A stretch of 64,000 bases of DNA from Phytoactinopolyspora halotolerans (lineage in GTDB: Bacteria; Actinomycetota; Actinomycetes; Jiangellales; Jiangellaceae): assembly GCF_010550675.1 (NCBI RefSeq), contig NZ_JAAGOA010000023.1, forward strand, positions 8,335-72,334, written 5' to 3'. Below the pieces are notes generated by a model that worked only from the letters and a program-made list of their open reading frames with translations, searched no databases and had not been told where the DNA came from. The position numbers and the translations under genes were made by a program. This document shows positions 1 to 64,000 of this stretch, piece by piece (the stretch's first letter is position 1; every line of letters starts with the position of its first letter).

Positions 1-237
1 GCCACCGGGGGTGTGTTGTTCGCCGCCCGACCCTCGGGTGAGGGCGACGCCGACGGCCGCGATCGCCAGCACCACCGCGGCGGCCAGAAGCCATGGCCCC
101 GGGCGCCAGAGCGGGAGTGTCCGCCCTGCCGCCCGGGAAGGGGGCCGTCCGGCACCGGCCCCCGGCTTGGGATGCGTCCCGGGGCGCCGAGCGGCATCCC
201 GTCTCACCTTCGTGCCCTCGGAGCTCCGGGTACGCAT
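1..237 (-). CDS. Single-pass membrane protein, N-terminal part (cut by window edge)
   Basis: Only the first 79 codons are visible; the gene continues past the left edge. The ATG at 235-237 is chosen because AGGAAGG lies about six bases upstream. An in-frame GTG at 207 is a weaker alternative. The visible product has about 48 basic, Gly/Pro-rich residues, then one hydrophobic segment (about residues 49-66, with AAAVVLAIAAVGVAL), then a polar Gly-rich stretch. That is the layout of a protein with a short cytoplasmic tail, one membrane anchor and an extracytoplasmic domain. It follows the ThuA/dehydrogenase gene by 58 bases on the same strand and could be co-transcribed. No family can be assigned from this fragment. 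Confidence 0.55.
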   Translation of the reverse strand, partial: MRTRSSEGTKVRRDAARRPGTHPKPGAGAGRPPSRAAGRTLPLWRPGPWLLAAAVVLAIAAVGVALTRGSGGEQHTPGG

Positions 238-295
238 GCGTGTTCCTTCCTCTCAGACGTGCCGACCGGCTAGATCGGCGTCACCTCGGCCCCGG

Positions 296-3200
296 TCACA
301 GCTGCTCCCGCAGTGCCTCGGCGACGGCGATCAGCTGCGCGCTGACCTCCGCATCGTCGACGTCCCCGGCGAACCGGATGAACCGCTCCAGTGCCTGCTC
401 GGCCGTGGACGCATCGTCCCGGCTCGCCGCGCGCTCGGCGATGCTGAGCTGAGTACGCAGCTGGTTGTAGGTCCTCCGGTTCAGGACGCCGTCCTCGTGC
501 AGCGTGTCGAGGTACTGCTGGACCCCGGCGTAGGTGACCTCGACCTCGAACGACACCATCACCTCGGTGACGTTGCCGGCCTCGTCGACGGCGCGTGCGG
601 TGAGCTCGTGCGCCCCCGCCGCCGGCGCCGCCGTCGACGGGTTGTCCACCTCATCGCCGTCGAGTTCGACGGTGAGCGATGCGACGCCGGACGTGGCGTC
701 GTCGGCCACGGCCTCCAGATCGAGCTCGGTCCCGAACTCGTAGCTGCCGCCGTCGTCGACGCCGGTCACCTCCACCTCGGGGGCGGTGGCGTCCACGGAG
801 AGGTCGACCGCCACCGGGTCCGAGGTGTTCCCGGTCGCGTCCGTTCCGCGGAACTCCAGCTCGTGCACACCGTCGTCGGTGACCTGCACCGGCCCGTCAT
901 ACGGCTCCCAGGAGCCGTCGCCGGTCCGGGTCTCGATCGCGACGTCCCCGCCGCTGTCGTCGGTCGCGGTGACCGTGACGGTCGGCGAGCTGACGTACCA
1001 GCCGTTGTCACCGTCCGCCTCGGCCGGATCGACCGCGACGTCCAGCTCCGGCGGCGTGGTGTCCTGCTCGTCCTCGACGAGCCGGAAGTAGTCGAACGCC
1101 ACGGTCACCGGGTCCTGCTGCTCCGGACCGATCGCCATCAACCCGAACGACGTCATCTCGGCATCGTTGGTGACCGGGTCGCCCAGCGACGTCCAGTTGA
1201 CGCCACCGTCGCTGACCCAACCGGAGTAGGTGTCCCCGGTCTTGGTCAGGCGCAGGTAGTACCAGCCGCTCTCGGTCGTCTCGGCGACGTCGAGCTGCCG
1301 GTTACCGCCGTTGCCGAAGGCGGCGTTGCGCTCCGACACCAGCTCCGCACCGAGATCCGTCGCGGCATCGGCCGGGTTGCGGGCGACGATGTCCAGCTTG
1401 ACGTAGTTGTCGTCGTCGCCGTAGACCATCAACCCCGCCAGCTGCCACTGGTGCAGCATGGTCGGCGTCAGCCGGGTCTCGATCGTCCAGTCACCCTCGG
1501 ACGGCAAGGACTGCAGGATGAAGTTGTCCGGATCCTGGTTGTCCGTGCCGTTGATGTCACCCGGCTGGGTCTGGATCCGCAGCTCGCCGTCGGTGACCTC
1601 GACCGCCGACGAGTCGTACCGCACCACCGCGTCCCAGCGGCACCCGTCGACCATGTCGCCGTCGAACTCGTCGCTCGGCTCCCGCTGCCCGTCATCGTCG
1701 GCGTCCGGGGTGATCGTGAAGTGCTCGAACACCGCGTCGACCTCGGGCTCGCCGGTGTCACCGGCGGCCATCAGGCCGACCGTGGCATCGTCGATCATCG
1801 ACGCCGTACCGTCCAGGCCGGTCCACGTCTCGCCGTCGGCCGAGTAGGCGGCGGTGAGCTGCTCGCCGTTGCTGGCCAGCCGCAGATGCGCCGTGGACGG
1901 GAACTCCGCGGGCAACGTGATGCTGTCGTGCCAGGTCCGCGACCCGCCGGCCTCGGTCTGGAACTCCAGGATCCGGCCACCCGAGTTGTTGCGGGTGAAC
2001 GCCAGCTTGACGTAGTCGTCGTCGCTGCCGTGCACCAGCAGCCCGGCGTGCTGCCACTCCCGGGTGTGCTCGATCGCGACCTGCGTCTCGATCTCCCACT
2101 CGCCGTCGCGTGCCGGCTGACCCACATAGCTGATCGGACCGGTGGACGCCTCGTTGATGTCGCCGTTGGTGACCGGCAGGACCAGCGCGCCGTCGGCGAC
2201 CGTGGGCGGCAGGCCCTCGGCACCGCGGACCTCGGTCCAGCGGTCGGTGTTCAGCGCGTCACCGTCGAACTCGTCCGACCCCTTGCCGGGGCAGGTCGGG
2301 CCCGGTTCGGGATCCGGGTCCGGGTCCGGCGTCCACGCCTCGTCGCTGAGGGTGAAGCCGGAGAACGCCGCCTCGGTGCGGGTCGTGGTGCTGTGCGCCG
2401 TCACCGCCACGCCGATGTCCTGAACCGCGGCCGCACCGGACAGCGTCACCGGATCACCGACCTGGGTGAAGTTCTCACCGTCCTTGCTCCAGTACGACGT
2501 GTACTGATCACCGTCGCGGACGACGCGCACCCACGCCGGATAGCCGTGCGTGCCGGCCGAGGTGCTGGCGTCCAGCTGGCCGTTGCCGTCGGTGTCGCGC
2601 AGCCACTCGAACGAGTTCCCCGCCCGCATCGCCATCACCGCGTACCCCGGCGACGAGCCCGGCTGGGTCACGTCGTTGCGGACGATCAGGCCCGCCTTGG
2701 CCGAGTTGTGCGAGTTGGTCTGGCTCTCGATCTTGACCGTGGCGGTCCACTCTTCCCCACCGGCGGCCGGCAGGTACGCGGCACTGTACTGGTCGGTGCC
2801 CTGCCACATGTTCGCACCGGCGGAGTCGATCACCCAGGTGTCGGTGTCCGGCCGGTCGAACGCGCCGTCGGCGTTGGAGAACGTCACCCAGTCGCCGAAC
2901 AGGTCGCCGACCTCCACCTGGACGATACGCGACGTCGTGCTGGCGCCCTGGTCGTTGGTGGCGACGGCGGTCAGCTGGTAGCGCTGCTCCTCCGCCACGT
3001 CCCAGGTCACCGCATACGGCGCCGTGTCGTCGGCCCCGATGGACTCGCCGTCGACGAAGAACTCGACCTCGGTGATCTCGTTCTCCGCGTCGCCGGCCTC
3101 GGCCGTGATCTCGATCTCACCCGGCTCCAGCTCGTCGTCGGCGGTCGGCGACGTGATCGACACCTTCGGCTTGGTGGTCGGTGAGACGCCCTGGCCGTCG

Positions 3201-6200
3201 GCCTCGATGAAGTTCAGCCGTCGCTCCCCTGCGTCGGGGAAGACCGCGTACAGCGTGAACGAGTCGCCCGGATCGCTCACCTCCACCGGCACGTCGACGT
3301 ACCGGCCGCCGCTGGTGGCGGGCACCTCCGCGGTGCCCAGCAGCTCGCCGTCCGGTGCGTCCCGGCGCAACTCGATCGTGCCCTCCGCGGCCGCCGACGC
3401 CCGCAGGATCAGCGCGTCCACGTTGTGCAGGCTGACCGGCTCATACGACGCCCAGGCACCGTTCTGCCCGGCGATCGACGAACCGTGGCCCTCGATGTCC
3501 CGCGACCCGGCCACGGTGACGTCCTCGGAGTCGGAGAAGAACTCCGCCTCTCGCAGCTTCGGGAACAGCAGCGACGTGTCCTCTCCGCTCAGCGACGGGA
3601 TGTCTCCCGCGCCGCGGTCGGTGTAACGACCGGTGAGGATGTAGAACACGTTCATGTCCTCGCTGTGCCCGCCGCCCAGGGCCGTCTTCACCGAGCCGGT
3701 CCGCCCGGTGAGCGGATCGGCCGGGTGCGGATGGTCGTCGTGGCCGAGCGCCGGCTGGATGACGACGTCGGAGTCGGCGATCTCCTCGTCCTCGGCGTCC
3801 TCCACCCTCAGGTCCCAGCTGACCTCGTCGCCGAAGTCGAAGAACGCACCGTCCGGCGGAAGGTTGAACTCCACCTCGGGCCGGGTGTTGCCGACCGTGA
3901 TCGGCACCGTGGTCGTGCCTGTCTTACCGTCCGGATCGGTGACGGTCAGCCGGGCGTCGTACACGCCGTTCTCGGTGTACGTGTGGGTGACCGACTCCCC
4001 GGTCTCGTCCACCGTGCCGTCTCCGTCGAAGTCCCACTCGTAGCTCAGTGCGGCGCCCTCCGGGTCGCTGCTGCCGTCGTCGCTGAACTCGACCGTCAAC
4101 GGGGCGTGCCCGGAGTCCGGGGAGGCCGTCGCGCGCGCCGTGGGCGAGCGCGAACCGGAGACGTAGTCGACGCGGTACAGTCCCGAGTTCGGGTTGTCCC
4201 GGCCGAAGCCGCCGCCCCAGTCCATGACGTACAGCGATCCGTCCGGCCCGAACGTGGAATCGATCGGCGCCATCCAGTTCTCTCCGGGCAGGAACGGGTT
4301 GGCCTTGCCCAGCCCGCCCTCGTCGTCCAGGATCAGCGAGTACATCTTGTTCTTCGACCACTCGTAGAAGAACGGCTTGCCGTCGTAGTACTCGGGGAAC
4401 TTCGTCTCCGACTCGAGGTCCGGGTCGAAGTCGTAGAACGGCCCGCCCATCGGCGCCAGCCCGCCCCCGGGCGGGATGACCTCCGGCACGGACGAGGTCT
4501 GGTACCCGTAGTACATCTCCGGCTCCTGCGCCGCCGGCAGTTCGGTCAGGCCGGTGTTGCGCGAGGAGTCGTTGATCGGGTTGTCGCAGTCGAAGTAATC
4601 CCCGACCGTCACCGGGTTGGTGGTGTAGTCGACGTCCCGGTAGGGCTCGTTCGGCCCGATGCACAGCGGCCAGCCGTAGAAACCCGGCTCCTTGATCAGG
4701 TTCCACTCGACCATGCCAGCGGGGCCGCGGTTCGCGTTGTTGTTGCTGTTGTCCGGGGCGTAGTCGGCGAGCCCGACCCAGCCGGTCTCCGGGTCGACGG
4801 TGAACCGGAACGGGTTGCGGAAGCCCATCGCGTAGATCTCCGGACGGGTGTTCTCCGTGCCGGGCGCGAACAGATTGCCCTCCGGGATGCTGTACGTCCC
4901 GTCCGGCTCGGGCGTGATCCGCAGCAGCTTGCCGCGCAGGTCGTTCGTGTTGGCCGAGGTCTCCCGGGCGTCGTGGAACGTGCCTTCCCGCTCGGACAGC
5001 GGTGCGTATCCGCCGGACGGCTCGGAGTGCGGGTTGACGTCGTCGCCGACGGACAGGAACAGGTTGCCGTCCGGGCCGAACTCCAGCCCACCACCGGTGT
5101 GCCCCGGCTCGTCCGGCAGCCGGCGCGCCGGCACTTCGAGCATCACGACCTCGGAGGCAGGATCGATCTGGGAGTTCTCGCCGACGGTGAACCGGGAGAG
5201 CCGGTTGAAGAAGTTCTCCGGGTCGGTGTCGTCGGAGCTTGCCGGCGAGTAGTACAGGAACAGGTGGCCGTTCTCCTCGAAGTCCGGGTCGAGGGCGATG
5301 CCCAGCAGGCCGTCCTCGCCGCCGGAGTAGACCGGGATGGTGATCGCCGTCGAGGTCGTCTCGGTCTCCGGATCGAAGACCCGGATCTGGCCACGGACCA
5401 GCTCGGTGAAGAACACCCGGCCGTCCGGGGCCACGTCGAGCCCGAACGGCGCGCTGGTGTTCTGGTCCAGCGCGACCCGCTCGAACTGGTCCCACTTGGT
5501 GCCGCCGCAGTCACCTTCGGCGACGCCGGCCGCCCACTGCACACCGCCGACGATGTGCTGAACCAGCTGCGGCTCGTTGTAGTGCTCCGGGAAGTGGCCC
5601 AGCCCGGTCACCCAGGCGCGACCGCCGTCGTACGGCTTGCACCAGGAGATGGGGTGGTCGTAGCCCATGGCGTTGCCGCCGGGGTTGTACGTCGTCTCGT
5701 CCAGCGTGAGCAGCACGTGCGCGTCCCCGCGGACGTTGACCGAGTAGTTGTACCACTCGTCGCGCCGCACCCACTCGAAGTCTTCCAGGTGCGCGGTGGA
5801 CGGGTGCGTGTTGTCCTCCACCTTGATGGTCGCTTCCAGCCCCAGCGGAGGCGACGTGGCGGCGTGCCCGGGCATCAGCGCCCCGATCAGGTCGTCCCAC
5901 CACTGGTAACCGCCGCGCATGTCGGTGGCGTTGTGGATGGCGACGATCCCGCCGCCGGCCTGCTGGTACCGTTCCATGGCCGCCTTCTCGTCGGCGGTCC
6001 ATGGGTCGCCGTTGGCCTGGAACACCACCAGCGCGTCGAAGTGCGCCAGGTCCTCGTCGGTGAAGACGCTCGAATCGTTGGTCGCCTCCGAGGTGATGCC
6101 CGCGTCGGCGAAGGCGTCCTGCAGGACCGGCACGGCGTAGTCGATCGAGTCGTCGTGCCAGTCGCCGGCCGCGGTTTCGGTGAAGATCAGCACATGCGCC

Positions 6201-6319
6201 TCGCCGTGCTCACCATCGTGAGCCGACGACGGCATCGCATACAGGAATGAGAGCGCTAAGACTGCGGCGAGGACTGCGGCCAGAAGCCGGATCCACCGCA
6301 CGCGTAAGGCCACGTTCAT
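296..6319 (-). CDS. Giant secreted ThuA / PQQ-type sugar dehydrogenase with PKD and lectin-like modules
   Basis: The product is about 2007 residues. The start is the ATG at 6319, which has GGAGGA seven bases upstream; an in-frame ATG 12 codons earlier lacks a site. Approximate domain order: Sec signal peptide 1-33; ThuA 42-265; GSDH-family (glucose/sorbosone, PQQ) beta-propeller 275-725, with the probable catalytic His near 405 in GHTGGGLEFG; PKD 726-806; CBM6-like 920-1040; Ig-like 1053-1136; three concanavalin-like folds 1146-1753; Ig-like repeats 1756-1926; a helical FIMAH-like tail 1926-2006. The family oxidises sugars outside the cell, and the other modules probably bind glycans. It lies 97 bases downstream of the epimerase in the first ABC operon. 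Its ThuA domain differs from the two near-identical ones further on. The substrate is unknown. Confidence 0.88.
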   Translation of the reverse strand: MNVALRVRWIRLLAAVLAAVLALSFLYAMPSSAHDGEHGEAHVLIFTETAAGDWHDDSIDYAVPVLQDAFADAGITSEATNDSSVFTDEDLAHFDALVVFQANGDPWTADEKAAMERYQQAGGGIVAIHNATDMRGGYQWWDDLIGALMPGHAATSPPLGLEATIKVEDNTHPSTAHLEDFEWVRRDEWYNYSVNVRGDAHVLLTLDETTYNPGGNAMGYDHPISWCKPYDGGRAWVTGLGHFPEHYNEPQLVQHIVGGVQWAAGVAEGDCGGTKWDQFERVALDQNTSAPFGLDVAPDGRVFFTELVRGQIRVFDPETETTSTAITIPVYSGGEDGLLGIALDPDFEENGHLFLYYSPASSDDTDPENFFNRLSRFTVGENSQIDPASEVVMLEVPARRLPDEPGHTGGGLEFGPDGNLFLSVGDDVNPHSEPSGGYAPLSEREGTFHDARETSANTNDLRGKLLRITPEPDGTYSIPEGNLFAPGTENTRPEIYAMGFRNPFRFTVDPETGWVGLADYAPDNSNNNANRGPAGMVEWNLIKEPGFYGWPLCIGPNEPYRDVDYTTNPVTVGDYFDCDNPINDSSRNTGLTELPAAQEPEMYYGYQTSSVPEVIPPGGGLAPMGGPFYDFDPDLESETKFPEYYDGKPFFYEWSKNKMYSLILDDEGGLGKANPFLPGENWMAPIDSTFGPDGSLYVMDWGGGFGRDNPNSGLYRVDYVSGSRSPTARATASPDSGHAPLTVEFSDDGSSDPEGAALSYEWDFDGDGTVDETGESVTHTYTENGVYDARLTVTDPDGKTGTTTVPITVGNTRPEVEFNLPPDGAFFDFGDEVSWDLRVEDAEDEEIADSDVVIQPALGHDDHPHPADPLTGRTGSVKTALGGGHSEDMNVFYILTGRYTDRGAGDIPSLSGEDTSLLFPKLREAEFFSDSEDVTVAGSRDIEGHGSSIAGQNGAWASYEPVSLHNVDALILRASAAAEGTIELRRDAPDGELLGTAEVPATSGGRYVDVPVEVSDPGDSFTLYAVFPDAGERRLNFIEADGQGVSPTTKPKVSITSPTADDELEPGEIEITAEAGDAENEITEVEFFVDGESIGADDTAPYAVTWDVAEEQRYQLTAVATNDQGASTTSRIVQVEVGDLFGDWVTFSNADGAFDRPDTDTWVIDSAGANMWQGTDQYSAAYLPAAGGEEWTATVKIESQTNSHNSAKAGLIVRNDVTQPGSSPGYAVMAMRAGNSFEWLRDTDGNGQLDASTSAGTHGYPAWVRVVRDGDQYTSYWSKDGENFTQVGDPVTLSGAAAVQDIGVAVTAHSTTTRTEAAFSGFTLSDEAWTPDPDPDPEPGPTCPGKGSDEFDGDALNTDRWTEVRGAEGLPPTVADGALVLPVTNGDINEASTGPISYVGQPARDGEWEIETQVAIEHTREWQHAGLLVHGSDDDYVKLAFTRNNSGGRILEFQTEAGGSRTWHDSITLPAEFPSTAHLRLASNGEQLTAAYSADGETWTGLDGTASMIDDATVGLMAAGDTGEPEVDAVFEHFTITPDADDDGQREPSDEFDGDMVDGCRWDAVVRYDSSAVEVTDGELRIQTQPGDINGTDNQDPDNFILQSLPSEGDWTIETRLTPTMLHQWQLAGLMVYGDDDNYVKLDIVARNPADAATDLGAELVSERNAAFGNGGNRQLDVAETTESGWYYLRLTKTGDTYSGWVSDGGVNWTSLGDPVTNDAEMTSFGLMAIGPEQQDPVTVAFDYFRLVEDEQDTTPPELDVAVDPAEADGDNGWYVSSPTVTVTATDDSGGDVAIETRTGDGSWEPYDGPVQVTDDGVHELEFRGTDATGNTSDPVAVDLSVDATAPEVEVTGVDDGGSYEFGTELDLEAVADDATSGVASLTVELDGDEVDNPSTAAPAAGAHELTARAVDEAGNVTEVMVSFEVEVTYAGVQQYLDTLHEDGVLNRRTYNQLRTQLSIAERAASRDDASTAEQALERFIRFAGDVDDAEVSAQLIAVAEALREQL

Positions 6320-6416
6320 CAGGGTTCCTCCAGGGAACGCATCGAAGGGATTCAACGGTTCTCGAAGACCCTCGGCGTGCCGGCGCCGGCGGTCGACGTG
6401 GGAGCGTCCTCGGTGA

Positions 6417-7286
6417 CTAGCGCATCCCTCCCCTCGCGAGCCTGCTGAGGTAGGAAAGCCCGTCGACGGCGATCGCGTCCTGGCTCGACGCCAGCGGCCG
6501 CCAGATCGAGGCGGCCGTCGCGATCGTCGCGTTCTCGGCGGTGAACGACTCGATGACCAGCGGACCCCGGTACCCCGCCGCGTCCAGGGCGGCGACGATG
6601 CCCGGCCAGTCGAGATGGTCGGCCCCCGGGGCGCCCCGGTCGTTCGCGCAGACCTGCACGTGCGCGATCCGGCCGGCGGCGCGCCCGATGGCCGCCGGTA
6701 TGTCCTGCTCTTCGATATTCATGTGGTAGACGTCCAGGGCCAGCCCGCAGCCGGCCGGGGGGAGGCCGTCCAGCGCCTCGAGCGCCTGGTCCACGGTGTT
6801 GAGCACGCTCGTCTCGTACCGGTTGAGCGGTTCCACGCCCACCGTCACGCCGGCGCCCATCGCATGCTCGACCACCGGGTCCAGGCTCTCCCGCAGCTGC
6901 TCGTAGCAGGCCCGCCGCTCGGCCTCGGTCATCCGCCAGGTGCGCCCGACCGACGCGTACGCCGGTCCGGCGATCACCGGGGCGGAGACCGTGGCCGCCG
7001 CGTCGACCACCTGGCGCAGGTAGTCACGGGTGGCGGCGATCGTCTCCCGCTCGGCCGCCACCAGCTCGCGGCCTGGGCCCATCACCAGCGTCACCGTGGC
7101 CGCCAGACCCAGCGAGTCCAGCAGCTTGGCGGCGCGAGCAGGGTCCCAGTCGCCGGGGTTCTCCACCGGGAGTTCGATCACGTCGAACCCCCAGTCGGCG
7201 ATCCGCGGTGCCAGCTCGGCCAGGGTGCGGTCGGTCAGCGGCGAGGTCCACACCCACGTGTTGACCCCGAACGTCCTCGCGCTCAT
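6417..7286 (-). CDS. TIM-barrel ketose 3-epimerase-like sugar isomerase
   Basis: A 289-residue AP-endonuclease-2/xylose-isomerase-like TIM barrel. The motifs resemble D-tagatose/D-psicose (allulose) 3-epimerases: VGVEPLNRYETSVLNT carries the first metal-binding Glu, LALDVYHMNIEE follows, then HVQVCANDRGAPG, and a late Glu lies in LVIESFTAEN. Such enzymes use a divalent metal to epimerise free ketoses at C3; related members act on 3-keto sugars. The start ATG overlaps the stop of the binding-protein gene (ATGA at 7283-7286), so translation is coupled. It is probably a cytoplasmic enzyme that converts the imported sugar. The exact substrate cannot be read from the sequence. Confidence 0.85.
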   Translation of the reverse strand: MSARTFGVNTWVWTSPLTDRTLAELAPRIADWGFDVIELPVENPGDWDPARAAKLLDSLGLAATVTLVMGPGRELVAAERETIAATRDYLRQVVDAAATVSAPVIAGPAYASVGRTWRMTEAERRACYEQLRESLDPVVEHAMGAGVTVGVEPLNRYETSVLNTVDQALEALDGLPPAGCGLALDVYHMNIEEQDIPAAIGRAAGRIAHVQVCANDRGAPGADHLDWPGIVAALDAAGYRGPLVIESFTAENATIATAASIWRPLASSQDAIAVDGLSYLSRLARGGMR

Positions 7287-8551
7287 CGGTCCTGCCATGC
7301 CTCCGGGTAGCCGGGCAGGTCCTCGCCGCCGAACTTGGCGTAGTGCAGGCTCGGCATGTCGGCGTTGCGCTCGAGGAACTCGCCCCGGTTCTCCTCGGTG
7401 ATCGGCTCCTGCGGCAGCACCCACTCCGCGGGCACCTCCTCGCCGTTCCAGATCTTCACCGCCGCCTCGATCGGGGTGCGCCACTGGAAGTTGGAGTACA
7501 CCGGCGCGATCGCGGTCATGCCGGTCTCTTCCCACTTGCGCATGAAGCTCAACTCGTCCTCGCCCATCATCACCGGGTAGTCGTTGCCGGTGTCCTCGAA
7601 CGCCTCGATCGCCGCGACCGACCCGTCACCGGCGTCCATCCAGATGCCGTCGACGTCACCGCGCTGCAGGTACTGGGTGACGAGGTCCTTGATCTGCGCG
7701 CCGTCGCCGCCGGTGAACTCGTCACCGAGGATCTCCAGCTCGCTGTCGGCGAAGATCTCCTGGGCGGCGGCCCAGCGGTGTTCCAGCACATCCACGCCGG
7801 GCAGGATGCGCAGTGCCAGCACGGACGAGCCCGGCTCCAGGTTCTCCACCAGGAACTCGGCGCCGTCGGCGCCGTAGGCGTAGCCGCCGATCGGGTGGAT
7901 GAACGTCACCATGCAGTCGGTGTTCACGCCGCGGTCGAAGACGATGACGGGGATGCCGCTGTCGCATGCCGCCTCGACCGCCGGCGTCAACGTCGCCGTG
8001 GTGGACGGCGAGATGATGAGGGCGCCGCAGTCACCGGAGTCGATGAACGCCTGGATGTCCGAGATCTGCTGGTTGTCGTCGTCGGCGGCGTCGGAGACCT
8101 GGAAGTCGTCGATCTCACCGGCGTCGGTGAACACGTCCACCTGCTGCTGCATGGTGATCCATCCGGTCACCCGCCACGGGTTGCTGACCGACGCGTTGGA
8201 GAAGCACAGCGTGCGGTTCTCCTCCTGGGCGAACTCGGACGTGTCGACCCATTCCGGCTCGATCGCCTGCAGCCAGGGCTGGTCGGCGGGCCCCTCCGGC
8301 TCGATGTCCCGCTGTGCGAGCTGCCGTTCGTAGTCCGCGCGGACGAACCACTCCCCGTCCTCGGATTCCGCGGGCTCGTCGTCGCCCTCGTCGTCGGCGG
8401 CGTCGTCGCCGGAGTCCTCCGGTTCCTGTTCGCCCTCGTCGGCCGGTGCCTCGTCTTCCGGAGCCGTCTCCGTCGGCTCATCCGTCGTACATGCGGCGAG
8501 TGTCAATGCCGCGGTGGCGGCAGCGACGAGTAGAACACGGGTCTTTCGCAT
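7283..8551 (-). CDS. Sugar ABC importer substrate-binding lipoprotein
   Basis: A 422-residue ribose-type periplasmic-binding-protein-like (peripla_BP_4) receptor. The start is the ATG at 8551 with GGAGGAAG upstream, not the longer in-frame openings. The lipobox LTLAAC near residue 20 marks a lipoprotein anchored on the outer face of the membrane. A highly acidic Glu/Asp/Ala/Pro linker of about 45 residues follows before the two-lobed domain; it is unusually long for this family. The lobes show the typical sequence stretches IQAFIDSGDCGALIISPS and PVIVFDRGVNTDC. It lies between the permease gene (10 bases upstream) and the epimerase (4-base overlap). Confidence 0.9.
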   Translation of the reverse strand: MRKTRVLLVAAATAALTLAACTTDEPTETAPEDEAPADEGEQEPEDSGDDAADDEGDDEPAESEDGEWFVRADYERQLAQRDIEPEGPADQPWLQAIEPEWVDTSEFAQEENRTLCFSNASVSNPWRVTGWITMQQQVDVFTDAGEIDDFQVSDAADDDNQQISDIQAFIDSGDCGALIISPSTTATLTPAVEAACDSGIPVIVFDRGVNTDCMVTFIHPIGGYAYGADGAEFLVENLEPGSSVLALRILPGVDVLEHRWAAAQEIFADSELEILGDEFTGGDGAQIKDLVTQYLQRGDVDGIWMDAGDGSVAAIEAFEDTGNDYPVMMGEDELSFMRKWEETGMTAIAPVYSNFQWRTPIEAAVKIWNGEEVPAEWVLPQEPITEENRGEFLERNADMPSLHYAKFGGEDLPGYPEAWQDR

Positions 8552-8561
8552 GTCTTCCTCC

Positions 8562-9635
8562 CTAGGTGGCCGCGGGTTCGCGGTCCGGATTCTGATCGGG
8601 TGGTGCCGCCGGAGCATGGTCCTGCGCACCGGGCCCGGCACGCTCGCGGGCCGCATAGGCCACGGCCGCGATGATGATCACGCCCTGCACTGCGGGCCGG
8701 ATCGTGCTCGGCAACGCCATCTGGTTGAACAGCGTGAACAAGGCCTGGATGGTCAGCGCACCGGCCATCGCGGCCACCACGGTTCCGCGTCCGCCGCCCA
8801 GGACCACACCCCCGAGCACGACGGCCGTGATCGCCGTGAATTCGAGTCCCTGGCCGACCTGCGCCGTCACCCCGGCGAACCCGCCGATGAGCACGCCGGC
8901 CAGGGTGGCCATCAGGCTGGACAAGACGAACGCCGACGTCCGTACCTGCCAGACCCGGACCCCGGCGAACATGGCCGCCTGGTCGTTGTCTCCGGTGGCG
9001 ACGAGGGTCCGGCCGTACGAGCTGCGCATCACGACGATCGCCAGCACGACCACGGCGACGAGGATGATCAGCGCCCACGGCAGCTGCCGCACCACCGGCA
9101 TGTCGATGCCGCCGCGACCGGCCGTCCGGAACGCCTCGGAGAGCGCACCCTTGGGCGAGCCGCCGGTCCACAGCCGGATCGCCCCGTAGAGCACCAGCAT
9201 CATGCCGAGCGTGGTGATCAGGGAGTGCACCTTCAGCAACGTGGTGATCAGCCCGTTCACCAGGCCGACGAGGGCGCCGAAGGCGAGCATGACGAGCAGC
9301 ACCGGCACCGTCCGGCTCTCCTCGCCGTCGATCAGCGCGGCGGCGATCACCACCTGGGCGCCCACCAGGGAGCCGACGGACAGGTCCAGCTCCCCGCAGA
9401 CGATGACGAAGTACTGCCCCACGGCCAGTACCACCAAGGGCGCCGCCGCCTTCAGGAACGCCATCAGCGACGGCGGCTCGGCGAAGCTGGGATTCATCAC
9501 GAAGATGAGCGCAAAGATCACGATCAGCAGCGCGAACACGGTGGGACCACCGCCGCCGAACAGCCGCCCGGCGAGGCCGGCCAGTCTCGTCCCGGTGCTG
9601 GTCGCGGCGGCGCGACCGGGATCCGTCGCGGTCAT
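8562..9635 (-). CDS. Sugar ABC importer permease (RbsC-type), second of two
   Basis: A 357-residue BPD_transp_2-family inner-membrane permease. It has multiple hydrophobic segments and the family signature GQYFVIVCGELDLSVGSLVG, plus a late VVLGGVVLGGGRGT segment. The start ATG overlaps the stop of the preceding permease (ATGA at 9632-9635). The two permeases in this operon are distinct sequences, so the channel is probably a heterodimer, unlike the single-permease system near 43000. The cytoplasmic N-terminus is Thr/Ala-rich and the short C-terminal tail is polar (AQDHAPAAPPDQNPD). Confidence 0.9.
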   Translation of the reverse strand: MTATDPGRAAATSTGTRLAGLAGRLFGGGGPTVFALLIVIFALIFVMNPSFAEPPSLMAFLKAAAPLVVLAVGQYFVIVCGELDLSVGSLVGAQVVIAAALIDGEESRTVPVLLVMLAFGALVGLVNGLITTLLKVHSLITTLGMMLVLYGAIRLWTGGSPKGALSEAFRTAGRGGIDMPVVRQLPWALIILVAVVVLAIVVMRSSYGRTLVATGDNDQAAMFAGVRVWQVRTSAFVLSSLMATLAGVLIGGFAGVTAQVGQGLEFTAITAVVLGGVVLGGGRGTVVAAMAGALTIQALFTLFNQMALPSTIRPAVQGVIIIAAVAYAARERAGPGAQDHAPAAPPDQNPDREPAAT

Positions 9636-10771
9636 CGGACACCCCCTTGGTGCGGGCGAGCCGGATCGTCGTCATGTCGCGGCGGCGGCTCCGGTGGTGG
9701 TCCACCGTCCGCGCCGCCGTCGCCGCCGAACCGGGCTCTGCTGGCGCGGACGTCCAGCCGGCGACGAGCGTAGATGGCCACCGCGGCGATGATGATCACG
9801 CCACGGAGCACGTCCTTGAAGAACGGGTCCACCTGCAAGATGTTGAAGATGGTGTCGAGCTCGGCGAGGATCAGCACCCCGGCCAGCGTGCCGGCGACGC
9901 CTCCCCGGCCACCCATCAGGAACGTGCCGCCCAGGACGACCGCCGCGATGGACTCCAGCTCGTAGCCGTTCTCATAAACCTCCGCGCTGCCGGTGCCGAA
10001 ACGCGCCGCGAGGAGCAGCCCGGCGACGCCCGCCGTCATCGCGCAGAGCACGTGAGCGGTCACCATCACCCGGCCGGTACGGATACCCGACATCCGGGCC
10101 ACCTCGGCGTTGCCGCCGACGGCGTACATGTGGAAGCCGGTGCGCGTCTTGCGCAGATAGAGGATCCCGGCCACCGCCGCGAGCAGCATCACCGCGGCCG
10201 AGACGGGCACGAACCCGATCCGGCTGTACCCGAACTGACGGAAGGACTCAGGCACCGCACCGGCGGGCCCTTTGTACTCCGTGTCGAGGTAGCCCTTAAT
10301 GATCAGCCCCATGCCGAGCGTGGTGATGAACGGGTTCACCTTGAGCACCGAGATGATCAGCCCGTTGGCCAGGCCGATGCCGCCGGCGACCAGCAGCGTC
10401 ACGGCGATGGCCAGCGGCACCCGGGCCGGATCACCGTCCATCGTGGTGGCGGCGACCAGGCTGGAGAGTGCGACGACGTAGCCGACGGAGAGGTCGAGCG
10501 AACGGCACAGGATCACCAGGGTCTGTCCGATCGCGATGAAACCCAGCAGGCTGGACCGGCTGAGCATCTCGACCGTGTTGGCGGTGCTGAACAGGTTCTT
10601 GTCCTGCAGGGCAACCAGAATCGCGCCGCCGACCATCACCCCCAGCAGAGCCAGGTACACCAGCTCCGTGGTGCCCAGCCGCCGGCGGATGGCCGTGGTC
10701 GGCGCCTCCGCGACGTCCGCCACGCGGTTCGCGGTCCGGCTCATGCCCGTGGGTCGCGTTCCACTCCTCAT
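9632..10771 (-). CDS. Sugar ABC importer permease (RbsC-type), first of two
   Basis: A permease of about 379 residues in the same family as its downstream neighbour, with GQTLVILCRSLDLSVGYVVA and AAVVLGGTFLMGGRGG as hallmarks. The ATG at 10771 overlaps the ATPase stop (ATGA), which favours it. A second in-frame ATG nine codons later (10744) could also serve. The first codons (MRSGTRPTGMS) closely match the start of the isomerase gene at 19932, as a short DNA repeat. It forms the membrane channel with the second permease. Confidence 0.88.
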   Translation of the reverse strand: MRSGTRPTGMSRTANRVADVAEAPTTAIRRRLGTTELVYLALLGVMVGGAILVALQDKNLFSTANTVEMLSRSSLLGFIAIGQTLVILCRSLDLSVGYVVALSSLVAATTMDGDPARVPLAIAVTLLVAGGIGLANGLIISVLKVNPFITTLGMGLIIKGYLDTEYKGPAGAVPESFRQFGYSRIGFVPVSAAVMLLAAVAGILYLRKTRTGFHMYAVGGNAEVARMSGIRTGRVMVTAHVLCAMTAGVAGLLLAARFGTGSAEVYENGYELESIAAVVLGGTFLMGGRGGVAGTLAGVLILAELDTIFNILQVDPFFKDVLRGVIIIAAVAIYARRRLDVRASRARFGGDGGADGGPPPEPPPRHDDDPARPHQGGVR

Positions 10772-12258
10772 GATGAGGTCACCTCGTCGACGTCGTGGCC
10801 GGTGGCCAGCGCCATCACCTGCTCCTCGGTCGAGCCGCGAGGCAGCTCGCCCGCGATCCTGCCGTCGGAGAGCACGACGATCCGGTCGGCCATGCCGATC
10901 ACCTCGGGAAGCTCGGAGGAGATCATCAGCATCGCCACGCCTTGCGCGGCCAGCTCGCGCATCAGGGTGTACACGCGTTCCTTCGCGCCCACGTCGATGC
11001 CGCGGGTCGGCTCGTCCAGCACGATCACCTCCGGTTCGGTCGCCAGCCACTTGGCCAGCACCACCTTCTGCTGGTTGCCTCCGGACAAGAAGCGGACCTC
11101 CTGGTCGTAGCCGCGCGCCACGAGGTCGAGTGAGGAGAGGATGCCGGGGACGCGCCGGGCATACCGGGCCGACCGGCGGGGCGTCACGGCATCCAGCACG
11201 AGCCGGGCGTTGGCCAGCACGGACTGATTCAGCGCCAGTCCTTGCGCCTTGCGGTCCTCGGTGACCAGCGCCAGCCCGGCGCGCACCGCCTGCCGCGGTG
11301 ACCGGATGCGCACCGGCCGGCCGTGCAGACGGATCTCACCGCGGGTGAACCGCTCCACACCGAAGAGCGCGTGCGCCACCTCGGTGCGGCCGCTTCCCTG
11401 CAGCCCGGCGAGCGCGGTGATCTCACCGGCGCGCAGCTCGAGGTCGATGCCGTCGAGCTGGTCGTTGCCGCCGCCGCGGACCTGCAGCCGCACGTCGCCG
11501 GCCTCGGTCCCGGGCAGCTTGTCCGGGAAGAAGCTGGTGATCGGCCGGCCCACCATCTTGCGGACCAGAGCGTCCGGGGTGATGGCGGCGGTGTCCACCG
11601 TGTCGACCAGGTGCCCGTCCTTCAGGATCGTCACCCGGTCGGAGAGGTCGAAGATCTCCTTGAGCCGGTGCGAGACGTACAGGATCGCCACCCCGCGTTC
11701 GCGCAGCCGCTGGACCAGGCCGTAGAGCAGCTCCACTTCCTCGTCGGAGAGCGCCGCGGTGGGCTCGTCCATGGAGATGATCCGGGCGTCGTAGGACAGT
11801 GCCTTGACGATCTCCACGATCTGCTGGCCGGCCACCGACAGCGACCGCACCGGGCTCTGCGGCGCCAGCCAGCTCAGCCCGAGGTCCTGCAGCAGCTCCG
11901 CGGTGTGAGCGTTCATCCGCCCCGCGTCGACCAGGCCCCGGTCGCGCGGCTCGCGGCCCAGGAAAACGTTCTCCGCCACCGTCCGGTCAGGCAGCAGGTT
12001 GAACTCCTGGAAGACGGTCGACACCCCGGCGTGCTGCGCCTGCAGCGGGTGCTCGAACGCCACGTCCTGACCGTCCAGCTCGATCCGGCCGCCGTCCGCC
12101 TGGTACACGCCGGCCAGGATCTTCATCAGCGTCGACTTGCCCGCGCCGTTCTCTCCGACCAGCGCATGCACCTCGCCGGCCCGCACGTCCAGGTCCACAC
12201 CGTGCAGGACCTGCACGCCGAGGAAGGACTTGTCGATCCCCCTCATACGAAGCATCAT
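10768..12258 (-). CDS. Sugar ABC importer ATPase with two nucleotide-binding domains (RbsA-type)
   Basis: About 496 residues from the first of a tandem ATG ATG pair (12258/12255), which follows AGGGAG; the frame stays open to an ATG at 12303 without a clear ribosome site. The N-terminal half has Walker A GENGAGKST and signature LSVAGQQ. The C-terminal half has the degenerate first-loop sequence GLQGSGRTE, then LSGGNQQKVVLAKWL and Walker B VIVLDEPTRGIDVGAK. Two fused ATPase cassettes are typical of carbohydrate uptake transporter class 2. It is the first gene of the operon running to 6417, with a candidate promoter at 12311-12340. Confidence 0.9.
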   Translation of the reverse strand: MMLRMRGIDKSFLGVQVLHGVDLDVRAGEVHALVGENGAGKSTLMKILAGVYQADGGRIELDGQDVAFEHPLQAQHAGVSTVFQEFNLLPDRTVAENVFLGREPRDRGLVDAGRMNAHTAELLQDLGLSWLAPQSPVRSLSVAGQQIVEIVKALSYDARIISMDEPTAALSDEEVELLYGLVQRLRERGVAILYVSHRLKEIFDLSDRVTILKDGHLVDTVDTAAITPDALVRKMVGRPITSFFPDKLPGTEAGDVRLQVRGGGNDQLDGIDLELRAGEITALAGLQGSGRTEVAHALFGVERFTRGEIRLHGRPVRIRSPRQAVRAGLALVTEDRKAQGLALNQSVLANARLVLDAVTPRRSARYARRVPGILSSLDLVARGYDQEVRFLSGGNQQKVVLAKWLATEPEVIVLDEPTRGIDVGAKERVYTLMRELAAQGVAMLMISSELPEVIGMADRIVVLSDGRIAGELPRGSTEEQVMALATGHDVDEVTSS

Positions 12259-12310
12259 GTGCTCCCTCGTGTCCGTCATCTCAGTGATCGACGCCACACC
12301 CATGGGCGAG

Positions 12311-12340
12311 ACGCTAGAGGTACTTTTGTATCTGCGTCAA
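12311..12340 (-). promoter_or_regulatory. Candidate promoter of the first ABC operon
   Basis: On the minus strand TTGACG (12335-12340) and TAGCGT (12311-12316) are 18 bases apart, a plausible actinobacterial sigma-A-type promoter. The predicted start is near 12304, giving a leader of about 46 bases before the ATG at 12258, or an almost leaderless message if the ATG at 12303 is used. The -35 box overlaps the palindrome at 12339-12353. Confidence 0.45.
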
Positions 12341-12353
12341 GCAAAAGTTGCTT
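12339..12353. promoter_or_regulatory. Candidate ROK operator between divergent genes
   Basis: AAGCAA-AAG-TTGCTT is a perfect 6-base inverted repeat with a 3-base centre. It touches the -35 box of the ABC operon promoter and lies 60 bases before the divergent ROK gene. That placement suits repression by the ROK protein. A 12-base palindrome TGCATGCATGCA at 12375-12386 lies closer to the ROK start. Confidence 0.4.
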
Positions 12354-12412
12354 ACTTGTTACGATTCTCCCGATTGCATGCATGCATAAGACGGGTGTGT
12401 TTCACTGACCTT

Positions 12413-13636
12413 ATGAACGAAGATGTTGGTGACGCGGCGCAAACGACGTCGCCGGTCGCCATCGACGGCGCCTCGCCCTACGGCGCTGGGGCCCTGTTCC
12501 AGATCCTTCGCGACGGCCGGCACCGCACCCGCGCCGAGCTGGCGGCCGAGACCGGCCTGGCCCGCTCCACCGTCACGCAACGCGTCGACGCGCTGTTGAT
12601 GAGCAACCTCATCGGCCCGGCGGATAAGGGCGCGTCCACCGGCGGACGGCCGCCCACCCGGTTCGCCTTCAACCGGGCGGCACGCATCGTGCTGGCCGCG
12701 GACATCGGCGCCACCCACGTACGCGCGGCCGTCACCGACCTCACCGGCGGCATCCTGGCCGAGGCCCGAGAAGAGATCGCGGTGGAGGCCGGACCGGAGA
12801 AGGTGCTCGGATGGGTCGACACGGCCGGGCGCGAGCTCATCGCGGAGGCCGGCCGCACCCTCGACGACCTGCTCGGCGTCGGCGTCGGACTGCCTGGCCC
12901 GGTCGAGCACTCCACCGGGCGCCCGGTCAACCCGCCGATCATGCCCGGCTGGGACGGCTTCGACGTCCAGGGCTACCTGCACGAGCGTTTCCACGCCATC
13001 GTGCTGGCCGACAACGACGTGAACATCATGGCGCTCGGCGAGCACTTCACCCGCTGGAGAGAAGCGCCGCACCTGATGTTCATCAAGGTCGCCACCGGCA
13101 TCGGCTGCGGGCTGATCAGCGACCACCGGCTGCACCGCGGCGCCCAGGGCGCGGCCGGCGACCTGGGCCACATCCAGCTGCCCCGTGGCTCCGACGTGCC
13201 GTGCCGCTGCGGCAACACCGGATGCCTCGAGGCGGTCGCCAGCGGCGCGGCGATCGCCGCCCAGTTGCGCGAGTCCGGCATCGAAGCGAGGTCCAGCCGG
13301 GACGTGGTCGCCTGGGCCCGCAGCGGATCGGTGCAGGCGCTGCAGCTGATCCGGCAGGCCGGTCGTGACCTCGGCGACGTGCTCGCCGCGGCCGTCAGCC
13401 TGTTCAACCCGTCGGTCATCGTCATCGGCGGATCGCTCGCACAGGCGGGGGACCACCTCATCGCCGGTGTCCGCGAGGCCGTCTACCGTCGCTCCCTGCC
13501 GCTGGCCACCCAGCACCTGCGCATCGTGCGCGCGGAGACCGACGACCGGGACGGCATCGTCGGCGCCGCCGTCATGGTGATCGACCACGCGCTCTCCGCC
13601 GCCCAAGTGGACAAGCTCGTCACACCGCCACGATGA
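12413..13636 (+). CDS. ROK-family transcriptional regulator
   Basis: A 407-residue ROK regulator: an N-terminal winged helix (about 30-80, RAELAAETGLARSTVTQRVDAL) followed by a sugar-kinase-like fold. DIGATHVRAAV begins the nucleotide-binding lobe, and the zinc motif CRCGNTGCLE is intact. The protein is divergent from the sugar ABC operon and is its probable local sensor. No ribosome site precedes the ATG at 12413, so the message may be leaderless or the start may differ by a few codons. The stop lies 86 bases from the convergent prenyl synthase gene, with GC-rich inverted repeats between them. Confidence 0.88.
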   Translation: MNEDVGDAAQTTSPVAIDGASPYGAGALFQILRDGRHRTRAELAAETGLARSTVTQRVDALLMSNLIGPADKGASTGGRPPTRFAFNRAARIVLAADIGATHVRAAVTDLTGGILAEAREEIAVEAGPEKVLGWVDTAGRELIAEAGRTLDDLLGVGVGLPGPVEHSTGRPVNPPIMPGWDGFDVQGYLHERFHAIVLADNDVNIMALGEHFTRWREAPHLMFIKVATGIGCGLISDHRLHRGAQGAAGDLGHIQLPRGSDVPCRCGNTGCLEAVASGAAIAAQLRESGIEARSSRDVVAWARSGSVQALQLIRQAGRDLGDVLAAAVSLFNPSVIVIGGSLAQAGDHLIAGVREAVYRRSLPLATQHLRIVRAETDDRDGIVGAAVMVIDHALSAAQVDKLVTPPR

Positions 13637-13702
13637 CCGCCTGGCCGGCCCCGCCCGCGCGGCAGCCGGCCCGGCGGCGCCGGCCGGGCTCGTCACCGCA
13701 CC

Positions 13703-13723
13703 ACCCGGGCGGGCCCCCCGGGT
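13703..13723. terminator. Weak GC-rich hairpin between convergent genes
   Basis: ACCCGGG (13703-13709) pairs with CCCGGGT (13717-13723) across a 7-base loop, touching the stop codon of the prenyl synthase gene. Further GC-rich inverted sequence lies just left of it. There is no T tract. The region separates two convergent transcripts. Confidence 0.25.
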
Positions 13724-14823
13724 CAGCGTGTCCTCCGGCGGACGAGTTCGGCCAGCAGCCGTAGCTCGTCGGCGGCGTCCGGGTCCGGGCCGGCGCGATC
13801 CAGGGCCGCCAGAGCCAGCCGGGATCGCCGCTCGGCCTCGGCCTGCGCCCATCGCCGGCCGCCCGCGCGCTCGACCAGTTCCACCATCCGCACCACCTCG
13901 TCATCCGGCGGGTCCACACCATCGGTGCGCCCGGCCGACGCATACAGCGGACCGCGACCGGGGTAACGTTCGTTCAACTCCGCGCCGGCCTCGTTCTCCG
14001 CCGCCAGCGCGGCGACGATCGGCAACGTCATCTTCCGGCTCGCCAGATCGGAGCCGACCGGTTTGCCGGTAGACGCCGGGTCGCCCCAGATACCCAACAG
14101 GTCGTCAGTGAGCTGGAACGCCACGCCCAGCTGGCAGCCGAACTCCTGGTACAAGGCGGCGACGTCGGCCGAGGCTCCGGCCGCCATGGCACCGAGGCGG
14201 CAGGCGCAGCCGAGCAGCGCGCCAGTCTTGTCCTCCGCCATCGCCAGGCACCCGGCCAGGTCGACCGGTTCGCTCCCGGCCTGCAGCGCCAGGTCGGTCG
14301 CCTGGCCGCGGCACAACCTCAGCAGCGCCCCGCTCAGCACCTCCGCCGCCCGCGGGTCGCTCCTCGCGACCGTGTGCAGCGCGGCGCCGAGCAGCGTGTC
14401 ACCGGTGAGGATCGCCCGGCCGGTGCCGAAGACCGTCCACGCGGCCGGCCGGTGCCGCCGGGTGCGGTCGCCGTCCATGACGTCGTCGTGCAGCAGCGAG
14501 AAGTCGTGCAACAGCTCCACCGCCACGGCCGCCGCCGTCACCGCACCCGTCACCGCGCCTGAGGCGCCCGGACCGGCGCCGGCGGCGCGGGCGCTGGAGA
14601 GGACCAGCGCGGGCCGCAGCGCCTTCCCCGGGCGGCTCCGGCGATGTCCCTCGGCGTCCCACAGGCCGGCGTGGTATCCGGCGATCACCCGGACGCTCTC
14701 CGGAAGCCCGTCCAGCACCGCCCGCAACTCCGGCTCGATCAGCCGCCGCGCCTCGTCCAAGAGCCGATCGGCCGACGTGCGCGGGTCGACGACCACCGCG
14801 GTCCCGTCCCGAGACCGGGTCAC
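13723..14823 (-). CDS. Polyprenyl diphosphate synthase (FPP/GGPP-type)
   Basis: A 366-residue trans-isoprenyl diphosphate synthase. It makes a linear prenyl diphosphate by head-to-tail condensation of isopentenyl diphosphate. The first aspartate-rich motif LLHDDVMDGD is complete. The second is the DDLLGIWGD form common in actinobacterial family members. GKALRPALVL lies near residue 75. The GTG start at 14823 overlaps the previous stop as GTGA, so it is translationally coupled to the phosphatase gene. It is the last gene of the ebo-like cluster and probably supplies the prenyl donor for the UbiA enzyme at 19929-20858. Product chain length is not predictable here. Confidence 0.87.
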   Translation of the reverse strand: MTRSRDGTAVVVDPRTSADRLLDEARRLIEPELRAVLDGLPESVRVIAGYHAGLWDAEGHRRSRPGKALRPALVLSSARAAGAGPGASGAVTGAVTAAAVAVELLHDFSLLHDDVMDGDRTRRHRPAAWTVFGTGRAILTGDTLLGAALHTVARSDPRAAEVLSGALLRLCRGQATDLALQAGSEPVDLAGCLAMAEDKTGALLGCACRLGAMAAGASADVAALYQEFGCQLGVAFQLTDDLLGIWGDPASTGKPVGSDLASRKMTLPIVAALAAENEAGAELNERYPGRGPLYASAGRTDGVDPPDDEVVRMVELVERAGGRRWAQAEAERRSRLALAALDRAGPDPDAADELRLLAELVRRRTR

Positions 14824-16199
14824 CGGGCACTCACCGGCGCACCGGCCAGCTCCAGCAGCAATCCGTACACCTCGGTGGCGGCGATCCGTTCCCGGGCGAC
14901 GTCCTCGTTCGAGCACAGCAGCACGGGCCCGTGTGCCGGGTCGTCCGGTAGCCGCCCGTGGCTGCCGCGGACCGGCGACGGGTCGAGCGGCACCACGTTC
15001 ATCGCGTACCGGAGGCCAAGCTTCTTTCGGGCCAGGCCGCCGGCGGCGCGCAGTTTCACCCATGGATCCGCCGGGTCGAGGAACAGCTCGGCCGGGTCAT
15101 AGCCGGGTTTCTTGTGGATGTCGACGGCCCGGGCGAAGTCAGGCGCCCGGGCGTCGTCCAGCCAGTAGTAGTAGGTGAACCAGGCGTCCGGCTCGGCCAC
15201 CAGCACCAGTTCGCCCGCCCGCTCGTGGTCCAGCCCCTGTGCCGCCTTTCCGTCCGCGTCGAGGACCTCGGCCACCCCGGGCAGCTCGGACACGATGCCG
15301 CGCACCCGGTCCAGATCGGCCGGGTCACGCACGTAGACGTGTGCGACCTGGTGGTCCGCGACGGCGAAGGCCCGCGACGTCCACGGGTCGAGCAGCTCAC
15401 CACTGGCGTTGGTATGCACATGCAGTAGCCCGGCCTGGCGCAGCGCCCGGTTGACGTCCACCGGGCGATGGGCGTGGGTGATGCCGTACTCGCTGAGCAC
15501 GACGACGGTCACGCCCTGGTCGCCGGCGTCGTCCAGCAACGGCGCCAGCACCGCGTCGACGTCGCGGGCCGCGGCCACCGCCTGCGGGCTGTCCGGGCCG
15601 AAGCGTTGCAGGTCGTAGTCGAGATGCGGGACGTAGGCGAGGGTGAGGTCGTGCTCCGGCAGCAGCATCCTGGTGGCCTCGACGATCCACCGCGAGCTCT
15701 CGATCGAGGCCGTGGGTCCCCAGTAGTGGAACAGCGGGAACGTGCCGAGCCGGTCGGTGAGCACCCGATGCAGCGCCGGCGGCCAGGTCCAGCAGTCCGG
15801 CGACTTGCGCCCGTCGGCGTGATACACCGGCCGCGGCGTGATGGTGGTGTCGGTACTCGAGCCCATCGCGTACCACCAGCAGATGTTGGCCACCCGGTAG
15901 CCGGGGCGGCTGCGCCTGATGGTCTCCCACACCTTCTCGCCGCCGACCAGCCGGTTGTGCTGCCGCCAGAACAACACCTCGCCCAGGTCACGGAAGAACC
16001 AGCCGTTCCCGACGATTCCATGCTCGCGCGGCATCGTCCCGGTCAGAAACGTGGACTGGGCCGAACACGTCACCGCGGGCAGAACGGTACCCAGCTCCGC
16101 CGAGAACCCCTCGGTGGCGAGTCTGCTCAATCGGGGCATGTGCGCCAGCAGCCGCGGGGTGAGCCCGACGACGTCGATGACCAGCAACTTCTCACTCAC
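14820..16199 (-). CDS. EboF-like alkaline-phosphatase-superfamily phosphodiesterase
   Basis: A 459-residue member of the type I phosphodiesterase/nucleotide pyrophosphatase family. DVVGLTP at residues 9-15 holds the first metal Asp, LPAVTCSAQSTFLTG holds the candidate Thr nucleophile, and GTMPREHGIVGNGWFF follows. The usual D/S-D-H-G metal motif is replaced by SEYGI (VVVLSEYGITHAH), and PHLDYDLQRFGPDS stands where a metal Asp/His motif is expected. This variation may mark a subfamily. No signal peptide is visible. It overlaps both neighbours by four bases. Within the cluster it may release phosphate or a nucleotide from the product; this is inference. Confidence 0.8.
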   Translation of the reverse strand: MSEKLLVIDVVGLTPRLLAHMPRLSRLATEGFSAELGTVLPAVTCSAQSTFLTGTMPREHGIVGNGWFFRDLGEVLFWRQHNRLVGGEKVWETIRRSRPGYRVANICWWYAMGSSTDTTITPRPVYHADGRKSPDCWTWPPALHRVLTDRLGTFPLFHYWGPTASIESSRWIVEATRMLLPEHDLTLAYVPHLDYDLQRFGPDSPQAVAAARDVDAVLAPLLDDAGDQGVTVVVLSEYGITHAHRPVDVNRALRQAGLLHVHTNASGELLDPWTSRAFAVADHQVAHVYVRDPADLDRVRGIVSELPGVAEVLDADGKAAQGLDHERAGELVLVAEPDAWFTYYYWLDDARAPDFARAVDIHKKPGYDPAELFLDPADPWVKLRAAGGLARKKLGLRYAMNVVPLDPSPVRGSHGRLPDDPAHGPVLLCSNEDVARERIAATEVYGLLLELAGAPVSAR

Positions 16200-17365
16200 A
16201 GCGCCTCCATACCGAGCTCCGACATGCGTCCGGCCGTCCAGCTCAGCTCGGCCGCCAAACCGTCCACCAGGCCGGCGACGTCATCCGGCCGCCGGCCCTG
16301 TGGCAGCACCGACCAGGTGTAGGTCTCCACCTCGACGTGGTCGGTCGCCGCCGTGGCGCCGCCGAAGAGCAGGCCGAGTGTCTGCTGCAGGTGGTCATGG
16401 GTGCCGCCCAGCGGTTCGGCCGGAGGTTCGTGCAGCGGCACGTGGAAGTGCACCCGCCACGGTCCGCGGCCGCGCAGAGCCCGTCGGCCCTCCAGCGCCT
16501 CGGGCAGATCGTCCCGGCCGACGGTGCGGCCGGCGGCATGTTCGCGGGCCTGGTGCAGGAACCGGTCCTCGGCGTAGCGGGTCAGCTCCGCCCTGGTGGC
16601 CGGATCAGCCGGCGCGGCGGCGTGCAGCGCAGCCGACGCCTGGGTCTTGACCACCGGCAGCCCGGCGTCGGCGAGGCGCTGCAGCGCCGCCGCGGGCTCC
16701 TCGAACTGCACCGCCAGATGGCAGGTGTCCAGGCACACCCCGATCCGTTCCCGGTCCACCGAAGCGAGCCGCTCGGCCGCCTCCGTCGTGGTCTCCACGA
16801 TGCAGCCGGGTTCCGGCTCCAGGCCGACCCGGATGGTGCGCCCGGTCTCCGCCTCCAGCTTCTCCAGACCGTCGGCCAGCCGGGCCAAGTGCTCCTCGGC
16901 CTGCCGCTGCCGGTCGGCGTACCACGGGCTGCGCCAGCCCAGCGGCAACGTGGAGATGCTGCCGCGGGCCGCGTCGTCCGGCAGCAGCCGGGCCAGCACG
17001 GCCGCACAGTCCAGGGTGTATTCCAGCCGGGCCGGCTCACACCAGTCCGGCCGGTAGACCGCCTTCTTCACCTCGGGGTCGTGGAAGCCGGCGTACGGGA
17101 ATGCGTTCAGCGTCACGACCTCGAGCCCGTTGCCGTCGAGAGCCTCGCGCAGCCGTCGCAGATCGGCGTCGTGGCCGGCCAGGTGCGCGGCGACCGGCGC
17201 GGGAAGCCACAGGCCGAGCCCGAGCCGCTCGACGCCGAGCCGGGACCGGACCCCGCCGCCATAGGTGCGCACCTGCTCCAGCAGGGCCTCGAGGTCCTCC
17301 GTGGGGTGGACGTTGGTGCAGTACGCCAGGTGGACGACCGTGCCGTCGGGATGCCGCAGCCGCAT
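16196..17365 (-). CDS. EboE-like metabolite traffic protein (xylose-isomerase-like TIM barrel)
   Basis: A 389-residue protein that resembles EboE, a TIM-barrel member of the ebo cluster. The first strand VHLAYCTNVHPTEDLEAL is characteristic. TLNAFPYAGFH, TLPLGWR, VGLEPEPGCIVETT and GVCLDTCHLAVQFE follow and supply candidate metal-binding Glu/Asp/His residues. HFHVPLH and VEVETYTW lie near the end. Its precise reaction is not established; the ebo family is linked to traffic of a metabolite to the periplasm in cyanobacteria. It starts three bases after the TatD gene's stop and overlaps the phosphatase gene by four bases. Confidence 0.8.
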   Translation of the reverse strand: MRLRHPDGTVVHLAYCTNVHPTEDLEALLEQVRTYGGGVRSRLGVERLGLGLWLPAPVAAHLAGHDADLRRLREALDGNGLEVVTLNAFPYAGFHDPEVKKAVYRPDWCEPARLEYTLDCAAVLARLLPDDAARGSISTLPLGWRSPWYADRQRQAEEHLARLADGLEKLEAETGRTIRVGLEPEPGCIVETTTEAAERLASVDRERIGVCLDTCHLAVQFEEPAAALQRLADAGLPVVKTQASAALHAAAPADPATRAELTRYAEDRFLHQAREHAAGRTVGRDDLPEALEGRRALRGRGPWRVHFHVPLHEPPAEPLGGTHDHLQQTLGLLFGGATAATDHVEVETYTWSVLPQGRRPDDVAGLVDGLAAELSWTAGRMSELGMEAL

Positions 17366-17368
17366 CGC

Positions 17369-18262
17369 TCAGCCCTCCTCTGTCCCGGTCGGGCGCTGTC
17401 CGCGCAAGACCGAGTTGCCCTGGAAGGTGGCGGCGGGGTCGGCCCCGTCGGCCCCGTCGGCGCCCGCGTCGTCGATCAGCAGCCGGCCGCTCTGCCCGTA
17501 GAACTCGACCGGGTTGCGCCACAGCACCCGGTCCACGTCGGCGGCGCCGAACCCGTCGTCGAGCATCGCCTGGCCGGTCTTGGCCGTCTTCAACGGGTCG
17601 CTGCGGCCCCAGTCCGCGGCGGAGTTGACGATCATCTTCTCCAGGCCGTACTCGCGCAGGATCGCGACCATCCGGTGCTCGTCCATCTTGGTGTCCGGGT
17701 AGATCGAGAACCCCATCCAGCACCCGGACTCCGCCACCATCCGCACGGTCAACTCGTTGAGATGGTCGACCAGCACCCGCTCCGGCGGCAGCCCGGACTC
17801 GGCGACGAGATCCAGCGTGCGCCGGGTTCCGGCCGCCTTGTCCCGGTGCGGGGTGTGCACCAGCACCGGCAGGTCGTGCTCGGCGGCCAGCTGGAGCTGA
17901 TGGGTGAACGCCTTCTCCTCGTCCGCGGTCATCGAGTCGAACCCGACCTCCCCGACGGCGACCACACCGTCTTTGGCCAGGTACCGCGGCAGCACGTCGA
18001 GCACCTCGACGCAGCGCGGGTCGTTGGCCTCCTTCGGGTTGAGCGCGATGGCGCAGTGGTGCCGGATCCCGAACTGGCCGGCGCGGAACCGCTCCCAGCC
18101 GAGCAACCCGTCGAAGTAGTCGCAGAACGAGCCGACGCTGGTCCGCGGCTGCCCCAGCCAGAACGCCGGCTCGGTCACCGCCCGCACCCCGGCGGCGTAC
18201 ATCGCCTCATAGTCGTCGGTGGTGCGCGAGGTCATGTGGATGTGCGGATCGAAGATGCGCAT
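17369..18262 (-). CDS. TatD-family metal-dependent hydrolase (EboB-like)
   Basis: A 297-residue amidohydrolase-superfamily protein. MRIFDPHIHMTSRT gives the HxH metal pair at residues 7-9. GEVGFDSM supplies the metal Glu, LVHTPHRDK and LVDHLNE the later histidines, and NSAADWGRSDP the final Asp. This is the TatD-like branch found in ebo clusters, not general TatD DNase. The start overlaps the EboA stop by one base (TGATG). About 25 residues at the C-terminus are low-complexity Ala/Asp/Gly and unlikely to be catalytic. Substrate is unknown. Confidence 0.82.
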   Translation of the reverse strand: MRIFDPHIHMTSRTTDDYEAMYAAGVRAVTEPAFWLGQPRTSVGSFCDYFDGLLGWERFRAGQFGIRHHCAIALNPKEANDPRCVEVLDVLPRYLAKDGVVAVGEVGFDSMTADEEKAFTHQLQLAAEHDLPVLVHTPHRDKAAGTRRTLDLVAESGLPPERVLVDHLNELTVRMVAESGCWMGFSIYPDTKMDEHRMVAILREYGLEKMIVNSAADWGRSDPLKTAKTGQAMLDDGFGAADVDRVLWRNPVEFYGQSGRLLIDDAGADGADGADPAATFQGNSVLRGQRPTGTEEG

Positions 18263-18984
18263 CAGGTCTCCCTTCCGGTCGTGGCCGCCTCGGTCCCGGA
18301 TACGCCCGGCGCGGTCCCCGCCGTGCGCAGGTCACGCCCGAGTTCTCCGAATCGGTCCAGCACCCGCCAGGCATCGGCCGGCATCGAGCGGCCGGCGGCG
18401 GCGCGCTCACGGCAGTAGTCCGCCACCATGCGCGCGAGCTCGGTGTCGGCGCGGGCGCCGAGTTCGGCCACCGCGTCCAGGGGAACCCCGACGAACAGGC
18501 ACTTCAGCACGCCCTGACGCCAGCTGTCCGGGTCGAGGTGGCGGGCGCCGTACGGACCCATGGCGGCCGCCACCAGCCGGACGTCGTTGGTCCGCAGCGC
18601 GTCTTCCACCAGCGGCAGTGACACCGCGCTCATCCCCGCCCCGGTGTCCAGGGCGGACAGCGCCCGCAGCACCGCCCGCTTCTCGTCCGCGTCGCCGTAC
18701 CGGTACAGCTGAGCGAGCTCGTGCGTGAACCGTTCCGGGTCGTCCGCCCACATCGACGCGAGCGCCGCGAGCAGGGCCGTGCGTGCCTGATCCTCCAGCC
18801 GGGGACGCTTCACTCCGTCCGGATCGTCCGGATCGGCGGGTCCTCTGGCAACCCGCCGTGCCACGGCCGGAAAGATGGTCGAGATTCGTCGAGGGTCATC
18901 GGCGAGTTCCTGGACCAGCTCGTCCAGGCGTCTGCTCGCTGTGGCGTCCAAGTCGGGCGCGGACCGCGCCTCCCGCGTGCTCAT
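18262..18984 (-). CDS. EboA-domain protein
   Basis: A 240-residue all-helical protein without membrane segments. The stretches RYGDADEKRAVLRAL, LVEDALRTNDVRLVAAA, LDPDSWRQGVLKCLFVGVPL and LARMVADYCRERAAAGR match the EboA family pattern. EboA has no assigned biochemical role. It probably acts as a scaffold or cofactor for the prenyltransferase/TIM-barrel proteins of its cluster. It lies 30 bases after the isomerase gene and overlaps the TatD gene by one base. Confidence 0.75.
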   Translation of the reverse strand: MSTREARSAPDLDATASRRLDELVQELADDPRRISTIFPAVARRVARGPADPDDPDGVKRPRLEDQARTALLAALASMWADDPERFTHELAQLYRYGDADEKRAVLRALSALDTGAGMSAVSLPLVEDALRTNDVRLVAAAMGPYGARHLDPDSWRQGVLKCLFVGVPLDAVAELGARADTELARMVADYCRERAAAGRSMPADAWRVLDRFGELGRDLRTAGTAPGVSGTEAATTGRET

Positions 18985-19014
18985 GCTCCGTACACCTCCA
19001 TGTGGACGAACCGG

Positions 19015-19932
19015 TCAGGTAGCGGCGCTGCGTGCCTCCCTCCGCCCCGGGTTGCCGCGGACGGACTCGGCCTCGGCCAGTGCCGCGGAAAGCGCCTCCA
19101 GCGAGTGCGCGGCCACCACCGGCGCCGCGTGGCCATGCCGCGGAAGCTCCACCGAGGCCAACCCGGTGTAGCCCACGTCGAGCAGCGCGCCCAGCGTCTG
19201 AGGCAGGTCCACCTCGCCGTCGCCGAACTCCAGGTGCTCGTGAACGCCCCGGACCATGTCGTCGAGTTGCACGTTGGCCAGCCACGGCCCGGCCGCCCGC
19301 ACGCACTCCTCCGGCGGATCGGACTCGTTGCAGACCAGGTGGCCGGTGTCGACGGTCACGCCGAGCCGCTCCGGCGAACCCAGCCGCCGGCGCAGCTCCA
19401 GCACGCCGTCCACCCGGTCCACGAACATCCCCGGTTCCGGCTCGAACGCGCAGACCACGCCACGCAGGTCGGCCTCGGCCAGCACCTGGTCCACCCCGGC
19501 CAGCAGCCGGTCCCAGCCCTGCTGGACCGAGGTTCCCGGCGGGAGCGTGCCGGACCAGAACGAGACCGCTTCGGCACCCAGCTCGGCACCGATGCGCACC
19601 GCGCGGCACAGCAGGTCCACCCGCCGCTCCCGCCCGTGCGTGGAGACCAGCGTCGGCTCGTGTTTGTGCCACGGATCCAGGACGTACCGGGCTCCGGTCT
19701 CGATCACCACCGCCAGGCCCAGCTCATCCAGCCGGCGTGCCACCGCGGCGGTCCGCGCCTCCAGATCCGGCGCGAACGGATCGAGGTGCGGGTGGTCCAC
19801 GGTCAGCGCGACGCCCTCGTAGCCCAGCCCGGCGATCACCGCCAGCGCGTCGTCCAGCCGGTGACTGCCGAATCCATTCGTCCCGTACCCGAAGCGCAGG
19901 CTCATGCCTTCTGGTCGCGCTCCGCTCCTCAT
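19015..19932 (-). CDS. Sugar phosphate isomerase/epimerase-like TIM barrel of the ebo-like cluster
   Basis: About 305 residues from the ATG at 19932, which overlaps the UbiA stop as ATGA; a second ATG at 19905 (MSLRFGYGTNGFGSHRL) is the likely mature-sequence equivalent. AP-endonuclease-2 fold signs are VVIETGARYVLDP, AVSFWSGTLPPG, CAFEPEPGMFV (metal Glu), GVTVDTGHLVCNE (Asp/His) and LASVELPRHGH (final Glu). It is distinct from EboE in the same operon, so the cluster encodes two barrels. The first ten codons belong to a short DNA repeat shared with the permease start at 10771. Substrate is unknown. Confidence 0.8.
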   Translation of the reverse strand: MRSGARPEGMSLRFGYGTNGFGSHRLDDALAVIAGLGYEGVALTVDHPHLDPFAPDLEARTAAVARRLDELGLAVVIETGARYVLDPWHKHEPTLVSTHGRERRVDLLCRAVRIGAELGAEAVSFWSGTLPPGTSVQQGWDRLLAGVDQVLAEADLRGVVCAFEPEPGMFVDRVDGVLELRRRLGSPERLGVTVDTGHLVCNESDPPEECVRAAGPWLANVQLDDMVRGVHEHLEFGDGEVDLPQTLGALLDVGYTGLASVELPRHGHAAPVVAAHSLEALSAALAEAESVRGNPGRREARSAAT

Positions 19933-20858
19933 GTCGGCGACACCACCTTCGACGCGAGCCGTGCCACCGGCCCGGCCGCCAGCAGGCCCGCCGCGAGCCC
20001 CGGCGCGCCGGCCCGCGCGGCCAGCGCCGACTGCAGCATGATGATGCCGCGTACCCCGGATCCGGTCGCGCTGCGCACGGTCGCCGCGTCCGGATTGCTC
20101 GCCGCCGCGGCCTGGCTCCGCCCGACCACCGCCGCATACGCGCCGGCCAAGCCGGCACCGGCCCACCGTGCCACTCGCGCGGAACGCGACGACACTGACG
20201 ATGACGATGACCACGACGTCGCCGCCGACGACGCCGATGACGACGACCAGCGCCGCCAGCGCGGCACGGCGGCCACGCCCGCCGACGCGGCGGTTCCGAC
20301 CAGCGCCGTGTACGCCGCAGCGGGCGACGCCCCGTGCACCTCGCCACGGCTGAGCCCGGTGACCGCGGCCGTGTGCACGGTCACCGCCAGGCAGGGCAGC
20401 GCCGCGGGCCGCCATCGCCCACCGGCGCCCAGCAGGACGTCCAATCCTCGCGCGGCGGCCATGACCGCCGGCCCCGCACGGGTGGACTTGGCCGCCAGAT
20501 CGTACGTCCACACCGCTGCCGCAAGCGGCACCGCCACCCGCAACGCCGTCCGCCCGCCGGCGTACGCCGCCACCCCGAGGCCGGCGCCGGTCAACCCGGC
20601 CGCCAGCGCCAACGCCTCCTCCGGTCGGACCCGGCCGGACGGGATGGGCCGCTCCGGCCGCTCGTCCCGGTCCAGGTCGCGGTCAGCGTAGTCGTTCAGG
20701 GCCATGCCGGCCCAGTACAGGCAGGTCGACGCGACCGGCAGCGCCCATGTGCGCCGGCCCAGCGGCCAGCCCGTCGTCGCGGCCGCGCACAACGTGTCGC
20801 CGGGTACGGTGAGTGCCGCGGGCAGCCGCACCAGCTCGGCCGCGTCGCGGGCTCTCAT
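19929..20858 (-). CDS. UbiA-family prenyltransferase (EboC / SCO3242-like)
   Basis: A 309-residue integral membrane prenyltransferase. The first aspartate-rich motif is NDYADRDLDRDERPERPIPSG; the second conserved block is YDLAAKSTRAGP, typical of the EboC branch and different from the usual second DxxxD. AARGLDVLLG follows. These enzymes transfer a prenyl chain from a diphosphate to a polar or aromatic acceptor. Between two predicted helices (about residues 200-231) lies a run of mostly Ser residues encoded by a triplet-rich tract at 20187-20254; another frame across the tract is strongly hydrophobic, so a compensated frameshift or slippage is possible. Both ends overlap neighbours by four bases. 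Confidence 0.82.
   Translation of the reverse strand: MRARDAAELVRLPAALTVPGDTLCAAATTGWPLGRRTWALPVASTCLYWAGMALNDYADRDLDRDERPERPIPSGRVRPEEALALAAGLTGAGLGVAAYAGGRTALRVAVPLAAAVWTYDLAAKSTRAGPAVMAAARGLDVLLGAGGRWRPAALPCLAVTVHTAAVTGLSRGEVHGASPAAAYTALVGTAASAGVAAVPRWRRWSSSSASSAATSWSSSSSVSSRSARVARWAGAGLAGAYAAVVGRSQAAAASNPDAATVRSATGSGVRGIIMLQSALAARAGAPGLAAGLLAAGPVARLASKVVSPT
20187..20254. repeat. GAC/GAT triplet-rich tract inside the prenyltransferase gene
   Basis: The plus strand reads mostly GAC, GAT and GCC triplets. Depending on frame it gives Ser-rich, Asp-rich or Val/Ile-rich peptide. The prenyltransferase frame gives the Ser-rich version in an otherwise ordinary membrane protein. Confidence 0.6.
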
Positions 20859-22051
20859 CGGCGCTCCTCAGCCTCGGCCAGCTCGGCGCACCAGGTGCGC
20901 AACGCCTCCCACTGCTCGCTCAGCGCGTGCACGTCGCTGCCGGCCGGGTCCTTGAAGAAGAAGCCCAACGCCGCCTGCGGGCCGACCCGGCCCGCCTGGT
21001 GCGCGCGAGCCACCAACCGCGCCAGGTCCAGCACCAGCGGCGCCGCCAGCGCCGAGTCACAGCCGGTCCAGGTGAACTGCAGCGACATCCGCGCCCCGAG
21101 GAAGCCCTCGAAGGACACCATGTCCCAGGCCGTCTTCCAGTCGCCCAGGTCGGGCACGTAGTCGATGTGCAGTGGCCCGTCGACCCGGTGCCCGAGGATG
21201 GCTTCCAGACCCTGGCCCTTGGTGGCCGTCTTGCTCACCGCGTTGGCCGGGTCCGCCAGGGTCCGGCCGTCTCCCCCGCCCAGCAGGTTCATCGACGACC
21301 ACGACCGCACCTTCAGCGCGCGCATCGCGAACATCGGCGCGAGCACCGTCTTCAACAACGTCTCACCGGTCTTGCCGTCCGAGCCCGCCCATGGAAGGCC
21401 GACCGTCTCGGCGAGCTCCGCCAGCGCCGGCAGCCGCGGTCCCGGGCTCGGGGTGAACGCCACCACCGAACAGTCCGCGCGCAGCGCCGCATACGCGTAC
21501 AGCGAACTCGCCGGCAGCGGGGACTCGCCCGCGTCCAGCGCCTGCTCCAGGCCGTCCAGCGTCAGCAGCTCCGGAGTGACCCGTACCGGCGGCTCGGTGC
21601 TGGACACATCGACCACCACCACCCGGTCCAGCCCGTTGTCCTCACGGAACGCGCGCAGATCGGCCGTCAGAGCCGCCGCGATCTCGCGTTGTGGCCGCTC
21701 CGACCCGGTCACCCCCGGCCGGATCCGCGCATCGACGCGGGCCAGCTCCGTCGCCAATGCGGCGGGCAGCCCATGCGGCACCACCCCCGCGTCCACCAGC
21801 GCCTCCACCCGCTTCGGCAACGACACGTCCGAGACGTCGTGACCGCCAAACTGGAGCCCGGCCAGCTCCGGCAGGCCGGCGACGGCCACCTCGGGCAGCC
21901 GGCTGACCATTCCCGTCTCGCCCGCCAGCCCGGCCCGGACGGCCAGGGCACCGGCGATGGCCGTGGCCCCCACCGACCCGCGAGCTCCGACGAACCAGAC
22001 CCCGACCCGGGCACCTTCTGGACCTGGAACTGGTGTATTCGTTTCCGTCAC
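20855..22051 (-). CDS. myo-Inositol-1-phosphate synthase family protein
   Basis: A 398-residue inositol-3-phosphate synthase-family enzyme. In characterised members it converts glucose 6-phosphate to inositol phosphate by NAD-dependent oxidation, aldol cyclisation and reduction. VWFVGARGSVGATA is the NAD loop, VDVSSTEPP and GSDGKTGETLLKT are core motifs, and NLLGGGDG and HIDYVPDLGDWKTAWDM cover the active site. The start is the GTG at 22051, with AAGGAGG five bases upstream; longer in-frame openings run into the promoter. It is the first gene of the eight-gene ebo-like operon. It may provide a cyclitol acceptor for the prenyltransferase, standing in for the EboD cyclase found elsewhere. Confidence 0.85.
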   Translation of the reverse strand: MTETNTPVPGPEGARVGVWFVGARGSVGATAIAGALAVRAGLAGETGMVSRLPEVAVAGLPELAGLQFGGHDVSDVSLPKRVEALVDAGVVPHGLPAALATELARVDARIRPGVTGSERPQREIAAALTADLRAFREDNGLDRVVVVDVSSTEPPVRVTPELLTLDGLEQALDAGESPLPASSLYAYAALRADCSVVAFTPSPGPRLPALAELAETVGLPWAGSDGKTGETLLKTVLAPMFAMRALKVRSWSSMNLLGGGDGRTLADPANAVSKTATKGQGLEAILGHRVDGPLHIDYVPDLGDWKTAWDMVSFEGFLGARMSLQFTWTGCDSALAAPLVLDLARLVARAHQAGRVGPQAALGFFFKDPAGSDVHALSEQWEALRTWCAELAEAEERR

Positions 22052-22170
22052 ACATGCCTCCTTGGTGGTGACGACGCGCCACAGGACCGGCGTGCCACCG
22101 GTGACCGTGGAGAGACGACGCGAACGCGGACATCCCTTCTCACTGACACCCCTTCCAGGGTGTGTTTGGA

Positions 22171-22200
22171 AACCTATTGTTGAGATCAGTGTCAGGTCAA
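22171..22200 (-). promoter_or_regulatory. Candidate promoter of the ebo-like operon
   Basis: On the minus strand TTGACC (22195-22200) and TAGGTT (22171-22176) are 18 bases apart, giving a leader of about 110 bases before the GTG at 22051. The -10 is followed by TCC, exactly as in the second promoter at 28044-28073. Confidence 0.5.
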
Positions 22201-22206
22201 TAAGTT

Positions 22207-22229
22207 CTTTCGCAGTATCTTTGCGAAAG
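22207..22229. promoter_or_regulatory. Palindromic operator upstream of the ebo-like operon promoter
   Basis: CTTTCGCA (22207-22214) and TGCGAAAG (22222-22229) form a perfect 8-base inverted repeat around a 7-base centre, ending six bases before the -35 box. The site at 28082-28116 carries the same CTTTCG/CGAAAG half-sites next to a matching promoter. The regulator is unknown; ROK or LacI-type binding is possible. Confidence 0.5.
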
Positions 22230-22324
22230 ATTGTCGTACTTGATCCGCTTCCAGGCAATATGCCGCGTGAAACCGGAGGAGACGCGTCTCAGCGTTCGAC
22301 ATTTTCGACGATCCCCATGCGTGC

Positions 22325-22358
22325 GCCCTGCCCGCCGGATCGGTCCGGCGGGCAGGGC
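22325..22358. terminator. Strong hairpin terminator after the beta-solenoid-like gene
   Basis: GCCCTGCCCGCCGGA (22325-22339) pairs perfectly over 15 bases with 22344-22358 around a four-base TCGG loop. It lies 35 bases past the stop of the gene ending at 22393. It also separates that transcript from the ebo-like operon promoter. Confidence 0.8.
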
Positions 22359-22392
22359 TCGTCTCCGCGCTCAGGAGTTCTGGAAGAGGCTC

Positions 22393-23343
22393 TTAGTCGG
22401 CGAAGGCATCACCGGCCTCCTCGGCGGCCTTCTCACTGGCCACCGTCCGCTTCTCGATCTCGTCCCGCACCTGTGCCTTCCGCTGGACCACCTCGGCCTG
22501 GACGCCGCGGCTGAGCGCTCTCGCGGATACCGCCGCGCCGTCGCAGTCGTTGCCGCCGCGGACCCGGTTGTCGGCGACGACGGGCGCGGGGTCATTGCCG
22601 GAGCAGGTGAGGTCCCCGCGGATGACGTTGCCGACCACGGAGGACGGACCGGTGTTGTCCGTCAGCGAGACGTTCCCACCGAACACGTTGAACGCGCAGT
22701 CGGACACCGTGCCGGCGCCGAGCTGGAGCAGCGTGCTGTTGCCGGTGAACGACGCGTCACCGTCGATCTCCGAGGCACAGACCACGCCACCGAGTTCCGC
22801 GCCGCTGATGCTCAGACCGCGCTCCACCACTGTGTCATAGACGTCGGTGAGGAGGTCACCGTCGGTGGTCAGATTCCGCGCCACCCTGCCGGACTCGATG
22901 AACGTCTCACCATCGGCGGACGTGACGTTACCGCCGTGCACCGATCCGAGGCTGTAGTAGAAGCCCGCGTCGGCCGAGTTCACGACGCCGGAGTGTGTGC
23001 TCGTCTCCGAGTACACCCCGAACGCCGAGTTGAGCCTCGTGTTCCCCGCCACCGAGGTGTCCACGACGCTGGCGAAGCCGTTGGGCCGCACCACCAGGTT
23101 GCCTTCGACCGTCGCGTCTTCGAGCAGCAGGTTTCCGTCCGCCCGCACCGTCGCGTTGCCCTGGATGACCACGTCGATCAGTTCGCACGAAGCGCCGGCC
23201 TTCACGACCAGATCTCCGGGCACCGTCACGTTCGACGCCGTCCCGTCGCACACGGTCGTCAAGGCCGCCTGCGACGGCGTCGCCAGGCCTACCGCGCCCA
23301 GACCCGCCACTGCTGAGATGACCACAATCCGTTTGACCCGCAT
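22393..23343 (-). CDS. Secreted protein with repetitive beta-solenoid-like sequence, unknown function
   Basis: A 316-residue exported protein. The start is the ATG at 23343 with AAGGGGAA upstream. Residues 1-26 (MRVKRIVVISAVAG, then ATPSQA) form a Sec signal peptide. The mature protein repeats short valine/asparagine/glycine strands such as NVTVPGDLVVKAG, NATVRADGNLLLEDATVEGNL and GNTRLNSA, as expected for a parallel beta-helix or bactofilin-like solenoid. Two cysteine pairs could form disulfides. The last 45 residues are a charged helix (VVQRKAQVRDEIEKRTVASEK). It has its own terminators on both sides. I do not recognise a named family. Confidence 0.7.
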   Translation of the reverse strand: MRVKRIVVISAVAGLGAVGLATPSQAALTTVCDGTASNVTVPGDLVVKAGASCELIDVVIQGNATVRADGNLLLEDATVEGNLVVRPNGFASVVDTSVAGNTRLNSAFGVYSETSTHSGVVNSADAGFYYSLGSVHGGNVTSADGETFIESGRVARNLTTDGDLLTDVYDTVVERGLSISGAELGGVVCASEIDGDASFTGNSTLLQLGAGTVSDCAFNVFGGNVSLTDNTGPSSVVGNVIRGDLTCSGNDPAPVVADNRVRGGNDCDGAAVSARALSRGVQAEVVQRKAQVRDEIEKRTVASEKAAEEAGDAFAD

Positions 23344-23463
23344 CGCTGTTCCCCTTGTCTTGTGAGCTGATGGGTTTCCGTCGTGGTGTGTGTACTGATG
23401 TGGAATCGCTGATATCGAGATCCGGCCAGAGGCGCCTCCTGCGGCAGACGACGGGTGGTGGTT

Positions 23464-23502
23464 GCCCCGCTCGTGGCTCCGGCTATCCGCCACGAGCGGG
23501 GC
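23464..23502. terminator. Hairpin terminator after the third dehydrogenase gene
   Basis: GCCCCGCTCGTGGC (23464-23477) pairs perfectly over 14 bases with 23489-23502; the loop is 11 bases. It begins 14 bases past the stop at 23516. Confidence 0.8.
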
Positions 23503-23515
23503 GGCTCGTAGGGAT

Positions 23516-26500
23516 CTAGCCGGACAGCTGAGCGATCAACGCCTCAGCCTGATGGACAAGGACATCGCGGGCGGCCGCATCGGAGACATACCTGGAGTCG
23601 GCGGCGGTCCGGATGAACTTCTCCAGCTCGCCGACGGCCTGCTTGGACCTGCCGTCTTCGAGGTGCTTGGCTGCGGTGTCCAGCCGTGCGTGCAGCAGGA
23701 CCGCCGTGCTCGGCCGGTCGATCGCGCCGGTGGCCAGGTAGCCGTCGATGATCGCCCCCAGGTCCGCCAGCGACGTCGTCACCACGAATCCGACGGACGT
23801 GCTGGCCTGCAGACCGGCCTCGTCGGTGACCGTGACGACCAGCTCGTGCTCGCCGACCGAGAGGGTCCACAGCTCCAGCGTCCCCGCCTGCACAGGTTCG
23901 CCGTCGAGCGACGCCTGGACCGCGGCCACGCCGGAGGTGGCGTCGTCGCCGCCGAAGTCGAGCTCCAGTGTCTCGCTCGCGGGATACTCGGCCCCGTCCT
24001 CGACACCGTCCACCGACACGGTCGGCGCCGTCTTGTCGATCTTGATATCGACGGAACCTGCCTCGGAGACGTTGCCACCGTTGTCCGTGGCTCGGTAGTG
24101 CACCGTTGTGGTGCCCTCCGCGCTGACGGTCAGCGGGTTGTTCGCGTTGCTCCAGGTGTTGCCGCCGTCGAGCGACCGCTGGCGGCCGGCCACCGTGCCG
24201 TTGTCGGTGGCGGTGACGGCGACCGAGACGTTGCTCGTGTACCAGCCGTTCGCACCGTTCGGCTCGGCCGGGTTGAGAACCACGCTCACCTCCGGCGGCG
24301 TGACGTCGGCGATGCCGTCCCCGATGAACCGGAACTCGTCCACGTCGACGCCGCTGGTGGAGGTGATGTACAGCCGGCCGCTGCCCTCGGGCACGTCGGT
24401 CAGGTCCGTCTCCACCTCGGTCCAGCCACCGCCGTCCCGGAAGGTCGCCGTCGCGAACGCAGGCGCCTTGGGATCGTTCCAGCGCAGCGACAGCGTGCCC
24501 CGTCCGACGGCACGGGTGACCAGGCCGTCGATGCCGTCGAAATCGACCGGGTCGAAGGCGATCCAGTCGCCGGCCCCGAACGAGGTCACCTTCCGCAGCC
24601 CGCGGGCGGTCTCGTCGTCGACGATCTCGACGCCACTGGTCTCGTCCGCCCATTCGGCCTGCTGTGTCTTCGGGTTCAGGACGATCGCGGCCTCCCCGCG
24701 CGCCGGCGGGACGCCGTTGTGTCCTCCGTCGGTGTACCCGACGACGAGCGCGCCGTAGATGTTCTCGGTCTCGCCGTGCTCGGGGGCGTCAGCCGGCGTC
24801 GGCACGCCGAACGTGCACCCCGATCCGGAACTCAGCGGGTGGGCGTGCTCGTCATGGCCGAGCCCGAAGCTCCACTGGACGCGGGAGCAGACCGGTGTGC
24901 TGCCGTCTTCAGGGTCGTCGACGCCGACCGTCACCGGCACCGCCTGGCCCCAGTCGAAGAACCCGCCGTCCGGTGCGCTCAGGGAGACCGTCGGCGCGAC
25001 GTTGCCGACCGTGATCTGCGCACTGGTCAGGCCGAACTTCCCGGACGGGTCGGTCACCCGCAGCCGGGCGTCGAACTGGCCGAGCTCGGTGTAGGTGTGC
25101 GACACGGTCGCACCCGACGCGTCGAACGATCCGTCGCCGTCGAAGTCCCAGTCGTAGGTGAGCTGCGCTCCCTCCGGGTCACGCGAGCCGGTGCCATCGA
25201 AATCGACGGTCAACGGTGCCTCGCTGCTGGAGATCGGGTCCGCACTGATCCGCGCCTGCGGCGTCTTGTTGCCCTCGGCGTAGTCGACCCGGTAGAGGCC
25301 GGCGTCGGGGTTCTGCCGGAAGAAGCCGTCGCCGTACTCCAGGACGTAGAGCGAACCGTCCGGCCCGAACTCCATGTCCATCGGGTTGTCCCAGATCGGC
25401 TGGACGACCTGGTTCAGGTGTGCGTTCGGGAGGAAGTTCACGATCTCCGTGACCTCGCCGTCGGCGGCGAGATCCGAGGTGAAGACCGCGACGTAGTCCT
25501 GCGAGAACTCGCCGAAGAAGGACTTGCCGTCCCAGTACTCCGGGAACTTCGAGACCGAGGGGCTGTCCGCGTCGTACCGGTACACCGGTCCACCCATCGG
25601 GCCCTGCCCACGGGCCGGACCGAACGCGGTCAGCTCCGGCCACGGCTGGTGATGGTCGTCATCGCCGTAGTACAGCTGCGGAGCCGTCGCCGGCGGTACC
25701 TGGCTCAGCCCGGTGTTCCAGCGGGAGTTGTTGACCGCGCCCGCGTCGCAATCGAACCACTCGCCGGGCGTGGCGGTGGCGAAGTCCCACTCGTTGTAAT
25801 TCGCATTCGGCCCGTGGCAGTAGGGCCAGCCGCCGTTCATCGGCACGGTCGTGCTCTGCCACTCGACGAAGCCCATCGGGCCGCGTTGCTCGTTCGGTGC
25901 GCCGGCGTCCGGACCGTAGTCGCCCCAGACCAGTGCGCCGGTCTCGGGGTCGTAGTCGATCCGGAACGGGTTGCGCAGGCCCATCACATAGATCTCCGGC
26001 CGCGTGCCGTCGGTTCCCGGCTCGAACAGGTTGCCGTCCGGGATCGTGTACGAGCCGTCCTCTTCGACCTTGATACGCAGGATCTTGCCGCGCAGGTCGT
26101 TGGTGTTGCCTGCACCGCGACGGGCGTCGAAGCCGGGGTTCATCCCGGGAGCGTCGTTGTTCGGGGCGAAGCCGTTCGCCCCCGGCGTGCTCGCGGGCGT
26201 GTTGTCGCCCGTGGACAGGTAGAGGTTGCCGTCCTCATCGAAGGCGATGTCGCCGGCCACGTGGCAACACTGCCCACGCTGCACCTCGACCTTGAGGATG
26301 TCCTGCTTGGTGGAGAGATCGAGCGAGTCGCTCTCCTCGTCCCACTTGAACCGGGCCAGCAGGTTGTAGCCCTTCCATTGGTCCCAGTACTGCTCGGTCT
26401 GCCCGGCCGGAAGCGAATTCGGCGCGTTGCCGGACGGGGTCGTCTCCGGGTACGGAGCCTCCATCACCCGTGGCGCGTACAGCAGGTACACCCATGGGTT

Positions 26501-26836
26501 CTGGTCGAAGTCGGGGTCGAGCGCGATGGTCTGCAGACCGTCTTCGGAGTTGGCGTAGACGTCGATGGTGTTGATCAGCTTCGTGATGCCGGTGCCCGGA
26601 TCGGTCAGCCGGATGTCGCCGTTGCGGGCGGTGTGCAGCACCCGCGAATCGGGCAGCACGGCCAAGTCGATCGGCTCACCGGTATTCTTGCTGAGCAGGA
26701 TCTTCTCGTAGTTGTTCCAGTCGAGCGCATGCTCATGTCCCTCATGCGCCGCAGCGGGCGCGGCGACGGCCAGCATGGCCGCCGGCAGAGCCGCGGCCAG
26801 CATGGCACGCACCAGGAACGAAGGCTTAAGATGCAC
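23516..26836 (-). CDS. Secreted PQQ-type sugar dehydrogenase without ThuA
   Basis: An 1106-residue exported protein starting at a GTG (26836) with AGAGGA eight bases upstream. Domain order: signal peptide 1-29; GSDH beta-propeller about 35-515 with vicinal cysteines and probable catalytic His in CCHVAGD near 190; PKD 522-609; a beta domain 610-700; CBM6-like 720-845; Ig-like repeats 848-1020; helical FIMAH-like tail 1025-1106. It shares the propeller and accessory modules with the three ThuA proteins of the window but lacks ThuA. The family is calcium- and PQQ-dependent; no PQQ synthesis genes are in the window. It follows the Tat isomerase gene by 139 bases that contain two hairpins. Confidence 0.87.
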   Translation of the reverse strand: MHLKPSFLVRAMLAAALPAAMLAVAAPAAAHEGHEHALDWNNYEKILLSKNTGEPIDLAVLPDSRVLHTARNGDIRLTDPGTGITKLINTIDVYANSEDGLQTIALDPDFDQNPWVYLLYAPRVMEAPYPETTPSGNAPNSLPAGQTEQYWDQWKGYNLLARFKWDEESDSLDLSTKQDILKVEVQRGQCCHVAGDIAFDEDGNLYLSTGDNTPASTPGANGFAPNNDAPGMNPGFDARRGAGNTNDLRGKILRIKVEEDGSYTIPDGNLFEPGTDGTRPEIYVMGLRNPFRIDYDPETGALVWGDYGPDAGAPNEQRGPMGFVEWQSTTVPMNGGWPYCHGPNANYNEWDFATATPGEWFDCDAGAVNNSRWNTGLSQVPPATAPQLYYGDDDHHQPWPELTAFGPARGQGPMGGPVYRYDADSPSVSKFPEYWDGKSFFGEFSQDYVAVFTSDLAADGEVTEIVNFLPNAHLNQVVQPIWDNPMDMEFGPDGSLYVLEYGDGFFRQNPDAGLYRVDYAEGNKTPQARISADPISSSEAPLTVDFDGTGSRDPEGAQLTYDWDFDGDGSFDASGATVSHTYTELGQFDARLRVTDPSGKFGLTSAQITVGNVAPTVSLSAPDGGFFDWGQAVPVTVGVDDPEDGSTPVCSRVQWSFGLGHDEHAHPLSSGSGCTFGVPTPADAPEHGETENIYGALVVGYTDGGHNGVPPARGEAAIVLNPKTQQAEWADETSGVEIVDDETARGLRKVTSFGAGDWIAFDPVDFDGIDGLVTRAVGRGTLSLRWNDPKAPAFATATFRDGGGWTEVETDLTDVPEGSGRLYITSTSGVDVDEFRFIGDGIADVTPPEVSVVLNPAEPNGANGWYTSNVSVAVTATDNGTVAGRQRSLDGGNTWSNANNPLTVSAEGTTTVHYRATDNGGNVSEAGSVDIKIDKTAPTVSVDGVEDGAEYPASETLELDFGGDDATSGVAAVQASLDGEPVQAGTLELWTLSVGEHELVVTVTDEAGLQASTSVGFVVTTSLADLGAIIDGYLATGAIDRPSTAVLLHARLDTAAKHLEDGRSKQAVGELEKFIRTAADSRYVSDAAARDVLVHQAEALIAQLSG

Positions 26837-26880
26837 GACGTGGTCCTCTCATCGATGAGGGCTACTGCGATGAGTCGGAC

Positions 26881-26951
26881 TCGCCGCGACCGCGTCTCTC
26901 GCCAAAGGTCCGCGGTCGCGGCGAGCCGGTCGCACCTGCCGGGCAGGTGCG
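26881..26951. terminator. Double hairpin between Tat isomerase and dehydrogenase genes
   Basis: TCGCCGCGACCGCG (26881-26894) pairs with 26911-26924 over 14 bases. A second inverted repeat, CGCACCTGCC (26931-26940) with GGCAGGTGCG (26942-26951), lies nearer the isomerase stop at 26976. They suggest termination, or partial read-through into the dehydrogenase gene. Confidence 0.65.
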
Positions 26952-26975
26952 TGGCGGTGCGGTGAACTGGCGGGT

Positions 26976-27932
26976 TCAGCCGCGGAGCGTGGACAGCGCC
27001 TGATAGCTGCGCTCGGCGGCACCGAATGCGCCGCCCCTCTCCTCCGGGGTGCTCGGCGCGTTGTCCTGCTCCCACAGGGCGTAGTGCGGGCCCTTGGCGC
27101 CGATGTCCCGGAAGAAGCTCTGGAAGTCGATGTCGCCCGCGCCGAACTCGACGATGTTGTAGCCGTTGGCCAGGTCCGGCCGGCTTTCCCCGTCCTTGGC
27201 GTGGAACAACGGGTATCGCCGCATGTTGGCCTTGACGTAGTCCGCGGGATCGAATCCCGGCGCGATGTGCTGGCCGACGAACGCCCAGTAGATGTCCATC
27301 TCCAGGTAGACCAGATGCGGGTCCGTCTCGGCCAGCAGGATGTCGTAGAGCCGGACGCTGGGGTCGTCGTTGGCGAAACGGAATTCGTTCTGATGGTTGT
27401 GGTGGTACCACTTGATGCCTCGGGCTGCGGCGGCCGCGCCGAAGCCGTTGAACTCCTCGGCGGCGGCGTGATAGCCGGCGATGGTGCGGTTGGGCGGGCT
27501 GACCGGCTCGTTCGCCGTGCCGATGTACGGCAGGCCGAGCGTCTCGGCGATGTCCAGCTCCTCCTCCATGTTGGAGCGGAAGCTGTTCAACCCGCGGTGA
27601 CCGCCGATGCCCTTGAGCCCGTTGTCGTCCAGCAGCTGCTTGATCTGCGCGGGGGTGATCCCTGGCTCGGCCGGCGAGGTGTAGCCGGCGAACTCCACGT
27701 AGTGGTAGCCCATCCGGGCCAGCTCCTCGAAGACCACCCGGAATCCGAGCGAGCTGACCAGGTTGCGGATGGTGAACAGCTGGATGCCGATCTTTCCGCG
27801 TGGAACCAGGAGGCCGTTGGCCGCATTGGCCATGCCCAGTCCTGGTCCGGCAAACGCCGCTGCGCCCACGGCCGCTGTCGTGCCTGCGACGGCGCGCATG
27901 AACTGCCGCCGGTTGATCTCCGGACGTCCCAT
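26976..27932 (-). CDS. Tat-exported sugar phosphate isomerase/epimerase-like TIM barrel
   Basis: A 318-residue protein starting at the ATG at 27932, six bases after GAGGAG. NRRQFMRAVAG at residues 7-17 is a twin-arginine signal followed by a hydrophobic Ala/Gly stretch and an AxA cleavage region, so it should be folded before export. The mature part is an AP-endonuclease-2 barrel: GIQLFTIRNL, YHYVEFAGYTSP, GIGGHRGLNS, WYHHNHQNEF, YLEMDIYWAFVG (metal Glu/Asp) and PLFHAKDGE (metal His/Asp). Exported members often act on keto-sugars made by periplasmic or cell-surface oxidation; that role is inferred. Its promoter at 28044-28073 matches that of the ebo-like operon. Confidence 0.85.
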   Translation of the reverse strand: MGRPEINRRQFMRAVAGTTAAVGAAAFAGPGLGMANAANGLLVPRGKIGIQLFTIRNLVSSLGFRVVFEELARMGYHYVEFAGYTSPAEPGITPAQIKQLLDDNGLKGIGGHRGLNSFRSNMEEELDIAETLGLPYIGTANEPVSPPNRTIAGYHAAAEEFNGFGAAAAARGIKWYHHNHQNEFRFANDDPSVRLYDILLAETDPHLVYLEMDIYWAFVGQHIAPGFDPADYVKANMRRYPLFHAKDGESRPDLANGYNIVEFGAGDIDFQSFFRDIGAKGPHYALWEQDNAPSTPEERGGAFGAAERSYQALSTLRG

Positions 27933-28043
27933 GTGGATCTCCTCGTTGAGCAATGCCGAACACCAACATGTGCAACGCGCCTGGGGGTCGGCGCGGGATC
28001 ACGGCCCCCTCCCTCGGGCCCCCATTTGACCGGATGATTGGGA

Positions 28044-28073
28044 AACTTACGGTTTCCGCGTGCTTCTCGTCAA
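28044..28073 (-). promoter_or_regulatory. Candidate promoter of the Tat isomerase gene
   Basis: On the minus strand TTGACG (28068-28073) and TAAGTT (28044-28049) are 18 bases apart and followed by TCC. Spacing and flanking sequence match the ebo-like operon promoter. The leader to the ATG at 27932 is about 105 bases. Confidence 0.5.
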
Positions 28074-28081
28074 TAGTTTTC

Positions 28082-28116
28082 GCGCAGCTTTCGAAAATTC
28101 TTTGCGAAAGCTGCGC
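28082..28116. promoter_or_regulatory. Long palindromic operator upstream of the Tat isomerase promoter
   Basis: GCGCAGCTTTCG (28082-28093) and CGAAAGCTGCGC (28105-28116) form a perfect 12-base inverted repeat around an 11-base centre. An internal TTTGCGAAAG copies the half-site of the ebo-like operon operator. It ends nine bases before the -35 box. Confidence 0.55.
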
Positions 28117-28240
28117 GGTTCCGCCGCAGATGACGTTCGACGAGGTCGATTGACGCTCGCCGCAATCACCGGCCGGCACGGACCGACGCTCCGACCCACT
28201 ACTGCGTGCCTGCTCCCTGGGTGGATCAGTCTGTGATCCC

Positions 28241-28275
28241 GGGGCCGCCGCTCCCATCCGATGCGGAGGCGGCGG
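28241..28275. terminator. Imperfect GC-rich hairpin in the region between ROK and Tat isomerase genes
   Basis: CCGCCGCTCC pairs with GGAGGCGGCGG with one bulge, around a loop of about ten bases. It lies between the tandem repeats and the operator at 28082-28116. It could end the ROK transcript. Confidence 0.35.
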
Positions 28276-28325
28276 TCAGGGTGATCCACCTACGGCATTG
28301 AGCTTCCATGAAGCACCACCGGCGC

Positions 28326-28451
28326 GCACCACGCCTCCTTGGAGCCACAGCCGACCCCGCAGCAAGCTTCCTTGCGAACACTCACACGACACCAAGCCTC
28401 CTTAGAGCCACAACCGACCCGCACCAAGCCTCCTTGGAGCCACAACCGACC
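28326..28451. repeat. Four tandem copies of a 32-base noncoding repeat
   Basis: Copies start at about 28326, 28358 (degenerate), 28389 and 28421. The core reads GCACCAAGCCTCCTTGGAGC followed by CACAACCGACC. The plus strand contains an anti-Shine-Dalgarno-like CCTCCTT and the minus strand the matching AAGGAGG. It occupies the 3' flank of the ROK gene ending at 28473. No spacers separate the copies, so it is not a CRISPR array. Confidence 0.8.
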
Positions 28452-28472
28452 GGCACCAACGCCGGGGACCCT

Positions 28473-29669
28473 TCAGTCCGCGGCGTAGACGGCTTCGCTG
28501 ATCAGCGCCGCGGCCCCGACCACACCGGCGTCGTCTCCCATCTCGCTCAGCACGACCGGCAGGTTCCCGGTGGCCAATGGCAACGACCGCCGATACACCA
28601 CGCCTCGGATCTCGGCGAGCAGCGGATGCCCCAGCCGGGCCACCCGGCCGCCGATGACGATGAGCCCCGGATTGAAGAAGGACACCAGGCTGGCCAGCGC
28701 CCACCCCACCCGATGGCCTCCGTCCCGGATCAGCTGCACCGAGTACGGATCTCCCTGCGCCACCGCGTGCGCCACATCCTCGGCGGAGAGCTGCTCCCGG
28801 CCGTCGAGCAATGAGGCGAGGACGGGCGACCGGCCGGACCGGACGGCGGCCATGGCATCGCGTGCCAGGGCCGAGCCGCCGAAAAACGCCTCCAGGCAAC
28901 CGCTGTTGCCGCACGCACAGGTAGGGCCGAATTCCTCCACCCGAACGTGCCCGATGTCGCCCGCGCAGCCGTCGACGCCCCGGTAGAGTTCACCGCCGGT
29001 GACGATGCCGCAGCCGATACCGGTGCCGATCTTGACGAACAGGAACGACGGAACCGACTTGGCCACGCCGGCGTGCCGCTCCCCCAACGCCATCAGGTTG
29101 ACGTCGTTGTCGAGCAGCACCGGGCAACCCAGCTCGCGGGAGACGGCCTCCCGGACCGGATAGCCGTGCCAACCCGGCATGATCGGCGGCGACACCGGGA
29201 CACCGCTGTGAAAGTCGACCGGTCCGGGCACCCCGATCCCCACCCCGGTGACGCGCTGGATGCCCAGCTCGGCGCGGACCTCGTGAGCCAACGCCAACGC
29301 CGACCCCAGGACGCGTTCCGGGCCGAGGCGGACATCGACCGGCACGTGCAAGCGCTTCCCGAGTACCGCCAACCGACCGTCGGTGATCGCGACCGAGATC
29401 GACGTGGCGCCGATGTCCACTCCGACGAATCGCAGGTTCGGCGACAGGTCGACCAGCGTGGAACGCCGACCGCCGCGGGACGCCGCCGGGCCCGCGTTCT
29501 CCGCCAGGCCAAGCTCGGAGAGCCGGTTGAGCTCGCTCCCGATGGTGGTCCGGGAGACACCCAACCGGTCTGCCAGCTGCACCCGGGACAGCGGCCCCTC
29601 ATCCCGCAGCAGTTTCAGAGCTTTCGCCTGAGTGGCGTTCTCCGCCCGCCCGGCGAGCGTATGCCTCAC
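28473..29669 (-). CDS. ROK-family transcriptional regulator
   Basis: A 398-residue regulator starting at a GTG (29669) five bases after AGGAGG. The open frame extends to an ATG at 29870 that also has a ribosome-like site, but that extension would cross a block of perfect hairpins and is Pro/Gly-rich, so it is not favoured. Winged helix about 20-65 (SRVQLADRLGVSRTTIGSEL), kinase-like DIGATSISVAITDGR, substrate loop PVSPPIMPGWHGYP and zinc motif CACGNSGCLE are intact. It is a close paralogue of the protein at 47073-48281. Position suggests control of the adjacent dehydrogenase and isomerase genes; the ligand is unknown. Confidence 0.88.
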   Translation of the reverse strand: MRHTLAGRAENATQAKALKLLRDEGPLSRVQLADRLGVSRTTIGSELNRLSELGLAENAGPAASRGGRRSTLVDLSPNLRFVGVDIGATSISVAITDGRLAVLGKRLHVPVDVRLGPERVLGSALALAHEVRAELGIQRVTGVGIGVPGPVDFHSGVPVSPPIMPGWHGYPVREAVSRELGCPVLLDNDVNLMALGERHAGVAKSVPSFLFVKIGTGIGCGIVTGGELYRGVDGCAGDIGHVRVEEFGPTCACGNSGCLEAFFGGSALARDAMAAVRSGRSPVLASLLDGREQLSAEDVAHAVAQGDPYSVQLIRDGGHRVGWALASLVSFFNPGLIVIGGRVARLGHPLLAEIRGVVYRRSLPLATGNLPVVLSEMGDDAGVVGAAALISEAVYAAD

Positions 29670-29697
29670 AGATGCCTCCTGTATGTCTCTGGTAGAG

Positions 29698-29850
29698 GCC
29701 GGCGCCGGAGGTGGAGCTTGCGCTCCGGCGCCGGCATTGGGCCGGTCGGCACCGGCCCCGTCAGCCGGCGGTTCCTCGTCCCGCGCACCGGGCCCAGGGC
29801 CGTGGTACCCGGTGCCGGGACGCCGTTGTCCCGTCACGAGCGAGGAACCG
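29698..29850. other. Highly structured intergenic segment (nested and tandem hairpins)
   Basis: Four perfect inverted repeats lie in 153 bases: GCCGGCGCCGGAG (29698-29710) with 29723-29735; GGCCGGT (29740-29746) with 29751-29757; GCACCGGG (29785-29792) with 29808-29815; and CGGTTCCTCG (29769-29778) with 29841-29850 enclosing the third. It follows the stop of the giant gene ending at 29896 and precedes the ROK ribosome site. The 13-base hairpin shares its core with the terminator of the sibling gene at 35358-35396. It may be a compound terminator or a structured leader. Confidence 0.65.
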
Positions 29851-29895
29851 GTCCGGTGACGTGTCCTCATCCACCTCCTGCGTCGGCTGACGGTC

Positions 29896-32800
29896 TCACA
29901 GTTGGCCCCGGAGCGCCTCGACGATCGCCAGCAGATGCTCGCGCACCTGCTCGTCGCCGACCTTCTCGGCTACCCGGACCGCCCGATCCAGCGACTGGCC
30001 GGCCTGCGTGGCCTGCCCGCCTTCGGCGAGCCGCTGCGCCGTCGACAGATGGGTGTGCAACTGCCGATAGGTCGGCCGCTCCAGCGAGCCGTCCTCGTAG
30101 TACCGCTCCACCACGGCGAGCGCATCCTCAAAGGTGACCGTGACCTCGACGTCGAGCGAGCCTTCGGTCACGTTGCCCGCCACGTCCGTGGCCCGATACT
30201 CGACGGTGCCCGAAACGTCAACCCGAATCGGATCGTCGTACTCGGTCCAGTCGCCGTCGCCCAGCCGGTACTCCACCGAGTCGAGACCCGACGTGGCGTC
30301 CGACGCCGTCAGTTCAACGGCGGTCCCGGTGTCGAGCTCGAGCACCGTCGCGTCCACCTCCGGTGCCGTCGCATCGATACGGAACGAGACCTCCTGCACC
30401 TCGGAGACATTGCCGGCGGCATCGGTGGCACGCGCCTGCAGCACGTGCTCGCCGTCTTCCTCCACCACCAACGCTTCCGTGTATTCGGCCCAGTCGCCGC
30501 CGTCCACGCGGTACTCGACGGATACCGGGCCGTCGCCGTCGTCGGTGGCTGCGGCCGATACTCCGACCGACCCGGACCACCAGTCGTTGGCTCCCGACGG
30601 CTCAGCCGGGTCCAGCACCACCTCGAGCTCTGGCGGTGTGGTGTCCGCGTCCTCCTGCACGACGCGGAAGTAGTCGAACAGAGCCGTCTTGGACTCGTTC
30701 TGTCCCCCGCCGAGTGCGAACAGGCCGACCTGCACGTCGTCGCCGGCCAGCGCGGCGTTCGTCACCGGCTCGTCCATCTCCGTCCAGCTCTCGCCGTCAG
30801 CACTGTACGAACCGGTGTAGGTGTCGCCGGACTTGGTGATCCGCAGGTGCCACACGGAGTCGCCCGGATCGCCGACGTTCGGCTGCGGGCTCTGGACGAC
30901 GTCGTCGACCTCGTTGAGCAGCTCGATCCGCGGGTCGACCGCGGCGCCGGCGACGTTGTCGACGACGTAGTCGAACTTGACGTAGTTGCCGTCGTCCGCG
31001 TAGACGATCAAGCCGCCCTGCTGGTACTGCTCGTCGAGCGCCGAGCCGTCCACACTGGTCTCGATCGTCCAGTCCTCCGGTCCGCCGTCGCCGGCATGTG
31101 GCGCCGGCTGCAGGATGAAGTTGGCCGGATCGGAGTTGCCGTCCGAGTAGATGTCGCCGTCGCTGGTGTCGATCTCCAGCTGCCCGTCCGCCACGCGGTA
31201 GCCGGCCGGGTCCGGCCGCAGCACGGACCATCGGCAGCCGTCCAGCATCGCACCGTCGAACTCGTCATCCGGCTCCACCACCGGGACGGTGTCGTCCGGG
31301 GTGATGTGGAAGTAGTCGAACCGTGCGTCGGTCACCGGGTTCCCGGTACCGGCGAGCGAGACCAGCCCGATCTTCGGATCCTCGATACCGGCCAGACTCT
31401 TGGTCTGCGGCATCTCGGTGAAGTCCACGCCGTCGGCGCTGTAGGCGGCGCGCAGGTCGCTGCCGTCGCTGGTGTAGCGCACCCACACCGTGTCCGGGTA
31501 GTCGGCGCCGAGCTGGGCCGTGTTGCTGTCGCCGACCTCGTTCGGAGCGCCGTCCTCCTCGCGGATGAACTGGAAGATCCGGGCCGCCGGGTTCACCGAC
31601 CCGGTGTCGCGGCCTTCGAGCACCATCTTGGCGTAGTTGTCGTCGTCGCCGTAGATGATCAGACCAGCCTGCTGGTAGGCCTGGTAGGCCTCCATGGTCA
31701 GCTTGGCCGTCGCCGTGAACGGACCGTCCGGCAGGTCCTGCAGGACGATGTTCGGCGTGTCCGTGTTATTGGTGCCGTAGATGTCCGTCGACGACGCCGG
31801 GATCACCAGATGGCCGTCCACCACCTGCAGATCCTGGTTCTCCCGGATGACCGTGTTCCACCGGTCCCGGTCGAGTTCGTCCGCGTCGAATCCGTCCGAC
31901 CGGCCGGCCAGGCAGATCGGCGGCTCACCGACGCTCTCCGCCTCGACCTCGATCGCGACCGACGCCGAACGCTGCGCGCCGCGGGCATCGGTCACCGTCA
32001 CCTGGGCGGTGTATCCGCCCGGATCGGTGTAGGTGTGCGACGCCGTCGGCCCGGATGCGGTGCCGCCGTCGCCGAACTGCCACGCGTAGGTGAGCGGCTC
32101 GTCGCCCTCCGGGTCGGAGGCCTCGGCGCTGAACTCCACGTCCAGCGGGGCGGTCCCGCTGGTGGGCTCCGCGGTCACCTGCACGTGCGGACGCTGGTTC
32201 TCCGTCACGCCCTTGCCACCGAAGTCCACCCAGTTGACGTTGAGCTGACCCGAGACCAGGACGAAGTACAGCGGGCCGCTCTCGGTCGCCGTGTCGCCAC
32301 TGATCTCGCCGGTGAACTCGTCATATGTCTGCCAGCCGCCGGTGGCCGCGACCTCGATGGTCGCCACCGCCGGACCGTCCGGCGCCCCGGTGCGGACCTC
32401 CACGGTCGCGCCGTCGTTCGGCGAGGCCGCGCGCAACGTGATGTCGTCCATGCCGGTGAGGTTCATCGGGTCCCACGCCCACCAGTCATCCGGCTCGATC
32501 CAGCCGATGTTCGATCCGCCGCCGGCGGTGTCCCCGGTCTCCTCCACCTGCACACCCGGGTCGCCACCGGAGGTGGATCCGGCCAGCCGCCCGGTCGAGT
32601 CGAAGTGCTCCGCCTCTCGCCGCTTCGGCTGCAGCACCAGTACTTCTTGACTGGTCAACGGGCTGGCACCGTTCGCCCCGCCGTCGGTGACGGTGACCGT
32701 GACGGTGCCGAAGATGTTCGCGCCGATGTGGCCCTCGTCGCCGGGCAACGGGAACTCGCCGGTGCATCCGGTGTATTGCTCGTAGCCGTGCGAGTGGTCG

Positions 32801-35313
32801 TCGTGGCCCAGGCCGGGCTGGGTGACGATGTCCTCGCAGGCGATCTCGCCGTCTTCGGCGTCGGTCGCGCTCACCTCGTATGCGATGGTGTCGCCGAACT
32901 CGAAGAAGCCGCCGTTGACCGGCGCCGTCACGGTGATCTCCGGGGCGGTGTTGCCGGCCACGATCTCGACGTTGGCGATGTCCTGCTGGCCGTCGTCGTC
33001 GGTCACCGTCAACGCCACCGTGTAGTCGCCTGGCTCGGTATAGGTGTGCGTGGTCTGGGCGTCGGTGGAGTCGACCGTGCCGTCACCGTCGACGTCCCAT
33101 TCGTACGTCAGCGACGAACCCTCCGGATCGGAGGACCGGGAGCCGTCGAAGGTGACCTCCAGCGGCACCGGCCCGGAGAGCGGATTCGCGTCGATGCGTG
33201 CGATCGGCGCCCGGTTACCCTGCACATAATCGATCCGGTAGACGCCCGAGTCGCTGTTGTTGCCGCCGAATCCGGAGCCCCACTCGATCACGTACAGCGC
33301 GCCGTCCGGCCCCCACTGCAGCGCCATCGGGCGGATGAAGTCCCAGTCACCGAAGATCTGGTTGATATCGGTGACCGCGGAGGCCGTGTCGTCGAGCTGG
33401 AAGGTGTACAGCTTGTTCTGGTTCCACTCACCGAAGATCGCCTTGCCGTCCCAGTAGGCCGGCCACTTACGGTCGGACTCCAGGTCGGCGTCGTACCGGT
33501 ACACGCCACCGGCCATCGGCGCACCGCCGCCGCCGATCTCCGGGAACAGTGGGTTGGTGGAGTACCCATACCAGATCTCCGCCTCGATCGCCGGGGGCAG
33601 CTGAGTGATGCCGGTGTTGTTCGGCGAGTCGTTCACCGGACCGCCGGCGCAGTCGAACGGCTGGCCGGACTCCCCGGTGTCGAAGTCATAGTCGATGTAG
33701 GGCGTGTTGTCACCGACGCAGTACGGCCAGCCGTAGAAGCCGGGCTCGTCGACGATGTTCCACTCCACCCGGCCGTCCGGGCCCCGGTTCGGGTTCGTGC
33801 TGCCGGCATCCGGTCCGTAGTCGGCCACCAGCAGCTTGTCCGTGGCGGGGTCGACGCCGATCCGGAACGGGTTACGGAAGCCCATCGCGTAGATCTCCGG
33901 CTGCGTGTCCGGTGTCCCCGGGTCGAACATGTTCCCCTCGGGGATGGTGTAGCTGCCGTCGTTCTCCGGGTGGATCCGCAGCACCTTGCCGCTGAGGCTG
34001 TTCGAGTTGGCCGAGGTCCGCTGGGCATCCCACAACTCGCGGCCCGGCCGCTCGTCGATCGGTGTGTAGCCGCTGGACGCGAACGGGTTCGTGTTGTCCC
34101 CGGTGGTGATGTACAGATTGCCGTTCCCGTCGAACTCCAGCGCGCCGCCGGCGTGACAGCACTCCTGGCGGTTGGTCGGATACTCCAGGATCACCTGTTC
34201 GCTGCCGAGGTCCAGGGACTCGCCGTCCAGAGTGAACCGGGAAACCCGGTCCACCGCGTCCCCGCCCGCGGGCGAATAGGTCAGGTACACCCAGCCGTTC
34301 TCCGCGAAGTCCGGGTCGAGCGCAATGCCCATCAGGCCGAACTCCTGGCCGGTGTAGACGCTCAGCGTGCCGACCGTGGTGGCCGACCCGTCCGGCCGGA
34401 CCAGCCGGACAGCACCGTTGCGGTCGATGTAGAACACCCGGCCGTCGTCGGCGACCGCCAGCTCCATCGGGTTGCTGGTGGTGTCGTCGAGAACCACCTT
34501 CTCAAAGCTGCTCGGCTGGCTCGCGCCGCAGTCGGCGCCGGTGACCCCCGCGGCGGTTTCGATGCCGCCGAGGATGTGCTCCAGGAACTCCGGCTCGGCG
34601 AACGACTCCTCGGTGTGCCCCATCCCCGTATACCAGGCCCGGCCACCGTCATAGTCATGACACCACGCGATCGGATGATCCGAGCCCATCGCGCCGCCAC
34701 CGGCGTCGTACGACGACTCATCCAGCGACGCCAGCACGTGCACATCACCGCGGGGATTGGACTGGTAGTTGTACCACTCGTCGTACCGCTCCCACACCGG
34801 GTCCAGATGCGCCGTGGACGGGTGGACCGTATCCTCCACCTTCACCGTGGCATCCTGATTCGCCGGGTGGCTGTCGAAATACGCACCCACCAACTCGCCA
34901 TACCACGGCCAGTCATACTCGGTATCCGACGCCGAGTGAATACCGGCATACCCGCCACCGGACTGGATATACCGCTCGAACGCGCCCTGCTGCTCCTCGT
35001 TCAGCACATCCCCCGTGGTGGACAACCACACCACCACGTCATACTGCGCGAGATTCTCATCCGTGAACGCCGACGCATCCTCCGTCGCCGTCACCTCGAA
35101 ATCATGATCTACACCCAACTGCTCGATCGCGGCGACACCCTCCTCGATCGAGCCATGCCGAAAACCGGCCGTCTTCGAAAACACCAAGGCGGAATACCCA
35201 CCATGACCTTCATGCGCGGCCGCTGGTGCCGCCGTCGCCGCCATGCCGATCGGAACCAGCAGCGACGCTGACAGCCCACCGGCCAGCAGCCGTCGTAATC
35301 GTTGTCTCACCAT
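29896..35313 (-). CDS. Giant secreted ThuA / PQQ-type sugar dehydrogenase with two PKD domains
   Basis: An 1805-residue exported protein. The start is the ATG at 35313; a GTG one codon later sits at better distance from GGGAG. Order: signal peptide 1-34; ThuA 38-258; GSDH propeller about 265-700, with CCHAGG near 388; PKD 704-788; CBM6-like 898-1031; second PKD 1041-1128; two concanavalin-like folds 1138-1551; OmpL47-like Ig repeats 1554-1728; helical FIMAH-like tail 1730-1805. The DNA for most of ThuA and part of the signal peptide (34539-35247) reads as identical to 39287-39995 in the neighbouring gene, while all later domains differ. The stop is followed by the structured segment at 29698-29850. 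Confidence 0.88.
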   Translation of the reverse strand: MVRQRLRRLLAGGLSASLLVPIGMAATAAPAAAHEGHGGYSALVFSKTAGFRHGSIEEGVAAIEQLGVDHDFEVTATEDASAFTDENLAQYDVVVWLSTTGDVLNEEQQGAFERYIQSGGGYAGIHSASDTEYDWPWYGELVGAYFDSHPANQDATVKVEDTVHPSTAHLDPVWERYDEWYNYQSNPRGDVHVLASLDESSYDAGGGAMGSDHPIAWCHDYDGGRAWYTGMGHTEESFAEPEFLEHILGGIETAAGVTGADCGASQPSSFEKVVLDDTTSNPMELAVADDGRVFYIDRNGAVRLVRPDGSATTVGTLSVYTGQEFGLMGIALDPDFAENGWVYLTYSPAGGDAVDRVSRFTLDGESLDLGSEQVILEYPTNRQECCHAGGALEFDGNGNLYITTGDNTNPFASSGYTPIDERPGRELWDAQRTSANSNSLSGKVLRIHPENDGSYTIPEGNMFDPGTPDTQPEIYAMGFRNPFRIGVDPATDKLLVADYGPDAGSTNPNRGPDGRVEWNIVDEPGFYGWPYCVGDNTPYIDYDFDTGESGQPFDCAGGPVNDSPNNTGITQLPPAIEAEIWYGYSTNPLFPEIGGGGAPMAGGVYRYDADLESDRKWPAYWDGKAIFGEWNQNKLYTFQLDDTASAVTDINQIFGDWDFIRPMALQWGPDGALYVIEWGSGFGGNNSDSGVYRIDYVQGNRAPIARIDANPLSGPVPLEVTFDGSRSSDPEGSSLTYEWDVDGDGTVDSTDAQTTHTYTEPGDYTVALTVTDDDGQQDIANVEIVAGNTAPEITVTAPVNGGFFEFGDTIAYEVSATDAEDGEIACEDIVTQPGLGHDDHSHGYEQYTGCTGEFPLPGDEGHIGANIFGTVTVTVTDGGANGASPLTSQEVLVLQPKRREAEHFDSTGRLAGSTSGGDPGVQVEETGDTAGGGSNIGWIEPDDWWAWDPMNLTGMDDITLRAASPNDGATVEVRTGAPDGPAVATIEVAATGGWQTYDEFTGEISGDTATESGPLYFVLVSGQLNVNWVDFGGKGVTENQRPHVQVTAEPTSGTAPLDVEFSAEASDPEGDEPLTYAWQFGDGGTASGPTASHTYTDPGGYTAQVTVTDARGAQRSASVAIEVEAESVGEPPICLAGRSDGFDADELDRDRWNTVIRENQDLQVVDGHLVIPASSTDIYGTNNTDTPNIVLQDLPDGPFTATAKLTMEAYQAYQQAGLIIYGDDDNYAKMVLEGRDTGSVNPAARIFQFIREEDGAPNEVGDSNTAQLGADYPDTVWVRYTSDGSDLRAAYSADGVDFTEMPQTKSLAGIEDPKIGLVSLAGTGNPVTDARFDYFHITPDDTVPVVEPDDEFDGAMLDGCRWSVLRPDPAGYRVADGQLEIDTSDGDIYSDGNSDPANFILQPAPHAGDGGPEDWTIETSVDGSALDEQYQQGGLIVYADDGNYVKFDYVVDNVAGAAVDPRIELLNEVDDVVQSPQPNVGDPGDSVWHLRITKSGDTYTGSYSADGESWTEMDEPVTNAALAGDDVQVGLFALGGGQNESKTALFDYFRVVQEDADTTPPELEVVLDPAEPSGANDWWSGSVGVSAAATDDGDGPVSVEYRVDGGDWAEYTEALVVEEDGEHVLQARATDAAGNVSEVQEVSFRIDATAPEVDATVLELDTGTAVELTASDATSGLDSVEYRLGDGDWTEYDDPIRVDVSGTVEYRATDVAGNVTEGSLDVEVTVTFEDALAVVERYYEDGSLERPTYRQLHTHLSTAQRLAEGGQATQAGQSLDRAVRVAEKVGDEQVREHLLAIVEALRGQL
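34539..35247. repeat. 709-base direct repeat, copy 1 (ThuA cassette)
   Basis: Base-for-base comparison with 39287-39995 at a constant offset of 4748 shows no difference that I could find. The match ends sharply at 34537-34538 and at 35248. It covers the ThuA domain and the end of the signal peptide. The block is visibly less GC-rich at third positions than flanking sequence. Confidence 0.85.
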
Positions 35314-35357
35314 CGTCTCCCTTGGCGATTGGACGTGCTGAACAGGTCAGGGTCGGG

Positions 35358-35396
35358 CCCGGGGCGCCGGAGTGTGACCCGCTCCGGCGCCCCGGG
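35358..35396. terminator. Strong hairpin terminator after the keto-hydrolase fusion gene
   Basis: CCCGGGGCGCCGGAG (35358-35372) pairs perfectly over 15 bases with 35382-35396; the loop is nine bases. It begins seven bases past the stop at 35403. Confidence 0.85.
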
Positions 35397-35402
35397 ACGT
35401 GG

Positions 35403-38400
35403 TTATAGCTGTGTGCGCAGGTTCTCGACGACGGTCAGCAGGTCGTCACGTACCTGCTCGTCGTCGACCTTCTCGGCCACCCGGACCACCCGGTCCAGCG
35501 CCTGTCCGGCCTCCTCCGCCTCGCCACGCTCGGCGAAGCGCTGTGCTGTCGCCAGGTGGTTGTGCAGCTGCCGGTAGTGCGGCCGTTCCAGCAGCCCGTC
35601 GTCGTAGTACTCCTCGACCAGCCGCAGCGCACCCTCGTAGGTGTCCGGCAACGCGTCGAGCTCCTGAATCCGGATGTTCCGGAAGTAGACGTCGTCCTGG
35701 CCGCCGTGGTTCTGGATCCCGATGTGACTCGGCGGGTTCATCCGGTCCGGGTCGGTGTCCGTGTAGTCGTTGATCTTCGCTCCGTTGAGGAAGACCTGGA
35801 TCCGGTCACCCTCGACGACGATCTCGAACTCGTTCCACTCCCCCGGTGGGTTGAGCGCCTCGTCCCGCGCGTCCAGATCGGCGGACTGGAAACCGTAGAT
35901 CGCGCCGGTGGTGCGGTCCGGCTCATCCGTGGCGTCGATCTGCACCTCGTGGCCTTCCTCGACCGCGACCCACGGGTCGTCACCCGGTTCGGGGAAGCCG
36001 ACGAACACGCCGGAGTTGTCGTCGCCCGGCATCATCCAGTCCAGCTTGAGCGAATACGACTCGAACGCCTCGTCGTACCAGAGCAGGCCCATTCCGCCGT
36101 ACGACAGCAGCCGGCAGTCGGTGTGGTGGAAGCCACCCGGCCCGGCCATCCGCCAGCTCTCCAGGCCTTCCGCCGTCCCATCGAACAGGCTGCGGTAGCC
36201 CTCCTCCGGCTCGGTCGGCTCGCACTCGGTGACCGGTGCGTCGTCGACGTGGAAGTAGTCGAACGACACCGGCTGACCCACACCGTTGAACGCCGCCAAG
36301 CCCACTCTGGGCTGGGGCATCTGGGAGAGCGAACGGGCACGGCCGAACTCGGTCCACTCCTCGCCGTCCGCCGACCAGGCCGCCGTGAGCACCGCGCCGT
36401 CGCTGGTCATCCGGACGTAGGCCTCGTCCGTGATCCCCTCCGGCAGCTCCCCGGAGCGGTCCACCTCGGGATCGAAGACCGCCTCGCCATCGACGTTCTG
36501 GCCGAACTCGAACCGCCACCCCAGGTCCGGGATGTTGATCAGGACCGCCTTGGCGAAATCGGCGTCGCCGGAGTGCACCAGGATGCCGGCCTGCTCGTAA
36601 TCCCCACCCGCCGGGATCTCCAGCTTGGTGGTCACCTCGAATCCGTCCTCCGGCGCGTCCTGCAGGACCAGGTTGGCGGCGCTGGTGTTGCCGCCGTACA
36701 TGTCCCCTTCCAGCGCGTCGATCGTCAGCGCGCCGTCGGCCACCCGGTAGTGGTCCGGGTCCGGACGCAGGATGGTCGGCCAGCGGCAGCGGTCCAGCTG
36801 GTCGCCGTCGAACTCGTCGTTCGGGTCGACGTCCGCGTCCGGGTCCTCACACGGCGGCGGTTCGGTGCTGAAGGTCATCGCATCGATGTCCATCAGCCCG
36901 CCGCCGTCGCCGCGGAACAGCAGGAACAGTTCGTGTGTCCCGCCCGGATCGGTGACCGGCACCGGTTCCACCTCGACGTAGTTGTCCGGGCTTCCGGTGT
37001 GCGGCACCGGAACGGTCGCCGCCAGCGGCCCGTCCGGAGCACCGGCACGCAGCTCGACCGTGCCGCCCGGTCCGCCTGCCGACACCCGCATCCCCACCGA
37101 CCGGACGCCGGTCAGGTTCCACGGCTCGAACGAGATCCAGTCTCCGTCGTCGATGTAACCCACGCGAGCGCCGCCTTCGGCACCGCCGTGATTGACGACT
37201 TGGACGCCGCTCTGGTCGGAGAAGTGCTCCGCCTGCCGGTGGCTCGGCTGCACCACGATCTCCGCCTCGCCGGTGACCGGTCCCGCGTCATCGCTCGGCG
37301 GCGTATCGGTGTACTCGGCATAGAGCAGACCGAAGATGTTGTCATCGGTGCCGTGCGAGGCATCGGTCCCGGTCGAGAGGGTCCCGGTACATCCGGTTAC
37401 GGTCTCCCCGCCGTGCGTGTGCTGGTCGTGGCCGAGCGCGAAGGTGACCTCGACGTCGGCGCAGTCGACCGGCATGCCGTCCGGGTCGGTGACCGCGACC
37501 TCGTACGCCACGTCGTCGCCGAAGGTGAAGACCTGGCCGTTCGCCGGCTCCACGAACTCGACCACAGGGGCGGTGTTGCCGACGACGATACGCACCGTCG
37601 CCACACCCTCGGATCCGGACTGGTCGGTGACCGTCAACCGGGCCGTGTACTCGCCGTTCTCGGTGTAGGTGTGTTCCGCGTCCGGTTCGGTCGAATCGGT
37701 CGTACCGTCCCCGTCGAAGTCCCAGGCGTAGGAGATGACGTCACCCGGGTCGGGGTCGTCCGAGCCGTCCGCGGTGAACTGGACGGTGAGCGGCGCCAGC
37801 CCGGAGGTCGGCTCGGCCGTCGCCTTCGCCACCGGGGATCGGACGCCCTTGACGTAGTCGATCCGGTACAGGGCCGAGTTCTCGTCGCCGTTGAAGAAGC
37901 CGGTGCCGTAATCCAGCACGTAGAGCGAACCCTCCGGACCGAACTCCAGATCCATCAGCTGGGTGTTCTCCATGAAGTCGGAGAACGGCCCTATCGCCAG
38001 CGGCGAGCCGTCGGCGTCCAGGCTGATGTTCTTGATCCAGCGCCGGCCGAACTCGTAGGCGAAGAACTGCCCGTCGTAGAACTCGGGGAACTTGGTCTCC
38101 GACTCCAGGTCGGGGTCGTATCGATAGACCGGTCCGGCCATCGGGGACTCGCTGCCGCTGCCGAACTCGGGTACCGAACCGCCGTCGTAGGCGATCCAGG
38201 CCGGCTCGGCCGGAGGCACGGTGTCCAGCCCGGTGTTGAGCACCGAGTCGTTCGCCGGACCGTTCGCACAGTCGAACTTCTCACCGACGGGATCGTCGGT
38301 GCCGTCGTTCGGGTCTTGCTCGCCGGTATGCGGGTTGATGCCGTAGTAGGCGGTGAACTCACGCTCGGCGTAGGTCTCCTCCGGTGTGTTCATGCCGGTG

Positions 38401-40055
38401 CAGTACGGCCAGCCGAAGTTGCCCGGTTCGGTGACCCGGTTGAACTCCACCTGACCTCCGGGGCCGTACTGATTCGGTCCGCCCGAGTCCGGGCCGTATT
38501 CGCCGACCCACACGTCTCCGGTCTGCTGATCGACGCTCATCCGGAACGGGTTACGGAAGCCCATCGCGTAGATCTCCGGACGGGTCAGCTCCGTTCCCTC
38601 GGCGAACAGGTTGCCCTCGGGAATCGAGTACGAGCCGTCGTCGTTCACCGTGATCCGCAGGATCTTGCCTCGCAGGTCGTTCGTGTTGCCCGACGTCCGC
38701 CGCGCATCGAACTGGGGCGCGCGGTCCTCGCGGTCGTCGATCGGCGAGTACCCGTTCGACTCGAACGGGTCGGTGTCGTCGCCGGTGACCAGGTACAGGT
38801 TGCCGTCGGCGTCGAAGTCGACGTCGCCGCCGTGGTGGCAGCAGTTGCCCCGGTCCTGCGGGACCTCCAGGATCACCTGCTCGGAGTCCAGGTCCAGCCG
38901 TCCGTCCACGAACTGGAAACGGGAGAGGTTGTTGTGCCCCTCGTACTCCTCCCAGACGCTCGGATCGAGGCTGCTGTGCTCGACCTCACCCGGCGGGGTG
39001 CCCAGCTGCGGCGAGTAGTAGAGGTACACCCACCCGTTCTCCGCGAAGTCCGGGTCGATCGCGATTCCCTGCATGCCGTCCTCGCGGAAGTCGTACACCG
39101 GGACCTGCGCGGCCAGCGTCGTCTCTCCCGCCTCGGCGGTGTAGAAGACCTGTCCGGAGCGGGCGGTGTGCAGCACGCCGCCATCCGGCAGCACCGCCAT
39201 CCCCATCGGCTCGCCCATCTCGTCGACGCCGCGGGCCAGGGTGACCTGGTCGAAGTTTTCGTGCACGGTGGCGCCGCAGTCGGCATCGGTGACCCCCGCG
39301 GCGGTTTCGATGCCGCCGAGGATGTGCTCCAGGAACTCCGGCTCGGCGAACGACTCCTCGGTGTGCCCCATCCCCGTATACCAGGCCCGGCCACCGTCAT
39401 AGTCATGACACCACGCGATCGGATGATCCGAGCCCATCGCGCCGCCACCGGCGTCGTACGACGACTCATCCAGCGACGCCAGCACGTGCACATCACCGCG
39501 GGGATTGGACTGGTAGTTGTACCACTCGTCGTACCGCTCCCACACCGGGTCCAGATGCGCCGTGGACGGGTGGACCGTATCCTCCACCTTCACCGTGGCA
39601 TCCTGATTCGCCGGGTGGCTGTCGAAATACGCACCCACCAACTCGCCATACCACGGCCAGTCATACTCGGTATCCGACGCCGAGTGAATACCGGCATACC
39701 CGCCACCGGACTGGATATACCGCTCGAACGCGCCCTGCTGCTCCTCGTTCAGCACATCCCCCGTGGTGGACAACCACACCACCACGTCATACTGCGCGAG
39801 ATTCTCATCCGTGAACGCCGACGCATCCTCCGTCGCCGTCACCTCGAAATCATGATCTACACCCAACTGCTCGATCGCGGCGACACCCTCCTCGATCGAG
39901 CCATGCCGAAAACCGGCCGTCTTCGAAAACACCAAGGCGGAATACCCACCATGACCTTCATGCGCGGCCGCTGGTGCCGCCGTCGCCGCCATGCCTAAGG
40001 GCACGGTCAGCACGGCGCACAGACCACCGGCCAGGAATCGCTTCGGTTGAGGCAC
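35403..40055 (-). CDS. Giant secreted ThuA / PQQ dehydrogenase / 3-keto-disaccharide hydrolase fusion
   Basis: About 1550 residues from the GTG at 40055, six bases after GAGGAG; a GTG one codon earlier is possible. Order: signal peptide 1-37; ThuA 39-260; GSDH propeller about 265-737 with CCHHGGD near 408; PKD 740-828; CBM6-like 938-1063; concanavalin-like fold 1072-1275; a 3-keto-disaccharide hydrolase (DUF1080) domain 1277-1468 with SLFDGTAEGLESWRMAGPGG, GDDNSGVFVGFPEPGDDP and EVQIDATDEPDRTTGAIYG; and a helical FIMAH-like tail to 1550. The last catalytic module closely resembles the stand-alone lipoprotein at 48360-49055. One polypeptide could thus oxidise a glycoside and cleave the keto product; this is inference. 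The ThuA DNA is the second copy of a 709-base repeat. Confidence 0.88.
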   Translation of the reverse strand: MPQPKRFLAGGLCAVLTVPLGMAATAAPAAAHEGHGGYSALVFSKTAGFRHGSIEEGVAAIEQLGVDHDFEVTATEDASAFTDENLAQYDVVVWLSTTGDVLNEEQQGAFERYIQSGGGYAGIHSASDTEYDWPWYGELVGAYFDSHPANQDATVKVEDTVHPSTAHLDPVWERYDEWYNYQSNPRGDVHVLASLDESSYDAGGGAMGSDHPIAWCHDYDGGRAWYTGMGHTEESFAEPEFLEHILGGIETAAGVTDADCGATVHENFDQVTLARGVDEMGEPMGMAVLPDGGVLHTARSGQVFYTAEAGETTLAAQVPVYDFREDGMQGIAIDPDFAENGWVYLYYSPQLGTPPGEVEHSSLDPSVWEEYEGHNNLSRFQFVDGRLDLDSEQVILEVPQDRGNCCHHGGDVDFDADGNLYLVTGDDTDPFESNGYSPIDDREDRAPQFDARRTSGNTNDLRGKILRITVNDDGSYSIPEGNLFAEGTELTRPEIYAMGFRNPFRMSVDQQTGDVWVGEYGPDSGGPNQYGPGGQVEFNRVTEPGNFGWPYCTGMNTPEETYAEREFTAYYGINPHTGEQDPNDGTDDPVGEKFDCANGPANDSVLNTGLDTVPPAEPAWIAYDGGSVPEFGSGSESPMAGPVYRYDPDLESETKFPEFYDGQFFAYEFGRRWIKNISLDADGSPLAIGPFSDFMENTQLMDLEFGPEGSLYVLDYGTGFFNGDENSALYRIDYVKGVRSPVAKATAEPTSGLAPLTVQFTADGSDDPDPGDVISYAWDFDGDGTTDSTEPDAEHTYTENGEYTARLTVTDQSGSEGVATVRIVVGNTAPVVEFVEPANGQVFTFGDDVAYEVAVTDPDGMPVDCADVEVTFALGHDQHTHGGETVTGCTGTLSTGTDASHGTDDNIFGLLYAEYTDTPPSDDAGPVTGEAEIVVQPSHRQAEHFSDQSGVQVVNHGGAEGGARVGYIDDGDWISFEPWNLTGVRSVGMRVSAGGPGGTVELRAGAPDGPLAATVPVPHTGSPDNYVEVEPVPVTDPGGTHELFLLFRGDGGGLMDIDAMTFSTEPPPCEDPDADVDPNDEFDGDQLDRCRWPTILRPDPDHYRVADGALTIDALEGDMYGGNTSAANLVLQDAPEDGFEVTTKLEIPAGGDYEQAGILVHSGDADFAKAVLINIPDLGWRFEFGQNVDGEAVFDPEVDRSGELPEGITDEAYVRMTSDGAVLTAAWSADGEEWTEFGRARSLSQMPQPRVGLAAFNGVGQPVSFDYFHVDDAPVTECEPTEPEEGYRSLFDGTAEGLESWRMAGPGGFHHTDCRLLSYGGMGLLWYDEAFESYSLKLDWMMPGDDNSGVFVGFPEPGDDPWVAVEEGHEVQIDATDEPDRTTGAIYGFQSADLDARDEALNPPGEWNEFEIVVEGDRIQVFLNGAKINDYTDTDPDRMNPPSHIGIQNHGGQDDVYFRNIRIQELDALPDTYEGALRLVEEYYDDGLLERPHYRQLHNHLATAQRFAERGEAEEAGQALDRVVRVAEKVDDEQVRDDLLTVVENLRTQL
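39287..39995. repeat. 709-base direct repeat, copy 2 (ThuA cassette)
   Basis: Second copy of the block at 34539-35247, same orientation. Two mismatches at 39285-39286 and one at 39996 bound the match. Proteins on either side of the block differ between the two genes. Confidence 0.85.
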
Positions 40056-40216
40056 CACTGTCTCCTCTGGCGATCGGAAGCTTGCGGACATGCTCCATCT
40101 CCGGGATAGGCCCGGATCCTCGGCCCTGGTTGATCCGTCGTCGTACTGGTCGCCCCCGTTGCGCCACGCTCAGTACGTCCGCTTCCCTTCGTGGCCTGAA
40201 GGTGTGGTTGTGGCGG

Positions 40217-41413
40217 TCAGTTCCCCACTGTGGTCCAGGCGCTGTCCTTCGCCGCGCTCTGCTCGACCGCGGCCAGCACCCGCTGCACCCGCAATCCGTC
40301 GACGAACGACGGTTCCGGGTCGTCTCCTCCGGCGATCGCCTTGATCAGATCGACCGCCTGGTGGGTGAAACCGTGCTCGTAACCCAGCAGATGCCCAGGC
40401 GGCCACCACGCGGCCAGGTACGGATGGTCGGGTTCGGTGACCAGGATGCGACGGAAGCCCTCCATCGCCGCGGCACCGGTTCCGTCGTAGAAGTGCAGGG
40501 TGTTCATCTCTTCGAAGTCGAACGCGAGGGCTCCGGCCGAGCCGTTGATCTCGATCCGTATCGCGTTCTTGCGCCCGGTGGCATACCGGGTGGCCTCGAA
40601 TATCGCCAGCGCTCCACCGCTGAAGCGGCTGAGGAACAGCGCCGCATCGTCCACACTCACCTCGCCGGTCGGCAGGTCGTCGCCGGACGCGTGACCGCCG
40701 AGCTTGCTCGCCCCGCCGGCATCGGCGATCGGGCGACGGTCGATGAACGTCTCGGTCATCGCGCTGACCCCGACGATCGACTCACCGGTGATGAACTGCG
40801 TCAGGTCGATGATGTGCGCGCCGATGTCGCCCAGGGCGCCGGAGCCCGCGCGGTCGCGCTCCAGCCGCCACGACATCGGGGCGGCTGGGTCGACCAGCCA
40901 ATCCTGCAGGTACTGCGCCCGCACATGCCGGATCTCGCCGATGCGCCCGTCCGCCACCATCGTGCGCGCCAGCGCGATCGCCGGCACCCTACGATACGTG
41001 AATCCCACCATCGACCTGGCCCCGCGGGCGCGGGCTGCCTCCGCGGCCTGCGCCATCGCCTCCGCCTCCGGCACCGAGTTGGCTAAGGGTTTCTCGCACA
41101 GCACGTGTTTGCCCGCACGCAGCGCCGCCGTCGCGATCTCGGCATGGGTATCACCGGGTGTGCACACGTCGACCAGGTCCACGTCGTCCCGTTCGACCAG
41201 CGCACGCCAGTCCGTCTCCACGTCATGCCAGCCGAACTTCTCGGCCGTGTCGCGTGCCGCGTCGGCGTTCCGCCCGGCGACGACGGCCAGCCGCGGCACC
41301 GCCGGCAGATCGAAGAAGCTGGCCGCATTCCGCGATGCGTGCGAGTGGGCGATGCCCATGAACGCGTATCCCACCATGCCGATCCCGAGCGTCGGCGTGC
41401 TGTCATCAGTCAT
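40217..41413 (-). CDS. Gfo/Idh/MocA-family sugar oxidoreductase
   Basis: A 398-residue NAD(P)-dependent dehydrogenase. GIGMVGYAFMGIAHSHA is the Rossmann loop, HVLCEKPLANS holds the catalytic-motif Lys, and GDIGAHIIDL the conserved His region. Family members oxidise or reduce sugar hydroxyls; ThuB, which works with ThuA in trehalose use by rhizobia, belongs here. No signal peptide is present, so it acts in the cytoplasm. It lies downstream of the second ABC operon, after the hairpin at 41481-41526, and upstream of the fusion dehydrogenase gene. A 3-keto-sugar role is inferred from neighbours. Confidence 0.87.
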   Translation of the reverse strand: MTDDSTPTLGIGMVGYAFMGIAHSHASRNAASFFDLPAVPRLAVVAGRNADAARDTAEKFGWHDVETDWRALVERDDVDLVDVCTPGDTHAEIATAALRAGKHVLCEKPLANSVPEAEAMAQAAEAARARGARSMVGFTYRRVPAIALARTMVADGRIGEIRHVRAQYLQDWLVDPAAPMSWRLERDRAGSGALGDIGAHIIDLTQFITGESIVGVSAMTETFIDRRPIADAGGASKLGGHASGDDLPTGEVSVDDAALFLSRFSGGALAIFEATRYATGRKNAIRIEINGSAGALAFDFEEMNTLHFYDGTGAAAMEGFRRILVTEPDHPYLAAWWPPGHLLGYEHGFTHQAVDLIKAIAGGDDPEPSFVDGLRVQRVLAAVEQSAAKDSAWTTVGN

Positions 41414-41480
41414 CGAGGATCCCTAGTGTTCGACGTCAGGTTGCCGGTGTCGCCTCTGGCCACCGACCCCGTTCGATACC

Positions 41481-41526
41481 GGTGCGCCGGTGCCCGCCTT
41501 CCCCGGTGCGTAGGCACCGGCGCACC
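41481..41526. terminator. Hairpin after the second binding-protein gene
   Basis: GGTGCGCCGGTGCC (41481-41494) pairs perfectly over 14 bases with 41513-41526; the loop is 18 bases. It sits seven bases past the stop at 41533. It may end the ABC operon, or lower expression of the oxidoreductase relative to the binding protein. Confidence 0.75.
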
Positions 41527-41532
41527 ACCGCA

Positions 41533-42621
41533 TCAGGAGTCGAAGCAGCCCTCTCGGTGCTCGTCGACGTTGTCCGCGGTCACCACCGGGGCGTCGAGCA
41601 CGATGCGCCGCGGCACCGCCACCTGCACCAGGTCGGACATCCCCTTGCCCTGCGCGATCAGCCGGGCCAGCCGGATGCCGTCCGCCGCCTGCGTCGGCGG
41701 GTAGAGCACCGTCGCCTCCATCTCGCCGTTCTCGATCCAGTCCATCGCGTTGCAGGATCCGGCGCCGCCGATGAAGAAGAACTCGTCCCGGCCGGCGTTC
41801 TCGAACGCCGCCTTGACGCCGACGCCCTGGTCGTCGTCGTGGTTCCAGATGATGTCGATCTCGGGTGCGGCCTGCAGCAGGTTCGAGGCCTCCGCCTCAC
41901 CGCTCTCCACCGTGAACTCGGCCGCCACTCGGTTGTCGACCTCCTGGCCACAGTTGGACAGCGCCTCGGCGAAGCCCTCCGAGCGGTCCTGGGTCAGTGG
42001 CAGCGAGTCGATGCCGGCGATCTCGGCGATCACCGGGTCGGAGATGTTGTTCTCCTCGATCAGCTGGCACGCGTACGTGCCGGCGGAGACGCCCATGCCG
42101 TAGTTGTCGCCGAGGATCGTGGTCCGCGCCGCGAACGGGCTGGAGAACTCCCGGTCGACGTTGACCACGGGGATGCCGGCGTCCATCGCCCGCTGGGCGA
42201 CATCGGTCAGCGAGGCACCGTCGGTCGGCAGCAGCACGATCGCGTCGACGCCCTCGTTGATGAACGTCTCCACCTGCTGAATCTGCAGGCCTGGGTCGTT
42301 CGTGCCCTCCGTCGCGCGCAGATCGATGTCGTCGTACTTCTCGGCTTCCTCCAGCGCCGAGCTGTTGATCGCGGCGAGCCAGCCGTGGTCGGCCTCGGGA
42401 CCCGAGAATCCGATGGTCACGGTCTCGCCGGTCTCGTCGTTAGAACTTCCGCCGGAGTTCTCGTCGCTGGCAGGCGCGGCCTCGCCGTCGCCCTCGTTGT
42501 CCTCCTCATCCGGCTCGTTGCTGGTACAGCCGACGACGAGGACACCGGCCAGCGCGAGCGCGCCGGCCGTGGACAGCAGCCGCCGGGCCGATCGGGGCAG
42601 GTGAATCGTGGAGCGGGACAT
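41533..42621 (-). CDS. Sugar ABC importer substrate-binding lipoprotein, second system
   Basis: A 362-residue ribose-type binding protein. The N-terminal hydrophobic stretch ends in the lipobox VLVVGC near residue 32, followed by an acidic Ser/Glu/Asp linker. The two-lobed domain begins TVTIGFSGPEADHGWLAA; QQVETFINEGVDAIVLLPTDG and VVNVDREFSSPFAAR are typical. It lies 57 bases after the permease gene and is the last gene before a strong hairpin. It should capture a sugar at the outer membrane-side surface for the permease/ATPase pair at 42679-45263. Confidence 0.9.
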   Translation of the reverse strand: MSRSTIHLPRSARRLLSTAGALALAGVLVVGCTSNEPDEEDNEGDGEAAPASDENSGGSSNDETGETVTIGFSGPEADHGWLAAINSSALEEAEKYDDIDLRATEGTNDPGLQIQQVETFINEGVDAIVLLPTDGASLTDVAQRAMDAGIPVVNVDREFSSPFAARTTILGDNYGMGVSAGTYACQLIEENNISDPVIAEIAGIDSLPLTQDRSEGFAEALSNCGQEVDNRVAAEFTVESGEAEASNLLQAAPEIDIIWNHDDDQGVGVKAAFENAGRDEFFFIGGAGSCNAMDWIENGEMEATVLYPPTQAADGIRLARLIAQGKGMSDLVQVAVPRRIVLDAPVVTADNVDEHREGCFDS

Positions 42622-42678
42622 CGATGTCTCCTTCGCTTTGGGTGTGTGGACGGTGCTACGTCGATCCCGGGTGGCGCG

Positions 42679-43761
42679 CTAGGTGCCCCTGTTCCGCGCC
42701 GCCACGCGCTGCTGGAGCAGGACCGCGGCGACGATGATCGCGCCCTTGGCCACGGCCTGCGTGGACGTGTCGAGGTTGTTGAGGGTGAAGATGTTGGTAA
42801 GTGTGGCCAGGATCAACCCGCCGAACACCGTGCCGACGATCGTCCCGCGCCCGCCGGAGAGCAGCGTCCCCCCGATCACCACGGCCGCGATCGCGTCCAG
42901 CTCCCAAAGCTGGCCGTGGGTGGAGCTACCCGTGGTGGTCCGGGCCACCAGCATCAGCGCCGCGATCCCGCAAGCCACACCGACCAGCACGAACACCAGC
43001 ATGGTGTGCCGCTGCACCTTGATGCCCGCCAGCCGGGCCGCCTCCGCGTTTCCGCCGACAGCGAGCGTGCGCCGGCCGAACGTGGTGCGGTTGAGCAGGA
43101 CCCATCCGCCAGCTGCCACCAGGGCGAAGATGATCACCAGTACCGGCAGTCCGAACACCTCGCCGCCGAAGAAGTCGAGGAAGCCGCGGACCTCGACGAT
43201 CTGCGTGCGCCGCTCCGAGATGATCTCGGCCAGCCCGCGCGCGGCGACGAGCATGGCCAGCGTCGCAATGAATGAGGCCATTCGCCCGTACGCGACAAGG
43301 ATGCCGTTGATCAGGCCGCAGACTGCCCCCACCGCCAGCGCGGTGAACACCATGGTGATCCAGTGAAAGTCCTCGGCCGCTCGCTGGGATGCCAGGGTGG
43401 TCGCCCAGACCGAGGCCAGCGCCAGGATGGCACCGACCGACAGGTCGATGTGTCCGGCCGCGATCACGAACGTCATGCCGATGGTGACCACGCCGAGCGC
43501 CGACGCGTACCGCAGGATGGTCAGCGTGTTGTCCACCGTCGGGAACCGGTCCGGCGCGGTGGCCATGCCGATGACGAAGATGATGAGCAGCGCGACGACC
43601 AAGCCGAGATTCCGCCCGACCGAGCCGGACATCAGCCGGGAGAAGGTCGACTGAGCAGTCTCAGGCCTGCCGGCCGCAGCCTCGACGCGCTGATGCTCGT
43701 CCTCACTCGGAGCCGTGCGTGGAACGGATGGACCGCTCGCCGGCGTGGTCTTCTCGGTCAC
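42679..43761 (-). CDS. Sugar ABC importer permease, second system
   Basis: A 360-residue RbsC-type permease. A charged N-terminal tail of about 50 residues precedes the first membrane segment (LGLVVALLIIFVIGMA). GMTFVIAAGHIDLSVGAILA and AVVIGGTLLSGGRGTIVG are family signatures. The start is a GTG overlapping the ATPase stop as GTGA (43758-43761). Only one permease gene is present, so the channel is probably a homodimer. Confidence 0.9.
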   Translation of the reverse strand: MTEKTTPASGPSVPRTAPSEDEHQRVEAAAGRPETAQSTFSRLMSGSVGRNLGLVVALLIIFVIGMATAPDRFPTVDNTLTILRYASALGVVTIGMTFVIAAGHIDLSVGAILALASVWATTLASQRAAEDFHWITMVFTALAVGAVCGLINGILVAYGRMASFIATLAMLVAARGLAEIISERRTQIVEVRGFLDFFGGEVFGLPVLVIIFALVAAGGWVLLNRTTFGRRTLAVGGNAEAARLAGIKVQRHTMLVFVLVGVACGIAALMLVARTTTGSSTHGQLWELDAIAAVVIGGTLLSGGRGTIVGTVFGGLILATLTNIFTLNNLDTSTQAVAKGAIIVAAVLLQQRVAARNRGT

Positions 43762-45263
43762 GTGACGCTCCCTTCCATCACCAGGCCCAGCACCTGGTGC
43801 TCATCGATCTCGTCAGCGGGTCCGGTGTGTACGACGCGGCCGTCGGAGATCACCAGGACCTGGTCGGCCAACCCGAGAACCTCCGGAATCTCGCTGCTCA
43901 CCAGGAGGATCGCGACGCCTTGTGCGGCCAGATCGCGGATCAGCGAATACAGCTCAGAGCGGGCGCCCACATCGACGCCTCGCGTCGGTTCATCCAGCAA
44001 CAGCACGTCGCAGCCCTTGAGCAGCCACCGCCCGAGCACCACCTTCTGCTGGTTACCGCCGGAGAGCGTCCGTACCTCGCGGGATGGGTCGGCCGGCCGG
44101 ACATCGAGCTTCTGCACCTGCTCCGTCGCGGCGGCACGCTCCACCGATCGGTTGATGAACGACGACGAGGCGAAGCGGGAGAGCGAAGGCAGGCTGATGT
44201 TGCGCACCACCGACTCATGCATCAGCAGGGCTTGGCTCTTGCGTTCCTCCGGGCACAGCCCGACGCCGGCGGCGACAGCCGACCGGACCGAACCGGGCCG
44301 CAGCCGTCGACCATGTACGGTGACCGCGCCGGAGGTGGACTTGCGCGCGCCGTAGATGGTCTCGATGATCTCGGACCGGCCAGAGCCCACCAGCCCGGCG
44401 AGGCCGACGATCTCTCCCGGGGCCACGTCGAAGGTGACATCCGCGAACTCGCCGTCCCGGCTCAGATTGCGGACCGACAGCACCGGCTCCGCCCGTGCGT
44501 CGTGGGTGCCCCGGTCCGGAAAGGCGTACTCGATCGATCGTCCGGTCATCAGCCGGATCACCTCGGACGTCGGGGTCTCACGGGCCGGCAGCCCGGTGGC
44601 GACGGTGCGACCGTCCTTGAGCACCGTGACCCGGTCGCCCACCTCCCGGATCTCCTCAAGCCGGTGCGAGATGTAGACGACCGCGACGCCGTCCCTGGTG
44701 AGATCACGGATCACACCGAACAGCCGGTTAACCTCCTCCTGGTCGAGCACGGCCGACGGTTCGTCCATGACGATCAGCTGCACGTCGTGGGAGAGAGCGC
44801 GCGCCATGCTGACGATCTGCTTGCCCGCGGCGGGGAGCCGGCCGACCTCGGTCCGCGGCGAGATCTCCGGATGTCCGAGCCGTTCCAGCAGCCGCTGAGC
44901 CGCCCGGTCGGTCTGCGCACGGTGGGTGAACCCGGCGCTGGCCAACTCGTGGCCCAGATAGATGTTCTCGGCGACGGTGAGCCCGTCCACCAGGTCCAGC
45001 TCCTGGTAGATGGTGGCGATCCCCAGCCGCATCGCGGACATCGGGTCGGTGATGCGCACGTGCGAGCCGCGCCAGGAGATGGTTCCGTCGTCCGGGTGGT
45101 GCGCCCCGGCGAGCACCTTGATCAAGGTCGACTTGCCCGCACCGTTCTGCCCCAGCAGACAATGCACCTCGCCGGGCGACACGTCCAGGTCCACGCCGTC
45201 GAGGGCGCGGACGCCAGGAAAGGTCTTGACTATGCCATGCATCCGCAGCAAGGGTTCCGTCAC
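43758..45263 (-). CDS. Sugar ABC importer ATPase, second system (RbsA-type)
   Basis: A 501-residue double-cassette ATPase starting at a GTG (45263) that overlaps the ROK stop as GTGA. Domain one carries Walker A GQNGAGKST and Walker B LIVMDEPSAVLD. Domain two carries GLVGSGRSEI, signature LSGGNQQKVVLGRWL and DVLLLDEPTRGVDVGAR. It is encoded directly after the ROK regulator, so regulator and transporter are probably one transcript and self-regulated. Confidence 0.9.
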   Translation of the reverse strand: MTEPLLRMHGIVKTFPGVRALDGVDLDVSPGEVHCLLGQNGAGKSTLIKVLAGAHHPDDGTISWRGSHVRITDPMSAMRLGIATIYQELDLVDGLTVAENIYLGHELASAGFTHRAQTDRAAQRLLERLGHPEISPRTEVGRLPAAGKQIVSMARALSHDVQLIVMDEPSAVLDQEEVNRLFGVIRDLTRDGVAVVYISHRLEEIREVGDRVTVLKDGRTVATGLPARETPTSEVIRLMTGRSIEYAFPDRGTHDARAEPVLSVRNLSRDGEFADVTFDVAPGEIVGLAGLVGSGRSEIIETIYGARKSTSGAVTVHGRRLRPGSVRSAVAAGVGLCPEERKSQALLMHESVVRNISLPSLSRFASSSFINRSVERAAATEQVQKLDVRPADPSREVRTLSGGNQQKVVLGRWLLKGCDVLLLDEPTRGVDVGARSELYSLIRDLAAQGVAILLVSSEIPEVLGLADQVLVISDGRVVHTGPADEIDEHQVLGLVMEGSVT

Positions 45264-46531
45264 GTTGTCCCTCCCAGGACCTCGGTCTGAACAGCCGTGT
45301 CCGCCGTCGAAGCGGGATCGGTGAGTACCGTCTCCAGCGCGATGTGAGCGCCGCCCCAGCATGCGGCGGCGAATCCGAGCGTCGAACGTTCGATGCGGCA
45401 CCCCTGGGGTCCTGCGGCCAGCCGATGCCGATCGAGCTCGGTCTCCACGGCCGGAGTGAGGAAGTCGCTCAGCACGGCGAAGTAGCCGCCCAAGATGATC
45501 ACCCGGGGGTTGACCAGGTCCGCCAGCATCGAGCAGCCGATGGACAGCGAGGCGGCGACCGCCTGCAGACCGCGTACCGTGCGGCCGTCGCCCAGCTCGG
45601 CACGGCGCCTGATCTCCGCCAGACGCTGCTCCACCGGCGCCGACATGTCGGTGAGCGGGTCACCCGGATCGGCGACCTCCCGCAGGAGCGCTCCCAGACC
45701 GACCTCGGTCTCCCAGCATCCGCGCCGGCCGCAACCGCACACGTGGCTACGGTCGCCGATCGGCAGGTGCCCGACCTCTCCCCCGTAGCCGTCGGCTCCG
45801 CGGAGCAGCGCACCTCCGACGACGATGCCGGCGCCCACCCCGATGTATCCGGACAGGTACACCAGGTCACAGCCGGCTGCCGCGCCCGTCGCGTACTCCG
45901 CCCGTGCGCCGAGATTCGCGTCGTTCTCCAGCCGGACCGGTCCGACCTGGCCGGTCAGACGGCGCGACAGCCCGTCGACCACGGCAACCTCGCGCCAGGA
46001 CAGCGTGGGGCTGTGCGTGAGCATCTCGGCCGCCGCGTCGACCAGACCGGGAACGGCGACGGTGAGACCGACGATCCTCAGCCCGCGTCGGCGAAGCTCC
46101 GTCGCCGCCGCCACGACGGCTTCCGCCACCGCATCCAATGCCCGCTCCGCGCCGATGCCCGCAGTGTCGAGCATGACGTGCCGCGCGATGACTTCGGTGC
46201 CGCGCAGATCGAGGGCGGCGATGGCGACGCCGTCCGGCCTGATCTCCACACCGAGGCCGCACACCCGCCCGTCGAGCTCGATGGTCTGGCCCGGCCGGCC
46301 GATACCGCCGTCCCGCTCCAGCTCGCCGTCTCGGACCAGGCCTAGCTCGACCAGCTCGGCGACCAGACTGGACACGGTCGCCTTGGTCAATCCGGTGTCG
46401 GCCGCGATCCGGGCGCGGGAGCGCGGCCCATCCGCTCGCAGCCGGTTCACCACGACCGCCAGGTTGTGCCGGCGCAGAGCGAGATGGTCGACCGGCACGG
46501 CAGCCGGGCTGAGCACTCGTCCATCACGCAT
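45260..46531 (-). CDS. ROK-family transcriptional regulator heading the second ABC operon
   Basis: A 423-residue ROK protein starting at the ATG at 46531 with AGGGGG upstream. The winged helix is about residues 30-75 (SRARIAADTGLTKATVSSLV). The kinase-like domain has NDANLGARAEY, GGEVGHLPIG and the zinc motif CGCGRRGCWE. It is clearly more divergent than the two other ROK proteins at 28473 and 47073. First in an operon with ATPase, permease and binding protein, it likely senses the imported sugar and represses its own promoter through sites at 46612-46632. Confidence 0.88.
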   Translation of the reverse strand: MRDGRVLSPAAVPVDHLALRRHNLAVVVNRLRADGPRSRARIAADTGLTKATVSSLVAELVELGLVRDGELERDGGIGRPGQTIELDGRVCGLGVEIRPDGVAIAALDLRGTEVIARHVMLDTAGIGAERALDAVAEAVVAAATELRRRGLRIVGLTVAVPGLVDAAAEMLTHSPTLSWREVAVVDGLSRRLTGQVGPVRLENDANLGARAEYATGAAAGCDLVYLSGYIGVGAGIVVGGALLRGADGYGGEVGHLPIGDRSHVCGCGRRGCWETEVGLGALLREVADPGDPLTDMSAPVEQRLAEIRRRAELGDGRTVRGLQAVAASLSIGCSMLADLVNPRVIILGGYFAVLSDFLTPAVETELDRHRLAAGPQGCRIERSTLGFAAACWGGAHIALETVLTDPASTADTAVQTEVLGGTT

Positions 46532-46592
46532 GGCACCCCCTCGTCGCCGTGCCGGTCTCGAGCGAGACATCCGCTGGTGACCACAGGATTGT

Positions 46593-46606
46593 GTGACAGC
46601 TGTCAC
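46593..46606. promoter_or_regulatory. 14-base perfect palindrome in the ROK leader
   Basis: GTGACAGCTGTCAC lies between the operator-like repeat and the ribosome site of the ROK gene at 46531. It could be a second regulator site. Confidence 0.4.
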
Positions 46607-46611
46607 GCTTG

Positions 46612-46632
46612 TTTGTCCAATGAGTTAACAAA
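46612..46632. promoter_or_regulatory. Candidate ROK operator overlapping a promoter
   Basis: TTTGT (46612-46616) and ACAAA (46628-46632) form an AT-rich inverted repeat that covers the transcription start region and touches the -10 box. AT-rich half-sites of this kind are usual for ROK repressors. Confidence 0.4.
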
Positions 46633-46658
46633 GTAAGGATGCTACGGTTCCAAGTCAA
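46630..46658 (-). promoter_or_regulatory. Candidate promoter of the second ABC operon
   Basis: On the minus strand TTGACT (46653-46658) and TACTTT (46630-46635) are 17 bases apart. The expected leader to the ATG at 46531 is about 90 bases and carries the two palindromes listed here. Confidence 0.5.
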
Positions 46659-46701
46659 GGTCTATGCGCAGGTTATTCCTTCGTTACACTCAACCGATCG
46701 C

Positions 46702-47040
46702 TCAGTTGTGCTGGATAGCACGCAATCTTTCGACCCACACTTGACAAAGTTGCTGTAGGTGCGGCCACGGGATCTGCATCCGTCGGGACGCGGTCGCATG
46801 CAGGTGGCCGTGATCATCGCGGCCGAGGGTGTACGTGATCTCGATCCTGGAGTCCGGCCCGATGTAGTCGATCCGGGCGAGCTGAGCCTCCGGCTTCTCC
46901 CGGACAAGCCGTCGCCGTCCCCCAGCACGTACCGCGCATCGTCCGCGCCGAACTCCACACCCATCGGGCTGTCGAAGACGATCGACGCGACGACGTTCTC
47001 GGTCGTCTGGGCTACGCCCGGCGCGCTGAGATTTGGCTGG
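46702..47040 (-). pseudogene. Decayed fragment of a PQQ-type sugar dehydrogenase
   Basis: Reading the minus strand gives FDSPMGVEFGADDARYVLGD, then after a frameshift near 46905 KPEAQLARIDYI and a stop at 46702. In the intact dehydrogenases of this window the corresponding sequence is NPMDMEFGPDGSLYVLEYGD followed by PDAGLYRVDY, the end of the propeller. Start, most of the propeller and all downstream modules are missing. It lies between two ROK genes, where an intact dehydrogenase may once have stood. Confidence 0.55.
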
Positions 47041-47072
47041 TCAGAGCGCTATACGGGCCGTGCGCGAAGCGC

Positions 47073-48281
47073 CTAGGATACGCCCTTGTGCGAGGCGAAC
47101 ACCGCCTCGCTGATCAGGGCGGCCGCGCCCACCACGCCGGCGTCGCCTTCCATCTCGCTCAGCACGACCGGCAGATTGCCGGTGGCCAGCGGCAACGAGC
47201 GCCGGTAGACGACGCCGCGGATCTCGGCGAGCAGGGGGTGGCCGAGCTGCGCCACCCGTCCCCCGATGACGATCAGGCCCGGGTTGAAGAACGACACCAG
47301 ACTGGCGAGCACCCAGCCCAGCCGCTGGCCTCCGTCGCGGACCATCTGCACGGCGTGCGCGTCCCCCTGGTCCACCGCGAGCGCCACGTCCGCGGCGGTC
47401 AGCTCACCCTTCGTCTCCAGCATGGCGGCCAGCGCGGGCGAGGCGCCGGACTGGGCCGCCGACGTCGCGTCCCGTGCCAGCGCGGCGCCCCCGAAGTACG
47501 CCTCCAAGCAGCCCGTGTTGCCGCACGCGCAGGTCGGCCCGAACTCCTCCACCCGGATGTGGCCGATGTCGCCGGCGCACCCGTCCACACCCCGATACAG
47601 CTCGCCGTTGACGACGATGCCGCAGCCGATCCCGGTTCCGACCTTGACGAAGAGGAAGTCACCGGCCGTCTTCGCGACGCCTGAATGCTGTTCACCCAGC
47701 GCCATCACGTTCACGTCGTTGTCCAGCAGGACCGGGCAGCCCAGCTCACGGGCGACCGCGTCGCGCACCGGATACCCATGCCACCCCGGCATGATCGGCG
47801 GCGACACCGGCGTGCCGCTGTGGAAGTCGACCGGCCCGGGCACGCCCACGCCGACCCCCGCCGGCCGGTCGATCTTCCGCTCGGCCAGCATCTTCCGGGC
47901 GAGCTCGATCGCCGTACCGAGCACGTGCTCGGGGCCGAGCCGGACGTCCATGCTGACGCTCTGCCGCTCGCCCAGCACGGCGAGCCGGCCGTCGGTGATC
48001 GCCACCGAGATCGACGTCGCGCCGATATCGATGCCCACGAAGCGCAGGTCAGAGGAGAAATCGACCAGAGTCGACCGGCGCCCGCCACGAGAGGCGGCCG
48101 GCCCGGCGCTCTCCGCCAGGCCGAGTTCGATCAGCCGGTTCACCTCGGTTGCCATGGTGGTCCGGGAGACGCCGAGTCGGTCAGCCAACTGGACCCGCGA
48201 GAGGGGCCCTTCATCCCGCAGGATCCTCAACACGTTGGCCTGGGTGGCGGTCTCCGCCCAGCCGGCAAGGGTGTGTCGCAC
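47073..48281 (-). CDS. ROK-family transcriptional regulator (paralogue of 28473-29669)
   Basis: A 402-residue ROK protein starting at a GTG (48281) with a weak AGGA site. It is strongly similar to the regulator at 28473-29669 through winged helix (SRVQLADRLGVSRTTMATEV), DIGATSISVAITDGRLAVLG, SPPIMPGWHGYPV and the zinc motif CACGNTGCLE; the DNA is about four-fifths identical over stretches compared by eye. It lies 78 bases downstream of the keto-disaccharide hydrolase lipoprotein on the same strand. Two near-duplicate sensors suggest that the dehydrogenase locus was duplicated. Confidence 0.88.
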   Translation of the reverse strand: MRHTLAGWAETATQANVLRILRDEGPLSRVQLADRLGVSRTTMATEVNRLIELGLAESAGPAASRGGRRSTLVDFSSDLRFVGIDIGATSISVAITDGRLAVLGERQSVSMDVRLGPEHVLGTAIELARKMLAERKIDRPAGVGVGVPGPVDFHSGTPVSPPIMPGWHGYPVRDAVARELGCPVLLDNDVNVMALGEQHSGVAKTAGDFLFVKVGTGIGCGIVVNGELYRGVDGCAGDIGHIRVEEFGPTCACGNTGCLEAYFGGAALARDATSAAQSGASPALAAMLETKGELTAADVALAVDQGDAHAVQMVRDGGQRLGWVLASLVSFFNPGLIVIGGRVAQLGHPLLAEIRGVVYRRSLPLATGNLPVVLSEMEGDAGVVGAAALISEAVFASHKGVS

Positions 48282-48359
48282 GTTTTCATCCTGCCACGCG
48301 TCTCGCCGTCGCTGAGTCCATTCACCTCAAGACGGCACGGTCGGTCGGCGGAGGAACCC

Positions 48360-49055
48360 TCAACATGGATGGATTCGGAGGTCCCGGTAGTACACCTCGT
48401 CGTTGGGACCGTGATTCTGCAGACCGACGTGTCCCGGCGTCACGTCGGCATCGGATGCAGGGGCCTGGAACCGGTTGATCGTCACTCCGTTCAAGACGAC
48501 GTCGATCACGGAACCGTGGACGGTGATCTCATACTCGTTCCACGATCCGGGCGGATTCAGCGCCGCGTCCCGAGCATCGGCGTCCGGTTCCTGGACGGCG
48601 TAGATCGCCCCGGTGGTGCGATCCGGCTCGTCGGTGGCATCGATCTGCACCTCGTAGCCGTCGTCGGCGGCCACCCTGGGGTCGTCGCCTGGCTCCGGAA
48701 ACCCGACGAACACCCCGGAGTTGTCGTCGCCGGCGACCTTCCAGTCCAGAACCAGCCGGTACGCGCCGAACTCCTCCGGGTACCAGAGCAGCCCCATCCC
48801 GCCCCGCGTCATTATGCTGCCGTCGTCCTGCAGCTCGAACTCACCCGGACCCGCCATCCGCCATTCGTCCAGACTCTCCGGGGAGCCGTCGAACAGTATC
48901 CGCTCCGCACCGTCCGGGCTCGATGAACGGCACCCCCGGAAACGATCGGGCTCCGTGTCCGGCTCGCCGCTCTCCTCGCCGGCGCACGAGATCACGGTCA
49001 GCGACGCCGCCAGGGCGGCCGCGGCGCACCGTCGATTCCCGGTCGTGCCCGTCAC
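48360..49055 (-). CDS. 3-Keto-disaccharide hydrolase (DUF1080) lipoprotein
   Basis: A 231-residue lipoprotein starting at a GTG (49055) whose ribosome site is weak. The lipobox LTVISC ends near residue 23. The rest is one DUF1080/3-keto-disaccharide hydrolase domain: ILFDGSPESLDEWRMAGPG, GGMGLLWY, GDDNSGVFVGFPEPGDDP, YEVQIDATDEPDRTTGAIY and HVGLQNHGPNDEVYYRDLRIH. Family members cleave 3-keto-glycosides after oxidation of the sugar. It closely resembles the domain at the end of the fusion protein at 35403-40055, so one may derive from the other. It probably works on the outer face of the membrane. Confidence 0.85.
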   Translation of the reverse strand: MTGTTGNRRCAAAALAASLTVISCAGEESGEPDTEPDRFRGCRSSSPDGAERILFDGSPESLDEWRMAGPGEFELQDDGSIMTRGGMGLLWYPEEFGAYRLVLDWKVAGDDNSGVFVGFPEPGDDPRVAADDGYEVQIDATDEPDRTTGAIYAVQEPDADARDAALNPPGSWNEYEITVHGSVIDVVLNGVTINRFQAPASDADVTPGHVGLQNHGPNDEVYYRDLRIHPC

Positions 49056-49185
49056 CCTTCGACCATAGATCCTCGCCCGCGCGACCGCCCGGCGACCGAC
49101 TCGGCGTCGTGGCCTCACGTCACGCAGCAGCTCTCTTCGCGGACGCCGACCGTGACATGAGACCACGAGGCCGGTGGCGAACCTG

Positions 49186-51105
49186 CTAGTGAGCGGTGAG
49201 GAACTCGGACGGGTCCAGCGCGGCGTCGCTGATCCGCACGTCGCCGATCCAGCCGTAGAACCCTTGGCCGAACCGCTGCCCGGAGCCGTCGTCGGAGCCG
49301 GTGGCGCCGATGGTGAACGGCTTGCCGAGGGTCGCGATCCCGTGCGCCGGCTGGGCCGGGTTGCGCGCGATGGGCGACCCCTCGACCCACACCACGCCGC
49401 GCTCACCGTCGTTCACCACGGCGACGTGAAACCAGCGTCCGGTCGGAAGGGCATGGCTCCACGACGTAGGTGACGCGTTCTGCACGTGCGGGTAGAGCAC
49501 GAACTGCAGGAATCGCTCTCCCGACAGGTTCAGGCTGCACACCGACTCGTCCTGGGAGTACCCGGCGGTCTTGCCGGCGTCGCCCGCCCGGCCCTGCCAG
49601 CTGAGGACGCCCATCCAGGCATGGTCGCCGACGAACGGCTCCGGCAGCTTGAGGAAGACCTCGATGGTGTACCCGTCGAGGAACTTCTCGCTGTTGACCG
49701 GCGCGTCGGCCACCGCCTCCAGGACGGCGCCCCGGTCCGGGTTCTTGCCGCCGTCGAAGCGCAGGCTGGCGTGAGCCGGCGCGTTCCGGTGGTGCTCGGA
49801 GGAGTGCGTCAGCACGTCGTCCCCGCTGCTGTGCAGGCGGCGCACCACCAGATCGTTCCCGTTGCGGGTCAGGTCCCGGGCCACCAGGCCGTCGGCGACC
49901 GGGGCGCCGTCGCGGGGCGCCCGGCCGAGGCCGGCGGCGTCGAAACGCCAGTAGGCCACCGTGTCGGGTCGGGTCACCCGGCGCGGCGGCCGCTGCGGGG
50001 GCAGCTTGACCGGCGCGAACCCGGCGAACCGCTGCTCGGTGTCGAGGGCGAGGCTGAACCGGTCGACGTCGTCGGTCAGCTCGATCACCTCCGCACCCAG
50101 CAGCGGGCGCTCGTCCGCCTCGCGGGTGAGGAACCACGGCGCGAACGTCTCTACATCGATCGTGTTGCGGACAAGATCGAACTGGTAAAGCCGGATCATC
50201 CCCGCGCCGCCGTAGTACCGGTCCTGGTAGTTGGTGATGTGTACGTGTACGTCGTTGCCGGCGTCGTTGGTCAGCACGGTGCGCCCCGGCGGCCAGTAGT
50301 GCCCGCCGAGCGCCATGAAGATCTGGTCGTTGGATCGAATCAGCCGGTCCCACAGCCGTCGCCCGTGCGAGGACAGCGCCGCCTGGCCGTCGTCGCCGGC
50401 GAAAGCGAGGTCGTGCGTGGTCAGGATGGCGGGGAGTTTCGAGTGCTCGTCCAGGACGCCCTGCGCCCACGCGAGCCCACCGTCGGAGATCCGCCAGTCG
50501 ATGGCCAGCACCAGCCAGTCCCGCCCCGCGGCGCGGAAGATGTGGTAGCTGTTGTAGCCGTCGGGCGACGCCCCGCCGAAGGTCTCGCTGCCACTGAACC
50601 GCTGCGGTCCGAAAGTCTGCAGATACGGGGTATCACCACGCTGGTCGTCCGACGATACGTCGTGGTTGCCGCCCAGCACGCTATAGGGCACCACACCGTC
50701 GAGCGCGGCGAAGGTCTCGCCGGCGAGTTCGATCTCGTCGGCGGTTCCGTGCTCGGTGACATCACCCAGGTGTGTCATGAACGCGACGTTCGCCAGACCG
50801 CGCTGCTCCCCGAGGTAACGGAAGGTCTCCGCGACCGGTGCCGGGTCGGATCGGTCCTCGTCGAACAGGTACTGGGTGTCGGGCATCACGGCGATCGCGA
50901 ACCGCGGGCTGTCCGGATCGAACGCGGCCGGATCGGCCGGCATCACCGGCGCGGCGTGCGCCGTCGACCGGCCGGCGACAGACCCCGGAAGCAGGCTGGG
51001 CACGGCGACGGCCGCGGGCGCAGCGATGGCGCCGAGAAGAAGGCGACGGCGCGCGAAACCGCTGGAGCCGCGCGCCGGCTCCAGAGCGTCGGACGAATCG
51101 GACAC
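49186..51105 (-). CDS. Tat-exported metallophosphoesterase with LamG-type lectin domain
   Basis: A 639-residue protein starting at a GTG (51105) five bases after AGGAGGT. ARRRLLLGAIAAP near residue 18 is a twin-arginine signal. The calcineurin-like phosphoesterase domain follows: VMPDTQYL, THLGDVTEHG, VLGGNHDVSS, ILTTHDLAF and GGHYWPPGR supply the metal ligands. A C-terminal concanavalin/LamG domain (about 400-639) contains YTIEVFLKLPEP and WFHVAVVNDGERG. The likely role is a surface phosphatase or phosphodiesterase that binds a glycan. A gap of 130 bases separates it from the keto-hydrolase lipoprotein gene downstream. Confidence 0.88.
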   Translation of the reverse strand: MSDSSDALEPARGSSGFARRRLLLGAIAAPAAVAVPSLLPGSVAGRSTAHAAPVMPADPAAFDPDSPRFAIAVMPDTQYLFDEDRSDPAPVAETFRYLGEQRGLANVAFMTHLGDVTEHGTADEIELAGETFAALDGVVPYSVLGGNHDVSSDDQRGDTPYLQTFGPQRFSGSETFGGASPDGYNSYHIFRAAGRDWLVLAIDWRISDGGLAWAQGVLDEHSKLPAILTTHDLAFAGDDGQAALSSHGRRLWDRLIRSNDQIFMALGGHYWPPGRTVLTNDAGNDVHVHITNYQDRYYGGAGMIRLYQFDLVRNTIDVETFAPWFLTREADERPLLGAEVIELTDDVDRFSLALDTEQRFAGFAPVKLPPQRPPRRVTRPDTVAYWRFDAAGLGRAPRDGAPVADGLVARDLTRNGNDLVVRRLHSSGDDVLTHSSEHHRNAPAHASLRFDGGKNPDRGAVLEAVADAPVNSEKFLDGYTIEVFLKLPEPFVGDHAWMGVLSWQGRAGDAGKTAGYSQDESVCSLNLSGERFLQFVLYPHVQNASPTSWSHALPTGRWFHVAVVNDGERGVVWVEGSPIARNPAQPAHGIATLGKPFTIGATGSDDGSGQRFGQGFYGWIGDVRISDAALDPSEFLTAH

Positions 51106-51332
51106 GGGTGACCTCCTGAAGACGACGTGATCGCACTTATGCGATCAAGCCGAGGTGGCGACTCGATGTCCGAAACATGACTGTATGTCCGCGCGCTCGC
51201 GAACTTCCGCTCGCGGAGATTGAAGGCTCGCGCCCCGACGCGCGGCCAGCACCGTGAGTTGGTCGGGCATATGACACCGTAGGGATGGCACGACCGTGGC
51301 GCTTCCGACGCCCGGCGACGAAGGGCGACACC

Positions 51333-51356
51333 GGTGACACGGTGACATGGTGACAG
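51333..51356. repeat. Three tandem copies of GGTGACAN
   Basis: GGTGACAC, GGTGACAT and GGTGACAG follow each other without gaps in the 295-base space between the divergent phosphoesterase and aminotransferase genes. Such direct repeats can bind a regulator. The rest of this space shows no clear promoter. Confidence 0.55.
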
Positions 51357-51400
51357 CGGCCACGCGGCAGAACACAGGAACACGGCAGGGCGGTTCGATC

Positions 51401-52561
51401 ATGATCGATGTGGAGAAGGTTCGCCGGGACACGCCTGCGTGCGAGCGAGTGACCCATCTGAACAACGCGGGCGCCGCACTCGCACCGCAGCCCGTTGTCG
51501 ACGCGTTGACGGGGCATATCGAGCTGGAGGCGACCATCGGCGGGTACGAGGCAGCCGAACGGGCCGCTGCCTCGGTCGAGCGGTTCTACCCGGCCGTCGC
51601 CGAGCTGATCGGTGCGCGTCCGGACGAGATCGCCTACGTCGAGAACGCGACCCGGGCGTGGGATCTGGCGTTCTTCGCCATCCCGTTCCGCCGGGGCGAC
51701 CGGATCCTCACCACCACAAGCGAGTACGCCAGCAACGGCATCGCCTTCCGGCAGGTCGCACAGCGGCACGGGGTCCGGGTGGATGTCGTGCCGGACGACG
51801 AGCACGGTCAGATCTCGGTGGACGCGCTCGCCGTGGAGCTGGAACGAGGCGATGTCCGGCTCGTCGCCGTCAACCACGTGCCGACGCACAACGGTCTGGT
51901 CAATCCGGCGGCGGACATCGGGCGGCTGTGTCGAGCCGCCGGCGTCCTCTTCCTGCTCGATGCCTGCCAGTCGGTGGGGCAGCTGGCGGTCGACGTCGCC
52001 GAGGTCCAGTGCGACATGCTCTCCGCGACCGGCCGCAAGTTCCTGCGTGGCCCGCGCGGGACCGGGTTTCTGTATGTCCGCCGGGACGTGGTCTCCGACC
52101 TCGAGCCGCCGATGCTCGATCTGGTCAGCGCCACCTGGACGTCACCCGACACGTACGAGATCCGCAGCGACGCGCGGCGCTTCGAGAACTTCGAGCGGAA
52201 CATGGCCGGGCAGATCGCGCTCGGCGTCGCGGCGGACTACGCGAGCGCCCTGGGCATCGAGGTGATCGAGCAGCGGGTCACGCGCCTCGCCGCCGACCTG
52301 CGGGAACGGCTGACGGCGACGCCCGGGGTAGCCGTGCGCGACCGCGGAGCACAGCGGTGCGGCATCGTGGCGTTCACCGTCGACGGCAGCGAGCCCGAGC
52401 AGGTCCGCGACATGCTGCGGGGCAGAGGAATCAACGTCAGCGTCACCCACGGCTCCGAGCTCTACGACCGGAACGCCCTACCCCGCGCGGTCCGAGCTTC
52501 CGTGCACTACTACAACACCGAGAACGAACTCGACCGACTGGTGAACGCCCTCGCACCCTGA
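51401..52561 (+). CDS. Class V PLP-dependent aminotransferase
   Basis: A 386-residue aminotransferase class V (cysteine-desulfurase fold) protein. HLNNAGAALAPQPVVDAL begins the fold; NHVPTHNGLVNPAADIG and LLDACQSVGQLAVDV include the cofactor Asp; SATGRKFLRGPRGTGFLYV holds the probable PLP Lys. The family includes desulfurases and isopenicillin-epimerase-like or EgtE-like enzymes; the sequence alone does not decide. The ATG at 51401 is used; an in-frame ATG at 51347 is possible. It stands alone, divergent from the phosphoesterase and followed by a long noncoding stretch. Confidence 0.85.
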   Translation: MIDVEKVRRDTPACERVTHLNNAGAALAPQPVVDALTGHIELEATIGGYEAAERAAASVERFYPAVAELIGARPDEIAYVENATRAWDLAFFAIPFRRGDRILTTTSEYASNGIAFRQVAQRHGVRVDVVPDDEHGQISVDALAVELERGDVRLVAVNHVPTHNGLVNPAADIGRLCRAAGVLFLLDACQSVGQLAVDVAEVQCDMLSATGRKFLRGPRGTGFLYVRRDVVSDLEPPMLDLVSATWTSPDTYEIRSDARRFENFERNMAGQIALGVAADYASALGIEVIEQRVTRLAADLRERLTATPGVAVRDRGAQRCGIVAFTVDGSEPEQVRDMLRGRGINVSVTHGSELYDRNALPRAVRASVHYYNTENELDRLVNALAP

Positions 52562-53518
52562 CGGACCCGAACATCCCGGCACGCTGCGAGCAGCCCAACC
52601 CACGCCTTTCCGCACGACAGACCACACAGTCTGTCGCCCACCAGCGCACCGCACCACGACAGACCACACGGTCTGGTCGATGGCCGGCCACCAGTCACAC
52701 GACGCCGCCCACGACCGGCTTGTGTGCGCGGCCGTGTGTCTGCTGACCGGTCCGGACTCGGTCGTGGGAGCGGCCGTGTGAACAAGAGCCCCCACATGCC
52801 AGGTACCGGCAGACGTGCGACCGGTCGTGCGCCTCCAGGCCGCTCACAGCGGTCAGAAATCCCACGGCCAATCACACGATGCCGCAAACCGGCCACCAAT
52901 CACACGACAAGCCACGCGACCGCCGCAATAGCAGCCGCCAGCACGACACAGGCATGCGAACGCCCGCTCGCGGCCGGAACGCGCACGCGTCGAAGCACGA
53001 CGGAGTTGCAGCTGGCCGCCCAAGGGTTCGCCGCAGAACGCCGTCGCGGTGCCGGATGAGGCACCAGCCGGAGCCGGGTTCTGTCACCGCCCGACAGCAA
53101 GTCACCCGGAGAACGCGGACATGCCGCGCCGCAGACGACACCACACCTGGCCGATGCCGGCCGGTCCGAAGATCGCCGCCCAGGTCGTCAAGAGCGTCGT
53201 GCATGTGCGCTGAGCCGAGACAACGCAAAGCCCCGGCGCCTGGGTCGTCCGGCCACGTCCGGGGCTCACTTCCTCGGGCTATCGCCTTCGGCGAGTTCAA
53301 GACTTATACGTCACCCGCCCACCGGCACGGCATGAACCTCCCCCATCGGCGGCGCGCCTGGGCCTCGGGCGATTCGATCGCTGCCCCCTCCGTTCGACGC
53401 ACGAATGCTGGGGTAAGCTCGCGCACAGGCCCTGGGGAGAGCACGTAGTGAGGCGTGCTCCAGGTGTATGCACGGTCCGCGACGGGCGCGGACTCGGATG
53501 AGCGGGCCGCGTGGCGGT
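52562..53518. other. 957-base noncoding region with dispersed palindromes and repeats
   Basis: No open frame here has a good start site or recognisable product. Two related palindromes occur at 52615-52636 (CGACAGAC and GTCTGTCG around six bases) and 52657-52679. A motif GGCCACCARTCACACGA occurs at about 52686 and 52891, with a shortened copy near 52866. GCGGCCGTGTG occurs twice near 52730 and 52770. The segment is somewhat less GC-rich than its surroundings. It also holds the hairpin at 53229-53266. Confidence 0.5.
53229..53266 (-). terminator. Orphan terminator-like hairpin facing the minus strand
   Basis: AGCCCCGG (53229-53236) pairs with CCGGGGCT (53259-53266). Read on the minus strand the stem is followed by TTTGCGTTGT, a T-rich tail. 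No convincing minus-strand gene lies upstream of it, only a short frame at 53304-53552 without a good start. Confidence 0.5.
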
Positions 53519-56500
53519 ATGACTGACGGCATGGGACTGGTCTCCCCCGCACTTGTGGGGCGCGCCGAGGAGCTTCAACGCGCCGTAGCGGCGGTCACCT
53601 CGCCTCCCGCCTTGGTGATCCTGGACGGCGAGGCGGGCATCGGCAAGACCCGTTTGATCGCCGAGCTGGCCGCGCAGCCCGAGCTCGCCGGCCACCGCGT
53701 GCTGGTAGGCCCGTGCCATCGGATCCGGGAGTCGTTCCCGCTCGGGCCGGTGATCGAGGCCCTGCGCGGGGTGCGCGTCCACCTCGCCGACGTGCCGCTC
53801 TCCGCGATCACCGGCGCGCTGCGTCCGTTGCTTCCGGAGCTGGAGGACGTGCTCCCGCCGGCCCCCGAACCTATGGGCGACCGGGTCGCGGAGCGGCATC
53901 GGATCTTCCGCGGCATCGTCGAGGTGCTGCGTTCGCTGGGACCGACCGTGCTGGTCCTGGAGGACATGCACTGGGCCGACCAGCAGACCGCCGACTTCGT
54001 CGGCTATCTGCTGGCAGAGTCGCTACCCGAGCTGGCGGTCCTGCTGACGTTCCGGCACGCCGACGTCGACCCGGGCGTGCGCGCATTGGTCGCGACCCCG
54101 CCGCCGGGGGTACGCCGGACCGACGTCTACCTCGAGCCCCTGGACGTCGAACAGACCGGGGCGATGGCCGCCTCCATCATGGAGCTCGACCGCGTCTCCG
54201 ACGAGTTCGCCACGTACCTGCGCGAACGCACCGCCGGTCTGCCGTTCGCCATCGAGGAGCTGCTGGCGCTGCTGCAAGCCCGCGGCACGCTGGTGCGCCG
54301 GGGCGGCCGCTGGGCACGTCGCGCTTTGGACGAGCTCGATGTGCCGACCAAGATCCGTGACTCGGTACTGGAACGGGTCACCCAGCTCGGCGGCGACGCC
54401 GGCCAGGTCGTGGAGGCCGCCGCCGCGCTCCAGGTGCCGGTGCCGCTGACCGTGCTGGCGGAGACGGCGACGGCCACGGACGACGGGGTATGGGTCGGCG
54501 TCGAAGAGGCGCTGACCTCCGGTCTGCTCGCCGAGAACGACGACATCATCGGCTTCCGCCATCCGCTGGCCGCGCAAGCGGTCTACGAGGCGATACCGGC
54601 ACACCGCCGACGACTGCTGCACGGACGTGCGGCGGCGGCGCTGCGCACCACCGATCCGGTGCCCCTCGGACAGGTCGCGCATCACCTTCGCTACGCCGGC
54701 CGGCTCGACGAGTGGGTGGTGGCGGCCGAACGCGCCGCGGATCAGGCCATCGCGCTGAGCAACGACGCCGAGGCCGCCCGCCTGCTCGAGGACGTCCTGC
54801 GCAACACGTCACCCGAGCCGGAGACCCGCGGCCGGCTCGCGGTCAAGCTGGGCCAGGCCGCCGTGGAGGCACTGCGCGCGCCGGACGTCGTCGATCTGCT
54901 CAGTGAGATCCTCGACGACGACCTGCCCGGCCCGATCCGCGGCGAGCTGCGCTTCCTGCTGGGGACGATCCTGCACGACGCCGGGGTGGACCTGATCCGT
55001 GCGCACCGGCTGATCGTGCAGGCGATCGACGACCTCGGCCACCGCCCGGATATGAAGGCCTGGGCGATGGTGGTGCTAGGAATCCCGATGGCCGGGGATC
55101 TGGACCCGGAGGAGCATCGGCGGTGGCTGAGCGAGGCACTGACCGTGGTGCCTGAGATCGAGGATCCGGTCTTCCAGGTCTTCCTCCTCGGCAAGATCGC
55201 GATGGTGCAGATCCCGATGGGCGACCCCGCCTGGCGGCCGCTGGCCGAGCGGGTGGAGCGGCAGACCGGCGGATCACCGCGCCGTCGTCGGGAGATCAAC
55301 GCCTACTGGTCGATGGGGAGCGAGGCAAGTTACTCCGGTCACCACGACATCGCGGACCGGCTGCTCGCCGCCGGCCTCGATGCGGCGACGGGCGCCGACG
55401 GCGAACGCGTCGAGCTCCGGCTGGAGCGCAGCCTCCGTTCCGGTCTGCTCCTGATGCGGTATCTCCGCGGCGCATGGGACGGTTTGCAGGACGATGCGGC
55501 CGAACTGATCGATGACCTTGCCGGTCATCCACGTGCCCGGGTCAACGTGGACACGGTCGCGGCATGCCTGCAGCTCGCCCAGGGCGATCTGGACGGCGCG
55601 CACGAGTCGCTCAGCGCGCTGGCGGCCGTCGTCGACGAACTGGGCGCCGTCGACCTGCTGCCCATTCCGACATCAGCGACGCTCCGGCTGGCGACGGCAC
55701 GCGGCGAACACCGGCAGGCGCTGACGCTGATCGACCGCTTCCTCGAGACGGTGCAGACCAAGGGGGTGCTCGCGCCCGCCGCCCGGGCGCTCCCCTACGT
55801 CACCGAGGCGTTGGTGGCCGCCGGCGAGGTCGATCGCGCCGCGTCGTTGCTCGACGATTACACCCGCAAGCTGGCCGAGTTGGACGCGCCGGTCGCGCCG
55901 GCGGCGCTCGAGCACGCCCGCGGGCACGTCCAGCTCGCCGAGGGCGACGCGGCGCACGCCGCCGGCCACTTCGCCGCCGCCGCGGTGTTGTATGAGCCGT
56001 TGCCCTGCCGGTACGAGGCGGCCCAGGCCCGTGAGCTGGCCGCGATGTCGATGCTCGCGATGCCGGACGAAGAGCATCCACCGAACGCCGACGTCCTGGC
56101 CGGGGAGATCGGCCGTCGGCCGGATTCGGGCGGCGCGGCGGACGGCGGGACGGATCACCCGGGCGCGGCGCGCGGCGGCAGCACCGGCACGAGCTATCAG
56201 GCCGAGCCGGGCCGGGTGCTGCTTTCGGCGCTGTCGACCTATCGTGAGCTGGGTGCGGAGTGGGACGTGGGCCGGGTGACACAAGTGGCCCGGCAGCACG
56301 GCCTTTCGATACCGGCGCGTTACCGAGGCGGTCGGCGCGGATACGGATCCGATCTCTCACCGCGGGAGCGAGAGGTGGCCGAACTCGCCGCGGTCGGCAG
56401 GTCCAACCGGGAGATCGCGGCCGAGTTGTACATCTCGGTGAACACGGTGATCAGGCACATCACGGCGGCGCTGCGCAAGCTCGATGTACGCTCCCGCGCC

Positions 56501-56563
56501 GCCATCGCGCACCGGCTGGCGGAGCTCGACATGCTCGAGCGCGACGAGCCGGACCAAAATTGA
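53519..56563 (+). CDS. Large LuxR-family ATPase regulator (LAL-type)
   Basis: A 1014-residue regulator starting at the ATG at 53519 (other in-frame ATGs at 53468, 53498 and 53531; none has a strong ribosome site). GRAEELQRAV is followed by Walker A GEAGIGKT near residue 40, and Walker B is VLVLEDMHWAD near 150. A long tetratricopeptide-like helical middle follows. A C-terminal LuxR helix-turn-helix (LSPREREVAELAAVGRSNRE, NTVIRHITAALRKLDV) ends the protein. Such regulators activate transcription in response to a ligand bound by the ATPase/helical part, often for carbohydrate use or secondary metabolism. The nearest downstream target is the GH3 glycosidase. Confidence 0.87.
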   Translation: MTDGMGLVSPALVGRAEELQRAVAAVTSPPALVILDGEAGIGKTRLIAELAAQPELAGHRVLVGPCHRIRESFPLGPVIEALRGVRVHLADVPLSAITGALRPLLPELEDVLPPAPEPMGDRVAERHRIFRGIVEVLRSLGPTVLVLEDMHWADQQTADFVGYLLAESLPELAVLLTFRHADVDPGVRALVATPPPGVRRTDVYLEPLDVEQTGAMAASIMELDRVSDEFATYLRERTAGLPFAIEELLALLQARGTLVRRGGRWARRALDELDVPTKIRDSVLERVTQLGGDAGQVVEAAAALQVPVPLTVLAETATATDDGVWVGVEEALTSGLLAENDDIIGFRHPLAAQAVYEAIPAHRRRLLHGRAAAALRTTDPVPLGQVAHHLRYAGRLDEWVVAAERAADQAIALSNDAEAARLLEDVLRNTSPEPETRGRLAVKLGQAAVEALRAPDVVDLLSEILDDDLPGPIRGELRFLLGTILHDAGVDLIRAHRLIVQAIDDLGHRPDMKAWAMVVLGIPMAGDLDPEEHRRWLSEALTVVPEIEDPVFQVFLLGKIAMVQIPMGDPAWRPLAERVERQTGGSPRRRREINAYWSMGSEASYSGHHDIADRLLAAGLDAATGADGERVELRLERSLRSGLLLMRYLRGAWDGLQDDAAELIDDLAGHPRARVNVDTVAACLQLAQGDLDGAHESLSALAAVVDELGAVDLLPIPTSATLRLATARGEHRQALTLIDRFLETVQTKGVLAPAARALPYVTEALVAAGEVDRAASLLDDYTRKLAELDAPVAPAALEHARGHVQLAEGDAAHAAGHFAAAAVLYEPLPCRYEAAQARELAAMSMLAMPDEEHPPNADVLAGEIGRRPDSGGAADGGTDHPGAARGGSTGTSYQAEPGRVLLSALSTYRELGAEWDVGRVTQVARQHGLSIPARYRGGRRGYGSDLSPREREVAELAAVGRSNREIAAELYISVNTVIRHITAALRKLDVRSRAAIAHRLAELDMLERDEPDQN

Positions 56564-56575
56564 CGGGAATTGGTC

Positions 56576-56800
56576 ATGGTTCACGGCACGCCGATCAGTG
56601 ACGCTGGTGTCATGGATGACAGCGACGGCTCCCATCCCGTCTCGGCCGCTGCCGGCGACGAGCCGGACGGCGACGACGCCGGCCGGCCGGCCGAGCAGGA
56701 GGAGAGAGACTCCGGTCACACCGGTGGCGAGCCGAGCACGTCTTCCCCGGCGGACGACGAGGCCGAGCCCGCCGGCGAGGACGGCTGGCATCCGGTGTAG
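56576..56800 (+). CDS. Possible small acidic protein, unknown
   Basis: A 74-codon open frame begins 12 bases after the LuxR-type regulator stop. The product is unusually acidic and rich in Asp, Glu, Gly, Pro and Ser, with a Trp near the end (EDGWHPV). No ribosome site is obvious; an internal ATG at 56612 (MDDSDGSHPV) may be the start. Composition is unlike a random antisense frame, but no family is recognised. Confidence 0.3.
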   Translation: MVHGTPISDAGVMDDSDGSHPVSAAAGDEPDGDDAGRPAEQEERDSGHTGGEPSTSSPADDEAEPAGEDGWHPV

Positions 56801-56958
56801 ACCCCGATGCCGGCGTCGACAGTAGCCCGATCCCCCTGCTCAGCGGCGGTCGTGTAGCAACGTGGTGGCCACGGCGGACCGCTCGAGGGGCTGCTCAGGC
56901 GCCGGCATCTCCTCCAGTCCATGAGTGTCGACATGTGCCCGCGTGAGCGCGGCGAGGC

Positions 56959-57010
56959 TGCCGTCGCCGTCGCCGCCGTCGCCGCCGTCGCCGCCGTCGC
57001 TGCCGTCGTC
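56959..57010. repeat. Microsatellite-like CCGCCGTCG repeat
   Basis: Two CCGTCG units and three CCGCCGTCG units lie about 100 bases before the GH3 gene. Copy number could vary by slippage. The 56801-57103 interval otherwise holds only the ribosome site of the GH3 gene. Confidence 0.6.
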
Positions 57011-57103
57011 GCGGATGTGCTCCCGATATCATCGAGGGCAAGATCCGGCGGCCGGTGTGGACCGCTCACCGCCGGGTGAGCACGGTCCGATCCGGAGGAC
57101 GAC

Positions 57104-59560
57104 ATGGACCACCACCAGGACGGGCTGGATCAGCAGCAGCTGGAGACGTTGCTCCGGCGGCTCACGCTCGAGGAGAAGGTCGCCCTGCTGACCGGCGCGG
57201 ATATGTGGTCCACGGTGCCGCTGGAGAAGATCGGGCTGCGGCGGATCCTGATGTCGGATGGACCCAGCGGGGTCCGCGGCGAGATATGGGACGAGCGGGA
57301 CCCCTCGCTGAACCTCCCGTCGGCCACGGCGCTGTCGTCAGCGTGGGACACCGGGATCGCCCGTCGATATGGAGCGGTCTGTGCGGCCGAGGCGCGACGC
57401 AAGGGTGTCGACGTGGTGCTCGGGCCTACCATCAACCTGCACCGGTCGCCGCTGGGCGGCCGTCATTTCGAGGCGTTCAGCGAAGACCCGCTGCTCACGG
57501 CAGACCTCGCCGCCGCGTATGTCGCCGGGCTACAGGACAACGGTGTGGCCGCCACACTCAAGCATTATCTCTGCAACGACTTCGAGACCGATCGGTTCAC
57601 GGTCGACGTCGACGTCGATGACCGCGCCTTGCGCGAGGTCTACCTGTTAGCCTTCGAGAAGGCCGTCGTCGAGGCGCGTGCGTGGCTGGTGATGAGCTCC
57701 TACAACTCGGTCAACGGATCGACGTTGACCGAGAGCCCGCTGCTGGCCGCACCGCTGAAGGACGAGTGGGGCTTCGACGGTGTCGTGGTCAGCGACTGGG
57801 CCGCGGTCCGCTCGCTGGACAGCGCCCGTTATGCTCAGGACCTCGTGATGCCCGGCCCGAAGGGACCGTGGGGCGATGCGCTGGTCGCGGCGGTCCAGCA
57901 CGGCGAGGTCGACGAGCTGACCGTCGACCGCAAGGTGTATCGGCTGCTCCGGCTGGCGGCCCGAGTCGGTGCCCTCGGCACGGAGCCCGCCGGCGTCGAC
58001 CACCCGGCGGATGACGGCGTCGCGTTCGCCCGCGAGGCCGCCGCCGCGGGAACGGTCCTGCTCCGCAACGACGGTGAGCTGCCGTGGAATTGTGGCGGGA
58101 TCAAGCGGATCGCCGTCATCGGCCACAACGCCAAGTTCGCCCGCACCCAGGGCGGCGGCAGCGCCACCGTCATCCCCGAACGGACGGTGTCCCCGCTGGA
58201 CGGAATCCGACGAGCGTTCCCGGACGCCGAGCTCACCTATGCACTCGGAGCGGTGGTGCAGGAGGGCGTGGCCGCGCTGCCGCTCGAACACCTGACCAAC
58301 CCGATCACCGGTGAGCCGGGGCTGCGTGCCCGGTTCCTCGATGCGGTCGGCGGCGAGATCTCCGCCGAGGACCGCCGATCCGCCGCGCTGGTGTGGTTCG
58401 GCGGCACCGCACCGATCGACGAATCCGCACGTCTCGAGCTGTCCACCTGGTACACGCCGGAGACGACCGGCACCATCCGGCTGGGCTTCGCCGCCGTCGG
58501 CGTCGCGCGCATCGTCGTCGACGGACGGACGGTGCTGGACACGGCCGTGGAGCCGGACACGGATGATCTGGCGTCGCTGCTGCTGGCGCCGCCGTCGGCG
58601 ACCGCGGCGGTGAACGTCACCGAGGGCGTACCGATCGACATCCGCGTCGAGTACGAACTCGGCTTCCGGCCGGCCCGGCTGGCCGGTTCACTCGCGTTCA
58701 CGCTCGGCATCGAGCCGGATGACTCCGACCCGGAAGGGATGATCACGGCCGCGGTCAGCGCGGCCCGCGCGGCCGACGTCGCCGTGGTCGTGGTCGGCAC
58801 CGACTCCCGGGTGGAGTCGGAGGGTCACGACCGTCGCACGCTCGAGCTTCCCGGACGCCAGGACGACCTGGTCCGGGCCGTCGCCGCCGCCAACCCGCGG
58901 ACGGTGGCGGTGGTCAACTCCGGAGCACCGGTCCTCCTGCCGTGGCGGGACGAGGTCGCGGCCGTTCTCGTCTCCTATTTCGGCGGCCAAGAGTTCGGCC
59001 ACGCCCTGGCTGATGTGCTCTCCGGTGCGGTCGAGCCGGGCGGCCGGCTGCCGACCACCTGGCCGGCGACGCTCGACGACGTGCCGGTGCTGAACGTGAC
59101 GCCGGCCGACGGCGTGGTCCATTATGACGAGGGCATCCACATCGGCTACCGCGCCTGGCTCCGGTCCCGGGCGGAACCCGCCTACCCGTTCGGCCACGGC
59201 CTCGGCTACACCAGCTGGGAGTTGTCCCGGGTCGCCTCGGACCGCACCGTCTCGCCGGGCGGCGCCATCACGGTGTCCGCCATACTGAGGAACACCGGTC
59301 AGCGCCCGGGCAAGCACGTGGTCCAGGTCTACGCCGAGCGGCCGTCGTCAGCGGTGGACCGGCCGGTGCGGTGGCTCGTCGGGCATGCGCCGGTCTGGGC
59401 GGACCCGGGTCAGTCCGTTCCGGTGGCGATTCCCGTCCCGGCACGTGCCTTCGCGCATTGGGACGACGGCTGGCGGTACGAACCCGGAGTGTTCACCCTC
59501 CGCGTCGGGTCTTCGGTGCGGGACCTGCCCGGCGAGGCGACCGTCAGCGTGCTGTCCTGA
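57104..59560 (+). CDS. GH3-family beta-glycosidase with PA14 insert
   Basis: An 818-residue glycoside hydrolase family 3 protein starting at an ATG after CGGAGGA. The N-terminal barrel has SDGPSGVRG, KHYLCNDFETDR and the nucleophile Asp231 in GVVVSDWAAV. The second domain begins near 320 (GTVLLRNDGELPW). A PA14-like insert lies at about 395-550 (TTGTIRLGFAAVGVARIVVDG), and ESEGHDRRTLELPG is the loop expected to hold the acid/base. A fibronectin-III-like end (GKHVVQVYAE) completes the standard order. No signal peptide is present, so it probably cleaves imported beta-glucosides or similar sugars. Its stop abuts that of the convergent CGNR gene (TGATCA). Confidence 0.92.
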   Translation: MDHHQDGLDQQQLETLLRRLTLEEKVALLTGADMWSTVPLEKIGLRRILMSDGPSGVRGEIWDERDPSLNLPSATALSSAWDTGIARRYGAVCAAEARRKGVDVVLGPTINLHRSPLGGRHFEAFSEDPLLTADLAAAYVAGLQDNGVAATLKHYLCNDFETDRFTVDVDVDDRALREVYLLAFEKAVVEARAWLVMSSYNSVNGSTLTESPLLAAPLKDEWGFDGVVVSDWAAVRSLDSARYAQDLVMPGPKGPWGDALVAAVQHGEVDELTVDRKVYRLLRLAARVGALGTEPAGVDHPADDGVAFAREAAAAGTVLLRNDGELPWNCGGIKRIAVIGHNAKFARTQGGGSATVIPERTVSPLDGIRRAFPDAELTYALGAVVQEGVAALPLEHLTNPITGEPGLRARFLDAVGGEISAEDRRSAALVWFGGTAPIDESARLELSTWYTPETTGTIRLGFAAVGVARIVVDGRTVLDTAVEPDTDDLASLLLAPPSATAAVNVTEGVPIDIRVEYELGFRPARLAGSLAFTLGIEPDDSDPEGMITAAVSAARAADVAVVVVGTDSRVESEGHDRRTLELPGRQDDLVRAVAAANPRTVAVVNSGAPVLLPWRDEVAAVLVSYFGGQEFGHALADVLSGAVEPGGRLPTTWPATLDDVPVLNVTPADGVVHYDEGIHIGYRAWLRSRAEPAYPFGHGLGYTSWELSRVASDRTVSPGGAITVSAILRNTGQRPGKHVVQVYAERPSSAVDRPVRWLVGHAPVWADPGQSVPVAIPVPARAFAHWDDGWRYEPGVFTLRVGSSVRDLPGEATVSVLS

Positions 59561-60079
59561 TCAGGTGGTGCGGCGGGCACGCGCCCGGTATGCCCGTACC
59601 TTGGCGATACTGCCGCACGAGCGCCCACCCGCGTCTCCTGCCGTCATGAGGCACCAACGCTTGCTTGCGTTGCGCGTGTGATCGTAGAAGACCCAGCGAC
59701 AGTCCGGGCAAGCCTTGAGACGAGCCCATCGACCGGAAGCGATCGCTTCCAGGACGGCGACCAGCGCCTCACCGGCCGGCCCGGCCTCGTGGCGGTACCC
59801 GATCCGGCCGTCGTCGACATCCGGCCGCACGTCGAGCCGGTCGATCCACGCATTGAGGACCTCGCCGGCCGGGGCCGACCGTTCCACCACGCCACGCAGG
59901 TCGTCGCGTAACCGTTGGACCGTGTCGTACTGGTCCTCCGGCAGCCGGCGCTGCCGGGCGTAACTCTCGAAGCGGTCGTCGGCGGTCCGAGTGTCATTGG
60001 GTATCAGCCAGCTGTTGAGCAGGCCGCGCACGTCTTCGAGGGAACCCGGGGCCTCCTGCCCCGTCGCGATGCTAACCAC
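59561..60079 (-). CDS. CGNR zinc-finger (ABATE-type) putative transcription factor
   Basis: A 172-residue protein of the CGNR family. The N-terminal helical domain (about 10-120) includes LLNSWLIPNDTRTADDRF and RLRDDLRGVVE. The C-terminal zinc finger reads ACPDCRWVFYDHTRNASKRWC, then GRSCGSIAKVRAYRAR, so the family's CGNR is CGSI here while the cysteines are kept. The GTG at 60079 lies seven bases after a TATAGT box (60087-60092), so the message is probably leaderless. Divergent from the glycolipid-binding-type gene. Confidence 0.82.
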   Translation of the reverse strand: MVSIATGQEAPGSLEDVRGLLNSWLIPNDTRTADDRFESYARQRRLPEDQYDTVQRLRDDLRGVVERSAPAGEVLNAWIDRLDVRPDVDDGRIGYRHEAGPAGEALVAVLEAIASGRWARLKACPDCRWVFYDHTRNASKRWCLMTAGDAGGRSCGSIAKVRAYRARARRTT

Positions 60080-60086
60080 CTAACTG

Positions 60087-60092
60087 ACTATA
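60087..60092 (-). promoter_or_regulatory. -10 box of a probable leaderless promoter
   Basis: TATAGT on the minus strand, seven bases before the GTG at 60079. No Shine-Dalgarno sequence intervenes. The -35 region is weak. Confidence 0.5.
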
Positions 60093-60185
60093 CCGGTTGC
60101 AATGGCCGATCGCGACGATGTTAACTGTCGTTGTCATTAGCCGGTTACGCACGACGGCCCGAACGTCCGTACCGAGGAGGCGATC

Positions 60186-60764
60186 ATGGATAGGCAGATC
60201 ATGTGGAGTCCGATCAGATGGCCGGGTGCCGAGCACCTGTGGGTGTGCCGCGACAGCACCGGCGTTGTCGCCGACGGCCTGGTTATCGCCGTATTGGACG
60301 ACGGTTCGCCGGTGCGCGTGTCTTATGAGGTCGTCTGCGACGACGCATGGCGTACCCGGCGGGTGAGCGTCGACGTGCATGGCGGCCCGAGTGTCGCACT
60401 GCTCTGCGGGGACGACGGCCGCTGGCGCGAGCCCGGCGGCGGCGAACGCACGGAGCTGGCTGGATGTGTCGATGTCGACATCGCACTGACCCCGTACACC
60501 AACACCCTGCCGATCCGCCGCCTCCAGCTCCAACCCGGCGAGTCCGCCGACATCCGCACGGTCTACGTGCGGTTCGAGCCCACCCTGACCGTCACCACGT
60601 CCGAGCAGCGCTACACCCGGCTCGACTCGGATGCGGACACCGTCTACGGGTTCCGATCCGGCGCGTTCGAGGCGGAGCTGCCGGTCGACGCCGACGGCGT
60701 CGTCATCGATTACCCCGGCCTCTGGAACCGCAGCTATCCGGCGTCATCGGCGATCGGCGCGTAG
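60186..60764 (+). CDS. Putative glycolipid-binding family protein
   Basis: A 192-residue protein starting at an ATG five bases after GAGGAGG. It resembles the putative glycolipid-binding family (Glycolipid_bind): MWSPIRWPGAEHLWVCRDSTG at the start, YEVVCDDAWRTRRVSVDV, WREPGGGERTELAGCVDVDIA, TPYTNTLPIRRL and a final VIDYPGLWNR. Members fold as a beta barrel-like domain; biological role is poorly known. Its 3' end overlaps the convergent SoxR gene by 31 bases. A TTGCAA/TTAACT pair (60097-60126) may be its promoter. Confidence 0.8.
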   Translation: MDRQIMWSPIRWPGAEHLWVCRDSTGVVADGLVIAVLDDGSPVRVSYEVVCDDAWRTRRVSVDVHGGPSVALLCGDDGRWREPGGGERTELAGCVDVDIALTPYTNTLPIRRLQLQPGESADIRTVYVRFEPTLTVTTSEQRYTRLDSDADTVYGFRSGAFEAELPVDADGVVIDYPGLWNRSYPASSAIGA

Positions 60765-61216
60765 TCGTTGACCAGCCGGCGCGGCCCTGGGCCGTGCCGG
60801 CCCAGCTTGTCCCCGGGGTTGATCAGCGCACACTGATCGAAGGAGAGGCAGCCGCAACCGATGCAGTCGGTGAACAGATCGCGCATCCGCTCCAGCCGCT
60901 TGATCCGCGTGTTCAGCATGTCCTTCCAACACGCCGACGCACGCTCCCAGAATTCCTGAGTGGGCTCCGCATCATCGGGCAGGAACCCGAGCACCGCGCC
61001 GATATCCGACAGCGGGATACCGACGCTCTGTGAGGCGCGGATGAACGCGACCTGACGCAGCGTCGCCCGCGGGTACCGGCGCTGGTTCCCGGAGGTGCGG
61101 TGGCTGCGGAGCAGGCCCTGCCGCTCATAGAACCGCAGCGCGGATGCGGGCACACCGCTGCGCTCGGACAGCTCACCGATGGTCAACACGTCCGCGTCCG
61201 GAGCGAGGGATGCCAT
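60734..61216 (-). CDS. soxR: SoxR redox-sensing MerR-family regulator
   Basis: A 160-residue SoxR. The MerR helix-turn-helix is LTIGELSERSGVPASALRFY, followed by a dimerisation helix and the [2Fe-2S] motif CIGCGCLSFDQC with all four cysteines. SoxR turns on genes when its cluster is oxidised by redox-active compounds. The ATG at 61216 is used; a GTG at 61222 is two codons earlier. The start codon lies only a few bases from the remains of a truncated divergent gene, so its native promoter region may have been lost. The 3' end overlaps the glycolipid-binding-type gene. Confidence 0.9.
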   Translation of the reverse strand: MASLAPDADVLTIGELSERSGVPASALRFYERQGLLRSHRTSGNQRRYPRATLRQVAFIRASQSVGIPLSDIGAVLGFLPDDAEPTQEFWERASACWKDMLNTRIKRLERMRDLFTDCIGCGCLSFDQCALINPGDKLGRHGPGPRRLVNDYAPIADDAG

Positions 61217-61932
61217 GCCCACACCATGGCGACCTCACGCAGCCGGACGCCCTCGATGCCGCGCTCGACGGCGTCGACGCGGTCTTCCTGCTCTGGCCCC
61301 TCTTCACCACCGAGGCCGCGCCCGCTGCCGTCGGGGCGATCGCCCGGCACGCTCGACGCGTGGTCTACCTGTCCGCCATGTCCGGGAACGGCGACGAGCG
61401 ACCCGACGGCTTCTGGGGCGAGATCGAGGAACTGATCGAGCGGTCGGGAGTGGAGTGGACCTTCCTCCGGGGCGGGGGTTTCGCCACCAACCTGCTCGGT
61501 TGGGCGGACCAGATCCGGACCGACGGCGTCGTGCGATGGCCATACGGTGGGGCCGGGCGCTCGCTCATCCATGAGGCGGATATCGCCGACGTCGCCGTCC
61601 GAGCGTTGCTCGACGACGGCCACACCGGGCGGACGTACTCGCTGACCGGTCCTGAGGTGGTCACGCAGGCGGAGCAGGTGCGAATCATCGGGGAAGCGAT
61701 CGGCCGCGAGGTCCGATGGGAGGAGCTGCCTCCCGACGGCGCGCGGAAGCAGCTGCTCGCCGAGTGGGGCGACGAGGGCTACGTCGACACGGCGTTGCGC
61801 GCGTGGGCCGACATGGTCGACAACCCGGAGCCGGTCACCGACACAGTCGAGCAGGTCACCGGCCGACCGGCGCGGACCTTTCGGCAGTGGGCAATCGATC
61901 ACGCCGACGACTTCCGAGGGCAGGCGGATTAG
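61210..61932 (+). pseudogene. 5'-truncated NmrA-type NAD(P)-binding oxidoreductase
   Basis: The open frame from 61210 joins an NmrA-like/SDR sequence in mid-domain: GDLTQPDALDAALDGVDAVF matches the second half of the Rossmann fold, but the N-terminal strand and GxxGxxG dinucleotide loop (about 50 residues) are absent. The rest is intact: VVYLSAMSGNG, VEWTFLRGGGFATNL, HEADIADVAVRALL, TYSLTGPEVVT. The first codons are shared with the start of the opposite SoxR gene. A deletion that fused the two divergent genes is the simplest explanation. The stop overlaps the convergent HxlR stop. Confidence 0.65.
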
Positions 61933-62459
61933 CCTTCGTGCTCCGGCGCGCCGCCGAAGCCAGCGCGGGCCGCGATCGTCGGGCCGATGACCGTCGTGCC
62001 GGGCCCCACCTTCCCACCGGGTCCCGGCAGGTGGTCGGTGTTGTCCACGGTCAGGGGCTCACCGCAGTGTCCGCATGCGGCCTGCATGCCGACGTCTCGC
62101 CCACAACCGCGGTGGTGAATACGGACCGGCTCGCGGCCCGGTTCCGCGTACCAGCGGTCGCCCCAGCTCATCAGGGCGAGCAGGATCGGATACAGGTCCT
62201 TTCCCTTCTCGGTGAGCCGGTAATCCTCCCGTGGCGGATGTTCCTGGTACCGGCCACGGACGAGCACACCCTCGTCGACCAGGCGAGACAGGCGGGCCGC
62301 GAGCACCTTGCGAGAGAGCCCCAGATCGCGGGCGATCGCGTCGAACCGCGTGACGCCCGCGACGACGTCGCGGAGGATCAGCAGCGTCCATCCGTCACCG
62401 AGCAGATCGACCGAGCGAGCGATGGAACAGGCCATATCGGCCAGCGGAGTCCTGATCAC
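61929..62459 (-). CDS. HxlR-family winged-helix regulator
   Basis: About 176 residues from the GTG at 62459; the open frame continues to an ATG at 62495 that lies close to an operator-like palindrome. The HxlR domain is clear: CSIARSVDLLGDGWTLLILR, FDAIARDLGLSRKVLAARL, LVDEGVLVRGRYQEHPPR and YRLTEKGKDLYPILLALMSW. A small C-terminal extension has CGRDVGMQAACGHCGEPL, possibly a zinc site. It is divergent from the methyltransferase gene with two GTTCCC-type palindromes between, probably its own binding sites. Confidence 0.87.
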   Translation of the reverse strand: MIRTPLADMACSIARSVDLLGDGWTLLILRDVVAGVTRFDAIARDLGLSRKVLAARLSRLVDEGVLVRGRYQEHPPREDYRLTEKGKDLYPILLALMSWGDRWYAEPGREPVRIHHRGCGRDVGMQAACGHCGEPLTVDNTDHLPGPGGKVGPGTTVIGPTIAARAGFGGAPEHEG

Positions 62460-62477
62460 ACCGGAAGGGTACGACAA

Positions 62478-62519
62478 GTTCCCCCAGGGAACCATGCATG
62501 ATAGGTTCCCTGAAGGAAC
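62478..62519. promoter_or_regulatory. Paired palindromic operators for the HxlR regulator
   Basis: GTTCCCCCAGGGAAC (62478-62492) and GTTCCCTGAAGGAAC (62505-62519) are 15-base inverted repeats with centres 27 bases apart. They fill the space between the divergent HxlR and methyltransferase starts. Two helical-phase sites suit cooperative binding by a dimeric regulator. Confidence 0.6.
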
Positions 62520-62548
62520 TCACCAGATCAGCCGAGGTGATCACCAGC

Positions 62549-63313
62549 ATGCCCAGTCTGCGTATCGAGCTCGACTCGGACGCCCCGGAGGCGATCGACG
62601 GCCGGCACATCCGTGCGGTCGCGTTCCAAGACGTGCGTCTGGAGTACGTCAGACGCACGCTCGATCGACTCGGCCGCCCCGACCCGCAGCGCGCTCTGGT
62701 GGTCGGCAGTGGGCGCGGACTGCTCGCCCGCGGGCTCGCGGCGATGGGCCACCAGGTCACCGCCGTCGACCCCTCCCCCGCGGCGACGGAGATCGCTGCC
62801 GCGGACGCGCAGAGTGAAGATGTGGAGGTGGACCATCGCACCGCACCCGCCGAGGACCTCCGGCTCGGCGGCCAGACCTTCGACCTCGCCTTCTATGCCG
62901 ACACCTTCGAGGTCACATCCGAGCTGGACGCGGTCGTCGCCCAGGCTTCTCGCGCACTGCGCACCGGCGGCCTACTCATCTACGACACCGTGAACCGAAC
63001 CATCCCAGCGAGGCTGACCTACCTCGCCGCATTTCAGACATTGCCGATGACTCGCATCATGCCGGCCGGCCGCTACGCCGCCGACCGCCTGCGCACTCCG
63101 GAAGAGATGGAGGAAGTGCTGGCACGGCACGGGCTGGGCGGTCATGAGATCTGTCCGTTCACGCCGGCGAGCGCGCGCGGATTGGCGTCGTCGGTGCTCC
63201 GCCGGCGCCAGGGGCGGATCACCGACGACGAGATCCCTCCCCTTGTCGACTTCTCGCTGACTCCGGGCAAGAGTCCCGTGGTGACCTATTTCGGACACGC
63301 CGTCAAGAACTGA
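62549..63313 (+). CDS. Class I SAM-dependent methyltransferase (UbiG-like)
   Basis: A 254-residue methyltransferase. The ATG at 62549 follows GAGGTGA at about eight bases; a start at 62498 would overlap the operator. ALVVGSGRGLLARGLAAMGHQVTAVDPS is the SAM-binding loop, and LAFYADTFE and GGLLIYDTVNRT are motifs II and III. The C-terminal half (LTYLAAFQTLPMTRIMP, ARHGLGGHEICPF) resembles ubiquinone-pathway O-methyltransferases. The substrate is unknown; control by the HxlR neighbour suggests a response to an aromatic or electrophilic compound. Confidence 0.8.
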   Translation: MPSLRIELDSDAPEAIDGRHIRAVAFQDVRLEYVRRTLDRLGRPDPQRALVVGSGRGLLARGLAAMGHQVTAVDPSPAATEIAAADAQSEDVEVDHRTAPAEDLRLGGQTFDLAFYADTFEVTSELDAVVAQASRALRTGGLLIYDTVNRTIPARLTYLAAFQTLPMTRIMPAGRYAADRLRTPEEMEEVLARHGLGGHEICPFTPASARGLASSVLRRRQGRITDDEIPPLVDFSLTPGKSPVVTYFGHAVKN

Positions 63314-63457
63314 GCACACGCGGCCGATCCCCGCCGACGCGCCGCCGATCGCCTACTCGCCGCCTCGCGTCCGCCCTGGATGCCCCGTACGCGACATCCA
63401 GGGCCGCGCACATGGCCCGGCGTCGTCGCGTGCAGTAAAGGTATATTTGCGACATTC

Positions 63458-63463
63458 TTGACA
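63458..63463 (+). promoter_or_regulatory. Possible -35 box before the YceI gene
   Basis: TTGACA lies 35 bases before the ATG at 63499. The -10 region 17 bases later is CGAATA, a poor match. The 63314-63498 interval shows nothing else clear. Confidence 0.25.
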
Positions 63464-63498
63464 CATGCCGCAGGAATGCACGAATACGGGGATGGCAT

Positions 63499-64000
63499 AT
63501 GACCGAGTCGACCGGCACCCGCATGTGGAACGGTGCCGAACTCCCGGCACGAGGCACCTTCACGATCGATCCGCAGCACACGACGGTGGGCTTCGTCGCG
63601 CGCCACTTGATGGTGACGCAGGTGCGCGGCAGGTTCGACGATGTCGAGGGCACGATCGAGATCGGTGACGACCCGCTGGCCACCCGGGCCACCGCGCGGA
63701 TCGCCACGGCCAGCATCACCACCGGGACGGCAGATCGCGACGCTCATCTGCGCAGCCCTGACTTCCTCGACGTGGACACGTTCCCGACCATCACCTACAC
63801 GTCGAGGCAGATCGTCGGCGGCGATCCGGACGCCAAATGGGACATGGTCAACGGACGCGTCGTGCGACGCCGGCGCGGTGCGGGACGGCTCGTCGTCGTG
63901 GGTGATCTGACCATCCGGAAGATCACGCACCCGGTCACGCTGCACGTGGCGATCGACGGCGTCACCGGCGACCCGTGGGGCGGCGAACGTCTTGCGCTCA
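63499..64000 (+). CDS. YceI-family lipid-binding protein (cut by window edge)
   Basis: 167 codons are visible; the gene runs off the right edge. The start ATG at 63499 follows GGGGATG. YceI motifs are clear: ARGTFTIDPQHTTVGFVARH, VRGRFDDVEGTIEIGDDP, RDAHLRSPDFLDVDTFPTIT and LTIRKITHPVTL. YceI proteins form a lipocalin-like barrel that binds isoprenoid quinone-like lipids. No signal peptide is present, as is usual for actinobacterial members. A roughly 18-residue Arg-rich insertion (GRVVRRRRGAG) interrupts the usual strand order. Confidence 0.87.
   Translation, partial: MTESTGTRMWNGAELPARGTFTIDPQHTTVGFVARHLMVTQVRGRFDDVEGTIEIGDDPLATRATARIATASITTGTADRDAHLRSPDFLDVDTFPTITYTSRQIVGGDPDAKWDMVNGRVVRRRRGAGRLVVVGDLTIRKITHPVTLHVAIDGVTGDPWGGERLAL

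Follow-up and report, generated by a model that had tools for sequence, protein, structure and literature searches.

The widespread ebo clusters were named in 2016. The ebo operon (EboA-F) occurs in eustigmatophyte plastids, cyanobacteria, Bacteroidota and other organisms (PMC5133447, PMC6282210). A prenylated cyclitol was proposed earlier as the product of EboD-type clusters (PMC5133447), and a lipid-carrier role has also been put forward (PMC6282210). In another study, the one EboC homologue assayed, UbiA-297 of Maribacter, is reported to farnesylate quinoline acids, and the acceptors described are aromatic (PMC9235831). In Streptomyces coelicolor, SCO3242, a 'putative transferase', and SCO3243, a 'myo-inositol phosphate synthase', are listed under the CDA cluster (PMC3610822). 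The open-licence literature searched yielded no description of an ebo operon with an inositol-3-phosphate synthase (MIPS) and no report of an ebo enzyme that acts on a cyclitol.

The window, a 64,000-nucleotide stretch of Phytoactinopolyspora halotolerans DNA, resembles the ebo operon in that EboA, EboB, a UbiA protein, EboE and EboF are encoded as one operon. It differs in that no relative of EboD, a dehydroquinate (DHQ) synthase-like cyclase, is present within the window, MIPS and an additional TIM barrel are found instead, and the UbiA protein belongs to the SCO3242 family and falls below the EboC cut-off. The first-pass annotation had described eight minus-strand genes at 13723-22051, which is borne out by a scan with curated models that recovers all eight. 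These and the neighbouring genes are as follows.

12413..13636, plus strand, ROK-family regulator (PF00480), convergent with the end of the operon (context)
13723..14823, minus strand, polyprenyl diphosphate synthase (PF00348), GTG start, 4-base overlap with EboF
14820..16199, minus strand, EboF-like type I phosphodiesterase/nucleotide pyrophosphatase (PF01663)
16196..17365, minus strand, EboE, TIM barrel (NF035939)
17369..18262, minus strand, EboB, TatD-like metal hydrolase (PF01026)
18262..18984, minus strand, EboA-domain protein (NF035938)
19015..19932, minus strand, TIM barrel (AP_endonuc_2, PF01261) with a ketose-3-epimerase-like fold, ATG at 19932 (4-base overlap) or 19899
19929..20858, minus strand, UbiA-type prenyltransferase, SCO3242 family (NF045897), NDxxDxxxD motif
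20855..22051, minus strand, MIPS, 398 aa, GTG start (PF07994 and PF01658)
22393..23343, minus strand, protein without a Pfam match, next upstream of MIPS (context)
23516..26836, minus strand, 1106 aa protein with glucose/sorbosone dehydrogenase (GSDH; PF07995, 105 bits), PKD, CBM6 and FIMAH domains (context)
26976..27953, minus strand, TIM barrel (PF01261, 52 bits) of sequence family F2, which lies near 50 of 111 loci (context)

Five of the seven junctions are overlaps of 1-4 bases and the other two are gaps of 30 and 3 bases, where the TIM-barrel junction is computed with the first of its two possible starts. A scan for sigma-70 types found no promoter or terminator upstream of MIPS. The N-terminus of the 22393..23343 protein makes it look secreted, and that of the 26976..27953 TIM barrel appears to be twin-arginine-like.

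The backbone genes are readily recognized. EboE scores 434 bits against NF035939 (cut-off 250), and structurally it matches TIM barrels of a generic kind, AsbF and IolI among them. EboA reaches 168 bits with the domain model NF035938 (cut-off 50) and 80 bits with the stricter EboA_family model, which is under the cut-off of 320. EboB (PF01026, 52 bits, cut-off 27) resembles the TatD genes found in annotated clusters of the EboD type and is 46% identical to a TatD-like protein in a set from Halobaculum, while EboF (PF01663, 221 bits, cut-off 23) is 53% identical to a gene of the EboD-type locus L109.

The cluster MIPS matches PF07994 and PF01658 with 153 and 111 bits, respectively, both above the cut-off. 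Its nearest solved relative is the archaeal MIPS 1u1i, presumably that of Archaeoglobus, which has five residues at identical numbers. These catalytic residues (N255, K274, K278, K306 and K367) are all present in the window protein and in 36 of 36 aligned MIPS sequences, including 6 from loci without ebo genes, and the final lysine of the DGKTGETLxK motif is replaced by arginine in 6 sequences. Actinobacteria require inositol, and one could therefore suppose that MIPS merely supplies it for mycothiol or phosphatidylinositol and lies beside the ebo genes by chance. However, with TIGR03450, the model for mycothiol-type INO1, the cluster protein has a score of 30 bits at a cut-off of 638, a second, separate MIPS-family gene is found elsewhere in the P. 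halotolerans genome, and the adjacency of MIPS to ebo is kept across phyla, all of which makes this explanation highly improbable. Likewise, EboA, EboB, EboE and EboF adjoin a cluster-type MIPS in 47 of the 48 named loci that are 21,000 bases or longer, which were retrieved with the MIPS sequence as query, and the association is thus not due to chance.

A survey of EboE in 396 Actinomycetota genomes gave 29 loci, considered with a 12 kb neighbourhood. By domain search, MIPS lies within 12 kb of EboE in 25 of the 29 and is missing from this range in the other 4, and an EboD-like, DHQ-synthase-like gene sits beside EboE in a single locus (G305), in a genome without a PF07994 match. In a 26th survey locus, that of G339, the MIPS that adjoins UbiA is truncated, and a complete MIPS gene lies on a different contig. 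Gene order is constant across nearly all actinobacterial loci, and among 120 loci the EboD relatives are confined to the five EboD loci that served as queries. The MIPS type is the usual actinobacterial form of ebo and no local oddity, and the mutual exclusion of MIPS and EboD foreseen by the first-pass annotation is indeed seen in these neighbourhoods. Moreover, the case that had been named as refuting, an EboD elsewhere in the same genome, was not encountered: the P. halotolerans genome has one DHQ-synthase-family match, presumably AroB, on a different contig (C21), a result in favour of the original proposal. At the margins of this distribution, one Streptomyces plasmid carries EboE alone, and no ebo gene was found near related MIPS genes in six plasmid loci.

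The same exchange is observed outside the Actinomycetota. A Gemmatirosa plasmid (Gemmatimonadota) encodes MIPS, a TIM barrel, a small EboG-like protein, EboB, EboE, EboF and UbiA, and no DHQ synthase was found in the 1.04 Mb record. In trees, its EboB, EboE and EboF nest inside EboD-bearing clusters (support 100), and its MIPS falls outside the actinobacterial, haloarchaeal and planctomycete enzymes. Here MIPS and the TIM barrel are combined with Ebo backbone genes whose place in the trees is among EboD-bearing clusters, so that the ring-making cyclase has probably been exchanged more than once. Furthermore, three haloarchaeal plasmids carry TatD (EboB), TIM, UbiA, TIM, MIPS and EboF. The idea that MIPS replaces EboD is well supported by the exclusion in Actinomycetota and by the Gemmatimonadota plasmid, but it needs amending in that the slot is filled by MIPS plus an extra TIM barrel. 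In this amended form, the comparison of sequences makes it very probable that MIPS together with the TIM barrel stands in for EboD.

The partner TIM barrel scores 126 bits with PF01261, and its AlphaFold model (pLDDT 93.5) has as its top structural match the D-tagatose 3-epimerase-like 3wqo (Z 32.8, rmsd 1.8, 260 aligned). Ketose 3-epimerases are the best fold matches and xylose isomerases follow some Z units lower, although the predicted fold would suit an epimerase and a dehydratase alike. This protein accompanies MIPS outside ebo as well, with relatives that are 45-50% identical in the non-ebo clusters L149, L150 and L152. The EboD cluster of Ketogulonicigenium has its own TIM-barrel gene, annotated as a sugar phosphate isomerase and dissimilar to that of the window.

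The best model for the UbiA protein is NF045897, 'SCO3242 family prenyltransferase' (363 bits, cut-off 260), followed by the EboC model NF035940 (119 bits, cut-off 250). In the EboD-type loci L109 and L133 EboC is the top UbiA model, yet it also remains below its cut-off. The NDxxDxxxD motif is kept in the window protein. A frameshift is not claimed for its serine-rich stretch, which reads as hydrophobic in another frame; the relatives listed have a loop of variable length there. With tblastn (1e-8), no UbiA was detected in four loci (L085, L104, L105 and L117), of which L104 did yield a UbiA protein. The family bears the name of SCO3242, and the S. coelicolor MIPS is next to it in gene number. 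The Maribacter cluster likewise contains an EboC-like prenyltransferase, and Saccharomonospora is among the taxa compared in that study, but the Maribacter cluster is reported to include EboD, and inositol goes unmentioned in the main text, whereas the window has MIPS (PMC9235831).

The first-pass annotation had also assigned the cluster a dedicated polyprenyl synthase. The gene is present in the window (PF00348, 191 bits for a protein slightly longer at its N-terminus than that from the preferred GTG at 14823), but it is an occasional neighbour and not a defining part: of the 25 MIPS-type loci, 5, in 4 genera, have such a gene no more than 8 kb from EboE, against an expected 0.26, a Poisson comparison that overstates independence because 15 of the 25 loci belong to a single genus (g3). 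Family 2 encapsulin cargo polyprenyl transferase (NF041169) was rejected as an identity at 387 bits, under the cut-off of 450.

Taken as a whole, the MIPS-type cassette may make a prenylated, inositol-derived lipid that acts on the outer side of the membrane, an explanation to which we assign a probability of roughly 0.5. MIPS would convert glucose-6-phosphate to inositol phosphate, the partner TIM barrel, with EboE and EboB, would reshape the ring, EboF would remove or split off the phosphate, and UbiA would attach a prenyl chain, supplied by the adjacent polyprenyl synthase where one exists. The odds that the product is a prenylated cyclitol are about even, and the quinoline acids taken by the assayed EboC homologue count against it. 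The ring that MIPS forms is presumably not that of EboD, so the end products may differ as well. If the position can be occupied by either of two unrelated cyclases, what they share would be a cyclitol head group. For the MIPS form it is a firm guess that the pathway begins by turning glucose-6-phosphate into inositol phosphate, which offers a new route toward finding what ebo clusters make. At the outer face the lipid could be a carrier, an anchor or an electron acceptor for oxidoreductases (GSDH here, ScyE in cyanobacteria), and a mechanistic tie to these outside enzymes is suggested only tentatively.

The surroundings of the cassette point in two directions. A GSDH gene lies within 12 kb of EboE in 19 of the 25 MIPS-type loci, in 5 of 8 genera, where at least 0.40 is expected under the same overstated independence; among the six that lack it, the contig of two (G157 and G098) stops less than 12 kb from EboE. 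Sequence family F1, a single-linkage group of which the members in the window and in L114 were domain-scanned, is found near 71 of 111 loci. The GSDH context is absent from the reading of the earlier annotation. By domain scan, the window also encodes ThuA-GSDH proteins, a 3-keto-disaccharide hydrolase domain, Gfo/Idh/MocA and sugar-binding proteins and ROK regulators, and Gemmatirosa shares several of these gene types. Such a setting would suit a locus for keto-sugar utilisation in which MIPS and the TIM barrels act on sugar intermediates and no lipid is made. However, UbiA, present in nearly all loci, and the polyprenyl synthase have no evident place in such a pathway, MIPS is a biosynthetic enzyme, and some loci lie inside biosynthetic clusters without annotated sugar-oxidation genes, so that sugar catabolism seems quite unlikely.

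Some Streptomyces cassettes adjoin NRPS, type II PKS or ScyD/ScyE and multicopper-oxidase genes, with no GSDH annotated in the stretch; the ScyD/ScyE identity in L132 is given by NF033206 (253 bits, cut-off 80). The full cassette is present in the Streptomyces loci with NRPS genes, and SCO3237-SCO3243 would probably be another complete set, placed in an antibiotic cluster, whereas the set in the window lies in a sugar-oxidation region. These neighbours would agree with an export helper for secondary metabolites of the sort proposed for scytonemin, a glycolipid-like carrier with a cargo that varies with the neighbouring genes (NRPS product, aromatic polyketide or scytonemin). The window and many other loci are instead surrounded by genes for sugar transport and oxidation, so that we regard this as rather unlikely, but it is compatible with an outer-face prenylated lipid, since one lipid could serve both roles.

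The link to sugar oxidation is not universal, because the Streptomyces biosynthetic loci lack an annotated GSDH and only one of the three haloarchaeal sets, that of Natronococcus, has a sugar dehydrogenase annotated within about 9 kb. GSDH and blue-copper domains are combined in a Natronococcus neighbour. The haloarchaeal sets and the strong GSDH link suggest that the clusters have a general function at the cell surface that is not limited to scytonemin. A more specific version holds that both kinds of ebo cluster make a dedicated membrane redox or carrier lipid, in which the sugar-derived ring, made by MIPS with the TIM barrel or by EboD, would be epimerised or dehydrated by TIM barrels toward a quinol-like head and prenylated by UbiA; the lipid would take up electrons from, or pass substrate to, oxidoreductases beyond the membrane such as GSDH proteins and ScyE. 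Three observations would fit: monomer accumulates in scyE and in ebo mutants alike, sugar dehydrogenases and multicopper oxidases neighbour the sets, and haloarchaea have the set too. In ebo mutants, however, the monomer is located elsewhere, which disfavours the electron-acceptor version, and the combined proposal is a slim prospect. In addition, PqqC occurs in 3 of the 29 genomes, most GSDH-bearing genomes here being without this PQQ-synthesis gene, and it is possible that they scavenge PQQ.

The eight genes at window positions 13723-22051 all lie on the minus strand, and five of their seven junctions are overlaps of 1-4 bases, the other two being gaps of 30 and 3 bases. Curated models identify them as an inositol-3-phosphate synthase (MIPS), a UbiA-type prenyltransferase, a xylose-isomerase-like TIM barrel, an EboA-domain protein, a TatD-like hydrolase, EboE, a type I phosphodiesterase and a polyprenyl synthetase. 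The UbiA protein scores above the cut-off of the 'SCO3242 family prenyltransferase' model, with EboC as the second-best model, below its cut-off; SCO3242 and SCO3243 are listed under the CDA cluster in PMC3610822.

The closest solved relative of the cluster MIPS is 1u1i, in which comparison of wild-type and mutant chains shows that K278 and K367 have been mutated in earlier work. Both of these residues, as well as N255, K274 and K306, which are catalytic residues of MIPS, are kept under the same numbers in the window protein and in all 36 aligned sequences, while the last lysine of the DGKTGETLxK motif is an arginine in six MIPS sequences of the alignment. Judged by its residues, the cluster MIPS looks active. 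The source genome encodes a second MIPS-family protein of 366 aa on another contig, presumably of the mycothiol type.

The MIPS-type cassette is the actinobacterial norm. A search with the cluster MIPS as query returned 66 named loci, including two from Planctomycetota, in genera such as Jiangella, Nocardiopsis, Nocardioides, Prauserella, Saccharopolyspora, Amycolatopsis and Streptomyces, and EboA, EboB, EboE and EboF are all present in 47 of the 48 named loci of at least 21,000 bases. The one remaining locus, L095 from a planctomycete, has the gene set MIPS, TIM barrel, UbiA and TIM barrel, as does L096. An EboE-based survey of 396 Actinomycetota genomes found 27 positive (26 above the cut-off) with 29 loci, and MIPS lies within 12 kb of EboE at 25 of these. 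The other four are the EboD-type locus of genome G305, the second locus in G127, a genome with MIPS at its other EboE locus, a locus with truncated MIPS (G339) and one with EboE in two pieces (G248). The second G127 locus (L102), which has no MIPS, carries an apparent FAD-dependent oxidoreductase gene upstream of UbiA. In G339, the MIPS adjoining UbiA is cut down to 116 aa (L107:14422-14772), and a full MIPS and a glucose/sorbosone dehydrogenase (GSDH) gene are on another contig. On one Streptomyces plasmid a lone EboE (L140:10989-12167) lies within a type II PKS region, where no other ebo genes were found.

At the ebo loci examined, MIPS and EboD are mutually exclusive. The first-pass annotation had suggested that MIPS may take the place of EboD, and the exclusion that this implies held across the actinobacterial EboE loci: with MIPS at 25/29, a dehydroquinate (DHQ)-synthase-family gene adjoins EboE only in G305, where it carries both DHQ synthase domains, in a genome that lacks any match to PF07994. 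A single DHQ-synthase-family match, presumably AroB, was found in 17 of 29 genomes, the source genome among them, and more than one in the other 12. Furthermore, five EboD proteins used as queries against 120 loci matched in their five source loci only. In Azospirillum, Deinococcus, Ketogulonicigenium and Mycetohabitans, annotated plasmids have EboD inside the cluster, and these four records are absent from the 44 plasmid records that matched MIPS. Replacement of the ring-making enzyme in the ebo cluster is thus well supported; the range and context of the MIPS-type cassette were unexpected, and its chemistry is what we infer.

The exchange probably occurred more than once, as judged from a Gemmatirosa plasmid that carries EboE, EboB, EboF, UbiA, MIPS and the TIM barrel, lacks EboA, and has no DHQ synthase in the 1.04 Mb of the record searched. 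A small protein of this cluster is 42% identical over 93 columns to one of the Deinococcus cluster, and its place, named EboG in PMC5133447, suggests that it is EboG. In a tree built on EboB, EboE and EboF of 30 loci, with just six backbones from outside the actinobacterial MIPS group, Gemmatirosa falls among the EboD-bearing clusters (support 100), separate from the MIPS-type actinobacterial loci. Among the MIPS sequences, those of actinobacteria, haloarchaea and planctomycetes group together with a support of 99, and the Gemmatirosa MIPS lies outside that group.

The TIM barrel follows MIPS. It is present in all 48 long named MIPS-query loci, and the Gemmatirosa protein is 49% identical to that of the window, whereas a similarity search showed no relative in L109, L133, L134, L135 and L136, which are of the EboD type, although L135 has a different annotated isomerase in the cluster. 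Relatives of 45-50% identity also lie 5-7 kb from MIPS on Hymenobacter, Roseomonas and Methylobacterium plasmids. The clusters there have no ebo genes and look like another, uncharacterised type; Gfo/Idh, YcaO-like and PIG-L genes also occur in the two that are annotated. Since the TIM barrel accompanies MIPS in ebo and non-ebo clusters and was not found in EboD-type loci, the two look like a portable pair inserted into ebo backbones. MIPS does occur without it on two Halomarina plasmids and a Runella plasmid, and, with ebo genes, at one survey locus (L112), whose genome has a second, complete locus. The structure model of the TIM barrel (pLDDT 93.5) best matches the ketose 3-epimerase-like 3wqo (Z 32.8, rmsd 1.8 over 260 residues), but xylose isomerases score Z ~29, therefore the fold match does not single out its reaction.

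The MIPS-type set extends into Archaea, on plasmids of the haloarchaea Natronococcus, Halocatena and Halobaculum with TatD, TIM barrel, UbiA, TIM barrel, MIPS and EboF-like genes. The TatD-like proteins of these plasmids share 44-46% identity with the window EboB, and their EboF-like proteins ~36-42% with bacterial EboF; EboA was not found in these three sets, and for EboE there was no more than a weak match to a TIM barrel. The two best models for the Natronococcus UbiA are EboC and SCO3242, neither above its cut-off. No ebo genes were found on the two MIPS-bearing Halomarina plasmids. In the two planctomycete loci, one or two FG-GAP repeat proteins of ~980 aa come after MIPS-TIM-UbiA-TIM (L095:14106-20060, L096:14440-17370).

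The polyprenyl synthase is an occasional cassette member: at 5 of the 25 MIPS-type loci, spread over four genera, it lies within 8 kb of EboE, where 0.26 such loci would be expected, and this supports prenyl diphosphate as a substrate. An isoprenoid-cyclitol has been proposed as the EboA-F product (PMC5133447), and inositol is not mentioned in the main text of that paper, which shows actinobacterial EboA as TIM-EboA fusions and EboD as missing in two of three Planctomycetes. An EboC homologue farnesylates quinoline acids (PMC9235831), and in ebo mutants the scytonemin monomer builds up as in scyE, but in the cytoplasm only (PMC6282210). Public annotation already places 'inositol-3-phosphate synthase' next to 'eboE', and as far as we searched the open-licence literature, no paper discusses this MIPS form of the cluster.

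Oxidation or export at the outer side of the membrane may be common to the neighbourhoods of the cassette. In the window it is surrounded by proteins with GSDH, PKD and CBM6 domains, of which some also contain ThuA or 3-keto-disaccharide hydrolase domains, and by several TIM barrels, Gfo/Idh/MocA and sugar-binding proteins and ROK regulators. Of the 25 MIPS-type loci, 19 have a GSDH gene no more than 12 kb away, in five of eight genera (at least 0.40 expected; one genus contributes 15 loci, 12 of them positive, and the remainder give 7/10), as do none of the four other EboE loci. A Natronococcus GSDH protein with a C-terminal plastocyanin/azurin domain (L147:13565-16228) adjoins the MIPS, UbiA, EboB and EboF genes, the Halocatena plasmid has a ThuA gene near the cassette, and Halobaculum has neither. 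In some Streptomyces the cassette adjoins NRPS genes, type II PKS genes, or ScyD/ScyE and multicopper oxidase genes. On three Streptomyces plasmids, a ScyD/ScyE family gene lies directly upstream of the MIPS-ebo cassette (L132:3963-5162, L138:5221-6423, L141:5026-6225) and a multicopper oxidase downstream.

Two large ThuA/GSDH/PKD/CBM6 proteins of the window (29896-34845 and 35403-39593) have identical first 30 residues, suggestive of a tandem duplication, and the latter has a 3-keto-disaccharide hydrolase domain close to its end. A third ThuA-GSDH protein, of 1979 aa (296-6235), carries CBM6, PKD, GH43_C2 and FIMAH domains.
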